Source of the DNA: Capitulum mitella
Taxonomy: Eukaryota > Arthropoda > Thecostraca > Pollicipedomorpha > Pollicipedidae
Assembly (NCBI GenBank): GCA_030062745.1
Contig: CP099849.1
Span: 23,858,144-23,922,143, forward strand
DNA: 64,000 nucleotides
Reading direction: 5' to 3'
Shown: positions 1 through 64,000 of the stretch, in pieces
Numbering within the stretch: position 1 is the first letter of the stretch
How the letters are laid out: each line of letters opens with the position of its first letter
Program-made: the position numbers and the translations under genes
The notes under the pieces: generated by a model
What the model was told of the DNA's origin: nothing
What the model saw: only the letters and a program-made list of their open reading frames with translations
Database searches by the model: none

Positions 1-789
1 CCACATTAGTGGCCACATCGATATCTAGCATTCCGTATTTTTCCGTTCAGGATTTACGCCCGTCGTTATCTGTATTGCTCGATGCTTAATGTTTGTTCGC
101 TTGCTTACCTGCAACATTCTTCCAATCGCCATCGTACGGTATCATGTCCTGTAATCGCGCGACGCATGTTAACGAATTTGGTTCCACTTCTAAGAAAATG
201 GCCGACCTGTGACCATTATGACTTAAAAATTGCCCCGAGAGGTGCCACAGGCGATGTGGGGTCATGGCCGGTTGATACTGTATTAGATACTGTATTATAT
301 CAAGTATTAGATCATTTTGCGTCTCAGGAAGCTTTAAGTATGTTGGATTGGTGTGGCTGACGCGAGCTTCTACGGCATGCGAAGGCAGGCAGTCCCGAAA
401 TGGGGTTATTTTTAAGGCAAAAATAAAGGGTTTAAAAAATATGAATTATTTGAAAGTAGATCATTTAGAAATAGGGCAGCCCTGGTTTCCGGAGTACGAC
501 TCAGTTAACAGATAACTATGATTTTCTCTAGATTCCTTTTTTCTGTGCCTATCACTTTCTGTTCCTTTTCCCGTTAATATTTCGACCGCATTGCTTTGGG
601 CCTTTTTTTCTTCCCGGTGTTATCGCAGCATAAAAAATGCTATTAGCATATGTCGTTTGCATACACTTCGACTGGTGATTCAGGCGTACTAAAAACTGAT
701 AAGCGAAGTGGGGACTATTCATTTGGAGAAAAATGTTATGTCTCCACGGAAAACGTTGTATTTATTGTCCTAGCATCCATATTTATTTT
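1..789. other. Gene-free flank
   Basis: AT-rich sequence with only short chance frames on both strands. I recognise no protein, RNA gene or repeat boundary here. Confidence 0.5.
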
Positions 790-2528
790 TAGGGGAGACC
801 GGGGTCAAATGTTACATTTTTTACCTTTTCGGTCCTGGAATGAAAATATTTCGGGTTGGGGAACATTTTCTCGGGTTGTCACAAACCCTGATATTTTGCC
901 TTTGTAGCGGATATGAAAAGATCCCGAAATAACGACTTTAAGGCATCGAAATTACTGTTTCAAAAAGTCACTTCAGCTGTTACAATTAACCCCGGGTACG
1001 GGGTAAATTGTAACAACACCTAGGGTCAAATGTAACATGTTAGCGAATGGTGTAGTGGTGTAGTGAAAGCCACTTTTGTCGAAAACAGCCTTTATTGAAC
1101 AACATTGTCTCTTACATCTTGAGCCTTTCCTGGAATAAAATCACAACTCCAATACAAAAAATACGATTTCTCAACGGCGTAAGGCTCAAGTACTCCAGCA
1201 GCTTTTCCTGAATTAGATAACAGCTCTACCTTTCTCAGGCCAAGAACTGACGCTTCATCAAAAGCAGAAGACGTCGTCTTCATCATCACTGCTGCTTTCC
1301 CTGCGTGCTGTCTTCCGAGCCCTCTTCCCACCAGCCTTCGTCTTCTCTTCATGCTTGTCCTTGTCAAGATTGAGCTTCTTCGATGCTTGTTTGCAATCCT
1401 TTCGACTCTCTTTTAGCTCTATCGCTCTCTTTTCTAGAGTGTCAGTCAGAATTGCGGCCTTTCGCTTTCGACCCGCGCGGCTGTTTTTTCTTGGACCTGC
1501 CATGGGTAGCGGCCGAATCGCTTCAGGGGTGAGCTGCTTCGAGGCGATCCCCAATAGACGAGACTGTTCGATCACCGATGGACCAGGCTTGTCGATCCCC
1601 AATGTATCAGCCTCTGCAGAAATGATGCATGATATATATCATCCATGATGCATGGATATAATACTGTATTTTCAATGTAACATTCAGAGAACGACAAATT
1701 AAACTATATACAACTGTCCCACACTTCCCCCGGAAACATCCAAATGAAATCAAACTAGAATTATTTAATCAATAAAATAATCAATAAATAAAATAATAAA
1801 ATATCTTAATAAATCCGCTGTGAAGGTGAAACACCTACGGTAAGACCACGGTGACTAGCCGCCAAGAACGTAACCACGTCTTAAAATTAAAACTGACAAA
1901 ACAGTACCTAAAAGATAAATCAGGGACTGGTGGCAATAATACCGTAAGTATGATTTTTGAATGATATTGACAATGAATTTGGGAACAAAATTGCATGTTG
2001 ATTAATTGGAGGGGACATGTTTCCATAGTCTCCGCCCCCAGTGGTTACATTTATGCCAAGTGCATTGATATTTTACATAAATGTAGGTTTAATGGTCTGG
2101 CCAGAGGGGTCAGTTGTAACACTGTTACATTTGATCCCAGCAAAAATGTTACAGTTGTCCCCGTCACGCCACGCCATCTTTAAGACAAAAATAAAGCAAA
2201 ACAGGGCGGCGTGGGCGGCAACTGATGCACTCATTTTTTGACCAGGTACCCTCACACACCCCACACAAACTCTTAAACCCGTGTCTAGTAAGATACGTGA
2301 ATGAGCTGATCATATTAAAAAATGAACAAAGTTACAATACACTCCAAAAAACACAATTGTGAACAGCACGATCGACTCACCCGCCGCACCGGTCTGAAAC
2401 CCCGCGAGGAAAACGAACAGCTTACTGCTCATGTCCAGTAGTGCCTCCAGCGTCATCCATTTGTAAGTTTCGAAGTAAAAGCTTCTGTTACAATTGCCCC
2501 GTGTTACATTTGACCCCGGTCTCCCCTA
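790..2528. mobile_element. Shortened pogo-type (Tc1/mariner) DNA transposon
   Basis: Inverted ends are visible: GGGGAGACCGGGGTCAAATG at 792-811 and its reverse complement ending at 2526, each next to a TA dinucleotide (790-791 and 2527-2528). A TA target duplication is the rule for Tc1/mariner. Further copies of the GTAACA/TGTTAC-type motif lie inside each end (about 990-1040 and 2110-2165), forming subterminal inverted repeats. The interior keeps only the 3' end of a transposase on the minus strand. At about 1.7 kb and without a full DDE domain, this is an internally deleted copy that would depend on another element's enzyme. The ends and target site are seen directly; the pogo assignment rests on the transposase remnant. 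Confidence 0.75.
1258..1602 (-). pseudogene. Pogo/jerky-like transposase, C-terminal remnant
   Basis: An open frame of 114 residues reads ...TPEAIRPLPMAGPRKN, then GRKRKAAILTDTLEK, then a charged lysine/glutamate stretch and an acidic DDEDD tail. This order (TPE..RPLPKA.PRK, GRKRG, ILTDTPEK, acidic tail) is typical of the region behind the DDE domain in pogo-like transposases. The zinc-binding tail that often follows is not intact, since the frame stops right after DVFCF. The DDE catalytic domain and the DNA-binding domains are missing upstream. A possible polyadenylation signal, AATAAA on the minus strand, lies at 1096-1091, inside the same element. It is a fragment, not a working gene. Confidence 0.65.
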
Positions 2529-2789
2529 TATCTCTATTGTATTGGCATGCAAAACTCTGTGTTTGTAACACTAACACTGGTGATGCATATCGCCGAAAAA
2601 TGGATGGAAATTGGATTTTTGCGGTGACTTTGCATTAAAAAAACTTTGCGTCTCCACAGAAAACCCAGCGTTAGATTTTAGGATTTCGAGCATTCCAGTT
2701 GCCAGCCCCCCCCCCTCCCAGTTAGCTAATTTTGCCATGGCTTGAGGCTGGCGATTCCACTGCGTGGCTGAGACACCCAGTTAACATGT

Positions 2790-4925
2790 TAGACGAGGCC
2801 CTGATTATACGCGGCAACATTGAATTAAAGACACGCCGATTTTTGCACCGCTGTACGGCGGACGCAATAGACGAATGCGGTAAGAAATTAACGGGAGGCA
2901 ATTTAACCCTATTCCCGGAGGGCTAGACGGTATGGCCGATTCCCGGCAGGGGGGGCGGATTCGGCCCCCCCCTGAGATCTCGAGAACTACTTATCCGATT
3001 TCATCGCAACAAACGGCGATCGATTTGCCATGACGTGAACTACATTTTGATAAAAAGAAATTTTCAAAATTTTGAAATTTGTGGATACAGGGGGGCAAAA
3101 ATGTCAAAATGGGGGGTACTTTTTGACTTCTTATAACTCCGTTGTTTATGGACCGATTTCGATGAAACTGGCATCAATCGAGAGATTATGGATAGGGCTT
3201 TTACCATGGGTATGCAAATTTGAAATTTTGAGAAAATTCATGGGCGTTCACAGGGTTTCAAAAATAGGGGGATAAGTTTTCTAATAACGGAATGAACAAA
3301 AGAGGCCAAAACACTTTTTTAGCTTCTGCTAGTCATGTTATGCTAAAGAAGTACAAATCGCATTACAATGTTTGTATAATGTTAGCATAGGCGGTGCCAG
3401 GGACATAAAAAAGGGGGAACTGTTATGGTCACACGTTCTTCAGATCAACTTGTGACCTTTGACCTTAAATGACCTCCAGTGGCCTTGGGGTCACCTGGAA
3501 TGATGTCGTGTGCATTCAATATTATCTGTAAACGTTTTTAATCGGTTAAATTCACTCTATTCCAAAAAATTCATTTTTTGGCTTTTGCTATATAGGGTAC
3601 GTGCACTGACATTTTAGGTCATAGCTCCGTGACCCGACCTGATATCAAGCTGAAACTTGGTACACAAGTAGAGGGCATCTTTTTACGTCATATATATTCT
3701 GGGTTTGGCATTTGAAAAAACGGCGCCGAAATTATTGCGAAAAAACAAATTTTGACTTTTGACCTTGACCTGACCTTGTAAAGTGACCTCAGATAAACAA
3801 AATTGCATATGCACATTGCCCAACTATTTAGCTATATATTCATATAAAGTTTTAAGTTCTATCTTAAAAACTCTATTTTTGGCAGACATTTTCCTTTTAC
3901 CCTCAACATGGCCAAAAATGACCTGAGGTGCCTCCCAAAAACGTTGCCTGGCTCCGCCCCTGAGCAAAACAGAATTTCAAATTTTGTCACGGCGCGTAGA
4001 AGGAATAGCTAGGAAAAGTGACCAAGTTTGGTGAAGCTGCGTTAAAAAGCCTGGAATTGGCAAGCAAAAAACCCGAGGGGGGGGCGGATTCCGCCCCCCC
4101 CCCCTGCCGGGAATAGGGTTAAGCGTTCTTTTATTTCCGCGAAATGTTCATTTTCAAGGGTGGCTTCTCGATTCTAGTGGTCCTGGCGATGGTTTCTGGT
4201 GCTTAAATATTGAAAAAAACTTAGTGATTATCAATCTACACAATTGGTGGATCTTTATTCGTCAGGGCCTGTTTGTTCCCCAAATTTGCAATTTTTTGAA
4301 ACTTTTTGAACTTCCTGGCATTATTTACAACAATGCAAGCCAGTTCTACCATTTTCCACCCTATGAGAGTCATTCATTGCCGATTTCGATGGCAGTGCAT
4401 TTTGACTCATAACAGTTATTCGTGATCTGATCTCAGGTCAGTGGTCGGGGTCATTAAAACTTTGCCCACTGGAGAAGAATGGATGTGTGGTTATAAATCG
4501 TTATAATGAATAGTTATAAAAAATCCGTCAATCTTCGAAAAAAACGACGACATGTGTTGAAAACGGGTTTGACCTTAGGTCAATGACACGGACATTTCCG
4601 AAAAATCCGAGATAGCAGATTTGTTGCATTTACCAAAATCTCTAAGCCATGAAGGCTTTATGATGATGTCATGTTTTGCAAAAAAAGTTACAGGGCGCCA
4701 AACCTTTTTGGACATAGGTCCGCCTGGCCAGACCTAGGCCACACACTTTAATTGACCTGAGATCTGAAATCCGATATGAGGTGTAAAAATGATCAAGCAA
4801 AAGGCGCACTTTCGAGACGCTGCGTTTGTTCGTTCTTTCGCAATCATAGAAAAACCTCAGGGGGGGGGGCGGTCAACCCCCCAGTCGGGGGCGCGTTAAT
4901 GTGTTTTGCGGTTCTGAGTACCAGG
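2790..4925 (+). repeat. Dispersed repeat R1, copy 1 (split by an insertion)
   Basis: About 0.9 kb of this stretch (roughly 2790-2906 and 4119-4925) aligns with 17,630-18,590. Shared blocks include GCACCGCTG(T/C)ACGGCGG, TCTACACAATTGGTGGA, GCATTTTGACTCATAA, GAGATAGCAGATTTGTTGCA and AAAATGATCAAGCAAAAGG. Both copies end in a C/G-run segment just before a TTAA. Copy 1 is interrupted by the TTAA-flanked element at 2907-4118. No coding sequence is recognisable. The repeat is probably a non-autonomous DNA element; its left end could not be fixed. Confidence 0.75.
2907..4118. mobile_element. piggyBac-like non-autonomous element, TTAA-flanked
   Basis: The ends are exact inverted repeats, CCCTATTCCCGG at 2907-2918 and its complement CCGGGAATAGGG at 4107-4118, flanked on both sides by TTAA (2903-2906 and 4119-4122). 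A second inner pair, a G-run followed by CGGATTC and a C-run, repeats the motif. A TTAA target and ends starting with CCC are the signature of piggyBac-type transposition. The 1.2-kb body encodes nothing recognisable, so it is a deletion derivative or MITE. It sits inside repeat R1: the flanks match the uninterrupted copy at 17.7 kb, which gives an empty-site comparison. Confidence 0.8.
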
Positions 4926-5507
4926 AGAGGAAAAACATTGGGGAAATGGAAGGTGTACGTTGAAATCAGTTCCACAAAGTACTTTGTTAAATACAATGGG
5001 AAATGAGGTATTGGGTAAAAAAGGGTAAATTTCGCAGCAACTCAAAAAGCTACTACCAGATTGTTCCAAATGTGGTGTTTTTTGGGCTCGGCGGCATATG
5101 ACGAGCATTTTGAGTACCTATAAGACACGGCTTGGAAAAATGTTTAAAAATGTGGTTTTCACCTATCTTCTTCGAGACCCAATTTCACGGCGCGAATATC
5201 AGTAGGTTAGACTTGGGGCGCGAAATGGAAGGGGTCTGCCGAAATCAGTTCTTTTGGGCCTTACGTTAAATCCGATTGGAAATAAACCATTGAGTAGAAA
5301 CAGGATTTGTTTTCGCAATACCTCAAAACATTGCAACCCCAACGTTGTAAATGTGGTATTTTTTACCTCGGTAGCACAAAACGAGCACTTTGAGCACCTG
5401 TATGACAAGGTTTAAAAAAAACTGTTTTCCTCCTGTGTTTTTCGGGACCCTGTTTGATGGTGTCATGATCAATGCAATGGTTCCCTGTGTATTGTGGTTC
5501 TGGGTAG
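4902..5507 (+). repeat. Two diverged tandem units of about 290 bp
   Basis: The block starting with GGTTCTGAGTACC near 4910 is repeated with many changes about 290 bp later. Paired landmarks are GAAATGGAAGGTGT/GAAATGGAAGGGGT, GAAATCAGTTC, AATGTGGT(G/A)TTTTTT and CGAGCA(T/C)TTTGAG. No reading frame is conserved between the units, so this is repeat rather than gene duplication. Confidence 0.65.
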
Positions 5508-5526
5508 AGATGCACCAGATCGGGGT

Positions 5527-5598
5527 TTTTGTGACCCGGCCGGATACCGGATATGCCGGGTCGGGGTGCCGGATATCCGGCCGGATACCGGATATTGT
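5527..5598. repeat. Short GGCCGGATACCGGATAT repeat
   Basis: The motif CCGGCCGGATACCGGATAT occurs twice in full and once in part, and is itself nearly palindromic (CCGGATATCCGG). No protein is indicated. Confidence 0.55.
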
Positions 5599-5599
5599 T

Positions 5600-6079
5600 T
5601 ACATGTTTTTATTTACTATTTCTATGGAACCGAAAAGACTGAATAAAAAAAGAGAAATATAGGAAACTGGAAAAATTAGTGAAAAATGTCGACAGTTTGT
5701 GATTCATCCCCTAGTGCATAAACTTACTGTGAGGTTTCGATAGGTTTCCTTGTAATAAATAAATGGATGAGCAAAGAACACCACAATAATAGCGGAGCTC
5801 ACCATCTCCCACTGCAAGCAAAGCTATTGGTGTAGCCGCGATTCAGAAATAGGGGGGGGGGGGGGGGGAGGAACAAGCTGGCTGCAGTCCACCAAGAACA
5901 TATAGGGCGAGGAGTAGAAATAACTTTTTCTGGCGTTGCATGACAACTTATGGTTGAAAATCCTTTTGTTGGATTTCAAAGTGCAAGAAATAGTGTCTCC
6001 AATGGGAGTTTTCTTTTTTAAAATTTAAAAAAAAAGGGGAAAAATCAAAAAAAAAGGAAAGAGAGGGGGGCACCCGGAG

Positions 6080-6118
<39 letters not shown>

Positions 6119-6126
6119 CCGGGGCG

Positions 6127-6162
<36 letters not shown>

Positions 6163-7050
6163 AAATTTATATAAAAAAAAATTGAAGTAACAGGTAGGTA
6201 CTAAGAAATGAAAACTTTTTAACTATAGATATTTCTTAAACATTACAGGTTTCACCATTTGGCTCGTGCATGCTAACCACTGCTGCCCTTAAAATCGTGC
6301 AAAAATGTGTGAGGAATTTTAATTTATTTGCAGTCGGGAGGTAATATCAAAGCAAGGTGGCAGAGAGATTGTCGCGAGACTTGCCCGTGAGAACCCGGAA
6401 CGGCCCAAACCATTTATCTGGAGGCACTGTGAATCCTTCGGGACCCACGAGAGACTGTTAACAGAACGCTGGCAAACCTCTTGAGTCGTGGTAATGTTTC
6501 CCACATTGGCAATCACAACCAAACAACCAGACTGGGCATTAACCCGCGCAGTGCAAGGGGGTTTCACACTTAACGCGCACTGGAAGGGGGTCTAAAAGTG
6601 CCCCCCCTCCGATCTCGGTAACAGAAAGGGCTAGAAACATGAAGTTTTATGGACAAGGTGGGGCTATAACGATTTACATTGTGTCCAATTTTCATAACTC
6701 TAGGTCGATATCTTCAAGGTCAAATGCGGTGGAAAAGGTCAAGTTTGGACACTTTCTCGGCCCGTACAGGCCATTCCGTAAAACTTTTCGAACGAAACGG
6801 GGTGTTTGTGGGGCCGTTAAAACGTGGAATACCACAACTCCCATTCATTTGGCGTCTTGACGGGGGATTTTGGGTCGAGATCATTTCAGGTCATTGACCT
6901 ATGGCGTCATGTTTTCATCTTTTACAGATCAGATTTCGAACAACACGGGACAGTTCGAGAGTAAATGAGGGCGCATCATGTATCTTTTGGCGTATTTTCA
7001 TTGAAGGTAGCCAACATCGGTACATCTGGTCATTTCTAGCGTTTATATTT
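5600..7050. other. Gene-free interval, partly low quality
   Basis: No gene is recognised on either strand. Part of it (about 6540-6900) has the texture of the dispersed repeats elsewhere in the window, but I could not pair it with a second copy. The segment 6007-6180 is described separately. Confidence 0.45.
6007..6180. other. Homopolymer-dominated stretch, probable sequence artefact
   Basis: Long A runs (over 30 bases each) alternate with blocks such as CCCCGGGGCG and with doubled-up homopolymers. Real poly(A) or A-rich microsatellites rarely show C-run/G-run blocks set between two A tracts. This looks like collapsed or mis-called consensus. A 15-base G run near 5855 is of the same kind. 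Confidence 0.55.
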
Positions 7051-7052
7051 CT

Positions 7053-7085
7053 GTATGTATGTATGTGTATGTATGTGTATACATG
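7053..7085 (+). repeat. (GTAT)n microsatellite
   Basis: Irregular tetranucleotide GTAT/GTGT run just downstream of the SMC5 transcription unit. Confidence 0.8.
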
Positions 7086-7129
7086 TGAATATCAATGTGC
7101 CACACGCGTTTTAGCAGGGTTTTTAAATG

Positions 7130-7135
7130 TTTATT
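7130..7135 (-). terminator. Candidate polyadenylation signal for SMC5
   Basis: AATAAA on the minus strand about 600 nt beyond the SMC5 stop. It is the nearest canonical hexamer I found downstream. A 3' UTR of this length is plausible but not shown. Confidence 0.35.
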
Positions 7136-7732
7136 TCACACAAATCGATAGCCAGTTCCGCAAGCCATGTCGCATTGCCACCTGGGACCCATGACTTGCT
7201 GGCCGGAATCCCTCCTAAAGCGCGTGCCCCTCTCGGGCCTGGACGGGGCCGGAGCAGTGGCACGGCGTCCGGCAGACTGCTCGGGGCGTGGCGCGCTGGC
7301 GCCTGTTCCCGCCCGGCGACTCGCGCCGCTTCCTCTCGTTGGCGTCGCGAAAGCTCAGCTGACGGCACGGCGGCTAAACTCCGCCGGTTTTGCCGGGTTG
7401 CTGTTCGTGAAAACGTGCCACATTCGAAATGTGACACGGGCGCGAGGGCCGCCACAAGCATGGTCCTCTCTGCGAAAAAGTGAGACAGTATGGTCGCACT
7501 AAAACGGTGCATTTCTCATGTGCGTGGAATGAGCAGTGTTGGCTTAAAAAGGCACTGGAAACAACGATGTCGATAACGACGTGGCGCAAGAAAAGCGAAA
7601 TCAGAACCACTTATCTATTCCAACAGGCATGACTGCGAGAGGACACAAAACGCGTGCAACAGCGTAAGGCACGACTGCAGACTGCGGATAAAATGCAGTG
7701 TAGTTGCAAGCGGCGGCGGCTCGCGCTTGCAG

Positions 7733-10700
7733 CTACACGGATGCAACCGGGCGCTGCAGGTGCGCCGCACCCGACGACGTCCCCTCGCGCCTCTTCCTGT
7801 CGCAGAACTTCCGCAGGTCCCACTTGTTGCCGGACAGCATGGTGGGGCTGTTGAACACGCAGAGGACAGTGACGCCGCTCTCCGGATAGTGCAGCTTCGG
7901 CAGCAGCTTCGGCGTGACGAGGATGTACTGAGAGCCGCGGGCCGCCGACCGCACCACCATCTCGAACACGCTCCGCTCGTTCTGCGCGTCCATGCCCTGG
8001 TTGATTTCGTCGACGCAGCGGAACGGGACGTGCGCGGCATTCAGACGCTGCAGGGCCATGACGTAGAGCATGGTGGCCACGCTGCGTTCGCCCCCGCTGT
8101 GGCGCATCGGCGACAGCGCGCAGAGCCCTTTTTCGTTGGCGCGGAACTGGACGCGGATGCAGATGCCGAAATCGGCCGCCCGTCCGTTGTCCGGCTCACG
8201 CAGAGTGACCTCGCCGGAACAGTTTATCTCTTTGAAAAAGGCGCCAAAGTGGACATTCACCTCCTCCACAATCGCCTTCAGTTTGTTTACCCACCGCTCC
8301 CAGACGTCAGGGACACTGGATTCAAGGCTTTCCAGGTCCTGTTTCAGGTCATCCAGCACCTTGCGCACCCTGTCCCGTTCCGCCCGTTCCTGCTCGTACC
8401 GCTGCAGCGAATTGTCGTCGTCACTTCGCAGCAGTTCCGCTCGCGCCTTCTTCTCGTTCAGCTTATCTTCTATTTCACGCACGCTCTGGGGCAGTCCGCA
8501 GAACATCTTTCTCAGCTTGCCCTGCAGCCGGTCATCGTCGGGCAGCTGGATCCGGTCGAGGAACTCCCGCCGGAGCCCGGCGGCCTTCTGAATCCCGACG
8601 TGAAGCCTGTCCCTGGCCTGTCTCACGGCGTGTTTCTGCTCCTCGAGGCCGGCCCTGGCTTCTCTGAGCAGACGCTTGTCCTCGTCGTGGCGCCGCTGCG
8701 CCAGGTCGTGCTGCGCGCGCGCCACCTGGGCCCGCAGCGCCAGCTGCTGGCAGCTCCGGGAGACGACCAGACGCTTCGTCTGCAAATCGGCCAGGCGGTC
8801 CAGCTCCGCGTGCACGCTCTGGGCCGTGTTGGCGGCGTCGGCCTGCACATCGCACGCCTCCCTCCGGCATTTCTCTATGTCCCGTTGCGCGAGGCTCCGC
8901 TGGGTCTCCAGTGCCTTTCGCCGGTCGCGCCGAGCCGTCAGCTCCTTCAGGCGACAACGGCACTCCTCCAGCTGCCGGGCCACGTCGGAGACGGCCCCTT
9001 CGGCGGCGGCCACCTCGCCGCGAAGCGCCTGCAGCCGTGCCTCTGCCTCTTTAATGTTGCCTTGTAGGGCCCTCTGGCGCTCCCTGTCTGCAGCCAGCGT
9101 CAGCAGCGGGTCCGGCTGACCCAGCCCCTGCGCGACCCTCCACGGCTCGCCGCTGTACACAGAACGCCCGATGCGGTAGGTGTTGTTGCCAATCATGAAC
9201 TTGGACAGGTTCTGGTTGCGCGTGGCGTCCAGGATGGCGCGCGCGGCGTTCTCGTCCACGTCGGCCACGGGGATGTTGTGCAGCTGGTGGGTCCGGTACA
9301 GGTAGCGGCGCACAGGCTCCGGCGCCGCGAACAGGTCGCCGACCGTGTGCGAAAAGCCGAGCCGCCGCAGCTCCTGGGGCGAGCGCCGCGGCTGGCGCCA
9401 GTCCGACGGGACCGCACGGGTCCGACAGGACGCAGCTGACGCGTAGTCTCTTCTTATCGACGACTTCTCTCTGAAACGCGTGCATGTCCTCGCGATTTTC
9501 GAACGTGAAGGCGAGGAGATCCCTGAACGGGATGGCGGCGTGCACGTATTTGGCGTAGCGTGTGTCGAGAACGTCCAGCAACAGGATCATCGGTTCGAGC
9601 ACCTCGTTCTGGAACCTGCCTGTCTCGCGGTTTTCGCGCAGCCACAGCACGGCGCTGTGCACGTCCGCGTGGCGCTGGCGCAACCGCTCCAGTCGCTGCT
9701 GGCCAACGTTCTCGACGCGGTCAAGCTCCCTCCGCAAGCCGTTGAGGCGGCCCGTCAGTTCCTCCTGTTCGCGTCTCTTATCTTTGAGGCTTTCTCTGTG
9801 GTTCTCCTCCCGCGCTGAGAGCTCCAGAACCTCACTCTTGCCCTTGCGAATCTCGCCGTGCAGCGATTCGCCTACCTCCTCCAAGCGCTCCAGCTGCCCG
9901 TCGAAGTACTGGAGCTTCTCGCCCAGTCGCCTTTCACGCTGAAGACGCTCATCTTCTTCGGTGACCCTCTGCTGGTGGTCCCTCGTCAAAGACGCCACGT
10001 TATTTAACGAATTCGCCTCATCCTGATGCAACACCCTCAACTTCGACTTTTCTCGTTCTAGCTTCGAGAGACAGGTGTTCAACTCAAGCTTGAAATTGTC
10101 TGCCTCCTTCCCATGTTTCTCACAAGTGTCTTCACACGGTGCAAGCGACTGCTCTGATTCCAAGAGAACCTTTTCTGCGTCTTTCTTTTCTGACCTGAGC
10201 CTTTCTACTTCCTCTGATGCCGATTTAACGCCCAGCCATTGCTTGCACTTCCCCAACGTTTCTGCCTCTCTTTCAAACGTCTCCCTCGCAAGTCTGACGT
10301 CAACCACCTTCTGAAGACGCGCGATGCTGCCGTCAAGCGACGCAATGCTGTTTTCACTTTCTTTTATTTTTGTCGTGATTTCCATTTTCATCTGGTCCGC
10401 CTCAATCAGGCGCTGGTGATCTTCGTGCATCTTGGGGTATCCCACCGCCTTTTCCGTCCCTTCCAGCAGGCCCCTCGAATCCAGTTTAACAAACTCCTGC
10501 ACCTTCTCCTGCGGCAGAATCTGGCAGAGGTTATCCACCTGTATGTTGAGACTCGAGACCACGTCCAGGACGCGCGCCTTCTCCACCGGCTCGCCGCGGT
10601 ACTTCCACCTGGACTGGCCGTCCCTTCGGATGGCGTGCGAAATGACGTGGTTCCCGTCGACTCCCTCGTCGAACAGCTCCAGTTCGATGAACGCCTCATG

Positions 10701-10976
10701 TCTGCCATCCTTGATGAAGCTTTTCAGCTGCTTGGCGCGTCCGAGGACGTCTGGGGAGCCGCCGAGCCCCAGCACCAGCCCGGCCACCAGCGTCGACTTG
10801 CCCGTGCCGTTGGGCCCGATGATGATGTTCAGCTTCGGGCCCGGCCGAACTGTGACGTCATCGTAGGTGAGGAAGTTGCGCAGTGTGGCGCGCACAAGCG
10901 AGCCGCGCTGGAAGCCGGACGCGGCGCCGCGCGCGCCGCCCGGGCCGTCTTCACTGGCAGCGGGCCGCGCACACAT
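7733..10976 (-). CDS. SMC5: SMC5, structural maintenance of chromosomes protein 5 (intronless, one frame change)
   Basis: ATPase arm of the nuclear SMC5/6 complex, which acts in recombination repair and replication-fork stability. The frame opens with ATG at 10976. Walker A GPNGTGKST is at residues 54-62, followed by the Q-loop region LPQEKVQEF. Long heptad-rich coiled coil runs to the hinge and from the hinge to the C-terminal head. That head has the signature HSGGERSVATMLY, then Walker B as FRCVDEINQGMD, the form typical of SMC5. It ends FNSPTMLSGNKWDLRKF near the stop. Total length is about 1,080 residues, normal for the family, with no intron. In the hinge (about 9412-9432) the frame moves by one base: LRVSCVLSD reads in one frame and VPSDWRQPRRSPQELRRLGF in the next. 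The rest is undamaged, so a consensus error in this GC-rich spot is as likely as a true mutation. No poly(A) tail or flanking duplication marks it as a retrocopy. Confidence 0.94.
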
Positions 10977-11119
10977 GTTCGCCGGCCGGGCCGGCCGGAA
11001 CCGGACCTGCGTTCCTCAGCTCACAGCGCACGGACGAGTGATGCCGTCCTCTGGGACTGAGGCAGTAGCCTGAAATGAGAGAAAACGGTGCCAAACCGGG
11101 TGTGTCTGGTGCTTAACCT

Positions 11120-11370
11120 TGGCTGCATTTGCCATTTGGCCACACTGGACGGCACAGAGGGGTTGGTACGATCCACAGCGGCCAGCCACTTCCATGTCTG
11201 TGGTGAGCGCAAGGAGACAAAACGAATGTGTTGCTCGGAAGTTACGAAGTGACCTTCCAAGCCACCTCAAAGGAGGTCACGTTCGCAGATTCTGATTTTC
11301 ATTGGATCATACGGGACGTTCCCAAAAGGACGGTTCTGAAAGGACCAAAACCACTTCTGACGATGAATCG
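11120..11370 (+). repeat. Dispersed repeat R2, copy 1
   Basis: Its ends match 16,840-17,105. The left block is GCCATTTGGCCACA, and the right block runs ACCTCAAA..AGGTCA to GATTTTCATTGGATCATACGG (copy 2 reads GGTTTTTATTGGGTCTTACGG). The middle is more diverged. No coding sequence is recognised. Confidence 0.55.
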
Positions 11371-14300
11371 GGGATGGAATCACTGCTACATCGCATATAA
11401 TCGCTTCTGATTACTGTATGACTCCTTGGAGATCAAAAGGACAAATGGGTAAGTGATGGCAGTTCATTACTATGATTTGAGATTACAATGACCCTACTAT
11501 GCATGAGATGAAGAATGAGTACCACAAAACGAACGGCCGTCGCCGTATCATTAGTCCTGCACGACCAATTCCCTCGAGACAGACTGCTGGTCAGCGACTT
11601 GACAAGTTACCGACGATAAATTTTCGGCGATTTCGTCAACGAATTCCAAACCGCTAGGTCCTAAAAGCAAGCTACCGGCCATTTCTGCAGAGCATGTCAC
11701 TGAGCAACAGTCTGCGGAAATCAATGTCGTACCACAATTAATGAACACATTTCTCCCCTTCCCTGGTTCAAAAATCCTCCGCGATCCACTGAGCATATCC
11801 TTGATGTTTCCACATCAGACTTTTAAATGTTTCGTAAAACCAGCAAACCGACACCGGATTTAAGGACACCAGGTAAAAAAAGACGGAAACGGAAACGGAA
11901 ACATGCAGGGTGCGAAAAATGCGCATTTCATGGGAACAGCAGTCGAAAAGAGAGCAACAATAGAAAAGGCCATTATCCGACCGTGTTTTTTTTTGGGGGG
12001 GGGGGAGGGAGGAGAATGGGCAGCCAAAGCCCAGGTGGGTTTTTCATCTTCTTGACTTTGGCAGATATACATCGTACAGCAAAGTTGGATATCGAGACGC
12101 ATCCTCGTACTGGGTGAATGGGCTGCTTATGAACTGGATGGGCTAATGTGAAACAATGGAAACCAACAATTTTTTGCCAATGCTGAAGTCGAGTTTTTGC
12201 CAACATCTGACTGGGTTTTTGCTTATGCCTGTGGTTTTGGCTAAAAACATGGGATACGAACAATGATCAGTGGCCTTCCACCTCCGCCCTTGCAAGTCCA
12301 GTGCGAAGTGACTGGTAAGAAGCATTCTGGTGAACTAAGTATAGGACTTTTATGCACATGACAGTCAACAGTTACAATATCCCAGTCAATTTCAGGTGAT
12401 GATACCAAAAATGGGCGCCATATATGTGCGCTAGGCACAATTCACATCTTTTTACTGCGCCCACCACTGCTTCAGGAGTGTCAGCAAGCAATGCTATAGT
12501 CCCTGCAAAAAGTGCCGAGGCACAAATGAGGGCATCGAAAGGAGGGTTCTGACTTCTGAGGTGCTACTTCGGACAATCGCAGACTACTCTTCTGCCCAAG
12601 GCAAATTAGTCTCAGACTCCAATTCAGACTTCGACTTCTACTGAGGGTGTCGACCACGCGAGATCGCTACTGAAAACTCTCGTATGTATCCAAAACAAAG
12701 AAAAAGGAAATCGCAGGTACATGCAAAAGGAGCAGTAGCACTCTCAGTTCCCTTACACACCTCTCAGTCAGACACATGGTCATACTTCTAGCGGCCGCAT
12801 GTTACTGTAACTTCATAATCAATATTCGTGTTTTTATCTCCGGGAGTTTTTTTGTGCTCCATCCCGTATAACGAAACACAGAACCGGATCAGGGTACTGC
12901 ACTACTGCATTAACTTTGATTTATTATGAAGGCATCCGCAACCACTGAAGGGGTTCAGATGTCAGTCTTTACTATTTTAACCCGCGTGTTGCTGGGAGCA
13001 TTTCCCCGTGGTTTACGGCATAACATCCGAACGACAGGCCAGCATCCCCGAATCTCCGGTATCCCTACCCGCACAATATAACCATCTTTTGACAAAAAAG
13101 TTGATCGGGTCACCATACGTCACGTCATATGATGTCACAAACTGAATCATAGTGCCAGTCCAAAAATTACGTCAGGCGTTTTCAGGTTTTTAACTTCTCG
13201 ATCCCCCTGTCACCCTTCGTAACAAATGGCCAAATCCCTATCCCAAAACTATGTAAAGTGCAGCCAACTCCCCTCCTCCAATAAGACACCAAGCAGGCTA
13301 GCACAGAATAGCGCATATGCGCACGTTTGAGCTTCCCAAATAACAGATTCGATTAACAGCCTCGATAAACAGAAACCGGAACTGAAAGATTCCTTACTTT
13401 TTGAGTCCGTCCGCTGCCGTCCGTCCGTCCGTCCGTCTTTCCTTCTTTGATGTGGCAGTGTTCCGTAACGCTATGCCAGAATGCTGCCCTTCCTGTTGCA
13501 GAGCACTGCTACGCAACGGCCACCGCCCCTCCGCCCCCTCTAAGTTTTACATAATACTTCAATACTGACAATACCTCAACATAATACTTGCAATGTTTTG
13601 AACTACATGCCTTGCGAAAAACTGTATCTCTTTAGGGGGTCACAGCCCCACCCCAATCCTCAGAATAGCCCTCCCAATGCTTAAAATAGCCCTCCACCCC
13701 AATGCACCCTCATGTACTTTATGAACCAAAACATGCTTTCTTTGTACATGCAAAGAAATCACAAAATCATGTACCAGGAATACAAAGTATCACCAACATA
13801 GATTATGGACCTTCCACGGCATTATGCTCTAGCTCAATACTTATCCCACTGTATTACAATGTATGGTGTATCTTCTCATCTGTTACATTAACTATGCATA
13901 ACATTACATGTGCAGCACCCTTTCACATTTAGAATGGTTGCTGACATTGAAACTACAATCCCAGATTTCACATCACATATACCAACATCAGTTGAACTGG
14001 AGAATCACAAACGGATGGCATAGTTAGATGGTGGAACAAGGTCTGGCATGGTCTGCAATGCTGGTGTCTTTACCCATGGATGTTAATCCAGAACAATGTT
14101 TACTGCATTCCATTACAACAATCTCAACACTTAATGATGCCATCTCACCCAGAGTGCTAGATGGGAGACCTATGCAACACGCAAACAGAATTTCTGCTAC
14201 AACCATAGTCATAGTCATAGTCATAGGCATGGCTTCTTAGTGGGACCATAGCTATTCTGAAAACAATGATGCAAAACATTAAAGGCATAACATTAAATTT

Positions 14301-14689
14301 CTCTTGTAGGTAGGGTCACTGGCCATTGTTTTACGTATCCTATTGGCATCCTTTACCTACCTACTGTTGTACCTATTATCATAGCATGGCAATCATTAGC
14401 TTATCAGGATGAGGACCCTTGCCTCCCAATGGAAATAGGTAGAATCATGGTATTACTACATTTTTATCACTGCTGACTGCTGACAGCTTAACAGTTTCCT
14501 AATCTCATAAAAATTAAATCAGTTGCAATGGACTGTGATTTGATGATAGTTCTGTTTTAAACCAAAATTATGTCACACCAGACTGAGTATTTTGATCTCA
14601 GGTCACATACTTCAGAATGACATATCTTACCTTATCTTGGCAATGAATTTGTAACCCATCTCATCATGCCCATTGCCAAGGGCAGAATT
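11371..14689. other. Gene-free interval
   Basis: Only short chance frames. No conserved protein, tRNA or rRNA is recognised. A G-run at about 11,994-12,004 and a CCGT microsatellite at 13.4 kb are the only clear structures. Confidence 0.45.
13406..13437 (+). repeat. (CCGT)n microsatellite
   Basis: Tetranucleotide run with one interruption (CTG). Confidence 0.8.
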
Positions 14690-14800
14690 TTGTATCTCTG
14701 TAGGGGTTATGGCCCCCATCACAGGCTAACTTTCCATAGCAAAGGAAAGTATTGGTATGAAATTCCATACCAATATTTTCATCCATTCATGTGTTTCCTT
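14690..14800 (-). repeat. Dispersed repeat R3, copy 1
   Basis: Contains the near-palindrome TTGGTATGAAATTCCATACC and, read on the minus strand, GGAAACACATGAATGGATG. It matches 24,120-24,240, 52,925-53,030 and 54,215-54,325 in inverse orientation. The two hairpin-forming segments suggest a MITE or a structured non-coding repeat. Confidence 0.6.
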
Positions 14801-15055
14801 TCTTTAATACAATTCTCTGAACACAATTTCAGTGCCAGATTTTGGGGCTGAATAAATTTATTTTTCCACACTAAAACTTCTTTCAGTTCTACACCCATGC
14901 TCTGCTTGTAACAACATGGAAAAAAGAATAATTAGAAAAATAATGATTGCAATATATAAGAGATAGGAAGAAAGTATGAAATAAAGTGCAAAATGTCCCA
15001 ATAACATAAATATAAATATATGTACATGGATATAACATAAACATACATATATAAC

Positions 15056-15059
<4 letters not shown>

Positions 15060-15094
<35 letters not shown>
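15060..15094. repeat. (TA)n microsatellite
   Basis: Uninterrupted TA run of about 35 bp within an AT-rich stretch. Confidence 0.9.
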
Positions 15095-15096
<2 letters not shown>

Positions 15097-15099
15097 CAG

Positions 15100-16830
15100 G
15101 TTATGTGATAAGCTATAAATAATAAAAAACTGTTGTTGGTCAAAATAAAGTGGGCTAAATTTGTTCAGAAAACCACATTTGGGGAAGCTAAGGTTGTCGA
15201 GCCCTCAGGCCAGCCCTAATCGTTTACACAGTCTTCTACCCCTGCCTGGGTCTTAGTCAGGTGGGACCCAGGATTTTGGAAAAGACCGCATGAGCCTGTT
15301 GCAATTACACGTTTCTCTGCACACTTTTATCTTTATCAGTGAACAGTACGTTCGTCTCTTATTGTGCGTCTCGGGAAAAGGAATGCTTCACACACCTCCA
15401 CCTCTCAGATATGTGCCTGGAGTACATTCAGATACCACAAAGGCTGGCAGGAAGCACGGTCAGCTTGTTACAAGTCCAGGAGCCCGGTACACTGAGCAGG
15501 GCAATGAGGGGTGGATGGAAGATCGGTCTCAATTCTGAGTTGGCATTTCAGCCGACCAACATTTTTTTCAGCACTTGCTCATTATAACCAGTTAGAACCA
15601 GGATAAAATGGCATACAATGGTGGATATTATTTTGTACATACTAAACGTTCCATTGTGTTCAAAATAGCTTTCATTCTGCGTTCTCCTTCAGTTTACCTC
15701 TAAATTGTGCTGAAAACTGAAATAAATGGAACATTTCAATCAAAACTTTGTGCACTGAACATGGATTTAGCTGCTGCAGAACACTTCCTCTCTGGAAATT
15801 ACAGTTTAGGATTCCAATTCTATAAACTGGAATGTTCAGACTCCGTGAATGTTCAAATCTTGATTTCAAGATTCAAATTTTCGGTTTGACACTTTTTCAT
15901 CCGAATATTCGCCGATACTCGGGCGTCCACCAGGTATCTGCATATTCTTACCTTGCGCTGCAGAACCTGAAGACATACGCAGCCAAACTATGCATAACCA
16001 AGCAGATGGCACAAATGGGGCACTGCTGACCACATTTCATGGTCACTTGTTATTTACCATGTACAGTTTGTTCTTATGTACACATTCACATACCATGCAC
16101 TCAAAAGCAAATGTATCTGCCTTCCCTGAAGGCCAAAAGAGAACCAGAAGAAGAACCAGAAAACCAGCAAAACCTGTCAAAAACTGAGGGTTTGGGGTAA
16201 AATGTAAAAATTCCAGAGTTTCTGACAAATGTAAAAGACAAGGTGAAAATCTGCAACCAAACCAATCACCCAGTGCAAACTGGACTGCAACCACGAAATT
16301 ACACACTCCCTGGAACTCTACAAATTGCTATACCAATCATGAAAGTGTAATACACCACAGAGGACGGCCAACATAATGGAATGACCAGAATGACATGACA
16401 ACAATCAAGTTATGAATAGCATTCATTGGATAAAGGATTCTTGGTACATCTGAATCGATTCTGAACCTATTCAGTAATTTCACACTTATCCTGCACCAGA
16501 ACCATAATCAATTCCCTGGAAAACTTCACAGAATTCAGGCACTGAATCAGGCAGAGAATCAATTCATTCAAAGTAGATCAAGCTGTCTTAACTGCCCACA
16601 GTACATAATCCACTTTGCAGCCAGACTGGTCGCTGGTATGCACAGCTACGAGCACATCACTTCTAACCTCTGCACTCTGAGTTGGCTCAGCACAAGGTAG
16701 CCGAAAGGGTGCTGCAATGCAGCAGTGAATGTGTGCCGCATGCTGTTGCTTCAGTCTGGACCATAAGAGTCACTGTGTGGAGGAATCAATACATTCCAGC
16801 AAGAAACTTGACTGCATATTCATAACCACT
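15100..16830. other. Gene-free interval
   Basis: No gene or pairable repeat recognised; frames are short on both strands. Confidence 0.45.
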
Positions 16831-16839
16831 GCCAGAAGT

Positions 16840-17105
16840 GGCATTTGGCCACATTCAGCAGTACATGGGGTTGGTTGGTGTACCTCCTCCCCACAAACAC
16901 CATTCCCAAACGTGACATAACAGAGCAATGACGCAAAAACGAGCATACAGCTTGGTCTATGGGCCACAAAATTACACCCCTTTGACCCTCATATGCCGCA
17001 AGGTGTCCTTGTAGGGAACCTCAAAAAAGGTCATGTCAGTGGACTCTGGTTTTTATTGGGTCTTACGGGCATAACCCGTAGGGTGCTTTTTGGTCTTTGG
17101 CCACT
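16840..17105 (+). repeat. Dispersed repeat R2, copy 2
   Basis: Pairs with 11,120-11,370: GGCATTTGGCCACA and GGGGTTGGT at the left, AACCTCAAAAAAGGTCA and ATTGGGTCTTACGGG at the right. Confidence 0.55.
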
Positions 17106-17629
17106 TATTTCAAGCATCAAAGAGATGCCAATTATAGACACTGGTGTGTAAACGTCACTCCTCACACATGTTAAAAATATTACCATTTCAGACTTGCAAT
17201 AGTTCTTTTGATGGCAGTTATTCAGATAAAGATAAGAGCACATACTCATGGCAGGAAGCATGTTCTCCACAAAACGACATGACCAAGGATCACAATGCAG
17301 GAAAATTAACCTGCGCCCGACTGTCGGTCGGCGCCATGCACGCACGACGAGGGAGGGGAAGATGACCGCCTCCCTCCAACTCACGAACGACTGGTCCCAC
17401 GATACAAATCAGCACACCATTGGAAAGCTCGTGACGAGTAGAGCTCGAAACTGGTCTCATTTTTAGTTTTCGATAATATGTAAGCCATTTACGCCCTATA
17501 TATGTTTTCCCGCAGTCACCTGCATGAGACCGAGAAACGGCCTGGATCTAAAGGGCGGTGACCAAAAAGGTCTAAAAAAGGCACTAGGGGATAAGTAAAA
17601 AATCGCAGGTGCCGATACACGTCCAATTT

Positions 17630-18590
17630 GTCTGATTTGTGTAATATGTACGTGGAAACGTTGGTTAAAGACACTGCGATTTTGGCACCGCTGCACGGCG
17701 GGTGCGACAGACAAATGGTATATGAAATTAACAGGAACTAATTTCAATGTTCTTTTATTTTCACAAAATGTGCCATTTCAAATGTTGGTTCTTGATCCTT
17801 GTGGGTCTCTGAATGATTTTTCAGGCTTAAAATTTGGAAAAATTCAATAGTTGTCATTCTACACAATTGGTGGAGCTTTGTTTTGCTCTATTTTCACTTA
17901 TTCATTAATTTCTTTTACATTTTTTCACTTACTATTTATTTCATTTATTTAACCTTTAAGTTTACTTCCAAAATATGTAATTTTTGAAGCTTTTCAAACT
18001 TTTTGCTTTTGATGGCAACTGTACAAGCCTGTTCTGCCATTGTCTACCCGATCTGAGGCATTCATTGCCAATTTTGATGGTAGTGCATTTTGACTCATAA
18101 GTTATTTGTGATCTGACCTCAGGTCAGTGGTTGGAGGTCACTGAAACTTCGCCCAATGACAGGAACTGGTTGTCTGGATCCCCCCACACTGAAACTGTTC
18201 TGCCATTTTTCCAAAAAGATGACTTATGTTGAGAATAGGCTTGGCCTACGGTCAATGGCCCGGACATTTCTGAAGAATCTGAGATAGCAGATTTGTTGCA
18301 TTTATCAAAATCTGTAACCCTTAATGTTTTATTGTGACATCACATTTTCCAAAAAAGTAACAGGGTGCTGAGCTTCTCTTGACATAGATCCACTTGACCT
18401 GACCTAGGTCAATGCACTTGACCTGAGGTCAAAAGCTGGGTACAAGGCACAAAAATGATCAAGCAAAAGGTACACAAAATTTCATGGTGCTGCATTTGTT
18501 TTTCATTTGTTTGCATTTGTCTGTTCTCTTGCAATCTCAGAAAAACTTGGGGGGCAGTCAACTGCCCCCCAGTCAGAAGTGGATTAAGGC
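17630..18590 (+). repeat. Dispersed repeat R1, copy 2 (not split by the TTAA element)
   Basis: Full-length partner of the copy at 2.8-4.9 kb. It reads straight through the point where copy 1 carries the piggyBac-like insert, although it has its own AT-rich extra stretch at about 17,880-17,960. It ends with GGGGGGCAGTCAACTGCCCC and then a TTAA. Confidence 0.7.
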
Positions 18591-20099
18591 ATGGGAGAAA
18601 TTTGGTTTTGGCATTATTATGTCCTTCCACATTTTACTGAAAGAATTTTCTGAACAAATCAGCCTACTAAAATGTTTCCCCTCACAAGACCACCATATCT
18701 ACTGGCATGTAGCAATAATCTTATATATATGTATAAGATTATTGTTTATATATATAAACATTATCATATATGTTATATATATAACAAACATTTTAATAGG
18801 ATAAATACCATGACAAGGAATGCCAAATGATGTGGAAATGTGATTTTTTTTAATTTACTGCATTCCAAACATTACAGAAATATATTTTGCTATATGCAAT
18901 ATGTAGTCCAGTAAAAGAAGCTTCACACTGGATGACTGCACTTTGGACAGATATGACTGTATTCCCAGACCCATCTTCCTTTGATATTTTTTTTCTTATC
19001 TTCATCTCCCTTCCTTATGACTGTTGCTCAATGTTGTGTTGGGTTCAACAATAGTGTAGACTGGTTGCCCAGATAAAGATGGCAATTTTCAGCTGATGTC
19101 AATGTCAGATGTGAGATGTCAGTGCTCCAAGTGATTTGTAAAATAGTTGTAAAGGAAGGCTAGAATATGCTGCACACATGTAACATCATTTTCTAGGATA
19201 TATCATGCAATGTTGGGCTATAATGTTATGATACATAAGGTTAAGTCAAATCAGGTAAGCCCAATGGTTTGTTTTTATTCTGGACTCATAAAAAACATGA
19301 CATTCTTCAGCTTTGCTTGAAAACTTTACTATTAGATGCTTGACACAAAAACCACAGATGCCAATGACATTACAAGTAGACTGGCAAGTCAATTCATCTG
19401 TCTCATTTTTGTCATTCTGATGACATTTCCATTTCTGGCTCCTCTTAGATTGCATAAAACATTTTACTTATTAGTTTTCCCATGCTATAAATGTTGTCTC
19501 ATTAGTAGCCTGCATATTTTGCACTGCATTTCTTTTTCTTACAATATTTTCATCCTTGAGTGTGATGCTGAGCACACTAGCAACCAAGTTCTTTAACCAT
19601 ACTCTGTACTGACAAGGTCAACTCGCATCACCTCCTCTTACGGCTAAAGGTAAGTTTCTGCCCCACGAAATCGCGAACAATCCTTCGTGTCATTGCCACC
19701 AATGTAAAGAAGATATCATCCTGTTTCTAACCATACTTTCCACTACTTGATTGTCTAAAAAATAACAACAAAATCGTAACGATAACGTACCACTCAGTAA
19801 TACCGTTTGTTTGTTTGTTGTGGGTTAGGACGCACAGCCTCTTGGGCTCAAGCGTCGGTGTCTTAAGTCAAGTCTGGGTTATTTTATACAACAGCACCGC
19901 TCTCGCGACAAATGTTGCTCATATCAGACGAAGACTCCGCGTACCACCGATTGTTATTGGACGATTGACTGTGACGTCAGCAGGCATTATCAGCTGATCT
20001 GTTGTGTCATTGTCGGTAATTAGATATAGAGGTGGTGTATTACAGATGGAGAGTGAAGGTTGTTTGTTATGTGAATACTGTTTTCCGCCATAATGGCAT
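18591..20099. other. Gene-free interval left of duplicated segment A
   Basis: AT-rich, with a TATA-type palindromic cluster at about 18,720-18,785. No gene is recognised. The last bases before 20,100 do not resemble those before 41,256, so the A/B similarity starts here. Confidence 0.45.
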
Positions 20100-20239
20100 G
20101 AAGAGACATTCCCCACAGGAATCCCACAATGCCAAAAAAGACACCAGCATTAGAAGATCCAGGGGGAGGAGGCCATCGGTGCCAGTTTACAGACACAAAT
20201 GCCTTTCGTGTTCTAAGAGATGTAAAAATACATCTTACT

Positions 20240-23200
20240 GGTATTCTAGGCGCAGGCTTCTCGCTTCTCATAACTCCAGAAATCCGCGAAATTCGCAAGC
20301 CATATTGGCGCCAAAAGATGCGCAATGAAAAAAGTAGTCCGATCCAAGACGTTTTGTGCCGTGTAAACTTTATAACTTTGCCAAAGTAATCGCCTGAAGC
20401 GGTCGAGATACGTACCACTTGCACAACTACCGCGATCTCAAACTACGGAGTTTCTTTACGAGACAGATCAACGTCAGGCCCAAGGATCGACAGTACAGAA
20501 AGCCTCGTGAAATATGACGTCACCGAAAGATTAACTAAACGCAGCAGTCTCGAAACTCAAAATAGGTTAACACTGGCAATGAAATGGAACAGGGAGGTGG
20601 ACTGGGACCGAACAAGGACAGGCATGAATACCTGGAAGGGGCAAGGGCGCATCCGGGGGGGGGGGGCTCCTCTGCACGCCAGGAGCCTCTCCACAGGCCG
20701 TAAACGAATCCCTCTACAGGCTGGCAGGAGCCTACAGACGGCGGCAAGGGCCCATGCATGTCAGAAAGGGTCTCTCGATGCCGACAGGGAACCAGCTACA
20801 GGCAACCAGGAGACCCTTTCCGACTGGCAGGGGGCCCTTGCAGGCTGGCAGGGCCCCGTAGCACTACAGAGGGTCCCTCCACAGACTAGCAGGGACCCGA
20901 AGGCTGGCAGGTGCTCACAGGCCGCTAGGAGCCTTACAGACTGGTAGGTGGTCCCTGCAGGCCAGTAGGGGCCCAAAACGCCGGTAGAGGACCCCCTACA
21001 GGCCGGCAGGTGACCCGTGCAGGCGGGTAGGGCCCCCTGTAGGTCAGCAGGGAGCCACTGCAGCCAGCAGAAGCCCTACAGACTGGCTGGGGGTCCCATA
21101 GGCCGGCAGAGGGACCCTGCAGGCCGGCAGGGCGCCCCTACAGGCTGGCAGGGGGCCTGCACAGTCTGGCAGGGATACTACAGACCGACAGGGGGTCCCC
21201 TACAGGTCAGTAGGGGTCCTTCTGTGGGCTTGGACCTCTTTAAACGGCCTCAGGAACCCTTTGTCGTATTGAGATCCCTCTTGCTTTCCCAGGGACTCGG
21301 GCCTCGTATGTCATTCAAGGGGCCCCTCTGTCGTCTTACAGACTCAGCCCTCATCTTGGCTGTCTCAGGAGCCCTGGAATCTGTAAGGGCCTTGTAAGCC
21401 CCTTGTAAGGGCCCCTTCTGGCGGTCGCAGAGGAAATCTGCCGTGTTGGGGCCCTGTTGTGATCTCAAGGACCCTTTGGGAGTTTCAGGGGCCCTTCCAT
21501 GCATCTCAGAGGTCGTCTAACCCTTTCAGAGGCCCCCTGACTGCATCAAAACTTTTTTTTTACATTTTTATCAAGAACGTTTTCAGACCCCGTAAAACTT
21601 AAACTGGGCCCCTTCGGGGACCCATTTGAGCCTGAGATGGACCCGTCCGGGGCCAGCCCGAGTGGCGCCCCTTCTCGGTTGGTTATTGGGGCTTAGGGGC
21701 GCACCGACTTCAAGGTCTTTTCTGGATGTTCTTTCGCTCTTGAGTTTTAAGAGCATAAAAATGACAAATGCGAGTAATTAGAGCTATTGGGTGCATGGAG
21801 TTGGCCGAAAGGCAAACTAAAAAGCAGTAGTGTTTATTATTCGATGCGAGCTGTTATCCTTCAGTGCTAGATCAACAACGCGCGATTGGCCCCTAAACCC
21901 AGGAAGCTGCGGCTGCGCGTGTAGGGCGTGCAAGTCTAGAATGCCAGCCGGGGGCTTCCTGCTGGTTAACAAGGGGCCCCTAGGGTGCTGTCGGCCTGCA
22001 GGGGCCACCGCCATCCTCTAGGGGCCCCTTGTCATCTGTTGGCCTGTAGGAGCCCCTACGGCCCGTGGGACCCCTGGCAACCTTCGGGGGGCCCCTCCTG
22101 TCTCGGGGATCTACATGAGGTAAGGGCCCACCTCTGGGCGAGGACCCCCAAATTTGTGCCTGGCTGCGCCCCTGGAAGGGACCCTGAAGCCACGATAGGG
22201 CAGATTGCCCCTGATTCTGCCGGAATGGTAACAGGGCCCCTGAGACGGCTTAGATGAGGAATGAGTCCCTAGGACAGCATAGGGGACCCTGGAGTGCCAT
22301 AGCGCCCCTGATTAGGTTTCACGGACCTGTATGAAAAGATGAAGGTTCCTGATGCCATTAGAATGCCCCCGTGATGGTTTATGAGACCCTGGGACGGTTA
22401 GATGGCCCCATCGATGGATGCAAAGGCCCCTGAAGCTCTTTAAGGGTCCCCGGGGCCGCAAGAGGGGCCCCAACACGACAGGGCCCATGAGACCGTTAAA
22501 AGTGCCAGAGAGGCCCAGGAGCCGGCAAGAAATTGGAAGGTGCCTAGCACGACATAAGGAGACCCTGAGCAGCCAGAGGGACCCCCTGAACAGGGATTCA
22601 TCACTGATCTCAGTCACGGGAGGGGCTTGAATGGCTATACTGTTTTTTTTTAATCTGAGGGGTTCTGATGCAGTCAGGGAGACTCGGAAGGTCAGGTGGG
22701 TCCTGAGACGGCAAGATAGGTCCTTACACGGCAGATGGCCCCTGAGACCGCTAAAGAAGTCGGAGAGCCCCTGCGAGGCAAAGACGATAAGAGGATCTCT
22801 GAGGCGGCATGGGGTCTTTGAACGGCCAGAGTCCCGAGTGTGCTAGGCGGGCTCTTGGCATAGAAATGGTCCGCCTGAGACTGCTAGTGAGGCCACGACT
22901 GCCAGATATACCCCATGTAACAGAGGAAGACCCCTGATACTGCCATGGATACTACCGGAGTTGTCCAGAGGGCCCATGACCCTGCATAGGGGCTCTGAAA
23001 TCGCCAAAAAACTTTTGTAACTGCCAGATGGCCCATGAGACGGCAATAATGGTCCCCACGGACAAGGGGAGCACCTAGAACAGGGGATCCACTGAGTCTG
23101 CTAGAGAGGGGCCCTTGGAGGCCTTTGAGACTGTTCACTAGCAGTCTCTGGTAGCGGCCACTGAGATGACCAACAAGGCCCCTGAAACTACTGAGCCTCG

Positions 23201-24054
23201 AGACGTCCAGACAGTTCCTGGAACGGCCAAAGGACCTAAAGCATTGCCAGAGGCGCCTCTGTCACGGCAAAGACTTACAGAGGGCCCTTGTTACTGCCTG
23301 AGGGACTTCCTAGACGGCAAAATTCCCCAGGGACGACAAGAGGAAACCTGAGATGGTTTAAGTGTCCTTAAAGCTACCAGATGGGTCCTGGCCGAAGTGT
23401 CTGTAAAAGGAACTTGAGACCACTAAAGGGCCCTGACACTGCAGACGATCCAAAACCACCGAGAAGTTGGCAAAATAGTCTCCAGAGGCTACGAGAGGCC
23501 AGAGGGGTTTCTGGATAACAGAAACGACATTTCATGTAGGAGGGACGCACCCGCCTAAAATCCCACCGCTATTGTCATATTTCGGCCACTTTGTAGGGGA
23601 ATAAAACACAACGCAAGTTGAATTGCTTGGATTTTGCCGCTTACTTTATTAAACAAAAATAGAAGAATTATATCAGATATTTCAGCCAGGACCCTAGCAG
23701 ATCAACTTTTTTATATCTGAAGAACAAAAAAATGGGGACGAAGGCCAGCCCCCATTTCCCCCTGTCGAAATCCTGGATCCGCCTTTGCCCCTTCCAGATA
23801 TTCATGCTTGTCCTTGTTCGGTCCCAGTCCACCTCCCTGTTCCATTTCATTGCCAGTGTTAACCTATTTTGAGTTTCGAGACTGCTGCGTTTAGTTAATC
23901 TTTCGGTGACGTCATATTTCACGAGGCCTTCTGAACCGTCGGTCCTTGGGTCCTCACGTTGATCTGTCTCGTAAACATGCTCCGTGCTTCAAAATCGTGG
24001 TAGCTGTGCAGGCGGTGGGTATCTCGATCGCTTCAGGCGATTATCTTGGCGAAG
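20240..24054. mobile_element. Foldback-like element with long inverted ends, deleted copy A
   Basis: The left terminal inverted repeat spans about 20,240-20,654 and is preceded by CTTACT at 20,234-20,239. The right inverted repeat is present only as its inner 280 bp (about 23,774-24,054), running straight into sequence found at 54,144 in copy B. The outer part of the right end and its flank are therefore deleted. The body shows a loose period of about 25-31 bp: GGCAGG/CAGGCTGGCAGG units on the left and GAGACGGC/GGCCCCTGAGAC units on the right. The frame beginning MKYDVTERLTK appears in both ends only because they are inverted copies. No transposase is recognised. Compare the fuller copy at 41,394-48,904. 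Confidence 0.75.
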
Positions 24055-24119
24055 TTTGGAATGGAGAAATAAATTCATCGAACCCTAAAATATGACAATG
24101 ATGCCGTTTTCCAATGCTG

Positions 24120-24240
24120 TATATCATAAAGCAAGAAAACACATGAACGGGTCACGATATTGGTATGGAATTTCATACCAATCATTGCCTTTGGCATAGA
24201 AAGCTCCATACCAAAGGTATATACAGATGTAAGCCCCTGC
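24120..24240 (+). repeat. Dispersed repeat R3, copy in segment A
   Basis: Two hairpin blocks: TTGGTATGGAATTTCATACC, then CTTTGGCATAGAAAGCTCC followed by ATACCAAAGG. It matches the copies at 14.7, 52.9 and 54.2 kb; the last is its counterpart in segment B. Confidence 0.6.
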
Positions 24241-26235
24241 CTTTGTACTGCAGTCAAGGTCCTGTAAAAAAGCTAAGGTTTCAAGTGTAAAAAGCCTCAG
24301 GAATTAAGAGTATGGAAACAGAATGAACAATGTCATGCTATCCAGTGCTCTCTCCACAGCTGTTACTACAAAGACCACCCGGACGTTCGGTGCCCCTGCA
24401 CAGCAGTGATGAAAGAACAAGCACTCACTGTGTGCAAACCACACAGCCACGCGCCATAGCCTCTGGGCCTGGAGGTAAGAGAACACCTTGCGCGATCGAG
24501 GTAATCAGACAGGGCTGGGCTTGAAGTATCTCCATAACTAATTGTAAAGGCAGCTTTTACAATTCCCGCAGCCTTTACAGTAGTCCACGGTGGCAAAAAT
24601 AAGAAATCCATCCAGCTGCTGGAGATACAACACGGTGGCGGTGAGGGCGACAGCCACGGTTTGCAAAACTTGTTACTTGAGATATTCATGGCCGAAAAAA
24701 AAACACAATGGGCCGGATTCTCATCCACCTCCCAGTAACGGAAGGATTGGCTGGGCGCCAAAATCGACTTTTGAAGGAAGGCCCATCTTTTGGAGGAGGG
24801 ACACTACGGGCACGAAGGCTTCCGGGGTGGCCGCAAGCAGGGGCACGGCCAGAACAAATTTCGGGGGCCTTAGGATCCCTAATACCCCCCCGCTGTGCCC
24901 CTGGCCGCAGGAAACAGAAAAATGCCTGAGTAAACACGACCGACGACCTCTGAGCAGGGCTCCTGGAAGTCCAAGGTCATATTTAACGTCAGTGATAACA
25001 GTTCATGCAACACATGTTTCCTGGCCCAGTTCACATAGACATTCTAAAAATGACATGTCAAAGAGATTTGGGCACAAATGAAATCTTGAAATGACCCAAT
25101 TTTGGTGCACATGCAATATTGCAACATTGTTCAGCCGCAAACTCGAGTATTACGAGCACGCTAGTGCTCTCAGCAATGCAAGAGCCGATATCCCCACTGG
25201 TCATAGAGTGTTCAACGGATGCCAACAGCTTCCACACTTAGCTGAAATCTACATGAAACTCCCAATGTTAAATTGCAAAACATGTTGCTCTGTTGCAAGG
25301 AAGTGTTGCGTAACTTCTACGCGACATACGTTGCAGAAGTCAGGAAAATTACGTCATATCTCTTGGCGTATAAAAATATTTTTTTTGCGTTCTCCAAGCT
25401 ACTTGGTAGCTGGAAATAAAAGATACATATTTGACTTAGGATGACTTAGCATGAGGTCAGGAGTGCTCCATAGAAAGTCTTGCTGATATGCAATGGAAAA
25501 CACAGTCGCCATGCATTGTAAAAGTACGAGCAATAAAGCGGCGAAGTAAAACTGAACATCGGAACTCAAAACAAGATCATCTTCATGTCGTCATCGAGGT
25601 ATGGTTCAAGATGCTTTCGTTTCCAAATGTATGTCAGTGTATGCACAATTCATGCAATGAAAATGGATGAAAATTTCAGGATGCTGCGTATATTCGTTTT
25701 GGAGGCATCTCAAAAATGCACCGCAGGGTTAGCGTTAAACGTTAGCATTATTTCATGTTATACATTAGTGTTAAGCATTAAACGCCCTTCTCCAGACATT
25801 GGCGGATTAAGGCATTATGCTAGTTTTCAGCGAAATCTAGGTTTTCGGCAATCATGCATCGTAGTGAATATCCGAATATCCGAGTGTGAAGCCAAATTTT
25901 TCGACGTCACCTACCCACAGCTGCAGCGTTCAGCTGACATGCCACCGTTGTCCGATCGCAACTGTGTTTTCCCAGATCGGCCGGGTGTCGGCAAATCTGC
26001 TTCGCAACGTCCGCGAACACGACGAAGCACGCGGCAACCGCGCCGTCTTCGACGCGCTGGCAGTGGGGGAGGCGGGGGCTGCCATCGCCATGCGTACGGC
26101 CCCGCCCGCCAGGTGATGGCGCGCACCCGGCGCCTCTGAACCCGGCGGTGCCAGACTCGGCACACAGTGCAGTTGCGGCCCTCCGCGCCGCAAGCCCGGC
26201 TGTTCGCCGGAACTTCGCGTTTGAAGTGATGCTGG
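24241..26235. other. No recognisable gene upstream of the P-element remnant
   Basis: Shared with 54,326-56,340. Frames are short and differ between the copies. The last 350 bp (25,890-26,235) become GC-rich and may be further transposase sequence too decayed to identify. No THAP-type zinc finger is recognisable. Confidence 0.4.
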
Positions 26236-26239
26236 ATGA

Positions 26240-27185
26240 GTGACAGATACGAATGGCGCTGCCCACAAGCAGCTCGCAGTCCTTTCGGACCCGGAGGCAG
26301 CAATCGCCCAGATGAAGATCGGGCATCGCGCCGCCCTCCTGCCCTTCCAGAAGGGATTCCTGGTGATCATCAGGTCGATGAGGGGACTCGTGGCCGACAT
26401 GGTGGAGCGCCTGGATTCCAGTATGTACGTGCTGCCAGGTCGGATCAACCAGGATGTCCTGGAGTCGTTCTTGCACCTGATGCTGGGAAGGGTGGCGCTA
26501 ACTTTAATCCAAACCCCAGTGAAGCGAAGTGTCGCGTGAGGAACCTGGTTCTGATGTACTACTGAAGCTGGGGCTGAATCTGGTAGCAGCGAACCAGACT
26601 GCAGCTGCAACCCAGCAAATGGGTGACGTCGACGATACTGTCATGTTTGACCTCGTCGACTTCGTGGAGGAGAAGACTGTGTAAGAGAACCAAGCTTCTG
26701 CGGACTTTGCAGACATGGAGTCGCAGCTGTAGATGTTGACCACCAGCACTGGACGCCGCTAACAGCCGCCAGCTCTTCACCGATCGACCCACAGACTGGA
26801 GTCTCGTCGGAGCGGTACGGCATGGCTCACGCGGCTGGCCATGTGTCGGCCAAGTGCCGCAAGACTGACTCGACGCTCTGCGCTTCATCGGCGCATGCAG
26901 ATGAGCAGGCACCAGTCAAGACTATGTGGACCCGGCTCCTCAGCCATGGTGGTCTGAACGCCCCGACCGCCAAGTGGATGGCCCAGTTCGAAACCATGGA
27001 GGGCGCCCTCTGCCGGCACCACCATCTAGAGCCGGACGGTCTCTCCCGCAGTCGCGGCGTGATCCGCGAAGTCACTGAGCTGTTGCGTGCGCAGCAGCCG
27101 ACATTGGATGTCAGAGTAGTCCGCCGCTTTGTTCGCCTCCGTACTTTTGTCCGCCTGGGTTGCCTCAACCGGGGACGGCGCCGCG
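26240..27185 (+). pseudogene. P-element (THAP9-like) transposase remnant, copy A
   Basis: Central part: IGHRAALLPFQKGFLVIIRS, then VLPGRINQDVLESF. This matches the stretch of P-element and THAP9-type transposases that reads L..F.KGF....NS... followed by (R/K)(L/I)(N/S)QD.LE(S/N)FF. The following GGxNxNPTPxxF-type block is visible only in another frame, as FNPNPSEAKCRVRNLVL, so the frame is broken after ESF. A stop follows near 26,565. The C-terminal part resumes in the first frame from 26,822, with WTRLLSHGGLNAPTAKWM, GVIREVTELLRAQQPTLDV and VVRRFVRLRTFVRLGCLN, again as in P-type enzymes. The N-terminal THAP domain and most of the catalytic region are not recognisable, and no terminal repeats were found. 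The same breaks appear in copy B, so it was dead before the segment was copied. Confidence 0.72.
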
Positions 27186-27284
27186 ACGCGAAGGAAAAGC
27201 GAGAGGCACGGAAAAAAGGAGTTCTGCAGCTAAAGTGGCAAACGCTACTGCCACATGCCTCGTGGCCCAGGTGCCGCGCTCCTG

Positions 27285-27430
27285 TTGGTCCTGCCGCCAC
27301 CTACGGTCCTTCCGCCACCTTCCTGTTGGTGCTGCCGCCACCTACGGTCCTGCCGCCACCTGCCTGTTGGTGCCGCCGCCTACCTTCCGGCCCTGATGCC
27401 ACGTGCCTGTTGGTGCTGAAGCCGCTTACC
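27285..27430 (+). repeat. CTGCCGCCACCT-type minisatellite, copy A
   Basis: About three to four units of 40-45 bp combining CTGTTGGT, GCCGCCACCT and ACGGTCCT. Copy B has fewer units at 57,385-57,495, so this array also varies in length between the copies. Confidence 0.6.
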
Positions 27431-27499
27431 TGTTGGTCTTGACGTCACCGCCGCTTGCCGTGCGGCCCGTGGAGCCGCTGTGAATCTGACACCTTGGAG

Positions 27500-29060
27500 T
27501 GAGCAGCTAACACCAGCTGTCCCAGTTTGATCTGCCCGGTTTGCATCGGCGTAACTTTCCGATTACTTACTAACGGCCCTTTCTGGAGGAAGACCGCGTG
27601 TGTCACTAACAGCCACAAGTTTCAGGTGTTTACGCACAAAGTAGAGCAAGGCATCCGTGTCTTTAGGTCTTTTGGTATAGCTATCTGATTGGTAGGCTTG
27701 CCGCCCGTTTTATACACTTTTTTACATCGTTAATGGCTAAGGCCACCTCCGTTTTATTTGTGCCCTACTACAGGCGCCGAAGTTCTCCACATTCAAGGGG
27801 TGTATTGGTGTTCCATTCCATTTGTTTTTTCCTGTTTTCCTATCCGACTTTTTGACAAGAAGGCGCGATGGAATGAAATTGAAGTTAAATCGGAAGAAAC
27901 GCTCGATTGACACCGATGTGCTGGCAAAATGAATTCGCTTAAAAGAGCGGAGATGTAGGACAGATGGATACTAAAATGCTCGCGCCGTCCCATCGGTGTC
28001 GCGCGCCGGCCGCCCACTGTGTGACACGGCATTCCAGATCCATTTCTGTGCTGTGGGTCATTAAGGTTCTTCTATAGCAGCTGCCTCGCCTCACCCATAT
28101 ACCTAGTAAGCGTCCGAGCACATCACAGACGTCAAATTGCATGTGCGCCGCCAATCTGAGAAAATTGTTTGGAATGGCGAAAATGTCTCGCGATTATCGG
28201 GAGTTTCACTGAAAATGACCCTTATTGCGTGATATGCAAAGTTCCAGAAAATACCCCTCCGACGGAATATATGGTGTTTTTTGTCAAATTGACCCAAGAT
28301 ATGAAGAGAAAATGCCTATGGTATCATACTTAGATGTATTTTATTGATTCAAATGTTAAAAAAACACCGGAACTCTCCATCCCAAAATGGCGTATTTTCC
28401 CATTCCTCTCCATGTTGAAGGCGTCGCGCTATCGCACCGGTGACGTCACGTCCCAGGAGTTGCCAGGAACACTGATGGGGCCGACGGTGGCCGTGAAGCT
28501 AAAGGTTTCGTCGACTCGCTTTCCGCACTGACGGCTGGGATATCCTTCCACCTTTCATTGACATTGGGGGGCGTTCATTGGGCGTAATGTTAAGCCGTAG
28601 GCGCAACGCCGTGCCGAAGGCGTTGCTTAGGATACTAGAGGCCGCCGGCTGATAAAAAGGTGCGATCAGACTTGGTTCTGTCCAACAAAGAATCGTGGAA
28701 AAAACTTGGGATAGCTAGTTTTGATTTTGGCAGCGAATTTTTACGTCTCATACCATCGTTCATACGGCTTAGCGTTGTTTCTGTGCTTCTTACGCCTGCT
28801 TAGTGTAACGTTCACAGCCAGCTGCCGTTCGGTAGCCACGTTCCACTGAAGGCTGGTCCGTGTCGACGCATGATTTTTCACCCCGCTGAACTTGCACGGC
28901 GGAGCCAGCTGCCGCGCGTTCAGTGGGACTGCGCCGGTCCTTCCACAGATGGCGCTGGCCGTCCCGCGGCCACCACGGCGGCGAGTCGCCCACGGCCGGC
29001 AAACCGCCACCGCCACCGCCACTCGATCAGCGCAGGCAACACGTCGAACATATTGTACAA
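27500..29060. other. No recognisable gene between P remnant and ataxin-1
   Basis: Shared with copy B and moderately GC-rich. Short frames exist in both copies, but none resembles a known protein. The stretch 28,150-28,330 reads CVICKVPEN and YMVFFVKL; any likeness to a THAP finger is too weak to claim. Confidence 0.4.
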
Positions 29061-29061
29061 G

Positions 29062-29113
29062 TTTATTCTCACTTCAGAGCACGAGCGGATTCGGAAAAAT
29101 AATACACTTTATT
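29062..29113 (-). terminator. Two candidate polyadenylation signals of ataxin-1, copy A
   Basis: AATAAA on the minus strand at 29,113-29,108 and again at 29,067-29,062, about 610 and 655 nt beyond the stop. Both are kept in copy B (59,196-59,191 and 59,150-59,145). Confidence 0.55.
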
Positions 29114-29718
29114 AGTCACAGCTATTAAAATAAGTCCCAAACCACAGTGTGATATTATACTGCGCGGTCTCGACAGTGCGCCGCGTTTATCCCTGAGAAT
29201 TCGAAAGTCTGAGTGCGCGGTCGCCAGCCCGGTCGGCGGAGGCGCTCCGCCCCGGCAGGCCTCCGACGGCCCGCGACCGCCGCACCAGCTCGGGGCAAAC
29301 ACAGGAAACAGGGCCGGGCCGTCAGTGGGAACTCGCGGCCGACACCGGCCGGCGCGCAGACGCGACAGATAAAAAATATCACAGGACGAATGGCCCGGTC
29401 CGGCGCCGAACAGGAGCGCAGCGGACAGCCGCCGGGCGGCCGAGCCGACCACAGCCAGACAGCGAGGCGGGCGCCCCGCCGGACAGCGGAGCCGCTCCGA
29501 CTGGAGCTGGACAGTGACGTCACATGGACACGGCTGAATAGTGGGGGCGCAACGCCGCGGCCGAGGGCGGCGCCGGCGGGACGCGGCCGGACAGCGGAGC
29601 CGCTCCGACCGCAGCCGGACAGTGCAGCCGCTCCGGCCCGGCCTGGCGGCAGGGACGACAGCGGCGGCCGCCGCCGCCGCCGTCGCCGGCAGCCCGCAGG
29701 ACGACCGAGCCGCGGCCG

Positions 29719-29916
29719 CTAGTTGCCGGGCCGACCGCGGCCGGGGCCGTCGGCGGGCGGCGGCGCGCCGCGCGGCGCCAGCGACACGCACGCGTCGCCC
29801 ACGGCCAGCTGATGGCAGGGCAGGCCGTACTGCTGCAGCGTGCGCGCCGGGCTGCACGACGACCAGCCGCGGTGGAAGACGAAGAACGGGTGCTCCAGCT
29901 GCGCCTCGACAGTCAC
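29719..29916 (-). CDS. ATXN1: Ataxin-1, coding exon 3 (AXH domain end), copy A
   Basis: Starts after the acceptor ...TTCGCAG and reads VTVEAQLEHPFFVFHRGWSS, then CSPARTLQQYGLPCHQLAVG and DACVSLAPRG. This is the second half of the AXH domain, where human ataxin-1 has EYPFFVFGQGWSSC and LPCSKLSVGDVCISL. Exon 2 joins in phase 0, giving HRTE-VTVEAQ. A short Gly/Pro/Arg tail follows and TAG closes the frame at 29,719, so the protein ends soon after the domain. Confidence 0.93.
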   Translation of the reverse strand: MTVEAQLEHPFFVFHRGWSSCSPARTLQQYGLPCHQLAVGDACVSLAPRGAPPPADGPGRGRPGN

Positions 29917-30485
29917 CTGCGAACCGAGGCCACGGCCGGTCAGTCAACGCCCGCCCCGGACGCTGCGTGCGACGGTCGGCACGCCACAACCGCGGACAGG
30001 GAAAAGCGGATGTCGGGCCCCGCGGGACGTGACGGAGACCCCACCGGAAGACGCCGACACGACGTAAGAAGGCTGAGGCCGAACATGGATAGCTGACCGT
30101 TCTTAGCTTCACCCCGGCGTTGAGACAAACGAGCATGTGCACACCATGGCAATGTCTTAAAATGACTTCGAAGCAAGCTGCGTATTTTATCCAGTGTCAT
30201 TTCGTCCCATCTTCGGTTGCACGAGTACGCATATGAAAAACCAGGACTGCCGAAGATGGTATGATTTCATTTCCGAATGGTTATCTCACCTTGCCGGGAA
30301 CATTTTTCAGCTAACCATATCAAACGAAGTAAATCGCTGTATCAAGGTGGCAGCAGCCGGGCACAGTTGTGACTGACCCGTATCAAGGATCACTGCTCCG
30401 TACCTCTGCTCAGAGCGGGCCAATTCACATTCCATTTTCGTCCACTGACGGAATACTCGTTCCGTGCATCTGCCCCATGCAGGGC

Positions 30486-31113
30486 CCTCTGTCCCTCTGT
30501 CCCACCGTCCCGTGAGGGCCCTCTCCGTGTTCCGTACCTCCGTCCGGTGCAGAGCTCTCTCAGTGTTCCGTGCCTCCGTCCCGTCAGGATCCTCTTAGTG
30601 TACCGTACCTCCGTCCAGTGCGGGCCCTCTCAGTGTTCCATACCTCCGTTCGGTGAGGGCTCTCTCAGTGTTTCGTACCTCCGTCCGGTGCAGACCCTCT
30701 GTGTTCCGTACCTCTGTCCCATAAGGACCTGTGTTCCGTACTTCAGTCACATGAGGACCTGTGTTCCGTACCTCTGTCCCATGAGGACCTGTGTTCCGTA
30801 CCTCTGTCCCATGAGGACCTGTGTTCCGTACCTCTGTCCCATGAGGACCTGTGTTCCGTATTTGTCCCATGAGGACCCTCTCATGTACCTTACATTCCAT
30901 ACCTGCACACCTCCGTCCGGTGAGGGCCCTTTCAGTGTTCCGCACCTCCGACCGGCGCGGGCCCTCACAGATTTCCGTTGTTCCGTACCTCCGTCCCGTG
31001 ACGGCCCTCTCAGTGTTCCGTACCTCCGTCCGGTGCAGGCCCTCTCAGTGTTCCGTACCTCCGTCCGGTGCACGCCCTCTCAGTGTTCCGTACCTCCGTC
31101 CGGTGCGGGCCGA
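30486..31113. repeat. 35-bp minisatellite at the exon 2/intron 2 border, copy A
   Basis: Three near-perfect 35-bp units (31,009-31,043, 31,044-31,078, 31,079-31,113) and a long tail of diverged units, including four or five 30-bp versions at about 30,730-30,860. The unit contains TTCCGTACCTCCGTCCGGTG. Read on the minus strand this is the end of exon 2 plus the donor (CACCGGACGGAG, then GTACGGAA). The last unit overlaps the real exon 2 border at 31,094, so the array grew from that junction into the intron. Confidence 0.9.
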
Positions 31114-31251
31114 CGGCGAAGACGATGTGCGCGGTGCGGCCCAGCTCGTCTATGCGCGTTACCACGCTGCGGTCCAGCCGCAGCTCGGCCGACTGCTCGG
31201 CCGACGTCTCGAAGTCTTCGGTGCGCAGCTCCTCCACCCGCTTCAGTCGAC
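31094..31251 (-). CDS. ATXN1: Ataxin-1, coding exon 2 (AXH domain middle), copy A
   Basis: 158 bp between acceptor ...CCGGCAG and donor GAG|GTACGG. It reads GRLKRVEELRTEDFETSAEQ, then SAELRLDRSVVTRIDELGRT and AHIVFAVGPHRTE. Human ataxin-1 has GELKKVEDLKTEDF and VIQFAVGEHRAQ at the same places. The first codon (Gly) is split with exon 1 (phase 1); the end is in phase 0. The donor lies inside the 35-bp minisatellite unit, so behind it come further copies of the same exon-end/donor sequence. Confidence 0.93.
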
Positions 31252-31807
31252 CTGCCGGTCGCCGTCGCGCCGCGTCAGTGCCGCGTCAGGCCACACGGCG
31301 TCAGCGCAAAACTCCGCGAGCAGAGGTCACAGGGCGTCCGACACATACTCGGCCATCACAGGCCGCACGTCAGAACAGAGTCCGTCGCCGCGGTTCAAAC
31401 GACGTCAGTTCACCAGTCCCGCAATCGCAGATCGCGACGCGAACGCAGTCAGCCGGTCCGATAGCTTAGGCCTCCTGACGGGACAGCCGTCAGGAGACGG
31501 CTGTGCGGACGGTGCGGTGTCAGCGCCCCCGCCCGTACCCGCCGGGTGCGACCGCACCGCACCGCAATGTTTACCGACGGCTCCCGGCCGCGCCCCCTCC
31601 CCATCTAGTGGCATCGCGGACTCTGACCTCACCCCCGGCGCGCGCACCACGCCGGCGCTGATCGGGCAGCAGCACAGCGCGACCGGCTGTTGAGCGGCGT
31701 GACGTCACGCCGTGTGGGAGACCTAGCGATCGACCGGCGCGCCGGACGGGCGCGAGTCAACACTGGGCCGTTGCGACCGCGACAGCACCGCCGGTCCGGC
31801 AGCTCAC

Positions 31808-32690
31808 CATCAGCCAGCTCGATGATCGAGCCCATGCGGAAGTGCTCGGGAGGCGCGCAGTGATCGTTGTTGACGATGGATGGCATGTCGGAGCCGTCGC
31901 CCTCAGCGGCCGTGGCGGCGGCAGCGGCGGTGGCGGCGGGAGCGGAGGCGGGGACGGCGGCCGGCCGGTCGCGAGGCTGGGCCGGCTCCACGCGGGCCCG
32001 CTTGGGCGGCGGCGGCTGCTCACTGGCCGCCTCCGAGCCGGGCATGCGCGTCCTGGGCGAGCCGTCGGCCGGCGGCGGGCGGCGCGCCGCCGGCGACACG
32101 CCGCCGTACGGGTAGCCGGCCGCCGTCGGGGCGCCGGCTCGCGGCGGCGTGGCCGCGCCCGGGTACGCCGCCCGCCCGAGCTCGTAGACGCCGCTCACGT
32201 GCGGCGGGTAGTGGGCCGGCACGCGCAGCACGCCCTCCTTGGCGACGCCCGGCGCCGGCGGTCGGAAGCCGCACTGTTCGTCGGCCAGCGGCCGGAACGC
32301 CGGCGGCGCCGCCCTGGCGGCCGCTGGCGGCGCCACCAGCGCCTCCTTGCCGGGTGGCGGTCGGTAGCTGAGAGGGTACAGCTGTCGCGCGTCGGCGGGC
32401 GGCGGCAGCGGCGGCCGCACGGCGCCTGGCGAGCTCGGCGGCGCGTACGCCGGGTACGAGTACGGCTGGTAGACGGCGTGCGTGGTGGTCGGGTAGCCGA
32501 GCTGCAGCAGCGTGGCGGCCGCGACGCCAGGGTGATAGGACGGGTACAGCGCGGACGGGTCGGCGGCGGCGGGAGGCTTCAGCGCATCGCGGCCTCCACT
32601 CATCAAGCGGCCGAGCGGGGGCGCGTACAGCGGCGGGTAGGCCGGGGGCAGGCGCGGCTCACCGGCCGCCAGCGGCGCCGACAACAGCAT
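31808..32690 (-). CDS. ATXN1: Ataxin-1, coding exon 1, copy A (protein of 412 residues in all)
   Basis: Ataxin-1 family proteins are nuclear co-repressor partners that bind Capicua-type factors through the AXH domain. This exon codes 294 residues plus one base. Residues 1-210 are rich in Pro, Ala and Tyr. A likely nuclear signal, PPPPKRARVE, lies at 226-235, then an alanine tract at about 249-262. The AXH domain opens at about 282 with PEHFRMGSIIELADG (human FMKGSIIQLANG). The donor is GATG|GTGAGC. The three exons (883, 158 and 198 bp) join in frame without a stop. The start at 32,690 is the first ATG after a good acceptor (GTTTCAG at 32,705-32,699), so a 5' untranslated exon probably lies upstream. 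There is no polyglutamine tract. The amino-acid sequence of this exon looks the same in copy B. Confidence 0.93.
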
Positions 32691-32699
32691 GGCAGCACC

Positions 32700-34440
32700 T
32701 GAAACACGGACACAGGCCGGACGTCACGACAGCCCGCCACTCGGCGGCCTGCACGCTCGGGCCGGGCACACGGCCACGTCCGCGGACCACTCGGCGTCGG
32801 GGCGGCGCGGCCAGTCACGCGACCGGCCGGATTGTCCGGCGACGCCGCGCTCCGGGCGCCCTGACCTTTCCCGGAACATGACAGACGGCCGACTGACCAG
32901 GAGCCGCCCGCGTGCCAACACGAGCCGCGAATGGGAGCTGCTTCGGCATGCGGTTTAGCCCACTGCCCACTGGGACTCACATGAAGGTGATCTGACATTC
33001 CTTCCCACGCGGCCAGTGCACCTACCCTGAAACTGGTTGCCGCAAACACAACATTCGTAATCATGGCTTTCACACGTGGAGGGAGTGCAAAAGGACAGAA
33101 AATGCCGATAACGGTGGCCCACGACATCCGTCGGCGAGCGGACGCCGACCGGTCGTCTGGTACGCCTCGCTCAAACGTCCCGAGACGCCCGGGGCGCCTG
33201 CTGCTGTCAGTGGCGCCCACGTCGCGAGGTCGACACGGTCAGACGAAGGCGCGTGCTCGCCGCTCCATAACTCTGCGGTCCCGCAGCCCCAGGCCAGGGC
33301 GCCGTCTGACGGCCGGCCGGCCGCCGCCGGCCCGACAAGCGGCAAAAGCGGCAGCGCGCGCGCCGCGCGCCGGCCGACACCAGGCCCGCCAGCACCGGCG
33401 CTGGCCCAGCCGGCGCGACGGCCAGGCCGGCGGCAGAAAAACACGGCGACGGTGGCCTGGTCACCGTCGATCACTGCACCGGCTCCTGTCTGCGGACGGC
33501 GCCGATCGGCGGAGAATAACGCCGGACAGCGGAAAACAGCAGCGTGCGGCGGAGAACAACGCCGGACAGCGGCGAATAGTGGAGAACAGCGGCGGACAGC
33601 GGAAAACAGCAGCGTGCGGCGGAGAACAACACCGGACAGCGGTGAAGAGTGGAGAACAGCGGCGGACAGTGGCTGCAGACGGCGGAGGGCAGCCGGAAAC
33701 AGCACGCGGCCACCAGGAACGCGAGGCGGCGGCGGCCGGACGTGCGACGGACGCGGGGCTGCGAGCCGCGTGACTCCGTTCCGGTGGCCGCGGAGCGAAG
33801 CTGCTCGCCGGCCGACCCCGCCCGCCGACGGCCGGCGAGCTCACCCGGCACGCCGCGGTCGAGTGCGGTCCCGCCCGAGCGGCGGCGCCGCGTCAGCGCT
33901 CGCCTGCGCCGCCCCCCAGTCGCGCCATGAACGCCTCGCTGGCGTGACGAGCGCGGCTCGGCGGCCGGCCGGCGCGGCGCCGCCCCGTGTTTGCCGACCG
34001 TGAGCGGGCCGGCCGGACCTGCCGTGCAGCTGCACAGTTCAAACACGGCCGCCCCAGACCGACGGCACGGCCACGGCGGCCGTCGCAGGCAAGGTCAGCC
34101 GCGGCCGGCGCCGTCCGTGACCGGCGTGTCGGCACGCGAGCCTGCCGCCGACTGCTCAAAGGGCCGCATCAACCACGCATGGGCAACAGGGGGGGGGGGG
34201 CACGCGGCGTACGGCTGCTTTGTGCAGCTGTCTGGCGTAACGCGATGCCGTCCGGTGAGCAGAGCCGGGCGGAGGAGACGGTCCCACCTGGGTCAGCCCG
34301 CCCCTGAGGAGACGGCCCGGCTTGGACCAGCCCTGAGACCTAATCGGACGCCGTCCCGCTCCCAGCGGCGCTGTGACGCCGTTCCGCTACCCACGGCGCT
34401 TTGTCGCCGACCAGGCAGAACCTCAGTCTTTTCCCAAGTA
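32700..34440. promoter_or_regulatory. GC- and CpG-rich region upstream of ataxin-1, copy A
   Basis: The CG dinucleotide is very frequent and stop-free frames occur on both strands, as expected from composition alone. It lies just upstream of the ataxin-1 start codon and its putative 5' acceptor. A promoter and first non-coding exon are likely in or beyond this stretch, but no core promoter element is clear. The first 570 bp are shared with copy B. Confidence 0.4.
33490..33680 (+). repeat. GGAGAACA(A)CGCCGGACAGCGG minisatellite
   Basis: Nested repeat: short units such as GGAGAACAGCGGCGGACAGC arranged in two larger blocks of about 90 bp that share AAAACAGCAGCGTGCGGCGG. Confidence 0.75.
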
Positions 34441-35162
34441 GCTCGAAATTCCATCGCCGACTAGACACCTGGATGTGCACTGCATGTTCCATTGGCTCAG
34501 AAATTCAGCCTTGGATTATCTGATCAATCTTGGTTCAGGAGCCTCTAAGCCCGACAAAAGCTTTGAACACGAATTCCATGAAGTCCGGGTATTTCTGGAC
34601 AAGATTGCTGGTTGCTGACAACTCCCCGTAGGAATGCAGTAAGCTGGCTGAATCACGCATACTTTGTTGAGTTTTCTTCCATTAAACGGAAAATCTTCCT
34701 TTACCCAGTCCGTAAAATGGGCCAAGGAAGCCGCGGTTAATACTCAAAAACAAAAAATGTTATGCCACAATCTCCTTTCTTATTCAGTGCGATAAAAGTC
34801 CCATACCATCCATGATTTTACTGTCGCAGAATCTATCCACCTCTTATGTTAACGAACCGAAGTTGGTTGATGAATCATTCCGCCGAGGGTTTAAATCGGC
34901 CTCACACGAGTCGAACTCCAATACCCAAGACCTATGTAACACCGAAAGGAGCCCATGCATTCTGACGTGGTCTGCCGCCGCGTGCCATCGGCTTTCCAGC
35001 TGTGGGACGCGGCTGTGAGACCTCAGCGACGGCACAGGATCAACACGCGACTGCGATACGGGACTCTCACAACCTGACCACAGCCGCACGGTGGGCGGCC
35101 GACGGTCAGGGGCCGGAGGCCGGCCCTCCCTCGGAGCTGGTGCCGGCAGCAGACATAGAAGG

Positions 35163-35262
35163 CTCCAGGCGGATACAGCAGCCTCCAGGCGGATACAGCA
35201 GTCTCCAGGCGAGCACAGCAGTCTCAAAGCGGACACAGCAGCCTCCAGGACACAGCAGTCTC
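35163..35262 (+). repeat. 20-bp minisatellite (five units)
   Basis: Five tandem units close to CTCCAGGCGGATACAGCAGC. Units 1 and 2 are nearly identical; the others carry substitutions or a 3-bp loss. Confidence 0.85.
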
Positions 35263-35313
35263 GATAAAGAGGCGTCGAATCCCTCCTCTCGTCACGGAGG
35301 TGGGATACACCGG

Positions 35314-35378
35314 ACGTGACGGGGTGGCACACACAGGACGTGACGGGGGATGCGATACCAGGACGTGACGCGAGGTGG
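35314..35378 (+). repeat. GGACGTGACGGGG repeat (three units)
   Basis: Three units of about 25 bp, each with GGACGTGACG. The TGACG core resembles a CRE half-site, but no function is implied. Confidence 0.5.
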
Positions 35379-38351
35379 GCCGCTCACGGATGATGGGACG
35401 GCCGGTGACGGGACACTTGCTGGCTGCACTGCGGCCCACCGCTGCGGGGCCATCCGACGGGCTCGCGAACCCCGCGAGGGCTGCGTAGCCTTCGAGCAGT
35501 GGCTGGGCTGCCGAGACGCGACTCGGCCCGCGCCGTACATCCCGTCGGCTTCGAACGCCGCCCGGCCGCAGCCGCCTCCATGCCCGAAGAACTTGGTAAA
35601 CACGCCGGTCCGCTGCCGCGGCCCTAAATCCGGCCGCCAGCGGCCACAGCGGCAGAATAGAGCCAATTACGGACCGCGTCACGGATCGCCAACACTTCAG
35701 CGACCGCCGCCGGGGGGGGGGAGGGGGGTCGAGTAGCATCGCGCTGCAGAAAGGCAGCCGAGGCCAACCTTCCGTGAGAGGTATCTGTTGGACACGCTCA
35801 ACAGGAGGCCACATCACGGACGTCAGCAAGTCCCAGCGACGCAAAGGGCTTCAAGTGCAGTGACCTCACCCATCGTCAAACGCCGAAATGGACGCAATAC
35901 GCGACGCGTGATGTCATCATCAAGAATACCGCTTCACGAGCAGGGCCTGGCGCCAGCCTCCGGCCGGCCGGCCGGTGGGGCTGCGCTGAACCCCGTTCGA
36001 CACACTCACACGGCGATCGCCGCGTTCGTCTGGCAGGTATTCGCAGGCCGCGCGCCCGCAACGCGATGTGCCGGCACCACCAGGCCGGCCCGGCCGCGCC
36101 GCCGCCGAGCCCGCACCCAGTCCCCAGTCCGCCGGCACGGGTCGAGCGGCGCGGCGGTATCGGCACAGTGCGGGCGGCCGCGCCGCGACAGGCTGCGGCC
36201 CTGGCCGTCCACGCCGCGGCCGCCGCAGCGCCCTCCAGAACCAATGCGCCGTCCTCTCGCCGCCGCCGAGGCGCCCGCCCGGCTCGGCCATAAAGCCCGA
36301 GTAACGTCCGTCCTTGGCCGGCCGTAACTTTTCATGGTGCGTTTTTAGTGCGCGGCCCGGTGTGGAGCTCAGCGTCCGCGCTGCGCAGCACGGGGCGCTC
36401 CGTCCCGTCGACAGCCATCTCCGCTCCGGCCGCGCGCGCCCCGGCGCCGCACATCAAACAGTGCCTCCGAGAGAAAACGCCGCGGGGCTGACTGCCACTC
36501 CCGGTCCTATCTAACGCCGATCGCTTCATTTCGTCCTTCTGTTACACCGAACCGCGCCTCAGCTCCGTCAGCGCCAGGAGGGTGAAATCGTCCCACAGCC
36601 ACAGGAGGGATCTCGTGCCTGTCTAGCTCTTCGGCGAGCAACGCCCTGGTTGAACTGAGTTCATTCGGATAAAGTTCAGAGGTACCCACCACCTATTTCG
36701 ACGCTGCCTAACGACATCGCAAAGCACGAATGCATTTGCTGCGTTTCAGGTGGTTTCGTTCGGCACTATTTCGCAAGGTCACAATGACTTCCCTGAAGCG
36801 CGGACCACAAGTCCAGGGTAGTTTGCCGCCCACATTGCAGGACTACGTTTGCACAAGCCATCTATCGCCAGGGTCCGCGGCATCCAAGGTTGCGGTTCCG
36901 CCAAATAATTACGCTTCACAAAACTGGTGGTCACAGCATGGCTTAGCAGCCTGGGAACAGCATTTCATTAGCAAAATCCGGTCCGCCGGCTTATAAAAAT
37001 ACCCGAAAATATTTCGGATCATGCAAATACCAGTGAAAGTAACTACTTTTCTGGACGTGGTTTCAGATCTGAGCTGGGACGTCGTGCAACCATAACGGAT
37101 ATCGAGGCTAATTCCCGCTACTTCCTGGGCAGGGGATCCCTGCTAGTGGTTCAGTGGAAAAAAAAAACACTGCGAAAAATGCCTGCAAGCTTACATGCCT
37201 ACAAAGCCAAAAAGGTATTTCAAACTGAAGCGGTATTTCCCTATTACGTAGTATCTTTGCGACAGAGCATGGACACGCAATAGCACGAAGCATATTCGCT
37301 CAGACTTCCGTAAAGGTACGCTCCGATACACACAGCTGATCGGACTGAACTTTTCATGTGGTACCTATGACCGCACCTCCGCCCACATCTGTCCATTTTC
37401 CGGCAAGTTCAAATGCCTTATGAGGACTGTATGCATACCGCGAAGGATTTCACTACGTTTTTAAACAGAGGAATACCACCCTTTGTTCCTGGTTCCCGTT
37501 GAAATAAAAATTCATTCAATATTACAAGTCAACGGCGTTTCACACAGTAGAAATACACCACTGTACTGCCAGCTCGCCAAAAAGGAAAAAGATGGAATGC
37601 GCTGAACAGTAAGCATGACGACTCTAGTCTGTATGTCTTGGGAAAACATTTTAAGGTTTCATGGAAACCTGTCATCTGGTGCAGAATGCAGAGGGTGGCT
37701 GAAGTCAAATAGGTCTATAGCACGAAATTCTCATGGGAAATATCTTACGTTCAAATCAAATCGGCAGAGATCACAAGTTTCATAATTATGGTTTACATAC
37801 AAGTAAATTTCATGTTCCATCCAACTGAATCAGAGGGCAAACCAATGACTTACCAATGTATGAAACATGACAAGCATGGGCAGGTTAAGAACTGGATGAG
37901 CAAATGTTACGCGGAAAGAAGCGAAAATCAAGTGACGTGAGGCCTTCCGGAATACGGCATACAACGCAATTACCCGAGCCCGATTCCATGATCATTACTG
38001 ATACTGATCTAAACAAAAGCAGTCATCTGACATTAAAAACCGTTCACGTGGCGTTTCTTGAACTGGCGAGTAGTGGAGGTACAAACGAACCTGGACAAAC
38101 GTATGAAACGAACGGACAAACGCATGAGAGTTGCATGACCATCTGAGTAATTAAGGCAGTCGACCGATACTCGGCAGCTACCATTAAAACTGCACGCCAA
38201 TGACGGTTGGTGGATGAAATGTGGGCTTCGCCTGAAATAAAAATGAAAACATTTGAAACATATCACAGAAATGCTCCAAATCTCAGCAGAAGTATTCTTC
38301 GCGGGAGGAGACAGTCATGGTGCACACGGCACGTCAAACACGCTAAACCAC

Positions 38352-38578
38352 CTGTCACTCCAACACAATACACCGGACACTGACTGACCTGCAGTTCATT
38401 ATCATGTGCCGGGACAATGACTTGTAATTCCAACACAACACACCGGACACTGACTGATTTGCGACTCCTGGGCCATTTAACGAACGCTGACTGACCGGTA
38501 ACTCCTACACAATATGCCGGATGCTGAATGGTCTGTAACCCCTCTACAATTCAACGCGTCCTGACCTATTTCTAACTC
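38352..38578 (+). repeat. Diverged minisatellite of about 55 bp
   Basis: Four to five units built on AACTCC(A/T)ACACAATA and CCGGACACTGACTGA, increasingly diverged toward the right. Confidence 0.65.
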
Positions 38579-39014
38579 CCACGCTCAACACTTGGGGGTC
38601 ACGGATCCGTCACATCCCGGCAGCCGGGCTGGGAGCCCACCAGCTCCTTCAGCGAACCAGAGCGATCCCTCAGCGGTGGCGACCAGAGGGCTCGCGGCCC
38701 TCAGAAACACTCCGGGGACTGCGTTGAACGTCCGTCCGCTACGACGACACCACCCCCGCCGCCTGTCAGGATCGTCGCCGGACGACGCACCGAACGGTGA
38801 ACCGTGGGCAGGCAGGCGGCCGCAGGTACAGCGGGAACGAATCGCTGGGAGAACGGCCCGGCCGAGGCTCAGCCGACACCAGAAGCGCCAGCGCAACGGC
38901 CGGCCGTCCGCGGCGCGCAGTCACGTGACACGCGACGCCCACTTGCCGGCGGCGGCCGTTCGCGCGGCACGTGACGCCGCTCCCGGCTGCAGTCACGTGC
39001 CCGCGGCCGCGGCG

Positions 39015-39033
39015 CCCATGCATTATGCATGGG
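39015..39033. promoter_or_regulatory. Palindrome CCCATGCAT-T-ATGCATGGG
   Basis: A 9-bp perfect inverted repeat around one central base, in a CpG-rich block with CACGTG and CCGCGGCCGCGG next to it. It could be a dimeric homeodomain or POU-type site; this is inference only. Confidence 0.35.
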
Positions 39034-39179
39034 CCGGTGCGGCGCGCGGCCCGGCACCGTGGCCCGGCTAATGTATGCAAGGGCGCCGTTTACCCGGATC
39101 CGCCGCGCACTGCGCGCGCATGCCAATGTCCGGCGCAGGGTGCCGTCCGCAGTCCGGTGACAATAGCCCGCGCGCGGCT

Positions 39180-39181
<2 letters not shown>

Positions 39182-39224
<43 letters not shown>
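39182..39224 (+). repeat. (GA)n microsatellite
   Basis: GA run of about 43 bp with one GG interruption. Confidence 0.9.
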
Positions 39225-39794
39225 AGCGTTCGTGTGCAACATGGACATGAAGAATGAAGGACAGGGACAAGAGGGGCATTGAGGGGGCAGCCAGGAAGGG
39301 AAGGTAAGCGGGTGGCGGGGAAGGCGGGGCGGCCGTGCTAAGTCCCACCCCAACGGCCTTGCCAGCCCAACTCAAGGCCGTTTGGAAGCCGTTGGGCCTA
39401 ATCCCACCCCCTGGTTGATCGCAGACGGCCTAATTGAAGTGGTAACGTTTGGTGCTAGCCTTAATTGCCGGGTTAAAGGTTGGTTGCATTCCCGCGGCCT
39501 GGCCTCCCCCGAGTGCGACGTTGTCAAAGAGCGACCGGCATCTTCCAAAAACGTCCATCCACTTTCCGGGAAGATCAATCGACGATGACACCGGCACCAC
39601 GCTCGACCAGAATACATGTTTGCGCGATACACGTGTTTTTGCCCGAGTTCCGCCCTATCTGACCGTTGCCATGGCGACCGACTGCAGAGCGCTGCAGGTC
39701 TCGCATGACTGCCGTCAGCTGGCGAAGAGTCCGGGCGACGAGGACATGGTCGTCGGGCACGCAAACAAAGAGGCGGGCGCATTCGGGCTATTTG

Positions 39795-40294
39795 NNNNNN
39801 NNNNNNNNNNNNNNNNNNNNNNNNNNNNNNNNNNNNNNNNNNNNNNNNNNNNNNNNNNNNNNNNNNNNNNNNNNNNNNNNNNNNNNNNNNNNNNNNNNNN
39901 NNNNNNNNNNNNNNNNNNNNNNNNNNNNNNNNNNNNNNNNNNNNNNNNNNNNNNNNNNNNNNNNNNNNNNNNNNNNNNNNNNNNNNNNNNNNNNNNNNNN
40001 NNNNNNNNNNNNNNNNNNNNNNNNNNNNNNNNNNNNNNNNNNNNNNNNNNNNNNNNNNNNNNNNNNNNNNNNNNNNNNNNNNNNNNNNNNNNNNNNNNNN
40101 NNNNNNNNNNNNNNNNNNNNNNNNNNNNNNNNNNNNNNNNNNNNNNNNNNNNNNNNNNNNNNNNNNNNNNNNNNNNNNNNNNNNNNNNNNNNNNNNNNNN
40201 NNNNNNNNNNNNNNNNNNNNNNNNNNNNNNNNNNNNNNNNNNNNNNNNNNNNNNNNNNNNNNNNNNNNNNNNNNNNNNNNNNNNNNNNNNNNNN
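39795..40294. other. Assembly gap of exactly 500 N
   Basis: A run of 500 N, a typical fixed-size scaffold join of unknown true length. Copy A lies left of it and copy B right of it. Apparent frames that cross it are meaningless. Confidence 0.99.
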
Positions 40295-40427
40295 TTGTTG
40301 GCACAAACTGAACTTGGAGGAACTGCTGAATCATTAAGCCGTTATATTATTGTATTAGATAATTGTTGGGATATCTGATATCAATATTATTACATTGACA
40401 TTTAATACTCGTTAGATTACATTAGGT

Positions 40428-40563
40428 TCCTAGGTTGGGTTGTGCTGGGCTAGGTTAGATACGGTTAGGTTAGGTTAGGTTAGGTTAGGTTAGGTTAGGT
40501 TAAGTTAGATTAGGCTAGGTTAGGTTAGGTTCGGTTAGGTTAGGTTACTATGTTAGGTTAGGG
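40428..40563 (+). repeat. Interstitial TTAGG (arthropod telomere-type) repeat
   Basis: About eight perfect TTAGG units at 40,463-40,503, with degenerate units on both sides (TTAGAT, CTAGG, TCGG). TTAGG is the telomere repeat of most arthropods. The tract lies 135 bp from the gap and is bounded by unique AT-rich sequence, so it is interstitial as assembled. Confidence 0.8.
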
Positions 40564-40566
40564 TAA

Positions 40567-40734
40567 ATTTTCATTGATTGTTTTGTTTCACTACCTAATA
40601 TTTTTGAGTTTTGTTCCGTGATTCCCTTTCAGATATTTTAATTCACTGCTTTTTATTTTTATTTTGTGTTTTCTAAATTGCAACTTCACTTTTCCATCCT
40701 TGTAATATTTTTACTTTTTTATTATTATTGTTGC

Positions 40735-40765
<31 letters not shown>

Positions 40766-41255
40766 ACAACGACTAACGTTTTGATTTTGAAGATAATTTA
40801 TATCGCATAAGTTATTTCTCCAACCTTTTTTAATCCTCTTGATTGGACCTTGAGTCCGACCGACGACCAATCAGCGTCGAGATCTCACGTAAATGAACTA
40901 TTTAACGCAGAAACGTCAAAAATCCCTACGCGAGCGTCTGCCGCTTAGCATACCAGTGCCGACGCAATCTGTTTACGGGGAAATAATGTGTTTCAGGTTT
41001 TTCCGGCTGAAATCGTAAGTAGTACTTATCAGTATTGCATTTGAAGTGCCATGCAACCACTACTACGATTGTTTTCCCTCGAAGTAAGCGCTCGGTCAAA
41101 ATCTTACTGTTGACCAATATATGCCATATTGCCCGCAATGTCTACAAAGACATACTGCACATATAAAACAACTGTAGGTCTGATTTCTTTTACATCATTG
41201 ATTCTTTTTTCAGTAGATACTAAGCAACTAGTGAAACATTCCTAAGCAGCCTAAG
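40567..41255. other. Unique flank between gap and copy B
   Basis: AT-rich, with no gene recognised; it includes an (ATT)n run at 40,720-40,766. It shows no similarity to 19.4-20.1 kb, the flank of copy A. Confidence 0.5.
40720..40766 (+). repeat. (ATT)n microsatellite
   Basis: ATT run interrupted once by GTTGCTTG. Confidence 0.85.
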
Positions 41256-41393
41256 AAGAGACATTCCCCACAGGAATCCCACAATGCCAAAAAAGGCACC
41301 AGCATTAGAAGATCCAGGGGGAGGAGGCCATCGGTGCCAGTTTACCGACACAATGCCTTTCCTGTTCTAAGAGATGTAAAAATACATCTTACT

Positions 41394-41810
41394 GGTATTC
41401 TAGGCGCAGGCTTCTCACTTCTCATAACTCCAGAAATCCGCGTAGTTCGCAAGCCATATTGGCGCCAAAAGATGCGCAATGAAAAAAGTAGTCCGATCCA
41501 AGGCGTTTTGTGCCTTGTAAACTTAATAACTTCGCCAAAGTAATCGCCTGAAGCGATCGAGATACGTAGCACTTGCACAACTACCGCGATCTCAAACTAC
41601 GGAGTTTCTTTACGAGACAGATCAACGTCAGGCCCCAAGGATCGACGGTACAGAAAGTCTCGTGAAATATGACGTCACCGAAAGATTAACTAAACGCAGC
41701 AGTCTCGAAACTCAAAATAGGTTAACACTGGCAATGAAATGGAACAGGGAGGTGGACTGGGACCGAACAAGGACAGGCATGAATACCTGGAAGGGGCAAG
41801 GGCGCACCCG
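41394..41810 (+). repeat. Left terminal inverted repeat
   Basis: Reads GGTATTCTAGGCGCAGGCTT and on through CGCCTGAAGCGATCGAGATA and GACGTCACCGAAAGATTAAC to GGAAGGGGCAAGGGCG. It pairs with 48,493-48,904 in inverse orientation. Confidence 0.85.
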
Positions 41811-43113
41811 GGGGGGGGGGCTCCTCTACACGCCAGGAGCCTCTCCACAGACCGTGAACGAATCCCTCTACAGGCTGGCAGGAGCCTACAGACGGCGGCA
41901 AGGGCCCATGCGTGTCAGAAAGGGTCTCTCCATGCCGACAGGGAACCAGCTACAGGCAACCAGGAGGCCCTTTCCGACTGGCAGGGGGCCCTTGCAGGCT
42001 GGCAGGGCCCCGTAGCACTACAGAGGGTCCCTCCACAGACTAGCAGGGACCCGAAGGCTGGCAGGTGCTCACAGGCCACTAGGGAGTCTTACAGACTGGT
42101 AGGCGGTCCCTGCAGGCCGGTAGGGGCCCAAAACGCCGGCAGAAGACCCCCTACAGGCCGGCAGGTGACCCGTGCAGGCGGGTAGGGCCCCCTGTAGGTC
42201 AGCAGGGAGCCACTGCAGCCAGCAGAAGCCCTACAGACTGGCTGGGGGCCCCATAGGCCGGCAGAGGGACCCTGCAGGCCGGCAGGGCGCCCCTACAGGC
42301 TGGCAGGGGGCCTGCACAGTCTGGCAGGGATACTACAGACCGACAGGGGGTCCCCTACAGGTCAGTAGGGGTCCTTCTATGGGCTTGGACCTCTTTAAAC
42401 GGCCTCAGGAACCCTTTGTCGTATTGAGATCCCTCTTGCTTTCCCAGGGACTCGGGGCTCGTATGTCATTCAAGGGGCCCCTCTGCCGTCTTACAGACTC
42501 AGCCCTCACCTTGGCTGTCTCAGGAGCCTTGGAATCTGTAAGGGCCTTGTAAGCCCCTTGTAAGGGCCCCTTCTGGCGGTCGCAGGGGAAATCTGCCGTG
42601 TTGGGGCTCTGTTATGATCTCAAGGACCCTTTGGGAGTTTCAGGGGCCCTTCCACGCATCTCAGAGGTCGTGTAACCCTTTCAGAGGCCCCCTGACTGCA
42701 TCAAAACTTTTTTTTTACCTTTTTATCAAGAACGTTTTCAGACCCCGTAAAACTTAAACTGGGCCCCTTCGGGACCCATTTGAGCCTGAGATGGACCCGT
42801 CCGGGGCCAGCCCGAGAGGCGCCCCTTCTCGGTTGGTTATTGGGGCTTAGGGGCGCACCGACTTCAAGGTCTTTTCTGGATGTTCTTTCGCTCTTGAGTT
42901 TTATGAGCATAAAAATGACAAATGCGAGTAATTAGAGCTATTGGGTGCATGGAGTTGGCCGAAAGGCAAACTAAAAAGCAGTAGTGTTTATTATTCGATG
43001 CGAGCTGTTATCCTTCAGTGCTAGATCAACAACGCACGACTGGCCCCTAAACCCAGGAAGCTGCGGCTGCGCGTGTAGGGCGTGCAAGTCTAGAATGCCA
43101 GCCGGGGGCTTCC

Positions 43114-46100
43114 CGTCACACGAGCAGTCCGTAGCAGACAAACGGCAGACTCAGAGTCATAGGAGTCATGTGCTGTCGAGATTGGTCTCATGGTTACTTC
43201 CGCTTGAAGTCGGAGTTGACTCCGGAATGAATCGACCTCCGGCTTGTGAAAGTGAAATAGGCTCCTTCGAAAATTTGCGTGGGTTGGAGTCGGAGTTGGG
43301 TCAACGGTATTGGTTATAAACATGGGGGAGTCAAATGAAAGAAAAATGCGAGTAACAAAACATATCCCCTATTCTGATGTCTCCTTTGGGTACGTTCAGC
43401 ATATGGAACGCATAAGGAGCACAGGACTTCACGTTTGCCTTCTCGTTATCCAAATGCATGTTCAATGAAGGTTGTTGTAGATCACAGAGTGGTTCCTATA
43501 CCTACCCGTTGCCAATGGAATCGACTCCATTTGAATCGTTTCGGAAACCAGGCGACATCGCCTTGAGTCGGAGCCGGGATCGAGTGAAAATTGGGTTAAG
43601 CTGCTCAGAGTCAGAGCAGGAATCAAACCAATGCGTTGTGAATCCGGAACGGCCTGGCCCAAGCAAAGGACCCGACCGCACACCCTGACTTGGGCTCCAG
43701 GACTGGGGTCTCGGACTCCTGCAATGCAAAGGTGGACTAGTGTCTCGAACTTGGACTCAGGCGATGGATCTTGGACTCCGATCTCGGTCTCGGACTTGAC
43801 CTTGATCTCGGACCTCTGTTTTGATCCTGAACTCAGATCTCAGACTGGCATTTATTTATATTGTGACCTATACCTACGTTAAATTACTGACGTTAAGGAG
43901 GACCAAAAAGTGCCCATGAGCAATAACGTGTCTCCTGTGAGGAAGACGACTAAGTATGTACTTTGCATTTTAAGGAAAGGCGGGGGACCCGATGCTTTTT
44001 CCATCATCACTGCAGTGCTTTTATGATTTTAGTGCCATTTATCATGGATTGTACATTTGTGTACATACAATGTATTGTTATTGTCTGGTTCGAAATGATG
44101 CCTTTTTGTCAGAATCATCCGATAAACAGTATTTTGCAACGAGCGAGGTCACAGGCCAATTGAGTCGAGCGAGCGGAGCCGCAGGTCACAAGCCACAAGC
44201 CAGCAATCGCTCGGAATTTTCAACTCGGACGCGCTCGTGCTATAGCCTGCCGGCCGGCTGCCATCGGGACCTGAAGGGAATTTCGAACGTGAAGTTCGTG
44301 ATCCACGTGAAGTTCGTGATCAGAGTTCACGATCAAATTCTAGCCACCGCCGAGGATAATGCAGACCTCAGCTTCGTGGAGTCCTTTTGCAATCGTAAAC
44401 CTCGTTCACCTCTTAATACACAGACTACGTTTTGGTTTATCATTCAGGTTTACGGGAGAGGGACTGATGATACAGGGATTTTGTTCTCTTCCTTTCCACC
44501 TATGTGCAATGGCTGAACTTGCTTGTGAAGGGTCAGATATACTTAACAGACCCTAGATTGCGTATAATGGCACTGTTATAAACCTTTGCGTCTTTCTTCG
44601 TATGTGTTCGTTGACAGCTGACCCACCTAATCATGGAGGGTCGACATAAATAAAGGACCCTATGTCGCGTCCATTTACTTTGGCGTAACTGATGCATTTT
44701 TGTATTTTCTTGGTTCATATCGGTGCGTGGAGTTCGGAGGATTATTTCTGACTGGCGCGTGCTTTAGTGCTTTAGCAGCTTCAGTTTCGTTGTTTGATTC
44801 CTACCATTCCTGAGGATGCCTTGGTGCTGAAATGTCGAGTCCATGCTAATATGGATATCTTTTAAACCCAAGTTTCTTCCGTCATAAAGAAGGCTGTTCC
44901 GGGCGGATCCAGCGGCGCGGTCTGAGGGGGAGGGGCGAACCAGAATTTCCTAGGTGTGGAAGGTAGGTCAATGAGCGGGAAGGGGAAAGACTCCAACCGT
45001 GGGTTTTCGGAGTTTCCAGCGACTGCAAACTCTGGTTGCACAGTAAAAGTTTTTTTTTGGGGGGGAGGGGCAAATGCCAATTTGTCCCCTCCCCTATTCG
45101 CAGTTTGGGGGCATGGCTGAGATTCCCCACTGGATCCGCCACTGGCCTATTATGGCGCTTCTCCATCACGTCTGATTTGGTGTAATCACATCAGCAGCTC
45201 ACATCCTTAACGCACTGGCAAACGTCGAAGTGCGACGGAGAACAAACATGCATACATACGTAGTCACCACCTGGTCATGACTAGACCTCCCGTCATACCA
45301 CGACTCTTAGCCATTCAACATGTCCAGGTTGACAGACCTTCACTCAGTCATGACAGGAGTCTTGCGTCTTACCTGGGCTCTCCTTTACTTTATATCCTGA
45401 ACTTTTTGGGTCTCCTCTCGGCCATAACAAAGGCCTTCCTTTAGTCGTGACAAGGACATTCATTGGTCAGCATAGGGGCCGCACGGCTTACCACAGTTCC
45501 CAGTTATGTACGATACACATTGCCCATGGTACTGGGGTCTCTTCTCGATCATGATGGGCTTCTCCTGTTGTACCGTGGCTTGCAACCATCGCAGTTTGCT
45601 AAATGACTGAGCCTTTCTCTTGATCGCGACAGGGACCGCCTCTTATTATTGAACGGGGCAGGGGTGTAACCACCGTGGGGTGAGCTGGGGACATGCCCAC
45701 TCCAAAACGGCAAAATGGTTTTTGGCCCCCTTCCAAATTTTGATCCGAAAGCGAGCACTTTTTGCACTTTCCCATTGAAAAATAAGATTTTGGGTCAGTG
45801 TTCCGCAGATATTGATTTCCCCTCCCCAATATCCTGGACAGGGCTGCACCCATGGAAAGGGCCTCTTGTCGTAACACTGCTCGCCGCCATCCATTACTTA
45901 TGAAATGCTGGAACTCCCTCTCATTCATAACAGACAATTCTTGCCGTCAGCGACAGTTAACGACAATTAACGATTCAGTCTGGATGACTCAAGCGCGGAT
46001 GCAGGGGGGACCATGGGGGCGATGGCCACCCTCCTGAGGCCTAAGAAGAGGCCCCATGAGAGGCCCCGAAGGGGCCCTCGTGCCGGCCCGAAGGGGCTCC

Positions 46101-46676
46101 TTTCAAAATCAAACGAGGCCCCGAAGAAGCCCATATGAGCTTTGCGGGGTTTGTAAAAACGTGACGGGTTCTTGATGCAATCCGGGCGCCTCTGGGAGAG
46201 CTAGATGACCCCTGAGACGCGTAGAAGGGGCCAGGAAAACAATCAGGGGGCTCTACGGATCACAGGAGACAAAGCGGGACCTCGGAAATGTCTGAAGGGG
46301 GCCCACCGCCACCAAGGTCATAGAAAATTACTCGTATAAGAACCGAAGCTATCGCTACAATGTTTTAAGAACGGCAGACAAGAAAAGACAGAAGATGGAA
46401 TATATAGATCCAAGCATACAGAGGGGCCCCTATAGGCCTGAAGGGGCCCCTGTCGGCCTGTAGGGGGCCCCTGCCTGCCCATGGAGGCACCCTGCCGGCT
46501 CGTAGGGGTCCCCTGCCGGTCTGTAGGGGGTCCCTTGCTGGCCTGTAGGGCTCCTGCCAGCCTATGGAGGCCCCCTGCCAGCTTCTAGGGGTCCGGCCGG
46601 CCTGTAGGGAGATCCTGGCGGCCTGTAGGGTCCCCTGCCAGCTTGTAGGGCCTCCTGCTAACCTGAAAGGACCCAC
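43114..46676. other. Block present in copy B only, inside the foldback-like element
   Basis: Absent from copy A, where GGGGGCTTCC joins directly to TGCTGGTTAAC. The right part (46.0-46.68 kb) carries the same kind of GC-rich repeats as the rest of the element, so A most likely lost the block. The left part (43.1-45.9 kb) is different: it has GAGTCGGAGTTG-type motifs (43.2-43.6 kb), a CTCGGACTTGGACTC-type tract (43.69-43.86 kb) and no recognised gene. It may itself be an insertion into the element. Confidence 0.6.
44900..45146. mobile_element. Short MITE with GGCGGATCCAG ends
   Basis: Left end GGGCGGATCCAGCGGCG (about 44,901-44,917) and right end CCACTGGATCCGCCACTGG (about 45,127-45,145) are inverted, with G-rich and C-rich inner flanks. 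At about 250 bp with no coding capacity it resembles common hAT-type MITEs. No clear target duplication was found. Confidence 0.4.
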
Positions 46677-48492
46677 TGCTGGCTAACAAGGGGCCCCTAG
46701 GGTGCTGTCGGCCTGCAGGGGCCACCGCCATCCTCTAGGGGCCCCTTGTCATCTGTTGACCTGTAGGAGCCCGTGGGACCCCTGGCAACCTTCGGAGGGC
46801 CCCTCCTGTCTCGGGGATCCACATGAGGTAAGGGCCCACCTCTGGGCGAGGACCCCCAAATTTGTGCCTGGCTGCGCCCCTGGAAGGGACCCTGAAGCCA
46901 CGATAGGGCAGATTGCCCCTGATTCTGCCGGAATGGTCACAGGTCCCCTGAGACGGCTTAGATGAGGAATGAGTCCCTAGGACAGCATAGGGGACCCTGG
47001 AGTGCCACAGCGCCCTTGATTAGGTTTCACGGTCCTGTATGAAAAGATGAAGGTTCCTGATGCCATTAGAAGGCCCCCGTGATGGTTTATGAGACCCTGG
47101 GACGGTTAGATGGCCCCTTCGATGGATGCAAAGGCCCCTGAAGCTCTTTAAGGGTCCCCGGGGCCGCAAGAGGGGCCCCAACACGACAGGGCCCATGAGA
47201 CCGTTAAAAGTGCCAGAGAGGCCCAGGAGCCGGCAAGAAATTGGAAGGTGCCTAGCACGACATAAGGAGACCCTGAGCAGCCAGAGGGACCCCCTGAACA
47301 GGGATTCATCACTGATCTCAATCACGGGAGGGGCTTGAATGGCTATACTGTTTTTTTTTAACCTGAGGGGTTCCGATGCGGTCAGGGAGACTCGGAAGGT
47401 CAGGTGGGTCCTGAGACGGCAAGATAGGCCCTTACACGGCAGATGGCCCCTAAGACCGCTAAAGAGGTCGGAGAGCCCCTGCGAAGCAAAGACGATAAGA
47501 GGATCTCTGAGGCGGTATGGGGTCTTTGAACGGCCAGAGTCCCGAGTGTGCTAGGCGGGCTCTTGGCATAGAAATGGTCCGCCTGAGACTGCTAGTGAGG
47601 CCACGACTGCCAGATATACCCCATGTAACAGAGGAAGACCCCTGATACTACCATGGATACTACCGGAGTTGTCCAGAGGGCCCACGACACTGCATAGGGG
47701 CTCTGAAATCGTCAAAAAACTTTTGTGACTGCCAGATGGCCCTTGAGACGGCAATAATGGTCCCCACGGACAAGAGGAGCACCTAGAACAGGGGATCCAC
47801 TGAGTCTGCTAGAGAGGGGCCCTTGGAGGCCTTTGAGACTGTTCACTAGCAGTCTCTGGTAGGGGCCACTGAGATGACCAACAAGGCCCCTGAAACTACT
47901 GAGCCTCGAGACGTCCAGACAGTTCCTGAAACGGCCAAAGGACCTAAAGCATTGCCAGAGGCGCCTCTGTCACGGCAAAGACTTACAGAGGGCCCTTGTT
48001 ACTGCCTGAGGGACTTCCTAGACGGCAAAATTCCCCAGGGACGACAAGAGGAAACCTGAGATGGTTTAAGTGTCCTTGAAGCTACCAGATGGGTCCTGGC
48101 CGAAGTGTCTGTAAAAGGAACTTGAGACCACTAAAGGGCCCTGACACGGCAGACGATCCAAAACCACCGAGAAGCTGGCAAAATAGTCTCCAGAGGCTAC
48201 GAGAGGCCAGAGGGGTTTCTGGATAACAGAAACGACATTTCTTGTAGAAGGAGGGATGCACCCGCCTAAAATCCCACCGCTGTTGTCATATTTCGGCCAC
48301 TTTGTAGGGGAACAAAACGCAACACTTTCAAATGAGTTGAAGTGCTTGGATTTTGCCGCTTACTTTATTAAACAAAAATAGAAGAATTGTATCAGATATT
48401 TCAGCCAGGACCCTAGGAAATCAACTTTTTTGTAACTGAAGAACAAAAAAATGGGGACCAAGGCCAGCCCCATTTCCCCCTGTCGAAATCCG

Positions 48493-48904
48493 GGATCCGC
48501 CTTTGCCCCTTCCAGATATTCATGCTTGTCCTTGTTCGGTCCCAGTCCACTCCTCTGTTCCGTTTCATTGCCATTGTTAACATATTTTGAGTTTCGAGAC
48601 TGCTGCGTTTAGTTAATCTTTCGGTGACGTCATATTTCACGAGGCCTTCTGAGCCGTCGATTCTTGGGGCCTGACGTTGATCTGTCTCGTAAACATGCTC
48701 CGTGCTTCGAAATCGTGGTAGCTGTGCAGGCGGTGGGTATCTCGATCGCTTCAGGCGATTATTTTGGCGAAGTTATGTTTACAAGGCACAAAACGCCGTG
48801 GACCGGACTATTTGTTCGTTGCGCATCTTTTGGTGCTAACATGGCTTGCCAACTACGCAGATTTTTGGAGTTATGAGAAGTGAGAAGCCTGCGCCTAGAA
48901 TACC
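48493..48904 (-). repeat. Right terminal inverted repeat
   Basis: Inverse partner of 41,394-41,810, ending GCGCCTAGAATACC at 48,904. Immediately outside, CTTACT is followed by a further GGTATTCTAGG. The target itself may therefore have contained an element-like end. Confidence 0.85.
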
Positions 48905-49439
48905 CTTACTGGTATTCTAGGGGCTGCTGCTGCTTGCTTGTGCGGCGCGTGCCGAAATGATGCTTCCACATACGCGGAAATCAGCACGTGACGCGTGTTA
49001 ACCACACCATCATCAAAAATACCCTTTTGCAAGCCCAACAGAAAATGGCATGGCTGAATGCAACGTTCATTTATAACGGCTCGGAGACTATGTAATCCTA
49101 CGTCACAAGGTACTAAATGCATATTTCGGGATATTTATGTTCGATTGAAGACTGTGACGGCACCATTGGGAACATACCGTTAAAAATAATGCCACTATGT
49201 TCTTCAGTCAATGGTGAGCACGCCGGTGTAACCCATTTCGTGTGCTTCGTTGTGGCGGTTCAAATGAAGGCGTACAAAAGATGTCTGCATGTCGCCTTTT
49301 AGGTGTTTTTTAGCCGACCACGATCGAAAATCAGCTTTTCTTACTTCTAACTGCAAAATGCGTTGTTCCATCCCTCTCGGTTTCACCTCTGAGATTTCAA
49401 AAACTCCACAGAACTAAAAAAAGTCTCTATAATATGTAT

Positions 49440-49950
49440 ATAGGTTCGATCAGAAATGGATGCAGATAGGCAGACAAAACAGGATCGCACAGTGACAAAA
49501 AGATATTTGTAGACAGAAACAGACACAGAAATAAGACGATGACAGAAAAAAGGGACAGAGAGAGACAGAAACCAGTGACTGCGGGGCAACGAAGAAGGAC
49601 TGAGTGAATGTGGGCGAGACTGATGGACACCGAAGAGACCAGCAAAGATTGGCAGAGATCGATGGAACGTTTGAGATCGACGGAGACCGGTGGTGAGCCG
49701 TGGTGAGCGGTGGAGGCTGGTAAAGATCATAAGAAACCGACGGAGATCGGTTGAGGACGACAGATACCGATGGACATCAGATGTGATATAGATCGTAAGA
49801 CTAAAAAACTGGTGAAGGCCGAAGAAGACTAATTGAGATTAACGGAGATCGAGCTAGAGCGAAGGATACCTACCGAAACGGATGGAGATCCGAGGACATC
49901 GAGGAAAACTTGCTGACACCGATGGGGACAGACAGAATGCGAGCGCCTTG
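49440..49950 (+). repeat. Purine-rich degenerate GAGATCGACGGA tract
   Basis: About 500 bp strongly biased to A and G on the plus strand, made of loosely repeated GACAGA and GAGATCGATGG-like words. No conserved period or frame. Confidence 0.5.
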
Positions 49951-50894
49951 CACGGAGACTTTGGCTGTGAAAAATGACTAAGACGGAATATTGAAAAAAA
50001 TCCGCTGTCCAGCCTGGAAGAGCGAAAACAGAGCAGAAATGTGGCAGTGGCTGCTTCATACCTCAGGGCGATGCAAGAAAGGAAGTTGGTTGATGACACC
50101 TGTGGAAAAAGATTTTGATTGAAGCGCATCGCATTCTTTTACAGGCCGTTTGTAATGGATTTAATTTGTAACCGTGCTTAAAACGAGCGACCGTCCGAGC
50201 GCGAAGTGCGAGGACATGCGGGCAGGCCAGACGGCCGAAGTTCGTCTGTTTCCATGAAGCTTGCATTGCGACTGCAAAACAGTGCTCTGGCCAGGTTGGT
50301 CAACAGTTAACAACAATAATGAAACGCGCAGCGCGATTGTCGAAGAGCGCTGGGGCGCTGGTGTGATAATTTTACGGAGACCGGACTGATGACTTTTGGC
50401 TCATCAAACACAAGCGGTCTGTTGGCAGTGAAGCGTGCAATGCGATCCTGGGACGGTCCCGGGGTCAATGCGATCTTGCGGCCGCGCAAAGCCCCGGCTG
50501 TGCGTCAGAGAAACGCACGAGCCATGCGGCGAACATAGGGACCAACGGGGTCGCATTTTGGGAGTTACAGGGATGGGATTAAGCCTGCCAACGCTGTCGG
50601 CTCTCGCTTCCGTATCCATCGTCTCGGCAGCCGGATTCGCCGTATTTTTTGCGCGATCTGTTTCATTTCGCTTGCGATCGCAGCAATTCATGAAATTGAA
50701 CCAACAAAAGGTAATCCAGCAGTGTCGTCACAAACCGCAAGAATACTTGTTGGTTATATCCTTGTCTTAATCTTTGTACTCATCAACGCCAATCGAATTC
50801 CACCTGACAGAATTTAAAACCTGTCTGGCTTTTTTTAAAGGGGTTGTGCACTCATTTTCCGCTCTCATTTTCATTCGCGAATAACAGCCTCATC

Positions 50895-50895
<1 letters not shown>

Positions 50896-50955
<60 letters not shown>
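50896..50955. repeat. (TA)n microsatellite
   Basis: Uninterrupted TA run of about 60 bp. Confidence 0.9.
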
Positions 50956-50957
<2 letters not shown>

Positions 50958-52924
50958 TGCTCACAGTCTCAGCCTGAAACGCGTCAAAATCTGGCCGTTC
51001 GTGGGCTGCTGGCCAAATTACGTTTTCACCGGGGGATTTCGCTGTGCACTAGGGGGATTTGGCGGTTTCTGGTGGGGACTGTCCCCCAGTTAAAATGTTA
51101 AAATAGGCCCCTGCTACGGTAAAATGAGCCTCGGTCCGCGCTGCCAGCTCATGGACCGCCGGCCGACGAGCCAAGCCTCAGAATCCAGCCGGGCGATTCT
51201 GCGCGCCGGTCACGTGATTCCGCCATGCGCCGGCAGTGGATCCTCGAGGGGAGGGGCGCACGCAGTTTCCCCTTTTTCACGTCAGTGCACATAGTAATCG
51301 CCAGCTGAGTATGAGTACCTTCTGTACGGATCATGCACTACGCCCTCATTTTCAGAATTGTAGGTCCGCCTTTGATAAGGGCTGTGGAGTAGGTGATTTG
51401 TCAGAAGGGGGAAGGCAGCTGGATATTTTCTGTCTTAGAAAATGGCAGAAAACAAGCAAGCGCGCGGGAAACAGGGAGGGGCAGACGTTTGGGCAGATTC
51501 CCCCCAGCTTTTTGAAAATTTTGCATTGACTATGTGAGCATTGCCTGGATAGACTTGACTCAAAATGCTTGTTTGTCCCCTCCCCCGGCTGTAGAGGACT
51601 TACCGCGCCCCTGAAAATAAGACAGGAAGAGCGAGCAACTAGAAGCATATAACTCACCTATGTTGACTTACGAATTAACGTCAATAAGCCACATACATTG
51701 TTTTTATATATTATCACTACAGCAATACAGCAAGGATGCTGTCTACGAAATTGCACGCCGACGTGCCAGTCAACAGTTGACATACGGGCGGTCGGCGTTA
51801 TTGACCTTTGGAATTTGCAAAATTTGCTTTGATGGTCTCAGCGCTGACCCCAGTCAGTCGTCAAACATTTTGGAGATGTTGTCGCAGTCGTAATGCTGCA
51901 AGCTTTCTGCATGCCAAATGTCGCGCGAATGTCTCGATAAACAGCTGAGACAGGGTGTGTTCAAAAAACATCGCCCCATCAGTTCGTACAAGTTTCGGAG
52001 GCCCATCAGTGCGCGGGTAAAGACTCCGTTCCATCTTTGGCTGTGCCTGCTCCCTCACTCGGTGTGAAACAAGTAGTACTGCCTTTATGTCCGTCACGAC
52101 GGCCGGGCGCAGCGATGCGTCACCAGCCGGCCGTCGTAGTAATATTGTAAATGGCTTCCACGTGCGAACAGAGGTACAGATAAACACGTCAATCTGTCAT
52201 GAAACTCTGACATTCATAAACCTATGCGACACCCTTCATGACGCGTATGATCAAGGACCCAGTGGTGTCCCAAATGCACTCCAAATGCAAACGCAGTTGT
52301 ATTCCGATCAGGGTACTGGAAACCCAATTACGCTTGGAAACTTTCCAATGTCAAAATGTTTCAGACACCTAATATTGCAGTTTTGTCAAGGCTGTGCGAT
52401 TCTAAATTTACATTGCGTTTCATGCGTTAACCAAATCCAAAAAGCTGTGTCCTTTTTTCATTTCACACTTTGAATAGATCCAGAAATTTGGCCGTTTTTC
52501 GGTACGACATTCCATAAGAGCCTCATATTTCCTTACCGTTTTGTGCTTCTTCGTAAATCCATCATACATTCGCCACCAGAATAGACCTAAGCCCTGTATC
52601 ATCAACGTTGATATTGTTGCACGCATTTGATACTGCACTTTCGCATGTGACAAATGGCGCTCACCTCGGTCCAATGTATTCGAAGGAACGTTTATCACTG
52701 CTTTCAGTGATGAGAACACAAAATTTGCTTGCGTTCTGCCATTTTATATATGTCATACGATGCCGCCAAGGCTACAGCTGGCGATGCTGTCGTAAAGAGA
52801 GGTAAATTAAGGATAATGATCATGGGTATAGAATTTGTACAAATTTTGGTGCGGAAAAATGAATTCGTAGAGTCTGAAAATGTGACGTTGTTAATGCATC
52901 TAGCGTCATGTATTTTTTAAAGCG

Positions 52925-53030
52925 AGAAAACACATCAGTGAGTCGAGAAATTGGTATGAAACTCCATGCCAATAATTTCCTTGGGCATGGAAAGCTCCAT
53001 ACCAAAGGTATACAAAGTTATGCCCATGAA
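52925..53030 (+). repeat. Dispersed repeat R3, extra copy in B-only block
   Basis: GAGAAAACACATCAGTGAGTC, TTGGTATGAAACTCCATGCC and GGAAAGCTCCATACCAAAGG match the copies at 24.1 and 54.2 kb. It lies 1.3 kb left of the next copy, in the same orientation. Confidence 0.6.
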
Positions 53031-54214
53031 GATGACCGCGTTCACGAAAAAAATAAAAATACGTATCAACAGAATTCCTGAGAATTCCAAATATTAGATA
53101 CGTGCAGATGTTGCATATCACAAGTACACGATTCAGGACACCATGGCTATTCGTTCTGGGCGCGGTGTCGTGAGGTTCGAGCATTAGCAAAATCAACGGG
53201 GGCAGCTTTGCTTCCAGTATTCAGTCTGTGTTTGCCACACTGTGCAATATTGTCTAGCGGTGTGCAACATCATGAAGAGCTATTGATTGAATTAATATGA
53301 ATTAATTGGTTAGTATGAAGTGAAAAGAAAACGCTCCATCATTTGGGATTTTAACCATTTTATCATGCACATGCCATGAAAACGACTTAAGCCAAATATC
53401 AAGGAAGTCACTAATGTTGCACATGTACTGCACTGTACGCTTACCGCGAATTGTGTTCCCTTGAGGGCAATTCATGCCACGGAACATTTATGACTGCTTC
53501 CGATGATCGGACATCAGAAAATTGGTGGCGTTCTCTGACGTTGATAAAATCGAAATGGGAACTTGCAGGCAATTTTTGTAAAACTGAAAATGTTGAGCAC
53601 GTTGCAACTGTTGTAAATCAAAATGCATCACTTCGGACGCCGTTTTTTCTGTTGCACAGAACCCCGACGACTGGTGCGTTTATCTTGCATTTGTTGCACC
53701 ATGCGAAAGCACTTGCAATGCTATATATCCTTACATACGCACTTGCATTGGTACAGTTACTTAGAACTATCATCATGCGACGTTTTTCTTCTAAGGAACT
53801 GTTTTGTGGCGCCAATAGATTCCACAGGTACAAACATTGTGGTGTTTCACAGCTATCGGATGGAGTTCTGGGAAGCCGAGGGCCGACGTCACGGAAGCAT
53901 GATTTTCTACACAGCGGACTGCCACTCGTACCTCGTCCGGCTTCGGCGACGCGGTTCAACGTACCTGCGGTAGGCGCTGTGTAACTGGAGTGTATCCAGC
54001 ACAGACGGCGAGGCCAGGCACCATAGCCGAAATTGAAGCTTTGAGCTCTGAAGGGTGGTAGGTTTGCGAAATGATGGCTACACCCTTGGTTAGAAGCAAA
54101 AGTACAGTGCCTTTATACATGGATGTAGAGTTTAGACAAATTTTGGAATGGAAAAATAAATTCATCGGACCCTAAAATATGACGCTGATGACGTTTTCCA
54201 ATGCTGTATATCAT

Positions 54215-54325
54215 AAAGCAAGAAAACACATGAACGGGTCACGATATTGGTATGGAATTTCATACCAATCATTGCCTTTGGCATAGAAAGCTCCATACCA
54301 AAGGTATATACAGATGTAAGCCCCT
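54215..54325 (+). repeat. Dispersed repeat R3, copy in segment B
   Basis: Counterpart of 24,120-24,240, nearly identical to it. Confidence 0.6.
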
Positions 54326-56340
54326 GCCTTTGTACTGCAGTCAAGGTCCTGTAAGAAAGCTCAGGTTTCAAGTGTAAAAAGCTTCGGGAACTAAGAGTAT
54401 GGAAACAGAATGAACAATGTCATGCTGTCAAGTGCTGTGTCCACAGCTGTTACTACAAAGACCACCCGGACGTTCGGTGCCCCTGCACGCCAGTGGTGAA
54501 AGAACAAGCACTCACTGTGTGCAAGCCACACAGTCACGCGCCATAGCCTCTGGGCCTGGAGGTGAGAGAACACCTTGCGCGATCGAGGTAATCAGACAGG
54601 GCTGGGCTTGAAGTATCTCCATAACTAATTGTAAAGGCAGCTTTTACAATTCCCGCAGCCTTTACAGTAGTCCACGGTGGCAAAAATAAGAAATCCATCC
54701 AGCTGCTGGAGATACAGCACGGTGGCGGTGAGGGCGACAGCCGCCGTTTGCAAAACTTGTTACTTGAGATATTCATGGCCGAAAAAAAACGCAATGGGCC
54801 GGATTCTCATCCACCTCCCAGTAACGGAAGGATTGGCTGGGCGCCAAAATCGACTTTTGAAGGAAGGCCCATCTTTTGGAGGAGGGACACTACGGGCACG
54901 AGGGCTTCCGGGGTGGCCGCAAGCAGGGGCACGGCCAGAACAAATTTCGGGGGCCCTAGGATCCCTAATACCCCCCCCCCGCTGTGCCCCTGGCCGCAGG
55001 AAACAGAAAAATGCCTAAGTAAACACGACCGACGACCTCTGAGCAGAGCTCCTGGAAGTCCAAGGTCATATTTAACGTCAGTGATAACAGTTCATGCAAT
55101 ACATGTTTCCTGGCCCAGTTCACATAGACATTCTAAAAATGACATGTAAAAGAGATTTGGGCAGAAATGAAATCTTGAAATGACCCAATTTTGGTGCACA
55201 TGCAATATTGCAACATTGTTCAGCCGCAAACTCGAGTATTACGAGCACGCTAGTGCTCTCAACATTGCAAGAGCCGATATCCCCACACTGGTCATAGAGT
55301 GTCCAACGGATGCCAACAGCTTCCACACTTAGCTGAAATCTACATGAAACTCCCAATGTTAAATTGCAAAACATGTTGCTCTTTTGCAAGGAAGTGTTGC
55401 GTAACTTCTACGTGACATACGTTGCAGGAGAAGTCAGGAAAATTAGGTCATATCTCTTGGCGTATAAAAAATATTTTTTTTTACGTTCTCCAAGCTACTT
55501 GGTAGCTGGAAATAGAAGATATATATTTGACTTAGGATGACTTAGCATGAGGTCAGGAGTGCTCCATATAAAGTCTTGCTGATATGCAATGGAAAACACA
55601 GTCGCCATGCATTGCAAAAGTACGAGCAATAAAGCGGCGAAGTAAAACTGAACATCGGAACTCAAAACAAGGTTATCTTGATGTCGTCATCGAGGTATGG
55701 TTCAAGATGCTTTCGTTTCCAAATGTATGTCAGTATTTGCACAATTCATGCAATGAAAATGAATGAAAGTTTCAGGATGCTGCGTATATTCGTTTTGGAG
55801 GCAGCTCAAAAATGCACCGCAGGGTTAGCGTTAAACGTTAGCATTATTTCATGTTATACATTAGTGTTAAGCATTAAACGCCCTTCTCCAGACATTGGCG
55901 GATTAAGGCATTATGCTAGTTTTCAGCGAAATCTAGGTTTTCGGCAATCATGCATCGTAGTGAATATCCGAATATCCGAGTGTGAAGCCAAATTTTTCGA
56001 CGTCACTTACCCACAGCTGCAGCGTTCAGCTGACATGCCACCGTTGTCCGATCGCAGCTGTGTTTTTCCAGATCAGCCGGGTGTCGGCAAATCTGCGCCG
56101 CAACGCCCGCGAACACGACGAAGCACGCGGCAACCGCGCCGTCTTCGACGCGCTGGCAGTGGGGGAGGCGGGGGCTGCCATCGCCATGTGTTCGGCCCCG
56201 CCCGCCAGGTGATGGCGCGCACCCGGCGCCTCTGAACCCGGCGGTGCCGGACTCGGCACACAGTGCAGTTGCGGCCATCCGCCCCGCAAGCCCGGCTGTT
56301 CGCCGGAACTTCGCGTTTGAAGTGATGCTGGATGAGTGAC
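54326..56340. other. No recognisable gene upstream of the P-element remnant, copy B
   Basis: Counterpart of 24,241-26,235, with scattered substitutions and small indels. Frames are not conserved in a way that suggests selection. Confidence 0.4.
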
Positions 56341-56348
56341 AGATACGA

Positions 56349-57270
56349 ATGGCGCTGCCCACAAGCAGTATCGCCCAGATGAAGATCGGGCATCGCGCCG
56401 CCCTCCTGCCCTTCCAGAAGGGATTCCTGGTGATCATCGGGTCGATGAGAGGACTCGTGGCCGACATGGTGGAGCGCCTGGATTCCAGTATGTACGTGCT
56501 GCCAGGTCGGATCAACCAGGATGTCCTGGAGTCGTTCTTGGGCCTGATGCTGGGAAGGATGGCGCTGACTTTAATCCAAGCCCCAGTGAAGCGAAGTGTC
56601 GCGTGAGGAACCTGGTTCTGATGTACTACTGAAGCTGGGGCTGAATCTGGTAGCAGCGAACCAGACTGCAGCTGCAACCCAGCAAATGGGTGACGTCGAC
56701 GGTACTGTCATGTTTGACCTCGTCGACTTCGTGGAGGAGAAGACAGTGTAAGAGAACAGGCTTCTGCGGACTTCGCAGACATGGAGTCGCCGCTGCAGAT
56801 GTTGACCACCAACACCGGATGCCGCCAGCAGCCGCCAGCTCTTGACTGATCGACCCACGGACTGGAGTCTCGTCGGAGCGGTACGGCATAGCTCACACGG
56901 CTGGCTATGTGTCGGCCAAGTGCCGCAAGATGGACCCGACGCTCTGCACTTCATCGGCGCATGCAGATGAGCAGGCACCAGTCGAGACTATGTGGACCCG
57001 GCTCCTCAGCCATGGTGGTCTGAACGCCCCGACCGCCAAGTGGATGGCCCAGTTCGAAACCATGGAGGGCGCCTTCTGCCGGCACCACCACCTAGAGCCG
57101 GACGGTCTCTCCCGCAGTCGCGGCGTGATCCGCGAAGTCACTGAGCTGTTGCGTGCGCAGCAGCCGACATTGGATGTCAGAGTAGTCCGCCGCTTTGTTC
57201 GCCTCCGTACGTTTGTCCGCCTGGGTTGCCTGGCGATTTGTCGAAGGTTGAACCCACCTGGGCGCCTGGG
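56349..57270 (+). pseudogene. P-element (THAP9-like) transposase remnant, copy B
   Basis: Same remnant as at 26,240-27,185: IGHRAALLPFQKGFLVIIGS, VLPGRINQDVLESF, then in another frame FNPSPSEAKCRVRNLVLMY, and from 56,909 WTRLLSHGGLNAPTAKWM to FVRLRTFVRLGCL. It lacks about 30 bp that copy A has just before IAQMKIGH, and differs from A after GCL through a small insertion. The main frame break after ESF is shared with A, and there is no sign of a working gene in either. Confidence 0.72.
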
Positions 57271-57384
57271 TTCAACCGGGGACGACGCCACGACGCGAAG
57301 GAAAAGCGAGAGGCACGGAAGAAAGGGGAGTTCTGCAACTAAAGCGACAAACGCTGCTGGCATACGCCTCGTGGCCCAGGTACC

Positions 57385-57495
57385 GCGCTCCTGTTGGTCC
57401 TGCCACCACCTACGGTCCTGCCGCCACCTGCCTGTTGCTGCCGCCGCCGCCTACTTTCTGGCCCTGGTGTCACGTGCCTGTTGGTGCTGAAGCCG
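57385..57495 (+). repeat. CTGCCGCCACCT-type minisatellite, copy B
   Basis: Shorter version of the array at 27,285-27,430, with about two units. Confidence 0.55.
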
Positions 57496-57499
57496 CTTA

Positions 57500-59140
57500 C
57501 CTGTTGGTCTTGGTGTCACCGCCGCTTGCCGTGCGGCCCGTGGAGCCGCTGTGAATCTGACACCTTGGAGTGAGCAGCAAACACCAGCTGTCCCACTTTG
57601 ATCTGCCCGGCTTGCATCGGCGTAACTTTCCGATTGCTTACTAACGGCCCTTTCTGGAGGCAGACCGCGTGTGTCACTAACAGCCACAAGTTTCAGGTGT
57701 TTACGCATAAAATAGAGCGAGGCAGCCGTGTCTTTAGGTCTTTTGGTATAGCTATCTGATAGGTAGGCTTACCGCCCGTTTTATACACTTTTTTACATCG
57801 TTCATGGCTAAGGCCACCTCCGTTTTATTTGTGCCCTACTACAGGCGCCGAAGTTCTTCACATTCAAGGGGCGTATGGGTGTTCCATTCCATTTGTTTTT
57901 TCCTGTTTTCCTATCTGATTTTTTGACAAGAAGGCGCGATGGAATGAAATTGAACTTAAATGGGAAGAAATATAAAATCAAGCTCGATTGACACCGATGT
58001 GCAGGCAAAATGAATTCGCTTAAAAGAGCGGAGATGTAGGACAGATGGATACTAAAATGCTCGCGCCGTCCCATCGGTGCCGCGCGCCGGCCGTCCACTA
58101 TGTGACACGGCATTCCCGATCCATTTCTGTGCTTAGGGTCATTAAGGTTCTTCTATAGCAGCTGCCTCGCCTCACCCATATACCTTGCAAGCGTCTGAGC
58201 ACATCACAGACGTCAAATTGCATGTGCGCCGCCAATCTGAGGAAATTGTTTGGAAGGGCGAAAATGTCTCGCGGTTATCGGGAGTTTCACTGAAAATGAC
58301 CCTTATTGCGTGATATGCAAGGCTCCAGAAAATACGCCTCCGACGGAATATATGATGTTTTTTGTCAAATTGACCCAAGATATGAAGAGAAGATGCCTAT
58401 GGTATCATACTTAGATGTACTTTATTGATTCAAGTGTTAAAGAAATACCGAAACTGGCCATCTCAAAATGGCGTATTTTCCCATTCCTGTCCATGTTGAA
58501 GGCGTCGCGCTGTCGCACCGGTGACGTCACGCCCCAGGTGTTGCCAGGAACATTGATAGGGGCGACGGTGGCCGTGAAGTTAAAGGTTTCGAAGACTCGC
58601 TTTCCACACTGACGGCTAGGATATCCTTCCACGTTTCATTGACACTGGGGGGGGGGGGGCGTTCATGGGGCGTAATGTTAAGCCGTAGGCGCAACGGCGT
58701 GTCGAAGGCGTTGCATAGGACACTAGGGGGCCGCCGGCCGATAAAAGGGTGCGATCAGACTTGGTTCTGTCCAACAAAGAATCGTGGAAAAAAGTTGGGA
58801 CAACTAGGTTTGATTTTGGCCGCGAATTTTCACGTCTCATACCATCGTTCATACGGCTTAGCGTTGTTTCTGTGCTTCTTACGCCTGCTTAGTGTAACGT
58901 TCACAGCCAGCTGCCGTGCGATAGCCACGTTCCACTGAAGGCTGGTCCGTGTCGACGCATGATTTTTCACCCCGCTGAACTTGCACGGCGGAGCCAGCTG
59001 CCGCGCGTTCAGTGGGACTGCGCCGGTCCCTCCACAGATGGCGCTGGCCGTCCCGCGGCCACCACGGCGGCGTGTCGCCCGCGGCCGGCACGCCGCCACC
59101 GCCACTCGATCAGCGCAGGCAACACGTCGAACATATTGTA
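57500..59140. other. No recognisable gene between P remnant and ataxin-1, copy B
   Basis: Counterpart of 27,500-29,060. It has a longer G run near 58,650 and small indels; no gene is recognised. Confidence 0.4.
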
Positions 59141-59144
59141 CAAG

Positions 59145-59196
59145 TTTATTCTCACTTCAGAGCACGAGCGGATTCGGAAAAATAATACACTTTATT
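59145..59196 (-). terminator. Two candidate polyadenylation signals of ataxin-1, copy B
   Basis: AATAAA on the minus strand at 59,196-59,191 and 59,150-59,145, at the same places as in copy A. Confidence 0.55.
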
Positions 59197-59801
59197 AGTC
59201 ACAGCTATTAAAATAAGTCCCAAACCACAGTGTGATATTATACTGCGCGGTCTCGACAGTCCGCCGCGTTTATCCCTGAGAATTCGAAAGTCTGAGTGCG
59301 CGGTCGCCAGCCCGGTCGGCGGAGGCGCTCCGCCCCGGCAGGCCTCCGACGGCCCGCGACCGCCGCACCAGCTCGGGGCAAACACAGGAAACAGGGCCGG
59401 GCCGTCAGTGGGAACTCGCGGCCGACACCGGCCGGCGCGCAGACGCGACAGATAAAAAATATCACAGGACGAATGGCCCGGTCCGGCGCCGAACAGGAGC
59501 GCAGCGGACAGCCGCCGGGCGGCCGAGCCGACCACAGCCAGACAGCGAGGCGGGCGCCCCGCCGGACAGCGGAGCCGCTCCGACTGGAGCTGGACAGTGA
59601 CGTCACATGGACACGGCTGAATAGTGGGGGCGCAACGCCGCGGCCGAGGGCGGCGCCGGCGGGACGCGGCCGGACAGCGGAGCCGCTCCGACCGCAGCCG
59701 GACAGTGCAGCCGCTCCGGCCCGGCCTGGCGGCAGGGACGACAGCGGCGGCCGCCGCCGCCGCCGTCGCCGGCAGCCCGCAGGACGACCGAGCCGCGGCC
59801 G

Positions 59802-59999
59802 CTAGTTGCCGGGCCGACCGCGGCCGGGGCCGTCGGGAGGCAGCTGCGCGCCGCGCGGCGCCAGCGACACGCACGCGTCGCCCACGGCCAACTGGTGGCA
59901 GGGCAGGCCGTACTGCTGCAGCGTGCGCGCCGGACTGCACGACGACCAGCCGCGGTGGAAGACGAAGAACGGGTGCTCCAGCTGCGCCTCGACCGTCAC
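59802..59999 (-). CDS. ATXN1: Ataxin-1, coding exon 3, copy B
   Basis: As exon 3 of copy A: acceptor ...CGCAG|GTGACGG, then EHPFFVFHRGWSSC and GLPCHQLAVGDACVSLAPRG, stop TAG at 59,802. It differs from A only behind the AXH domain, where A has GAPPPADG and B has GAQLPPDG. Confidence 0.92.
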   Translation of the reverse strand: MTVEAQLEHPFFVFHRGWSSCSPARTLQQYGLPCHQLAVGDACVSLAPRGAQLPPDGPGRGRPGN

Positions 60000-60589
60000 C
60001 TGCGAACCGAGGCCACGGCCGGTCAGTCCACGCCCGCCCCGGACGCTGCGCGCGACGGTCGGCACGCCACAACCGCGGACAGGGAAAAGCGGATGTCGGG
60101 CCCAACGGGACGTGACGGAGACCCCACCGGAAGACGCCGACACGACGTAAGAAAGCTGAGGCCGAACATGGATAGCTGACCGTTCTCAGCTTCACCCCGG
60201 CGTTGAGACAAACGAGCATGTGCACACCATGGCAATGTCTTAAAATGACTTCGAAGCAGGCTGCGTATTTTATCCAGTGTCATTGCGTCCCATCTTCGGT
60301 TGCACGAGTACGCATATGAAAAACCAGGACTGCCGAAGATGGTATGATTTCATTTCCGAATGGATATCTCACCTTGCCGGGAACACTTTTCAGCTAACCA
60401 TATCAAACGAAGTAAATCGCTGTATCAAGGTGGCAGCAGCCGGGCACAGTTGCGACTGACCCGTATCAAGGATCACTGCTCCGTACCTCTGCCCGGAGCG
60501 GGCCAATTCACATTCCATTTTCGTCCACTGACGGAATACTCGTTCCGTGCATCTGTCCCATACAGGGCCCCCTGTCCCTCTGTCCCACC

Positions 60590-61840
60590 GTCCCGTGAGG
60601 GCCCTCTCAGTGTTCCGTACCTCCGTCCGGTGCAGACCCTCTCAGTGTTCCGTGCGTATGTCCCGTGCGTGCCCTCTCGGTGTTTTGTACGTATGTCCCA
60701 TGAGCCCTCTCAGTGTTCCGTGCCTCCGTCCCGTCAGGATCCCCTTAGTGTACCGTACCTCCGTCCGGTGCGGGACCTCTCAGCGTTCCATACCTCCGTT
60801 CGGTGAGGGCTCTTTCAGTGTTTCGTACCTCCGTCCGGTGCAGACCCTCTGTGTTCCGTACCTCTGTCCCATGAGGACCTGTGTTCCGTACTTCAGTCAC
60901 ATGAGGACCTGTGTTCCGTATCTCTGTCCCATGAGGACCCTCTCATGTACCTTACATTCCATACCTGCACACCTCCGTCCGGTGAGGGCCCTTTCAGTGT
61001 TCCGCACCTCCGACCGGCGCGGGCCCTCACGGATTTCCGTTGTTCCGTACCTCCGTCCCGTGACGGCCCTCTCAGTGTTCCGAACCTCCGTCCCGTGACG
61101 GCCCTCTCAGTGTTCCGTACCTCCGTCCCGTGACGGCCCTCTCAGTGTTCCTTACCTTCCTGTGGTGCGGGCATTCTCGGTGTTCCGCGCTTCCATCCCG
61201 TGAGAGCCCTCACAGTGTTCCGTACCTCCGTCCCATGAGGACCCTCCCAGTGTTTAGCATCTACATCAGGTGCGGGCTCCCTCAGTGTTCCGTACCTCCG
61301 TCCGGTGCGGGCTCCCTCAGTGTTCCGTACCTCCGTCCGGTGCGGGCTCCCTCAGTGTTCCGTACCTCCGTCCGGTGCGGGCTCCCTCAGTGTTCCGTAC
61401 CTCCGTCCGGTGCGGGCCCTCTCAGTGTTCCGTACCTCCGTCCGGTGCGGGCTCCCTCAGTGTTCCGTACCTCCGTCCGGTGCGGGCTCCCTCAGTGTTC
61501 CGTACCTCCGTCCGGTGCGGGCTCCCTCAGTGTTCCGTACCTCCGTCCGGTGCGGGCCCTCTCAGTGTTCCGTACCTCCGTCCGGTGCAGGCCCTCTCAG
61601 TGTTCCGTACCTCCGTCCGGTGCGGGCCCTCTCAGTGTTCCGTACCTCCGTCCGGTGCGGGCCCTCTCAGTGTTCCGTACCTCCGTCCGGTGCGGGCTCC
61701 CTCAGTGTTCCGTACCTCCGTCCGGTGCGGGCCCTCTCAGTGTTCCGTACCTCCGTCCGGTGCGGGCCCTCTCAGTGTTCCGTACCTCCGTCCGGTGCAG
61801 GCCCTCTCAGTGTTCCGTACCTCCGTCCGGTGCGGGCCGA
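60590..61840. repeat. 35-bp minisatellite at the exon 2/intron 2 border, copy B (expanded)
   Basis: Sixteen near-perfect 35-bp units from 61,281 to 61,840, then increasingly diverged units down to about 60,590. Two unit types alternate, ending GGGCTCC or GGGCCCT, plus one with GCAGGCCCT. The last unit overlaps the end of exon 2 (61,821). Near-identity at the exon side and decay away from it point to recent growth from the junction. The unit has no stop in any plus-strand frame, which creates long meaningless frames there. Confidence 0.92.
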
Positions 61841-61978
61841 CGGCGAAGACGATGTGCGCGGTGCGGCCCAGCTCGTCTATGCGCGTTACCACGCTGCGGT
61901 CCAGCCGCAGCTCGGCCGACTGCTCGGCCGACGTCTCGAAGTCTTCGGTGCGCAGCTCCTCCACCCGCTTCAGTCGAC
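61821..61978 (-). CDS. ATXN1: Ataxin-1, coding exon 2, copy B
   Basis: Encodes the same protein segment as exon 2 of copy A, with the same acceptor (GGCAG) and donor (GAG|GTACGG). Fifteen near-perfect copies of the exon-end/donor sequence follow at 35-bp steps. Confidence 0.92.
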
Positions 61979-62535
61979 CTGCCGGTCGCCGTCGCGCCGC
62001 GTCAGTGCCGCGTCAGGCCACACGGCGTCAGCGCAGAGACTCCGCGAGCAGAGGTCACAGGGCGTCAGACACATACTCGGCCATCACAGGCCGCACGTCA
62101 GAACAGAGTCCGTCGCCGCGGTTCAAACGACGTCAGTTCACCAGTCCCGCAACCGCAGGTCGCGACCCGAGCGCAGTCAGCCGGTCCGATAGCTTAGGCC
62201 TCCTGACGGGACAGCCGTCAGGAGACGGCTGTGCGGACGGTGCGGTGTCAGCGCCCCCGCCCGTACCCGCCGGGTGCGACCGCACCGCACCGCAATGTTT
62301 ACCGACGGCTCCCGGCCGCGCCCCCTCCCCATCTAGTGGCATCGCGGGCTCTGACCTCACCCCCGGCGCGCGCACCACGCCGGCGCTGATCGGACAGCAG
62401 CACGGCGCGACCGGCTGTTGAGCGGCGTGACGTCACGCCGTGTGGGAGACCTAGCGATCGACCGGCGCGCCGGACGGGCGCGAGTCAACACTGGGCCGTT
62501 GCGACCGCGACAGCACCGCCGGTCCGGCAGCTCAC

Positions 62536-63418
62536 CATCAGCCAGCTCGATGATCGAGCCCATGCGGAAGTGCTCGGGAGGCGCGCAGTGATCGTTGTTG
62601 ACGATGGATGGCATGTCGGAGCCGTCGCCCTCGGCGGCCGTGGCGGCGGCAGCGGCGGTGGCGGCGGGAGCGGAGGCGGGGACGGCGGCCGGCCGGTCGC
62701 GAGGCTGGGCCGGCTCCACGCGGGCCCGCTTGGGCGGCGGCGGCTGCTCACTGGCCGCCTCCGAGCCGGGCATGCGCGTCCTGGGCGAGCCGTCGGCCGG
62801 CGGCGGGCGGCGCGCCGCCGGCGACACGCCGCCGTACGGGTAGCCGGCCGCCGTCGGGGCGCCGGCTCGCGGCGGCGTGGCCGCGCCCGGGTACGCCGCC
62901 CGCCCGAGCTCGTAGACGCCGCTCACGTGCGGCGGGTAGTGGGCCGGCACGCGCAGCACGCCCTCCTTGGCGACGCCCGGCGCCGGCGGTCGGAAGCCGC
63001 ACTGTTCGTCGGCCAACGGCCGGAACGCCGGCGGCGCCGCCCTGGCGGCCGCTGGCGGCGCCACCAGCGCCTCCTTGCCGGGTGGCGGTCGGTAGCTGAG
63101 AGGGTACAGCTGTCGCGCGTCGGCGGGCGGCGGCAGCGGCGGCCGCACGGCGCCTGGCGAGCTCGGCGGCGCGTACGCCGGGTACGAGTACGGCTGGTAG
63201 ACGGCGTGCGTGGTGGTCGGGTAGCCGAGCTGCAGCAGCGTGGCGGCCGCGACGCCAGGGTGATAGGACGGGTACAGCGCGGACGGGTCGGCGGCGGCGG
63301 GAGGCTTCAGCGCATCGCGGCCTCCACTCATCAAGCGGCCGAGCGGGGGCGCGTACAGCGGCGGGTAGGCCGGGGGCAGGCGCGGCTCACCGGCCGCCAG
63401 CGGCGCCGACAACAGCAT
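62536..63418 (-). CDS. ATXN1: Ataxin-1, coding exon 1, copy B
   Basis: 294 codons plus one base, with the same protein sequence as exon 1 of copy A as far as I can read; the base changes seen are silent. The ATG at 63,418 again follows a TTTCAG acceptor. With its exons 2 and 3 it gives a complete frame of 412 residues, so both copies look able to make the protein. The silent-only pattern fits either two alleles or a recent duplicate still under selection. Confidence 0.92.
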
Positions 63419-63429
63419 GGCAGCACCTG

Positions 63430-64000
63430 AAACACGGACACAGGCCGGACGTCACGACAGCCCGCCACTCGGCGGCCTGCACGCTCGGGCCGGGCACACG
63501 GCCACGTCCGCGGACCACTCGGCGTCGGGGCGGCGCGGCCAGTCACGCGACCGGCCGGATTGTCCGGCGACGCCGCGCTCCGGGCGCCCTGACCTTTCCC
63601 GGAACACGACAGACGGCCGACTGACTAGAAGCCGCCCGCGTGCCAACACGAGCCGCGAATGGGAACTGCTTCGGCATGCGGTTTAGCCCACTGCCCACTG
63701 GGACTCACATGAAGGTGATCTGACATTCCTTCCCACGCGGCCAGTGCACCTACCCTGAAACTGGTTGCCGCAAACACAACATTCGTAATCATGACTTTCA
63801 CACGTGGAGGGAGTGCAAAAGGACAGAAAATGTCCATAACGGTGACCCACGACATCCGTCGGCGAACGGGCGCCGACCGGTCGTCTGGTACGCCTCGCTC
63901 AAACGTCCCGAGACGCCCGGGGCGCCGGCCGCTGTCAGTGGCGCCCACGTCGCGAGGTCGACACGGTCAGACGAAGGCGCATGCTCGCCGCTCCATAACT
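63430..64000. promoter_or_regulatory. CpG-rich region upstream of ataxin-1, copy B (cut by window end)
   Basis: Counterpart of 32,702-33,271, with few differences. It carries no recognised gene and probably holds 5' non-coding sequence of ataxin-1. Confidence 0.4.

What the first reader, a model, noticed from the sequence alone, without database searches (positions are those of the whole stretch)
61281..61840. A minisatellite that multiplies the ataxin-1 exon 2 splice donor (16 copies in B)
Seen: on the minus strand each 35-bp unit contains GCACCGGACGGAG directly followed by GTACGGAACACTGAG, that is, the last bases of the AXH-coding exon 2 plus the 5' splice site. The final unit overlaps the real border. 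Known: identical nearby donors compete. Inference: use of donor 2 or 3 would lengthen exon 2 by 35 or 70 nt and shift the frame of exon 3, and the unspliced array meets a stop in the third unit, so only the first donor keeps the AXH domain. The array could act as a donor trap tuning how much full-length protein is made, or select for strong first-donor choice. I know of no described case of a repeat grown from a coding-exon donor in this family.
Basis: partly seen in the sequence, partly recalled or inferred. Interest (0 to 1): 0.8.

Follow-up and report, generated by a model that had tools for sequence, protein, structure and literature searches.

The report
Repeat array copying a splice site
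In an arthropod ataxin-1 gene a 35-base DNA repeat that begins inside a coding exon has copied that exon's splice signal many times over; the same kind of repeat is already known in human genes, and here it looks like a young, length-variable repeat whose effect on splicing still has to be measured.

Summary
On the minus strand 16 consecutive 35-bp units (donors 61821 to 61296) each carry an identical GAG|GTACGG donor. The first is the true end of ataxin-1 exon 2: splicing there gives a full AXH domain (Pfam 130.8 bits, gap-free at the junction against human ATXN1); donors 2, 3 and 4 leave half a domain (44.7, 41.8, 44.1 bits). The array is longer than reported: 36 anchors, about 1.25 kb, two thirds of intron 2. 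The unit repeats exon sequence and its 23-nt core was found nowhere else in the 477-Mb genome at up to 2 mismatches. Copies A and B are most likely two haplotypes in series, since homology runs to a 500-N gap; 3 versus 16 exact donors is then allelic length variation.

No sign of selection on the extra donors, no structural preference for donor 1 and no RNA evidence; donor 3 opens a 652-codon frame rather than truncating. The kind is known: ABCA7 intron 18 (25-bp VNTR including the exon 18 donor; one-unit retention about 2%, not following length) and IFI6. Best reading: a young, near-neutral donor-spanning minisatellite, donor 1 used, slight leakage. New member of a known kind.

The parts
62536..63418 (-). 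ataxin-1 exon 1 coding part, copy B (ATG at 63418; donor ATG|GTGAGC)
61821..61978 (-). ataxin-1 exon 2, copy B, 158 nt, first half of AXH; true donor GAG|GTACGG after 61821
59802..59999 (-). ataxin-1 exon 3 to the stop codon, copy B, second half of AXH
60588..61838 (-). 35-bp minisatellite, 36.5 copies, overlapping the last 18 nt of exon 2 and filling about two thirds of intron 2 (1821 nt)
61296..61838 (-). uniform block: 16 exact donor units (last exon-like G at 61821 minus 35n, n = 0-15)
60588..61261 (-). older, degenerate units (2-12 differences from the exon-border unit in the 18 compared), with 30-, 33- and 43-bp variants
61148..61158 (-). pseudo-donor AAG|GTAAGG in degenerate unit 20 of B (that unit is not in A); best U1 match of the 147 GTs scanned between the exon 1 donor and the start of exon 3 (-10.0 against -5.9 kcal/mol for donor 1) and the most accessible of 24 B sites tested
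31808..32690 (-). exon 1, copy A (2 of 883 nt differ from B)
31094..31251 (-). exon 2, copy A (identical to B over 158 nt)
30505..31111 (-). the same array in copy A: 3 exact donor units, then degenerate units
29719..29916 (-). exon 3 to the stop codon, copy A
39795..40294 (.). 500-N gap between copy A and copy B

Best explanation
A 35-bp segment straddling the exon 2 / intron 2 border of an arthropod ataxin-1 gene (18 nt exon, 17 nt intron) was duplicated in tandem and became a minisatellite. Its first unit is held because it encodes AXH residues and the true donor. An old degenerate part lies deeper in the intron; a recent burst (or homogenisation) in haplotype B made uniform units next to the exon, so two haplotypes carry 3 and 16 exact donors. 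The pre-mRNA thus offers many donors with the same local sequence. I expect donor 1 to be used most, because it alone bounds the real 158-nt exon and is transcribed first, with a low level of donor 2 or 3 use giving non-functional or aberrant product, as measured in human ABCA7. The array persists as near-neutral variation, not as a tuned switch. Shown: gene model by homology, donor identity, shared exon sequence, uniqueness, coding consequences, length difference between A and B. Inferred: direction of origin, haplotype status, use of donor 1, leakage, near-neutrality.
For: AXH 130.8 bits with donor 1 against 44.7, 41.8, 44.1 for donors 2-4 (the last three scored on fragments that start just before AXH); gap-free at the junction against 1oa8. 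Units 2-5 share 13, 18, 18 and 17 nt with the exon 2 end, including codons for the H-R that human ATXN1 also has. Core absent elsewhere in the genome at up to 2 mismatches. Units 1-16 have 0-2 differences, units 17-34 have 2-12 (anchors 35 and 36 not compared). No substitution private to one unit among units 1-16 (the three singletons are where the last row runs into unit 17), although A/B divergence of 1.49-2.37% in three non-coding flanks predicts 3.9-6.2 over 15 units (P 0.002-0.02), so the block is younger than the A/B split. A/B homology runs to the N gap; both proteins are 412 aa with 3 differences, all after the AXH match. Donor columns not conserved in old units. ABCA7 precedent: one-unit retention 2 +/- 1% (the second of two values given 'respectively'), not affected by array length.
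Against: No transcript data were available; donor choice is unmeasured. Donor 1 is weak: 13 of 147 GTs scanned between the exon 1 donor and exon 3 pair better with U1 and 22 score the same, so downstream use could be larger than in ABCA7. The strongest and most accessible site is a pseudo-donor inside B's array (61156). In IFI6 two downstream repeat units are used as donors (PMC4526556). The age order is clear in B (rho 0.79, n = 34) but not in A (rho 0.24, n = 15, p 0.39), and the far end holds near-consensus units. The donor-conservation test has 13 units and little power. The last 631-bp A/B block before the gap is only 80% identical.
Confidence: 0.77

Rival explanations
1. Donor trap: U1 binds the extra donors, and productive splicing (or expression) of AXH-containing ataxin-1 falls as array length grows; the array is kept or tuned because of this.
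For: Identical local donor sequence in 16 units, donors 2 and 4 onward truncate AXH, length differs between copies. In ABCA7 longer arrays go with lower expression and more exon 19 skipping (PMC5954066).
Against: Donor columns are not conserved in old units; in ABCA7 use of the one-unit donor, and the NMD response, did not follow array length; no RNA here.
Confidence: 0.12
2. A and B are true tandem gene duplicates, not haplotypes, so the different array lengths are between paralogues.
For: Both lie in order on one contig; identity of collinear blocks varies from 80 to 99.6%; B has three long insertions relative to A; the first 960 bp of the B contig match nothing in the stretches compared.
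Against: A and B are separated by a 500-N gap and A's homology to B runs to the last base before it (39794), as expected for overlapping contig ends of two haplotypes.
Confidence: 0.1
3. The exon end was taken from a pre-existing intronic minisatellite that spread over the border, rather than the repeat from the exon.
For: P, T and E of the exon end GPHRTE differ from human GEHRAQ, so conversion from units cannot be excluded.
Against: H-R is shared with human ATXN1 and encoded by the repeated part; old units, not the exon, carry the deviant bases there; the exon is identical in A and B.
Confidence: 0.05
4. Unit numbers are assembly artefacts (collapse in A, or expansion in B).
For: Uniform blocks are error-prone in assembly; raw reads were not available.
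Against: B's 16 units are of three types (8, 6 and 2 of 16) in a non-periodic order, and the block is only about 560 bp.
Confidence: 0.05

Closest known systems
ABCA7 intron 18 VNTR, human (PMC5954066; passages and section 21 read)
   Same: Array starts at the coding exon's donor, the unit begins with the donor GT, the unit is not a multiple of 3, length is polymorphic, and use of the second donor gives a one-unit frame-shifting extension.
   Different: 25-bp unit described as beginning at the GT; here a 35-bp unit that also repeats 13-18 nt of exon in the units compared. ABCA7 has RNA data, a length effect on exon 19 skipping and a disease association; none is available here.
IFI6 (6-16, G1P3) minisatellite, human (Turri et al. 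1995, title seen in reference lists only; statement read as a passage in PMC4526556)
   [quoted passage not shown] two downstream repeat units serve as donors.
   Different: Its unit is 12 bp, so in frame (recalled, from no call); here 35 bp shifts the frame.
Internal tandem repeats at exon-intron boundaries in human segmental duplications (PMC2812944; passages read)
   Same: Minisatellite-size units (30 bp on average) that vary in number between copies; 27 intron modifications reported.
   Different: Those cases had transcript support and include new introns; here no acceptor is evident in the unit.
TERT intron 6 38-bp VNTR, human (PMC3948165; abstract and outline read)
   Same: Intronic minisatellite of similar unit size that affects splicing.

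Membership tests
Donor-spanning minisatellite (ABCA7 / IFI6 kind) | Array begins at or overlaps the true donor of a coding exon | tested here: met
   Exon 2 ends at 61821, array reaches 61838; border fixed by AXH scores and the human alignment, not by RNA
Donor-spanning minisatellite (ABCA7 / IFI6 kind) | Repeat units carry copies of the donor | tested here: met
   16 consecutive exact copies in B, 3 in A; of 13 older full-length B units examined 9 keep GT, 3 have GC, 1 has AT
Donor-spanning minisatellite (ABCA7 / IFI6 kind) | Unit number varies between alleles | tested here: inconclusive
   3 against 16 exact units; A and B probably, not certainly, alleles
Donor-spanning minisatellite (ABCA7 / IFI6 kind) | Downstream unit donors are used in transcripts | not testable with these tools
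   No RNA data
Ataxin-1 (AXH) gene | AXH domain above the Pfam cut-off, best match ataxin-1 | tested here: met
   130.8 bits, cut-off 33; best of 6 PDB sequences matched is 1oa8 ATAXIN-1, E 7e-37
Intron gain by AGGT tandem duplication | Duplicated segment contains AGGT | tested here: met
   GAG|GTACGG in every exact unit; model as described in PMC4974935 (abstract)
Intron gain by AGGT tandem duplication | A new intron whose acceptor lies in a repeat copy | tested here: inconclusive
   Only 0.35 pyrimidine in the 20 nt before the unit's AG, so a working acceptor is unlikely; no RNA

The most novel reading that the evidence does not exclude
The array is a selected, length-variable dosage and isoform switch for ataxin-1: identical donors draw U1 away from donor 1 in proportion to array length, and use of donor 3 makes a 652-residue protein with half an AXH domain and a long alternative-frame tail, open in both haplotypes.
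Probability: 0.06. Interest if true: 0.65.

Novelty: new member of a known kind. Interest (0 to 1): 0.33.

Why it matters
It is a natural experiment on how a cell picks one donor among many with the same local sequence: donors 1 to 16 share 13 exonic and 15 intronic bases without a difference, so exon context, order of transcription and U1 crowding are left to decide. It also gives a non-human, frame-shifting counterpart to the disease-linked ABCA7 repeat, apparently with two allele lengths in one assembly, which allows an allele-specific test.

Tried and rejected
RNA structure as the reason for donor 1: accessibility of the donor 9-mer at three window sizes gave no advantage of donor 1 over donors 2-16; rejected.

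Selection on donors: in 13 older full-length B units the donor columns are not more conserved. Of the 18 older units listed there, 5 (units 23-27: 43-bp, 86-bp spaced, 30-bp and 33-bp forms) were left out of that count.

Recursive splicing or intron gain inside the array: the unit's AG lacks a pyrimidine tract (0.35); put aside, not excluded.

Origin from a genome-wide repeat: no other place at up to 2 mismatches; rejected, with the tool's warning that very common words are skipped.

An ataxin-1 paralogue without the array as a control: Pfam AXH gave 6 places, 4 of them exons 2 and 3 of A and B. In 30 kb fetched around the two others exon 2 has no tblastn match at E up to 1 and exon 3 has one, 50% identical, in the C9 gene (the output had been cut). 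No paralogue with this border was found to compare.

In the 124 kb already held (window plus L007-L009, L024-L026; not random, L007 overlaps the window by 144 bases, and A and B copies of one array count twice) 16 arrays of period 10-130 with at least 4 copies were counted, so minisatellites are common here.

One A/B alignment of the distal array (11.17%) was probably out of register and is not used. The A/B divergence used for dating leaves out an exon 3 stretch (8 of 201, 3.98%), whose differences gather after AXH. The first attempt to place exon 3 in copy A failed and was redone.

Literature: 10 of 10 searches used. One search (minisatellite, splice donor, exon-intron boundary, tandem duplication) found 0; (ataxin-1, AXH domain, minisatellite) found 1. 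Passages of PMC8724738 did not settle which of several equal donors is favoured.

Full report
What is there. The minus strand holds an ataxin-1 gene in copy B: exon 1 63418-62536, exon 2 61978-61821 (158 nt), exon 3 from 59999 to a stop at 59802, giving 412 aa. The spliced protein scores 130.8 bits against Pfam AXH (cut-off 33). The best of 6 matched PDB sequences is human ataxin-1 1oa8 (E 7e-37), aligned without a gap at the exon 2/3 junction (one two-residue gap lies elsewhere).

The array. TRF gives 60588-61838, period 35, 36.5 copies. It overlaps the last 18 nt of exon 2 and fills about two thirds of the 1821-nt intron 2. Sixteen consecutive units carry exactly GCACCGGACGGAG|GTACGGAACACTGAG, with 0-2 differences from the exon-border unit over 35 columns. 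Units 17-34 have 2-12 differences; some are 30, 33 or 43 bp long (anchors 35 and 36 were not compared). In copy A 3 exact units precede a 43-bp unit that B has as its 23rd.

Origin. Units 2-5 share 13, 18, 18 and 17 nt with the end of exon 2, including the codons for H-R that human ATXN1 also has (VGPHRTE against VGEHRAQ). The 23-nt core lies at 39 genome places with up to 3 mismatches: 36 in these two arrays and 3 elsewhere, each at 3 mismatches; the reversed control has 0. A 560-bp search gave 6 matches, all at these arrays. Both searches skip very common words. The simplest reading is a local duplication of the border. Whether the exon end was later altered by conversion from units cannot be excluded.

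Two copies, probably two haplotypes. A 500-N gap lies at 39795-40294. Homology between A and B starts at 20100/41255 and runs to 39794, the last base before the gap, which matches 77066 in the extended sequence; collinear blocks are 93.2-99.6% identical except the last, 631 bp at 80%, and B has three long insertions. The first 960 bp of the B contig (40295-41254) have no match in the stretches compared. Exons differ little: 2 of 883 nt in exon 1, 0 of 158 in exon 2, three residues in the whole protein, all after the AXH match. Overlapping contig ends of two haplotypes explain this best; a real tandem duplication remains possible. On the haplotype reading, 3 against 16 exact donors is an allelic length difference.

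Age. A/B divergence in three non-coding flanks is 1.49, 1.62 and 2.37%. If the uniform units were as old as the A/B split, 3.9-6.2 unit-private substitutions would be expected over 15 units (P of none 0.002-0.02); none is seen in units 1-16. The uniform block is younger than the split, by recent growth or by homogenisation. The age order from the exon is clear in B (Spearman 0.79, n = 34) and not in A (0.24, n = 15, p 0.39), so I describe a young block next to an old one, not a smooth gradient.

Consequences of donor choice. Donor 1 gives 412 aa, donor 2 meets a stop at the junction (359 aa), donor 3 gives 652 aa in another frame if exon 3 runs on unspliced, donor 4 stops in the third unit (374 aa): the same in A and B. 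In B the further donor-like sites (5 to 26) and in both copies full retention also end at 374 aa. AXH falls from 130.8 bits to 44.7, 41.8 and 44.1 (the last three scored on fragments). Whether exon 3 is the last exon was not tested; if it is, these stops would not trigger junction-dependent NMD.

What could favour donor 1. Its U1 duplex energy is -5.9 kcal/mol, against -8.1 for exon 1's donor and -14.0 for a full consensus. Of 147 GTs scanned between the exon 1 donor and the start of exon 3, 13 pair better and 22 score the same. The best is a degenerate unit of B at 61156 (-10.0), which is also the most accessible of the 24 B sites tested. Accessibility does not single out donor 1 among donors 1-16 (all). 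What remains is exon definition and order of transcription (recalled ideas, not tested). In the other direction, U1 crowding is often said to favour the intron-proximal donor (recalled).

Comparison with what is known. ABCA7 intron 18 carries a 25-bp VNTR whose first two bases are the exon 18 donor; retention of one unit was seen, out of frame, at 2 +/- 1% (the second of two values), and not affected by array length, whereas exon 19 skipping rose with length and expression fell (PMC5954066; passages and section 21). IFI6 uses two downstream repeat units as donors (PMC4526556, passage); the original paper (Turri 1995) is not held. Human segmental duplications hold 27 intron modifications by tandem repeats (PMC2812944, passages). 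So the kind is known. New here are the gene, the animal group, and the 35-bp unit that carries part of the exon.

Organism. The genome has 16 contigs and 477 Mb and many cuticle-protein matches (150 scored of 627 candidates), so it is an arthropod. The largest of three contig lengths seen is 45.52 Mb. The barnacle Capitulum mitella is reported with 16 chromosomes and a longest one of 45.43 Mb, but 463 Mb in one assembly and 512 Mb in another (PMC8416341, PMC11331182, passages). That fits but is not a test.

Verdict. A real and neat case of a known kind. Its value lies in a clean allele-specific splicing test that is cheap where RNA exists. Without RNA, the donor-trap idea stays a minority reading.

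Noticed in passing
L024:5330-5860 (G000:C9 about 4.28 Mb): A gene with the end of an AXH domain (29.7 bits, below the cut-off of 33), followed by what I take from memory for an HMG-box start (HBP1-like; Pfam did not call it on the 117-aa piece), has another, unrelated 35-bp minisatellite (5.4 copies) beside a 121-bp array just upstream of that exon.
   Followed up: partly
window 61064-62421, + strand: The array is open in three plus-strand frames (ORFs of 377, 317 and 387 aa), a by-product of a stop-free 35-bp unit; taken as no gene without further test.
   Followed up: no
window 20100-39794 and 41255-64000: Two gene-bearing copies separated by an N gap: a likely unpurged haplotype overlap that would make ataxin-1 look duplicated in annotation.
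   Followed up: partly
window 20993-21206, 42108-42309, 46423-46650: 21-bp GC-rich tandem arrays related to each other; the first two are A/B counterparts, the third matches them inverted at about 70%.
   Followed up: no
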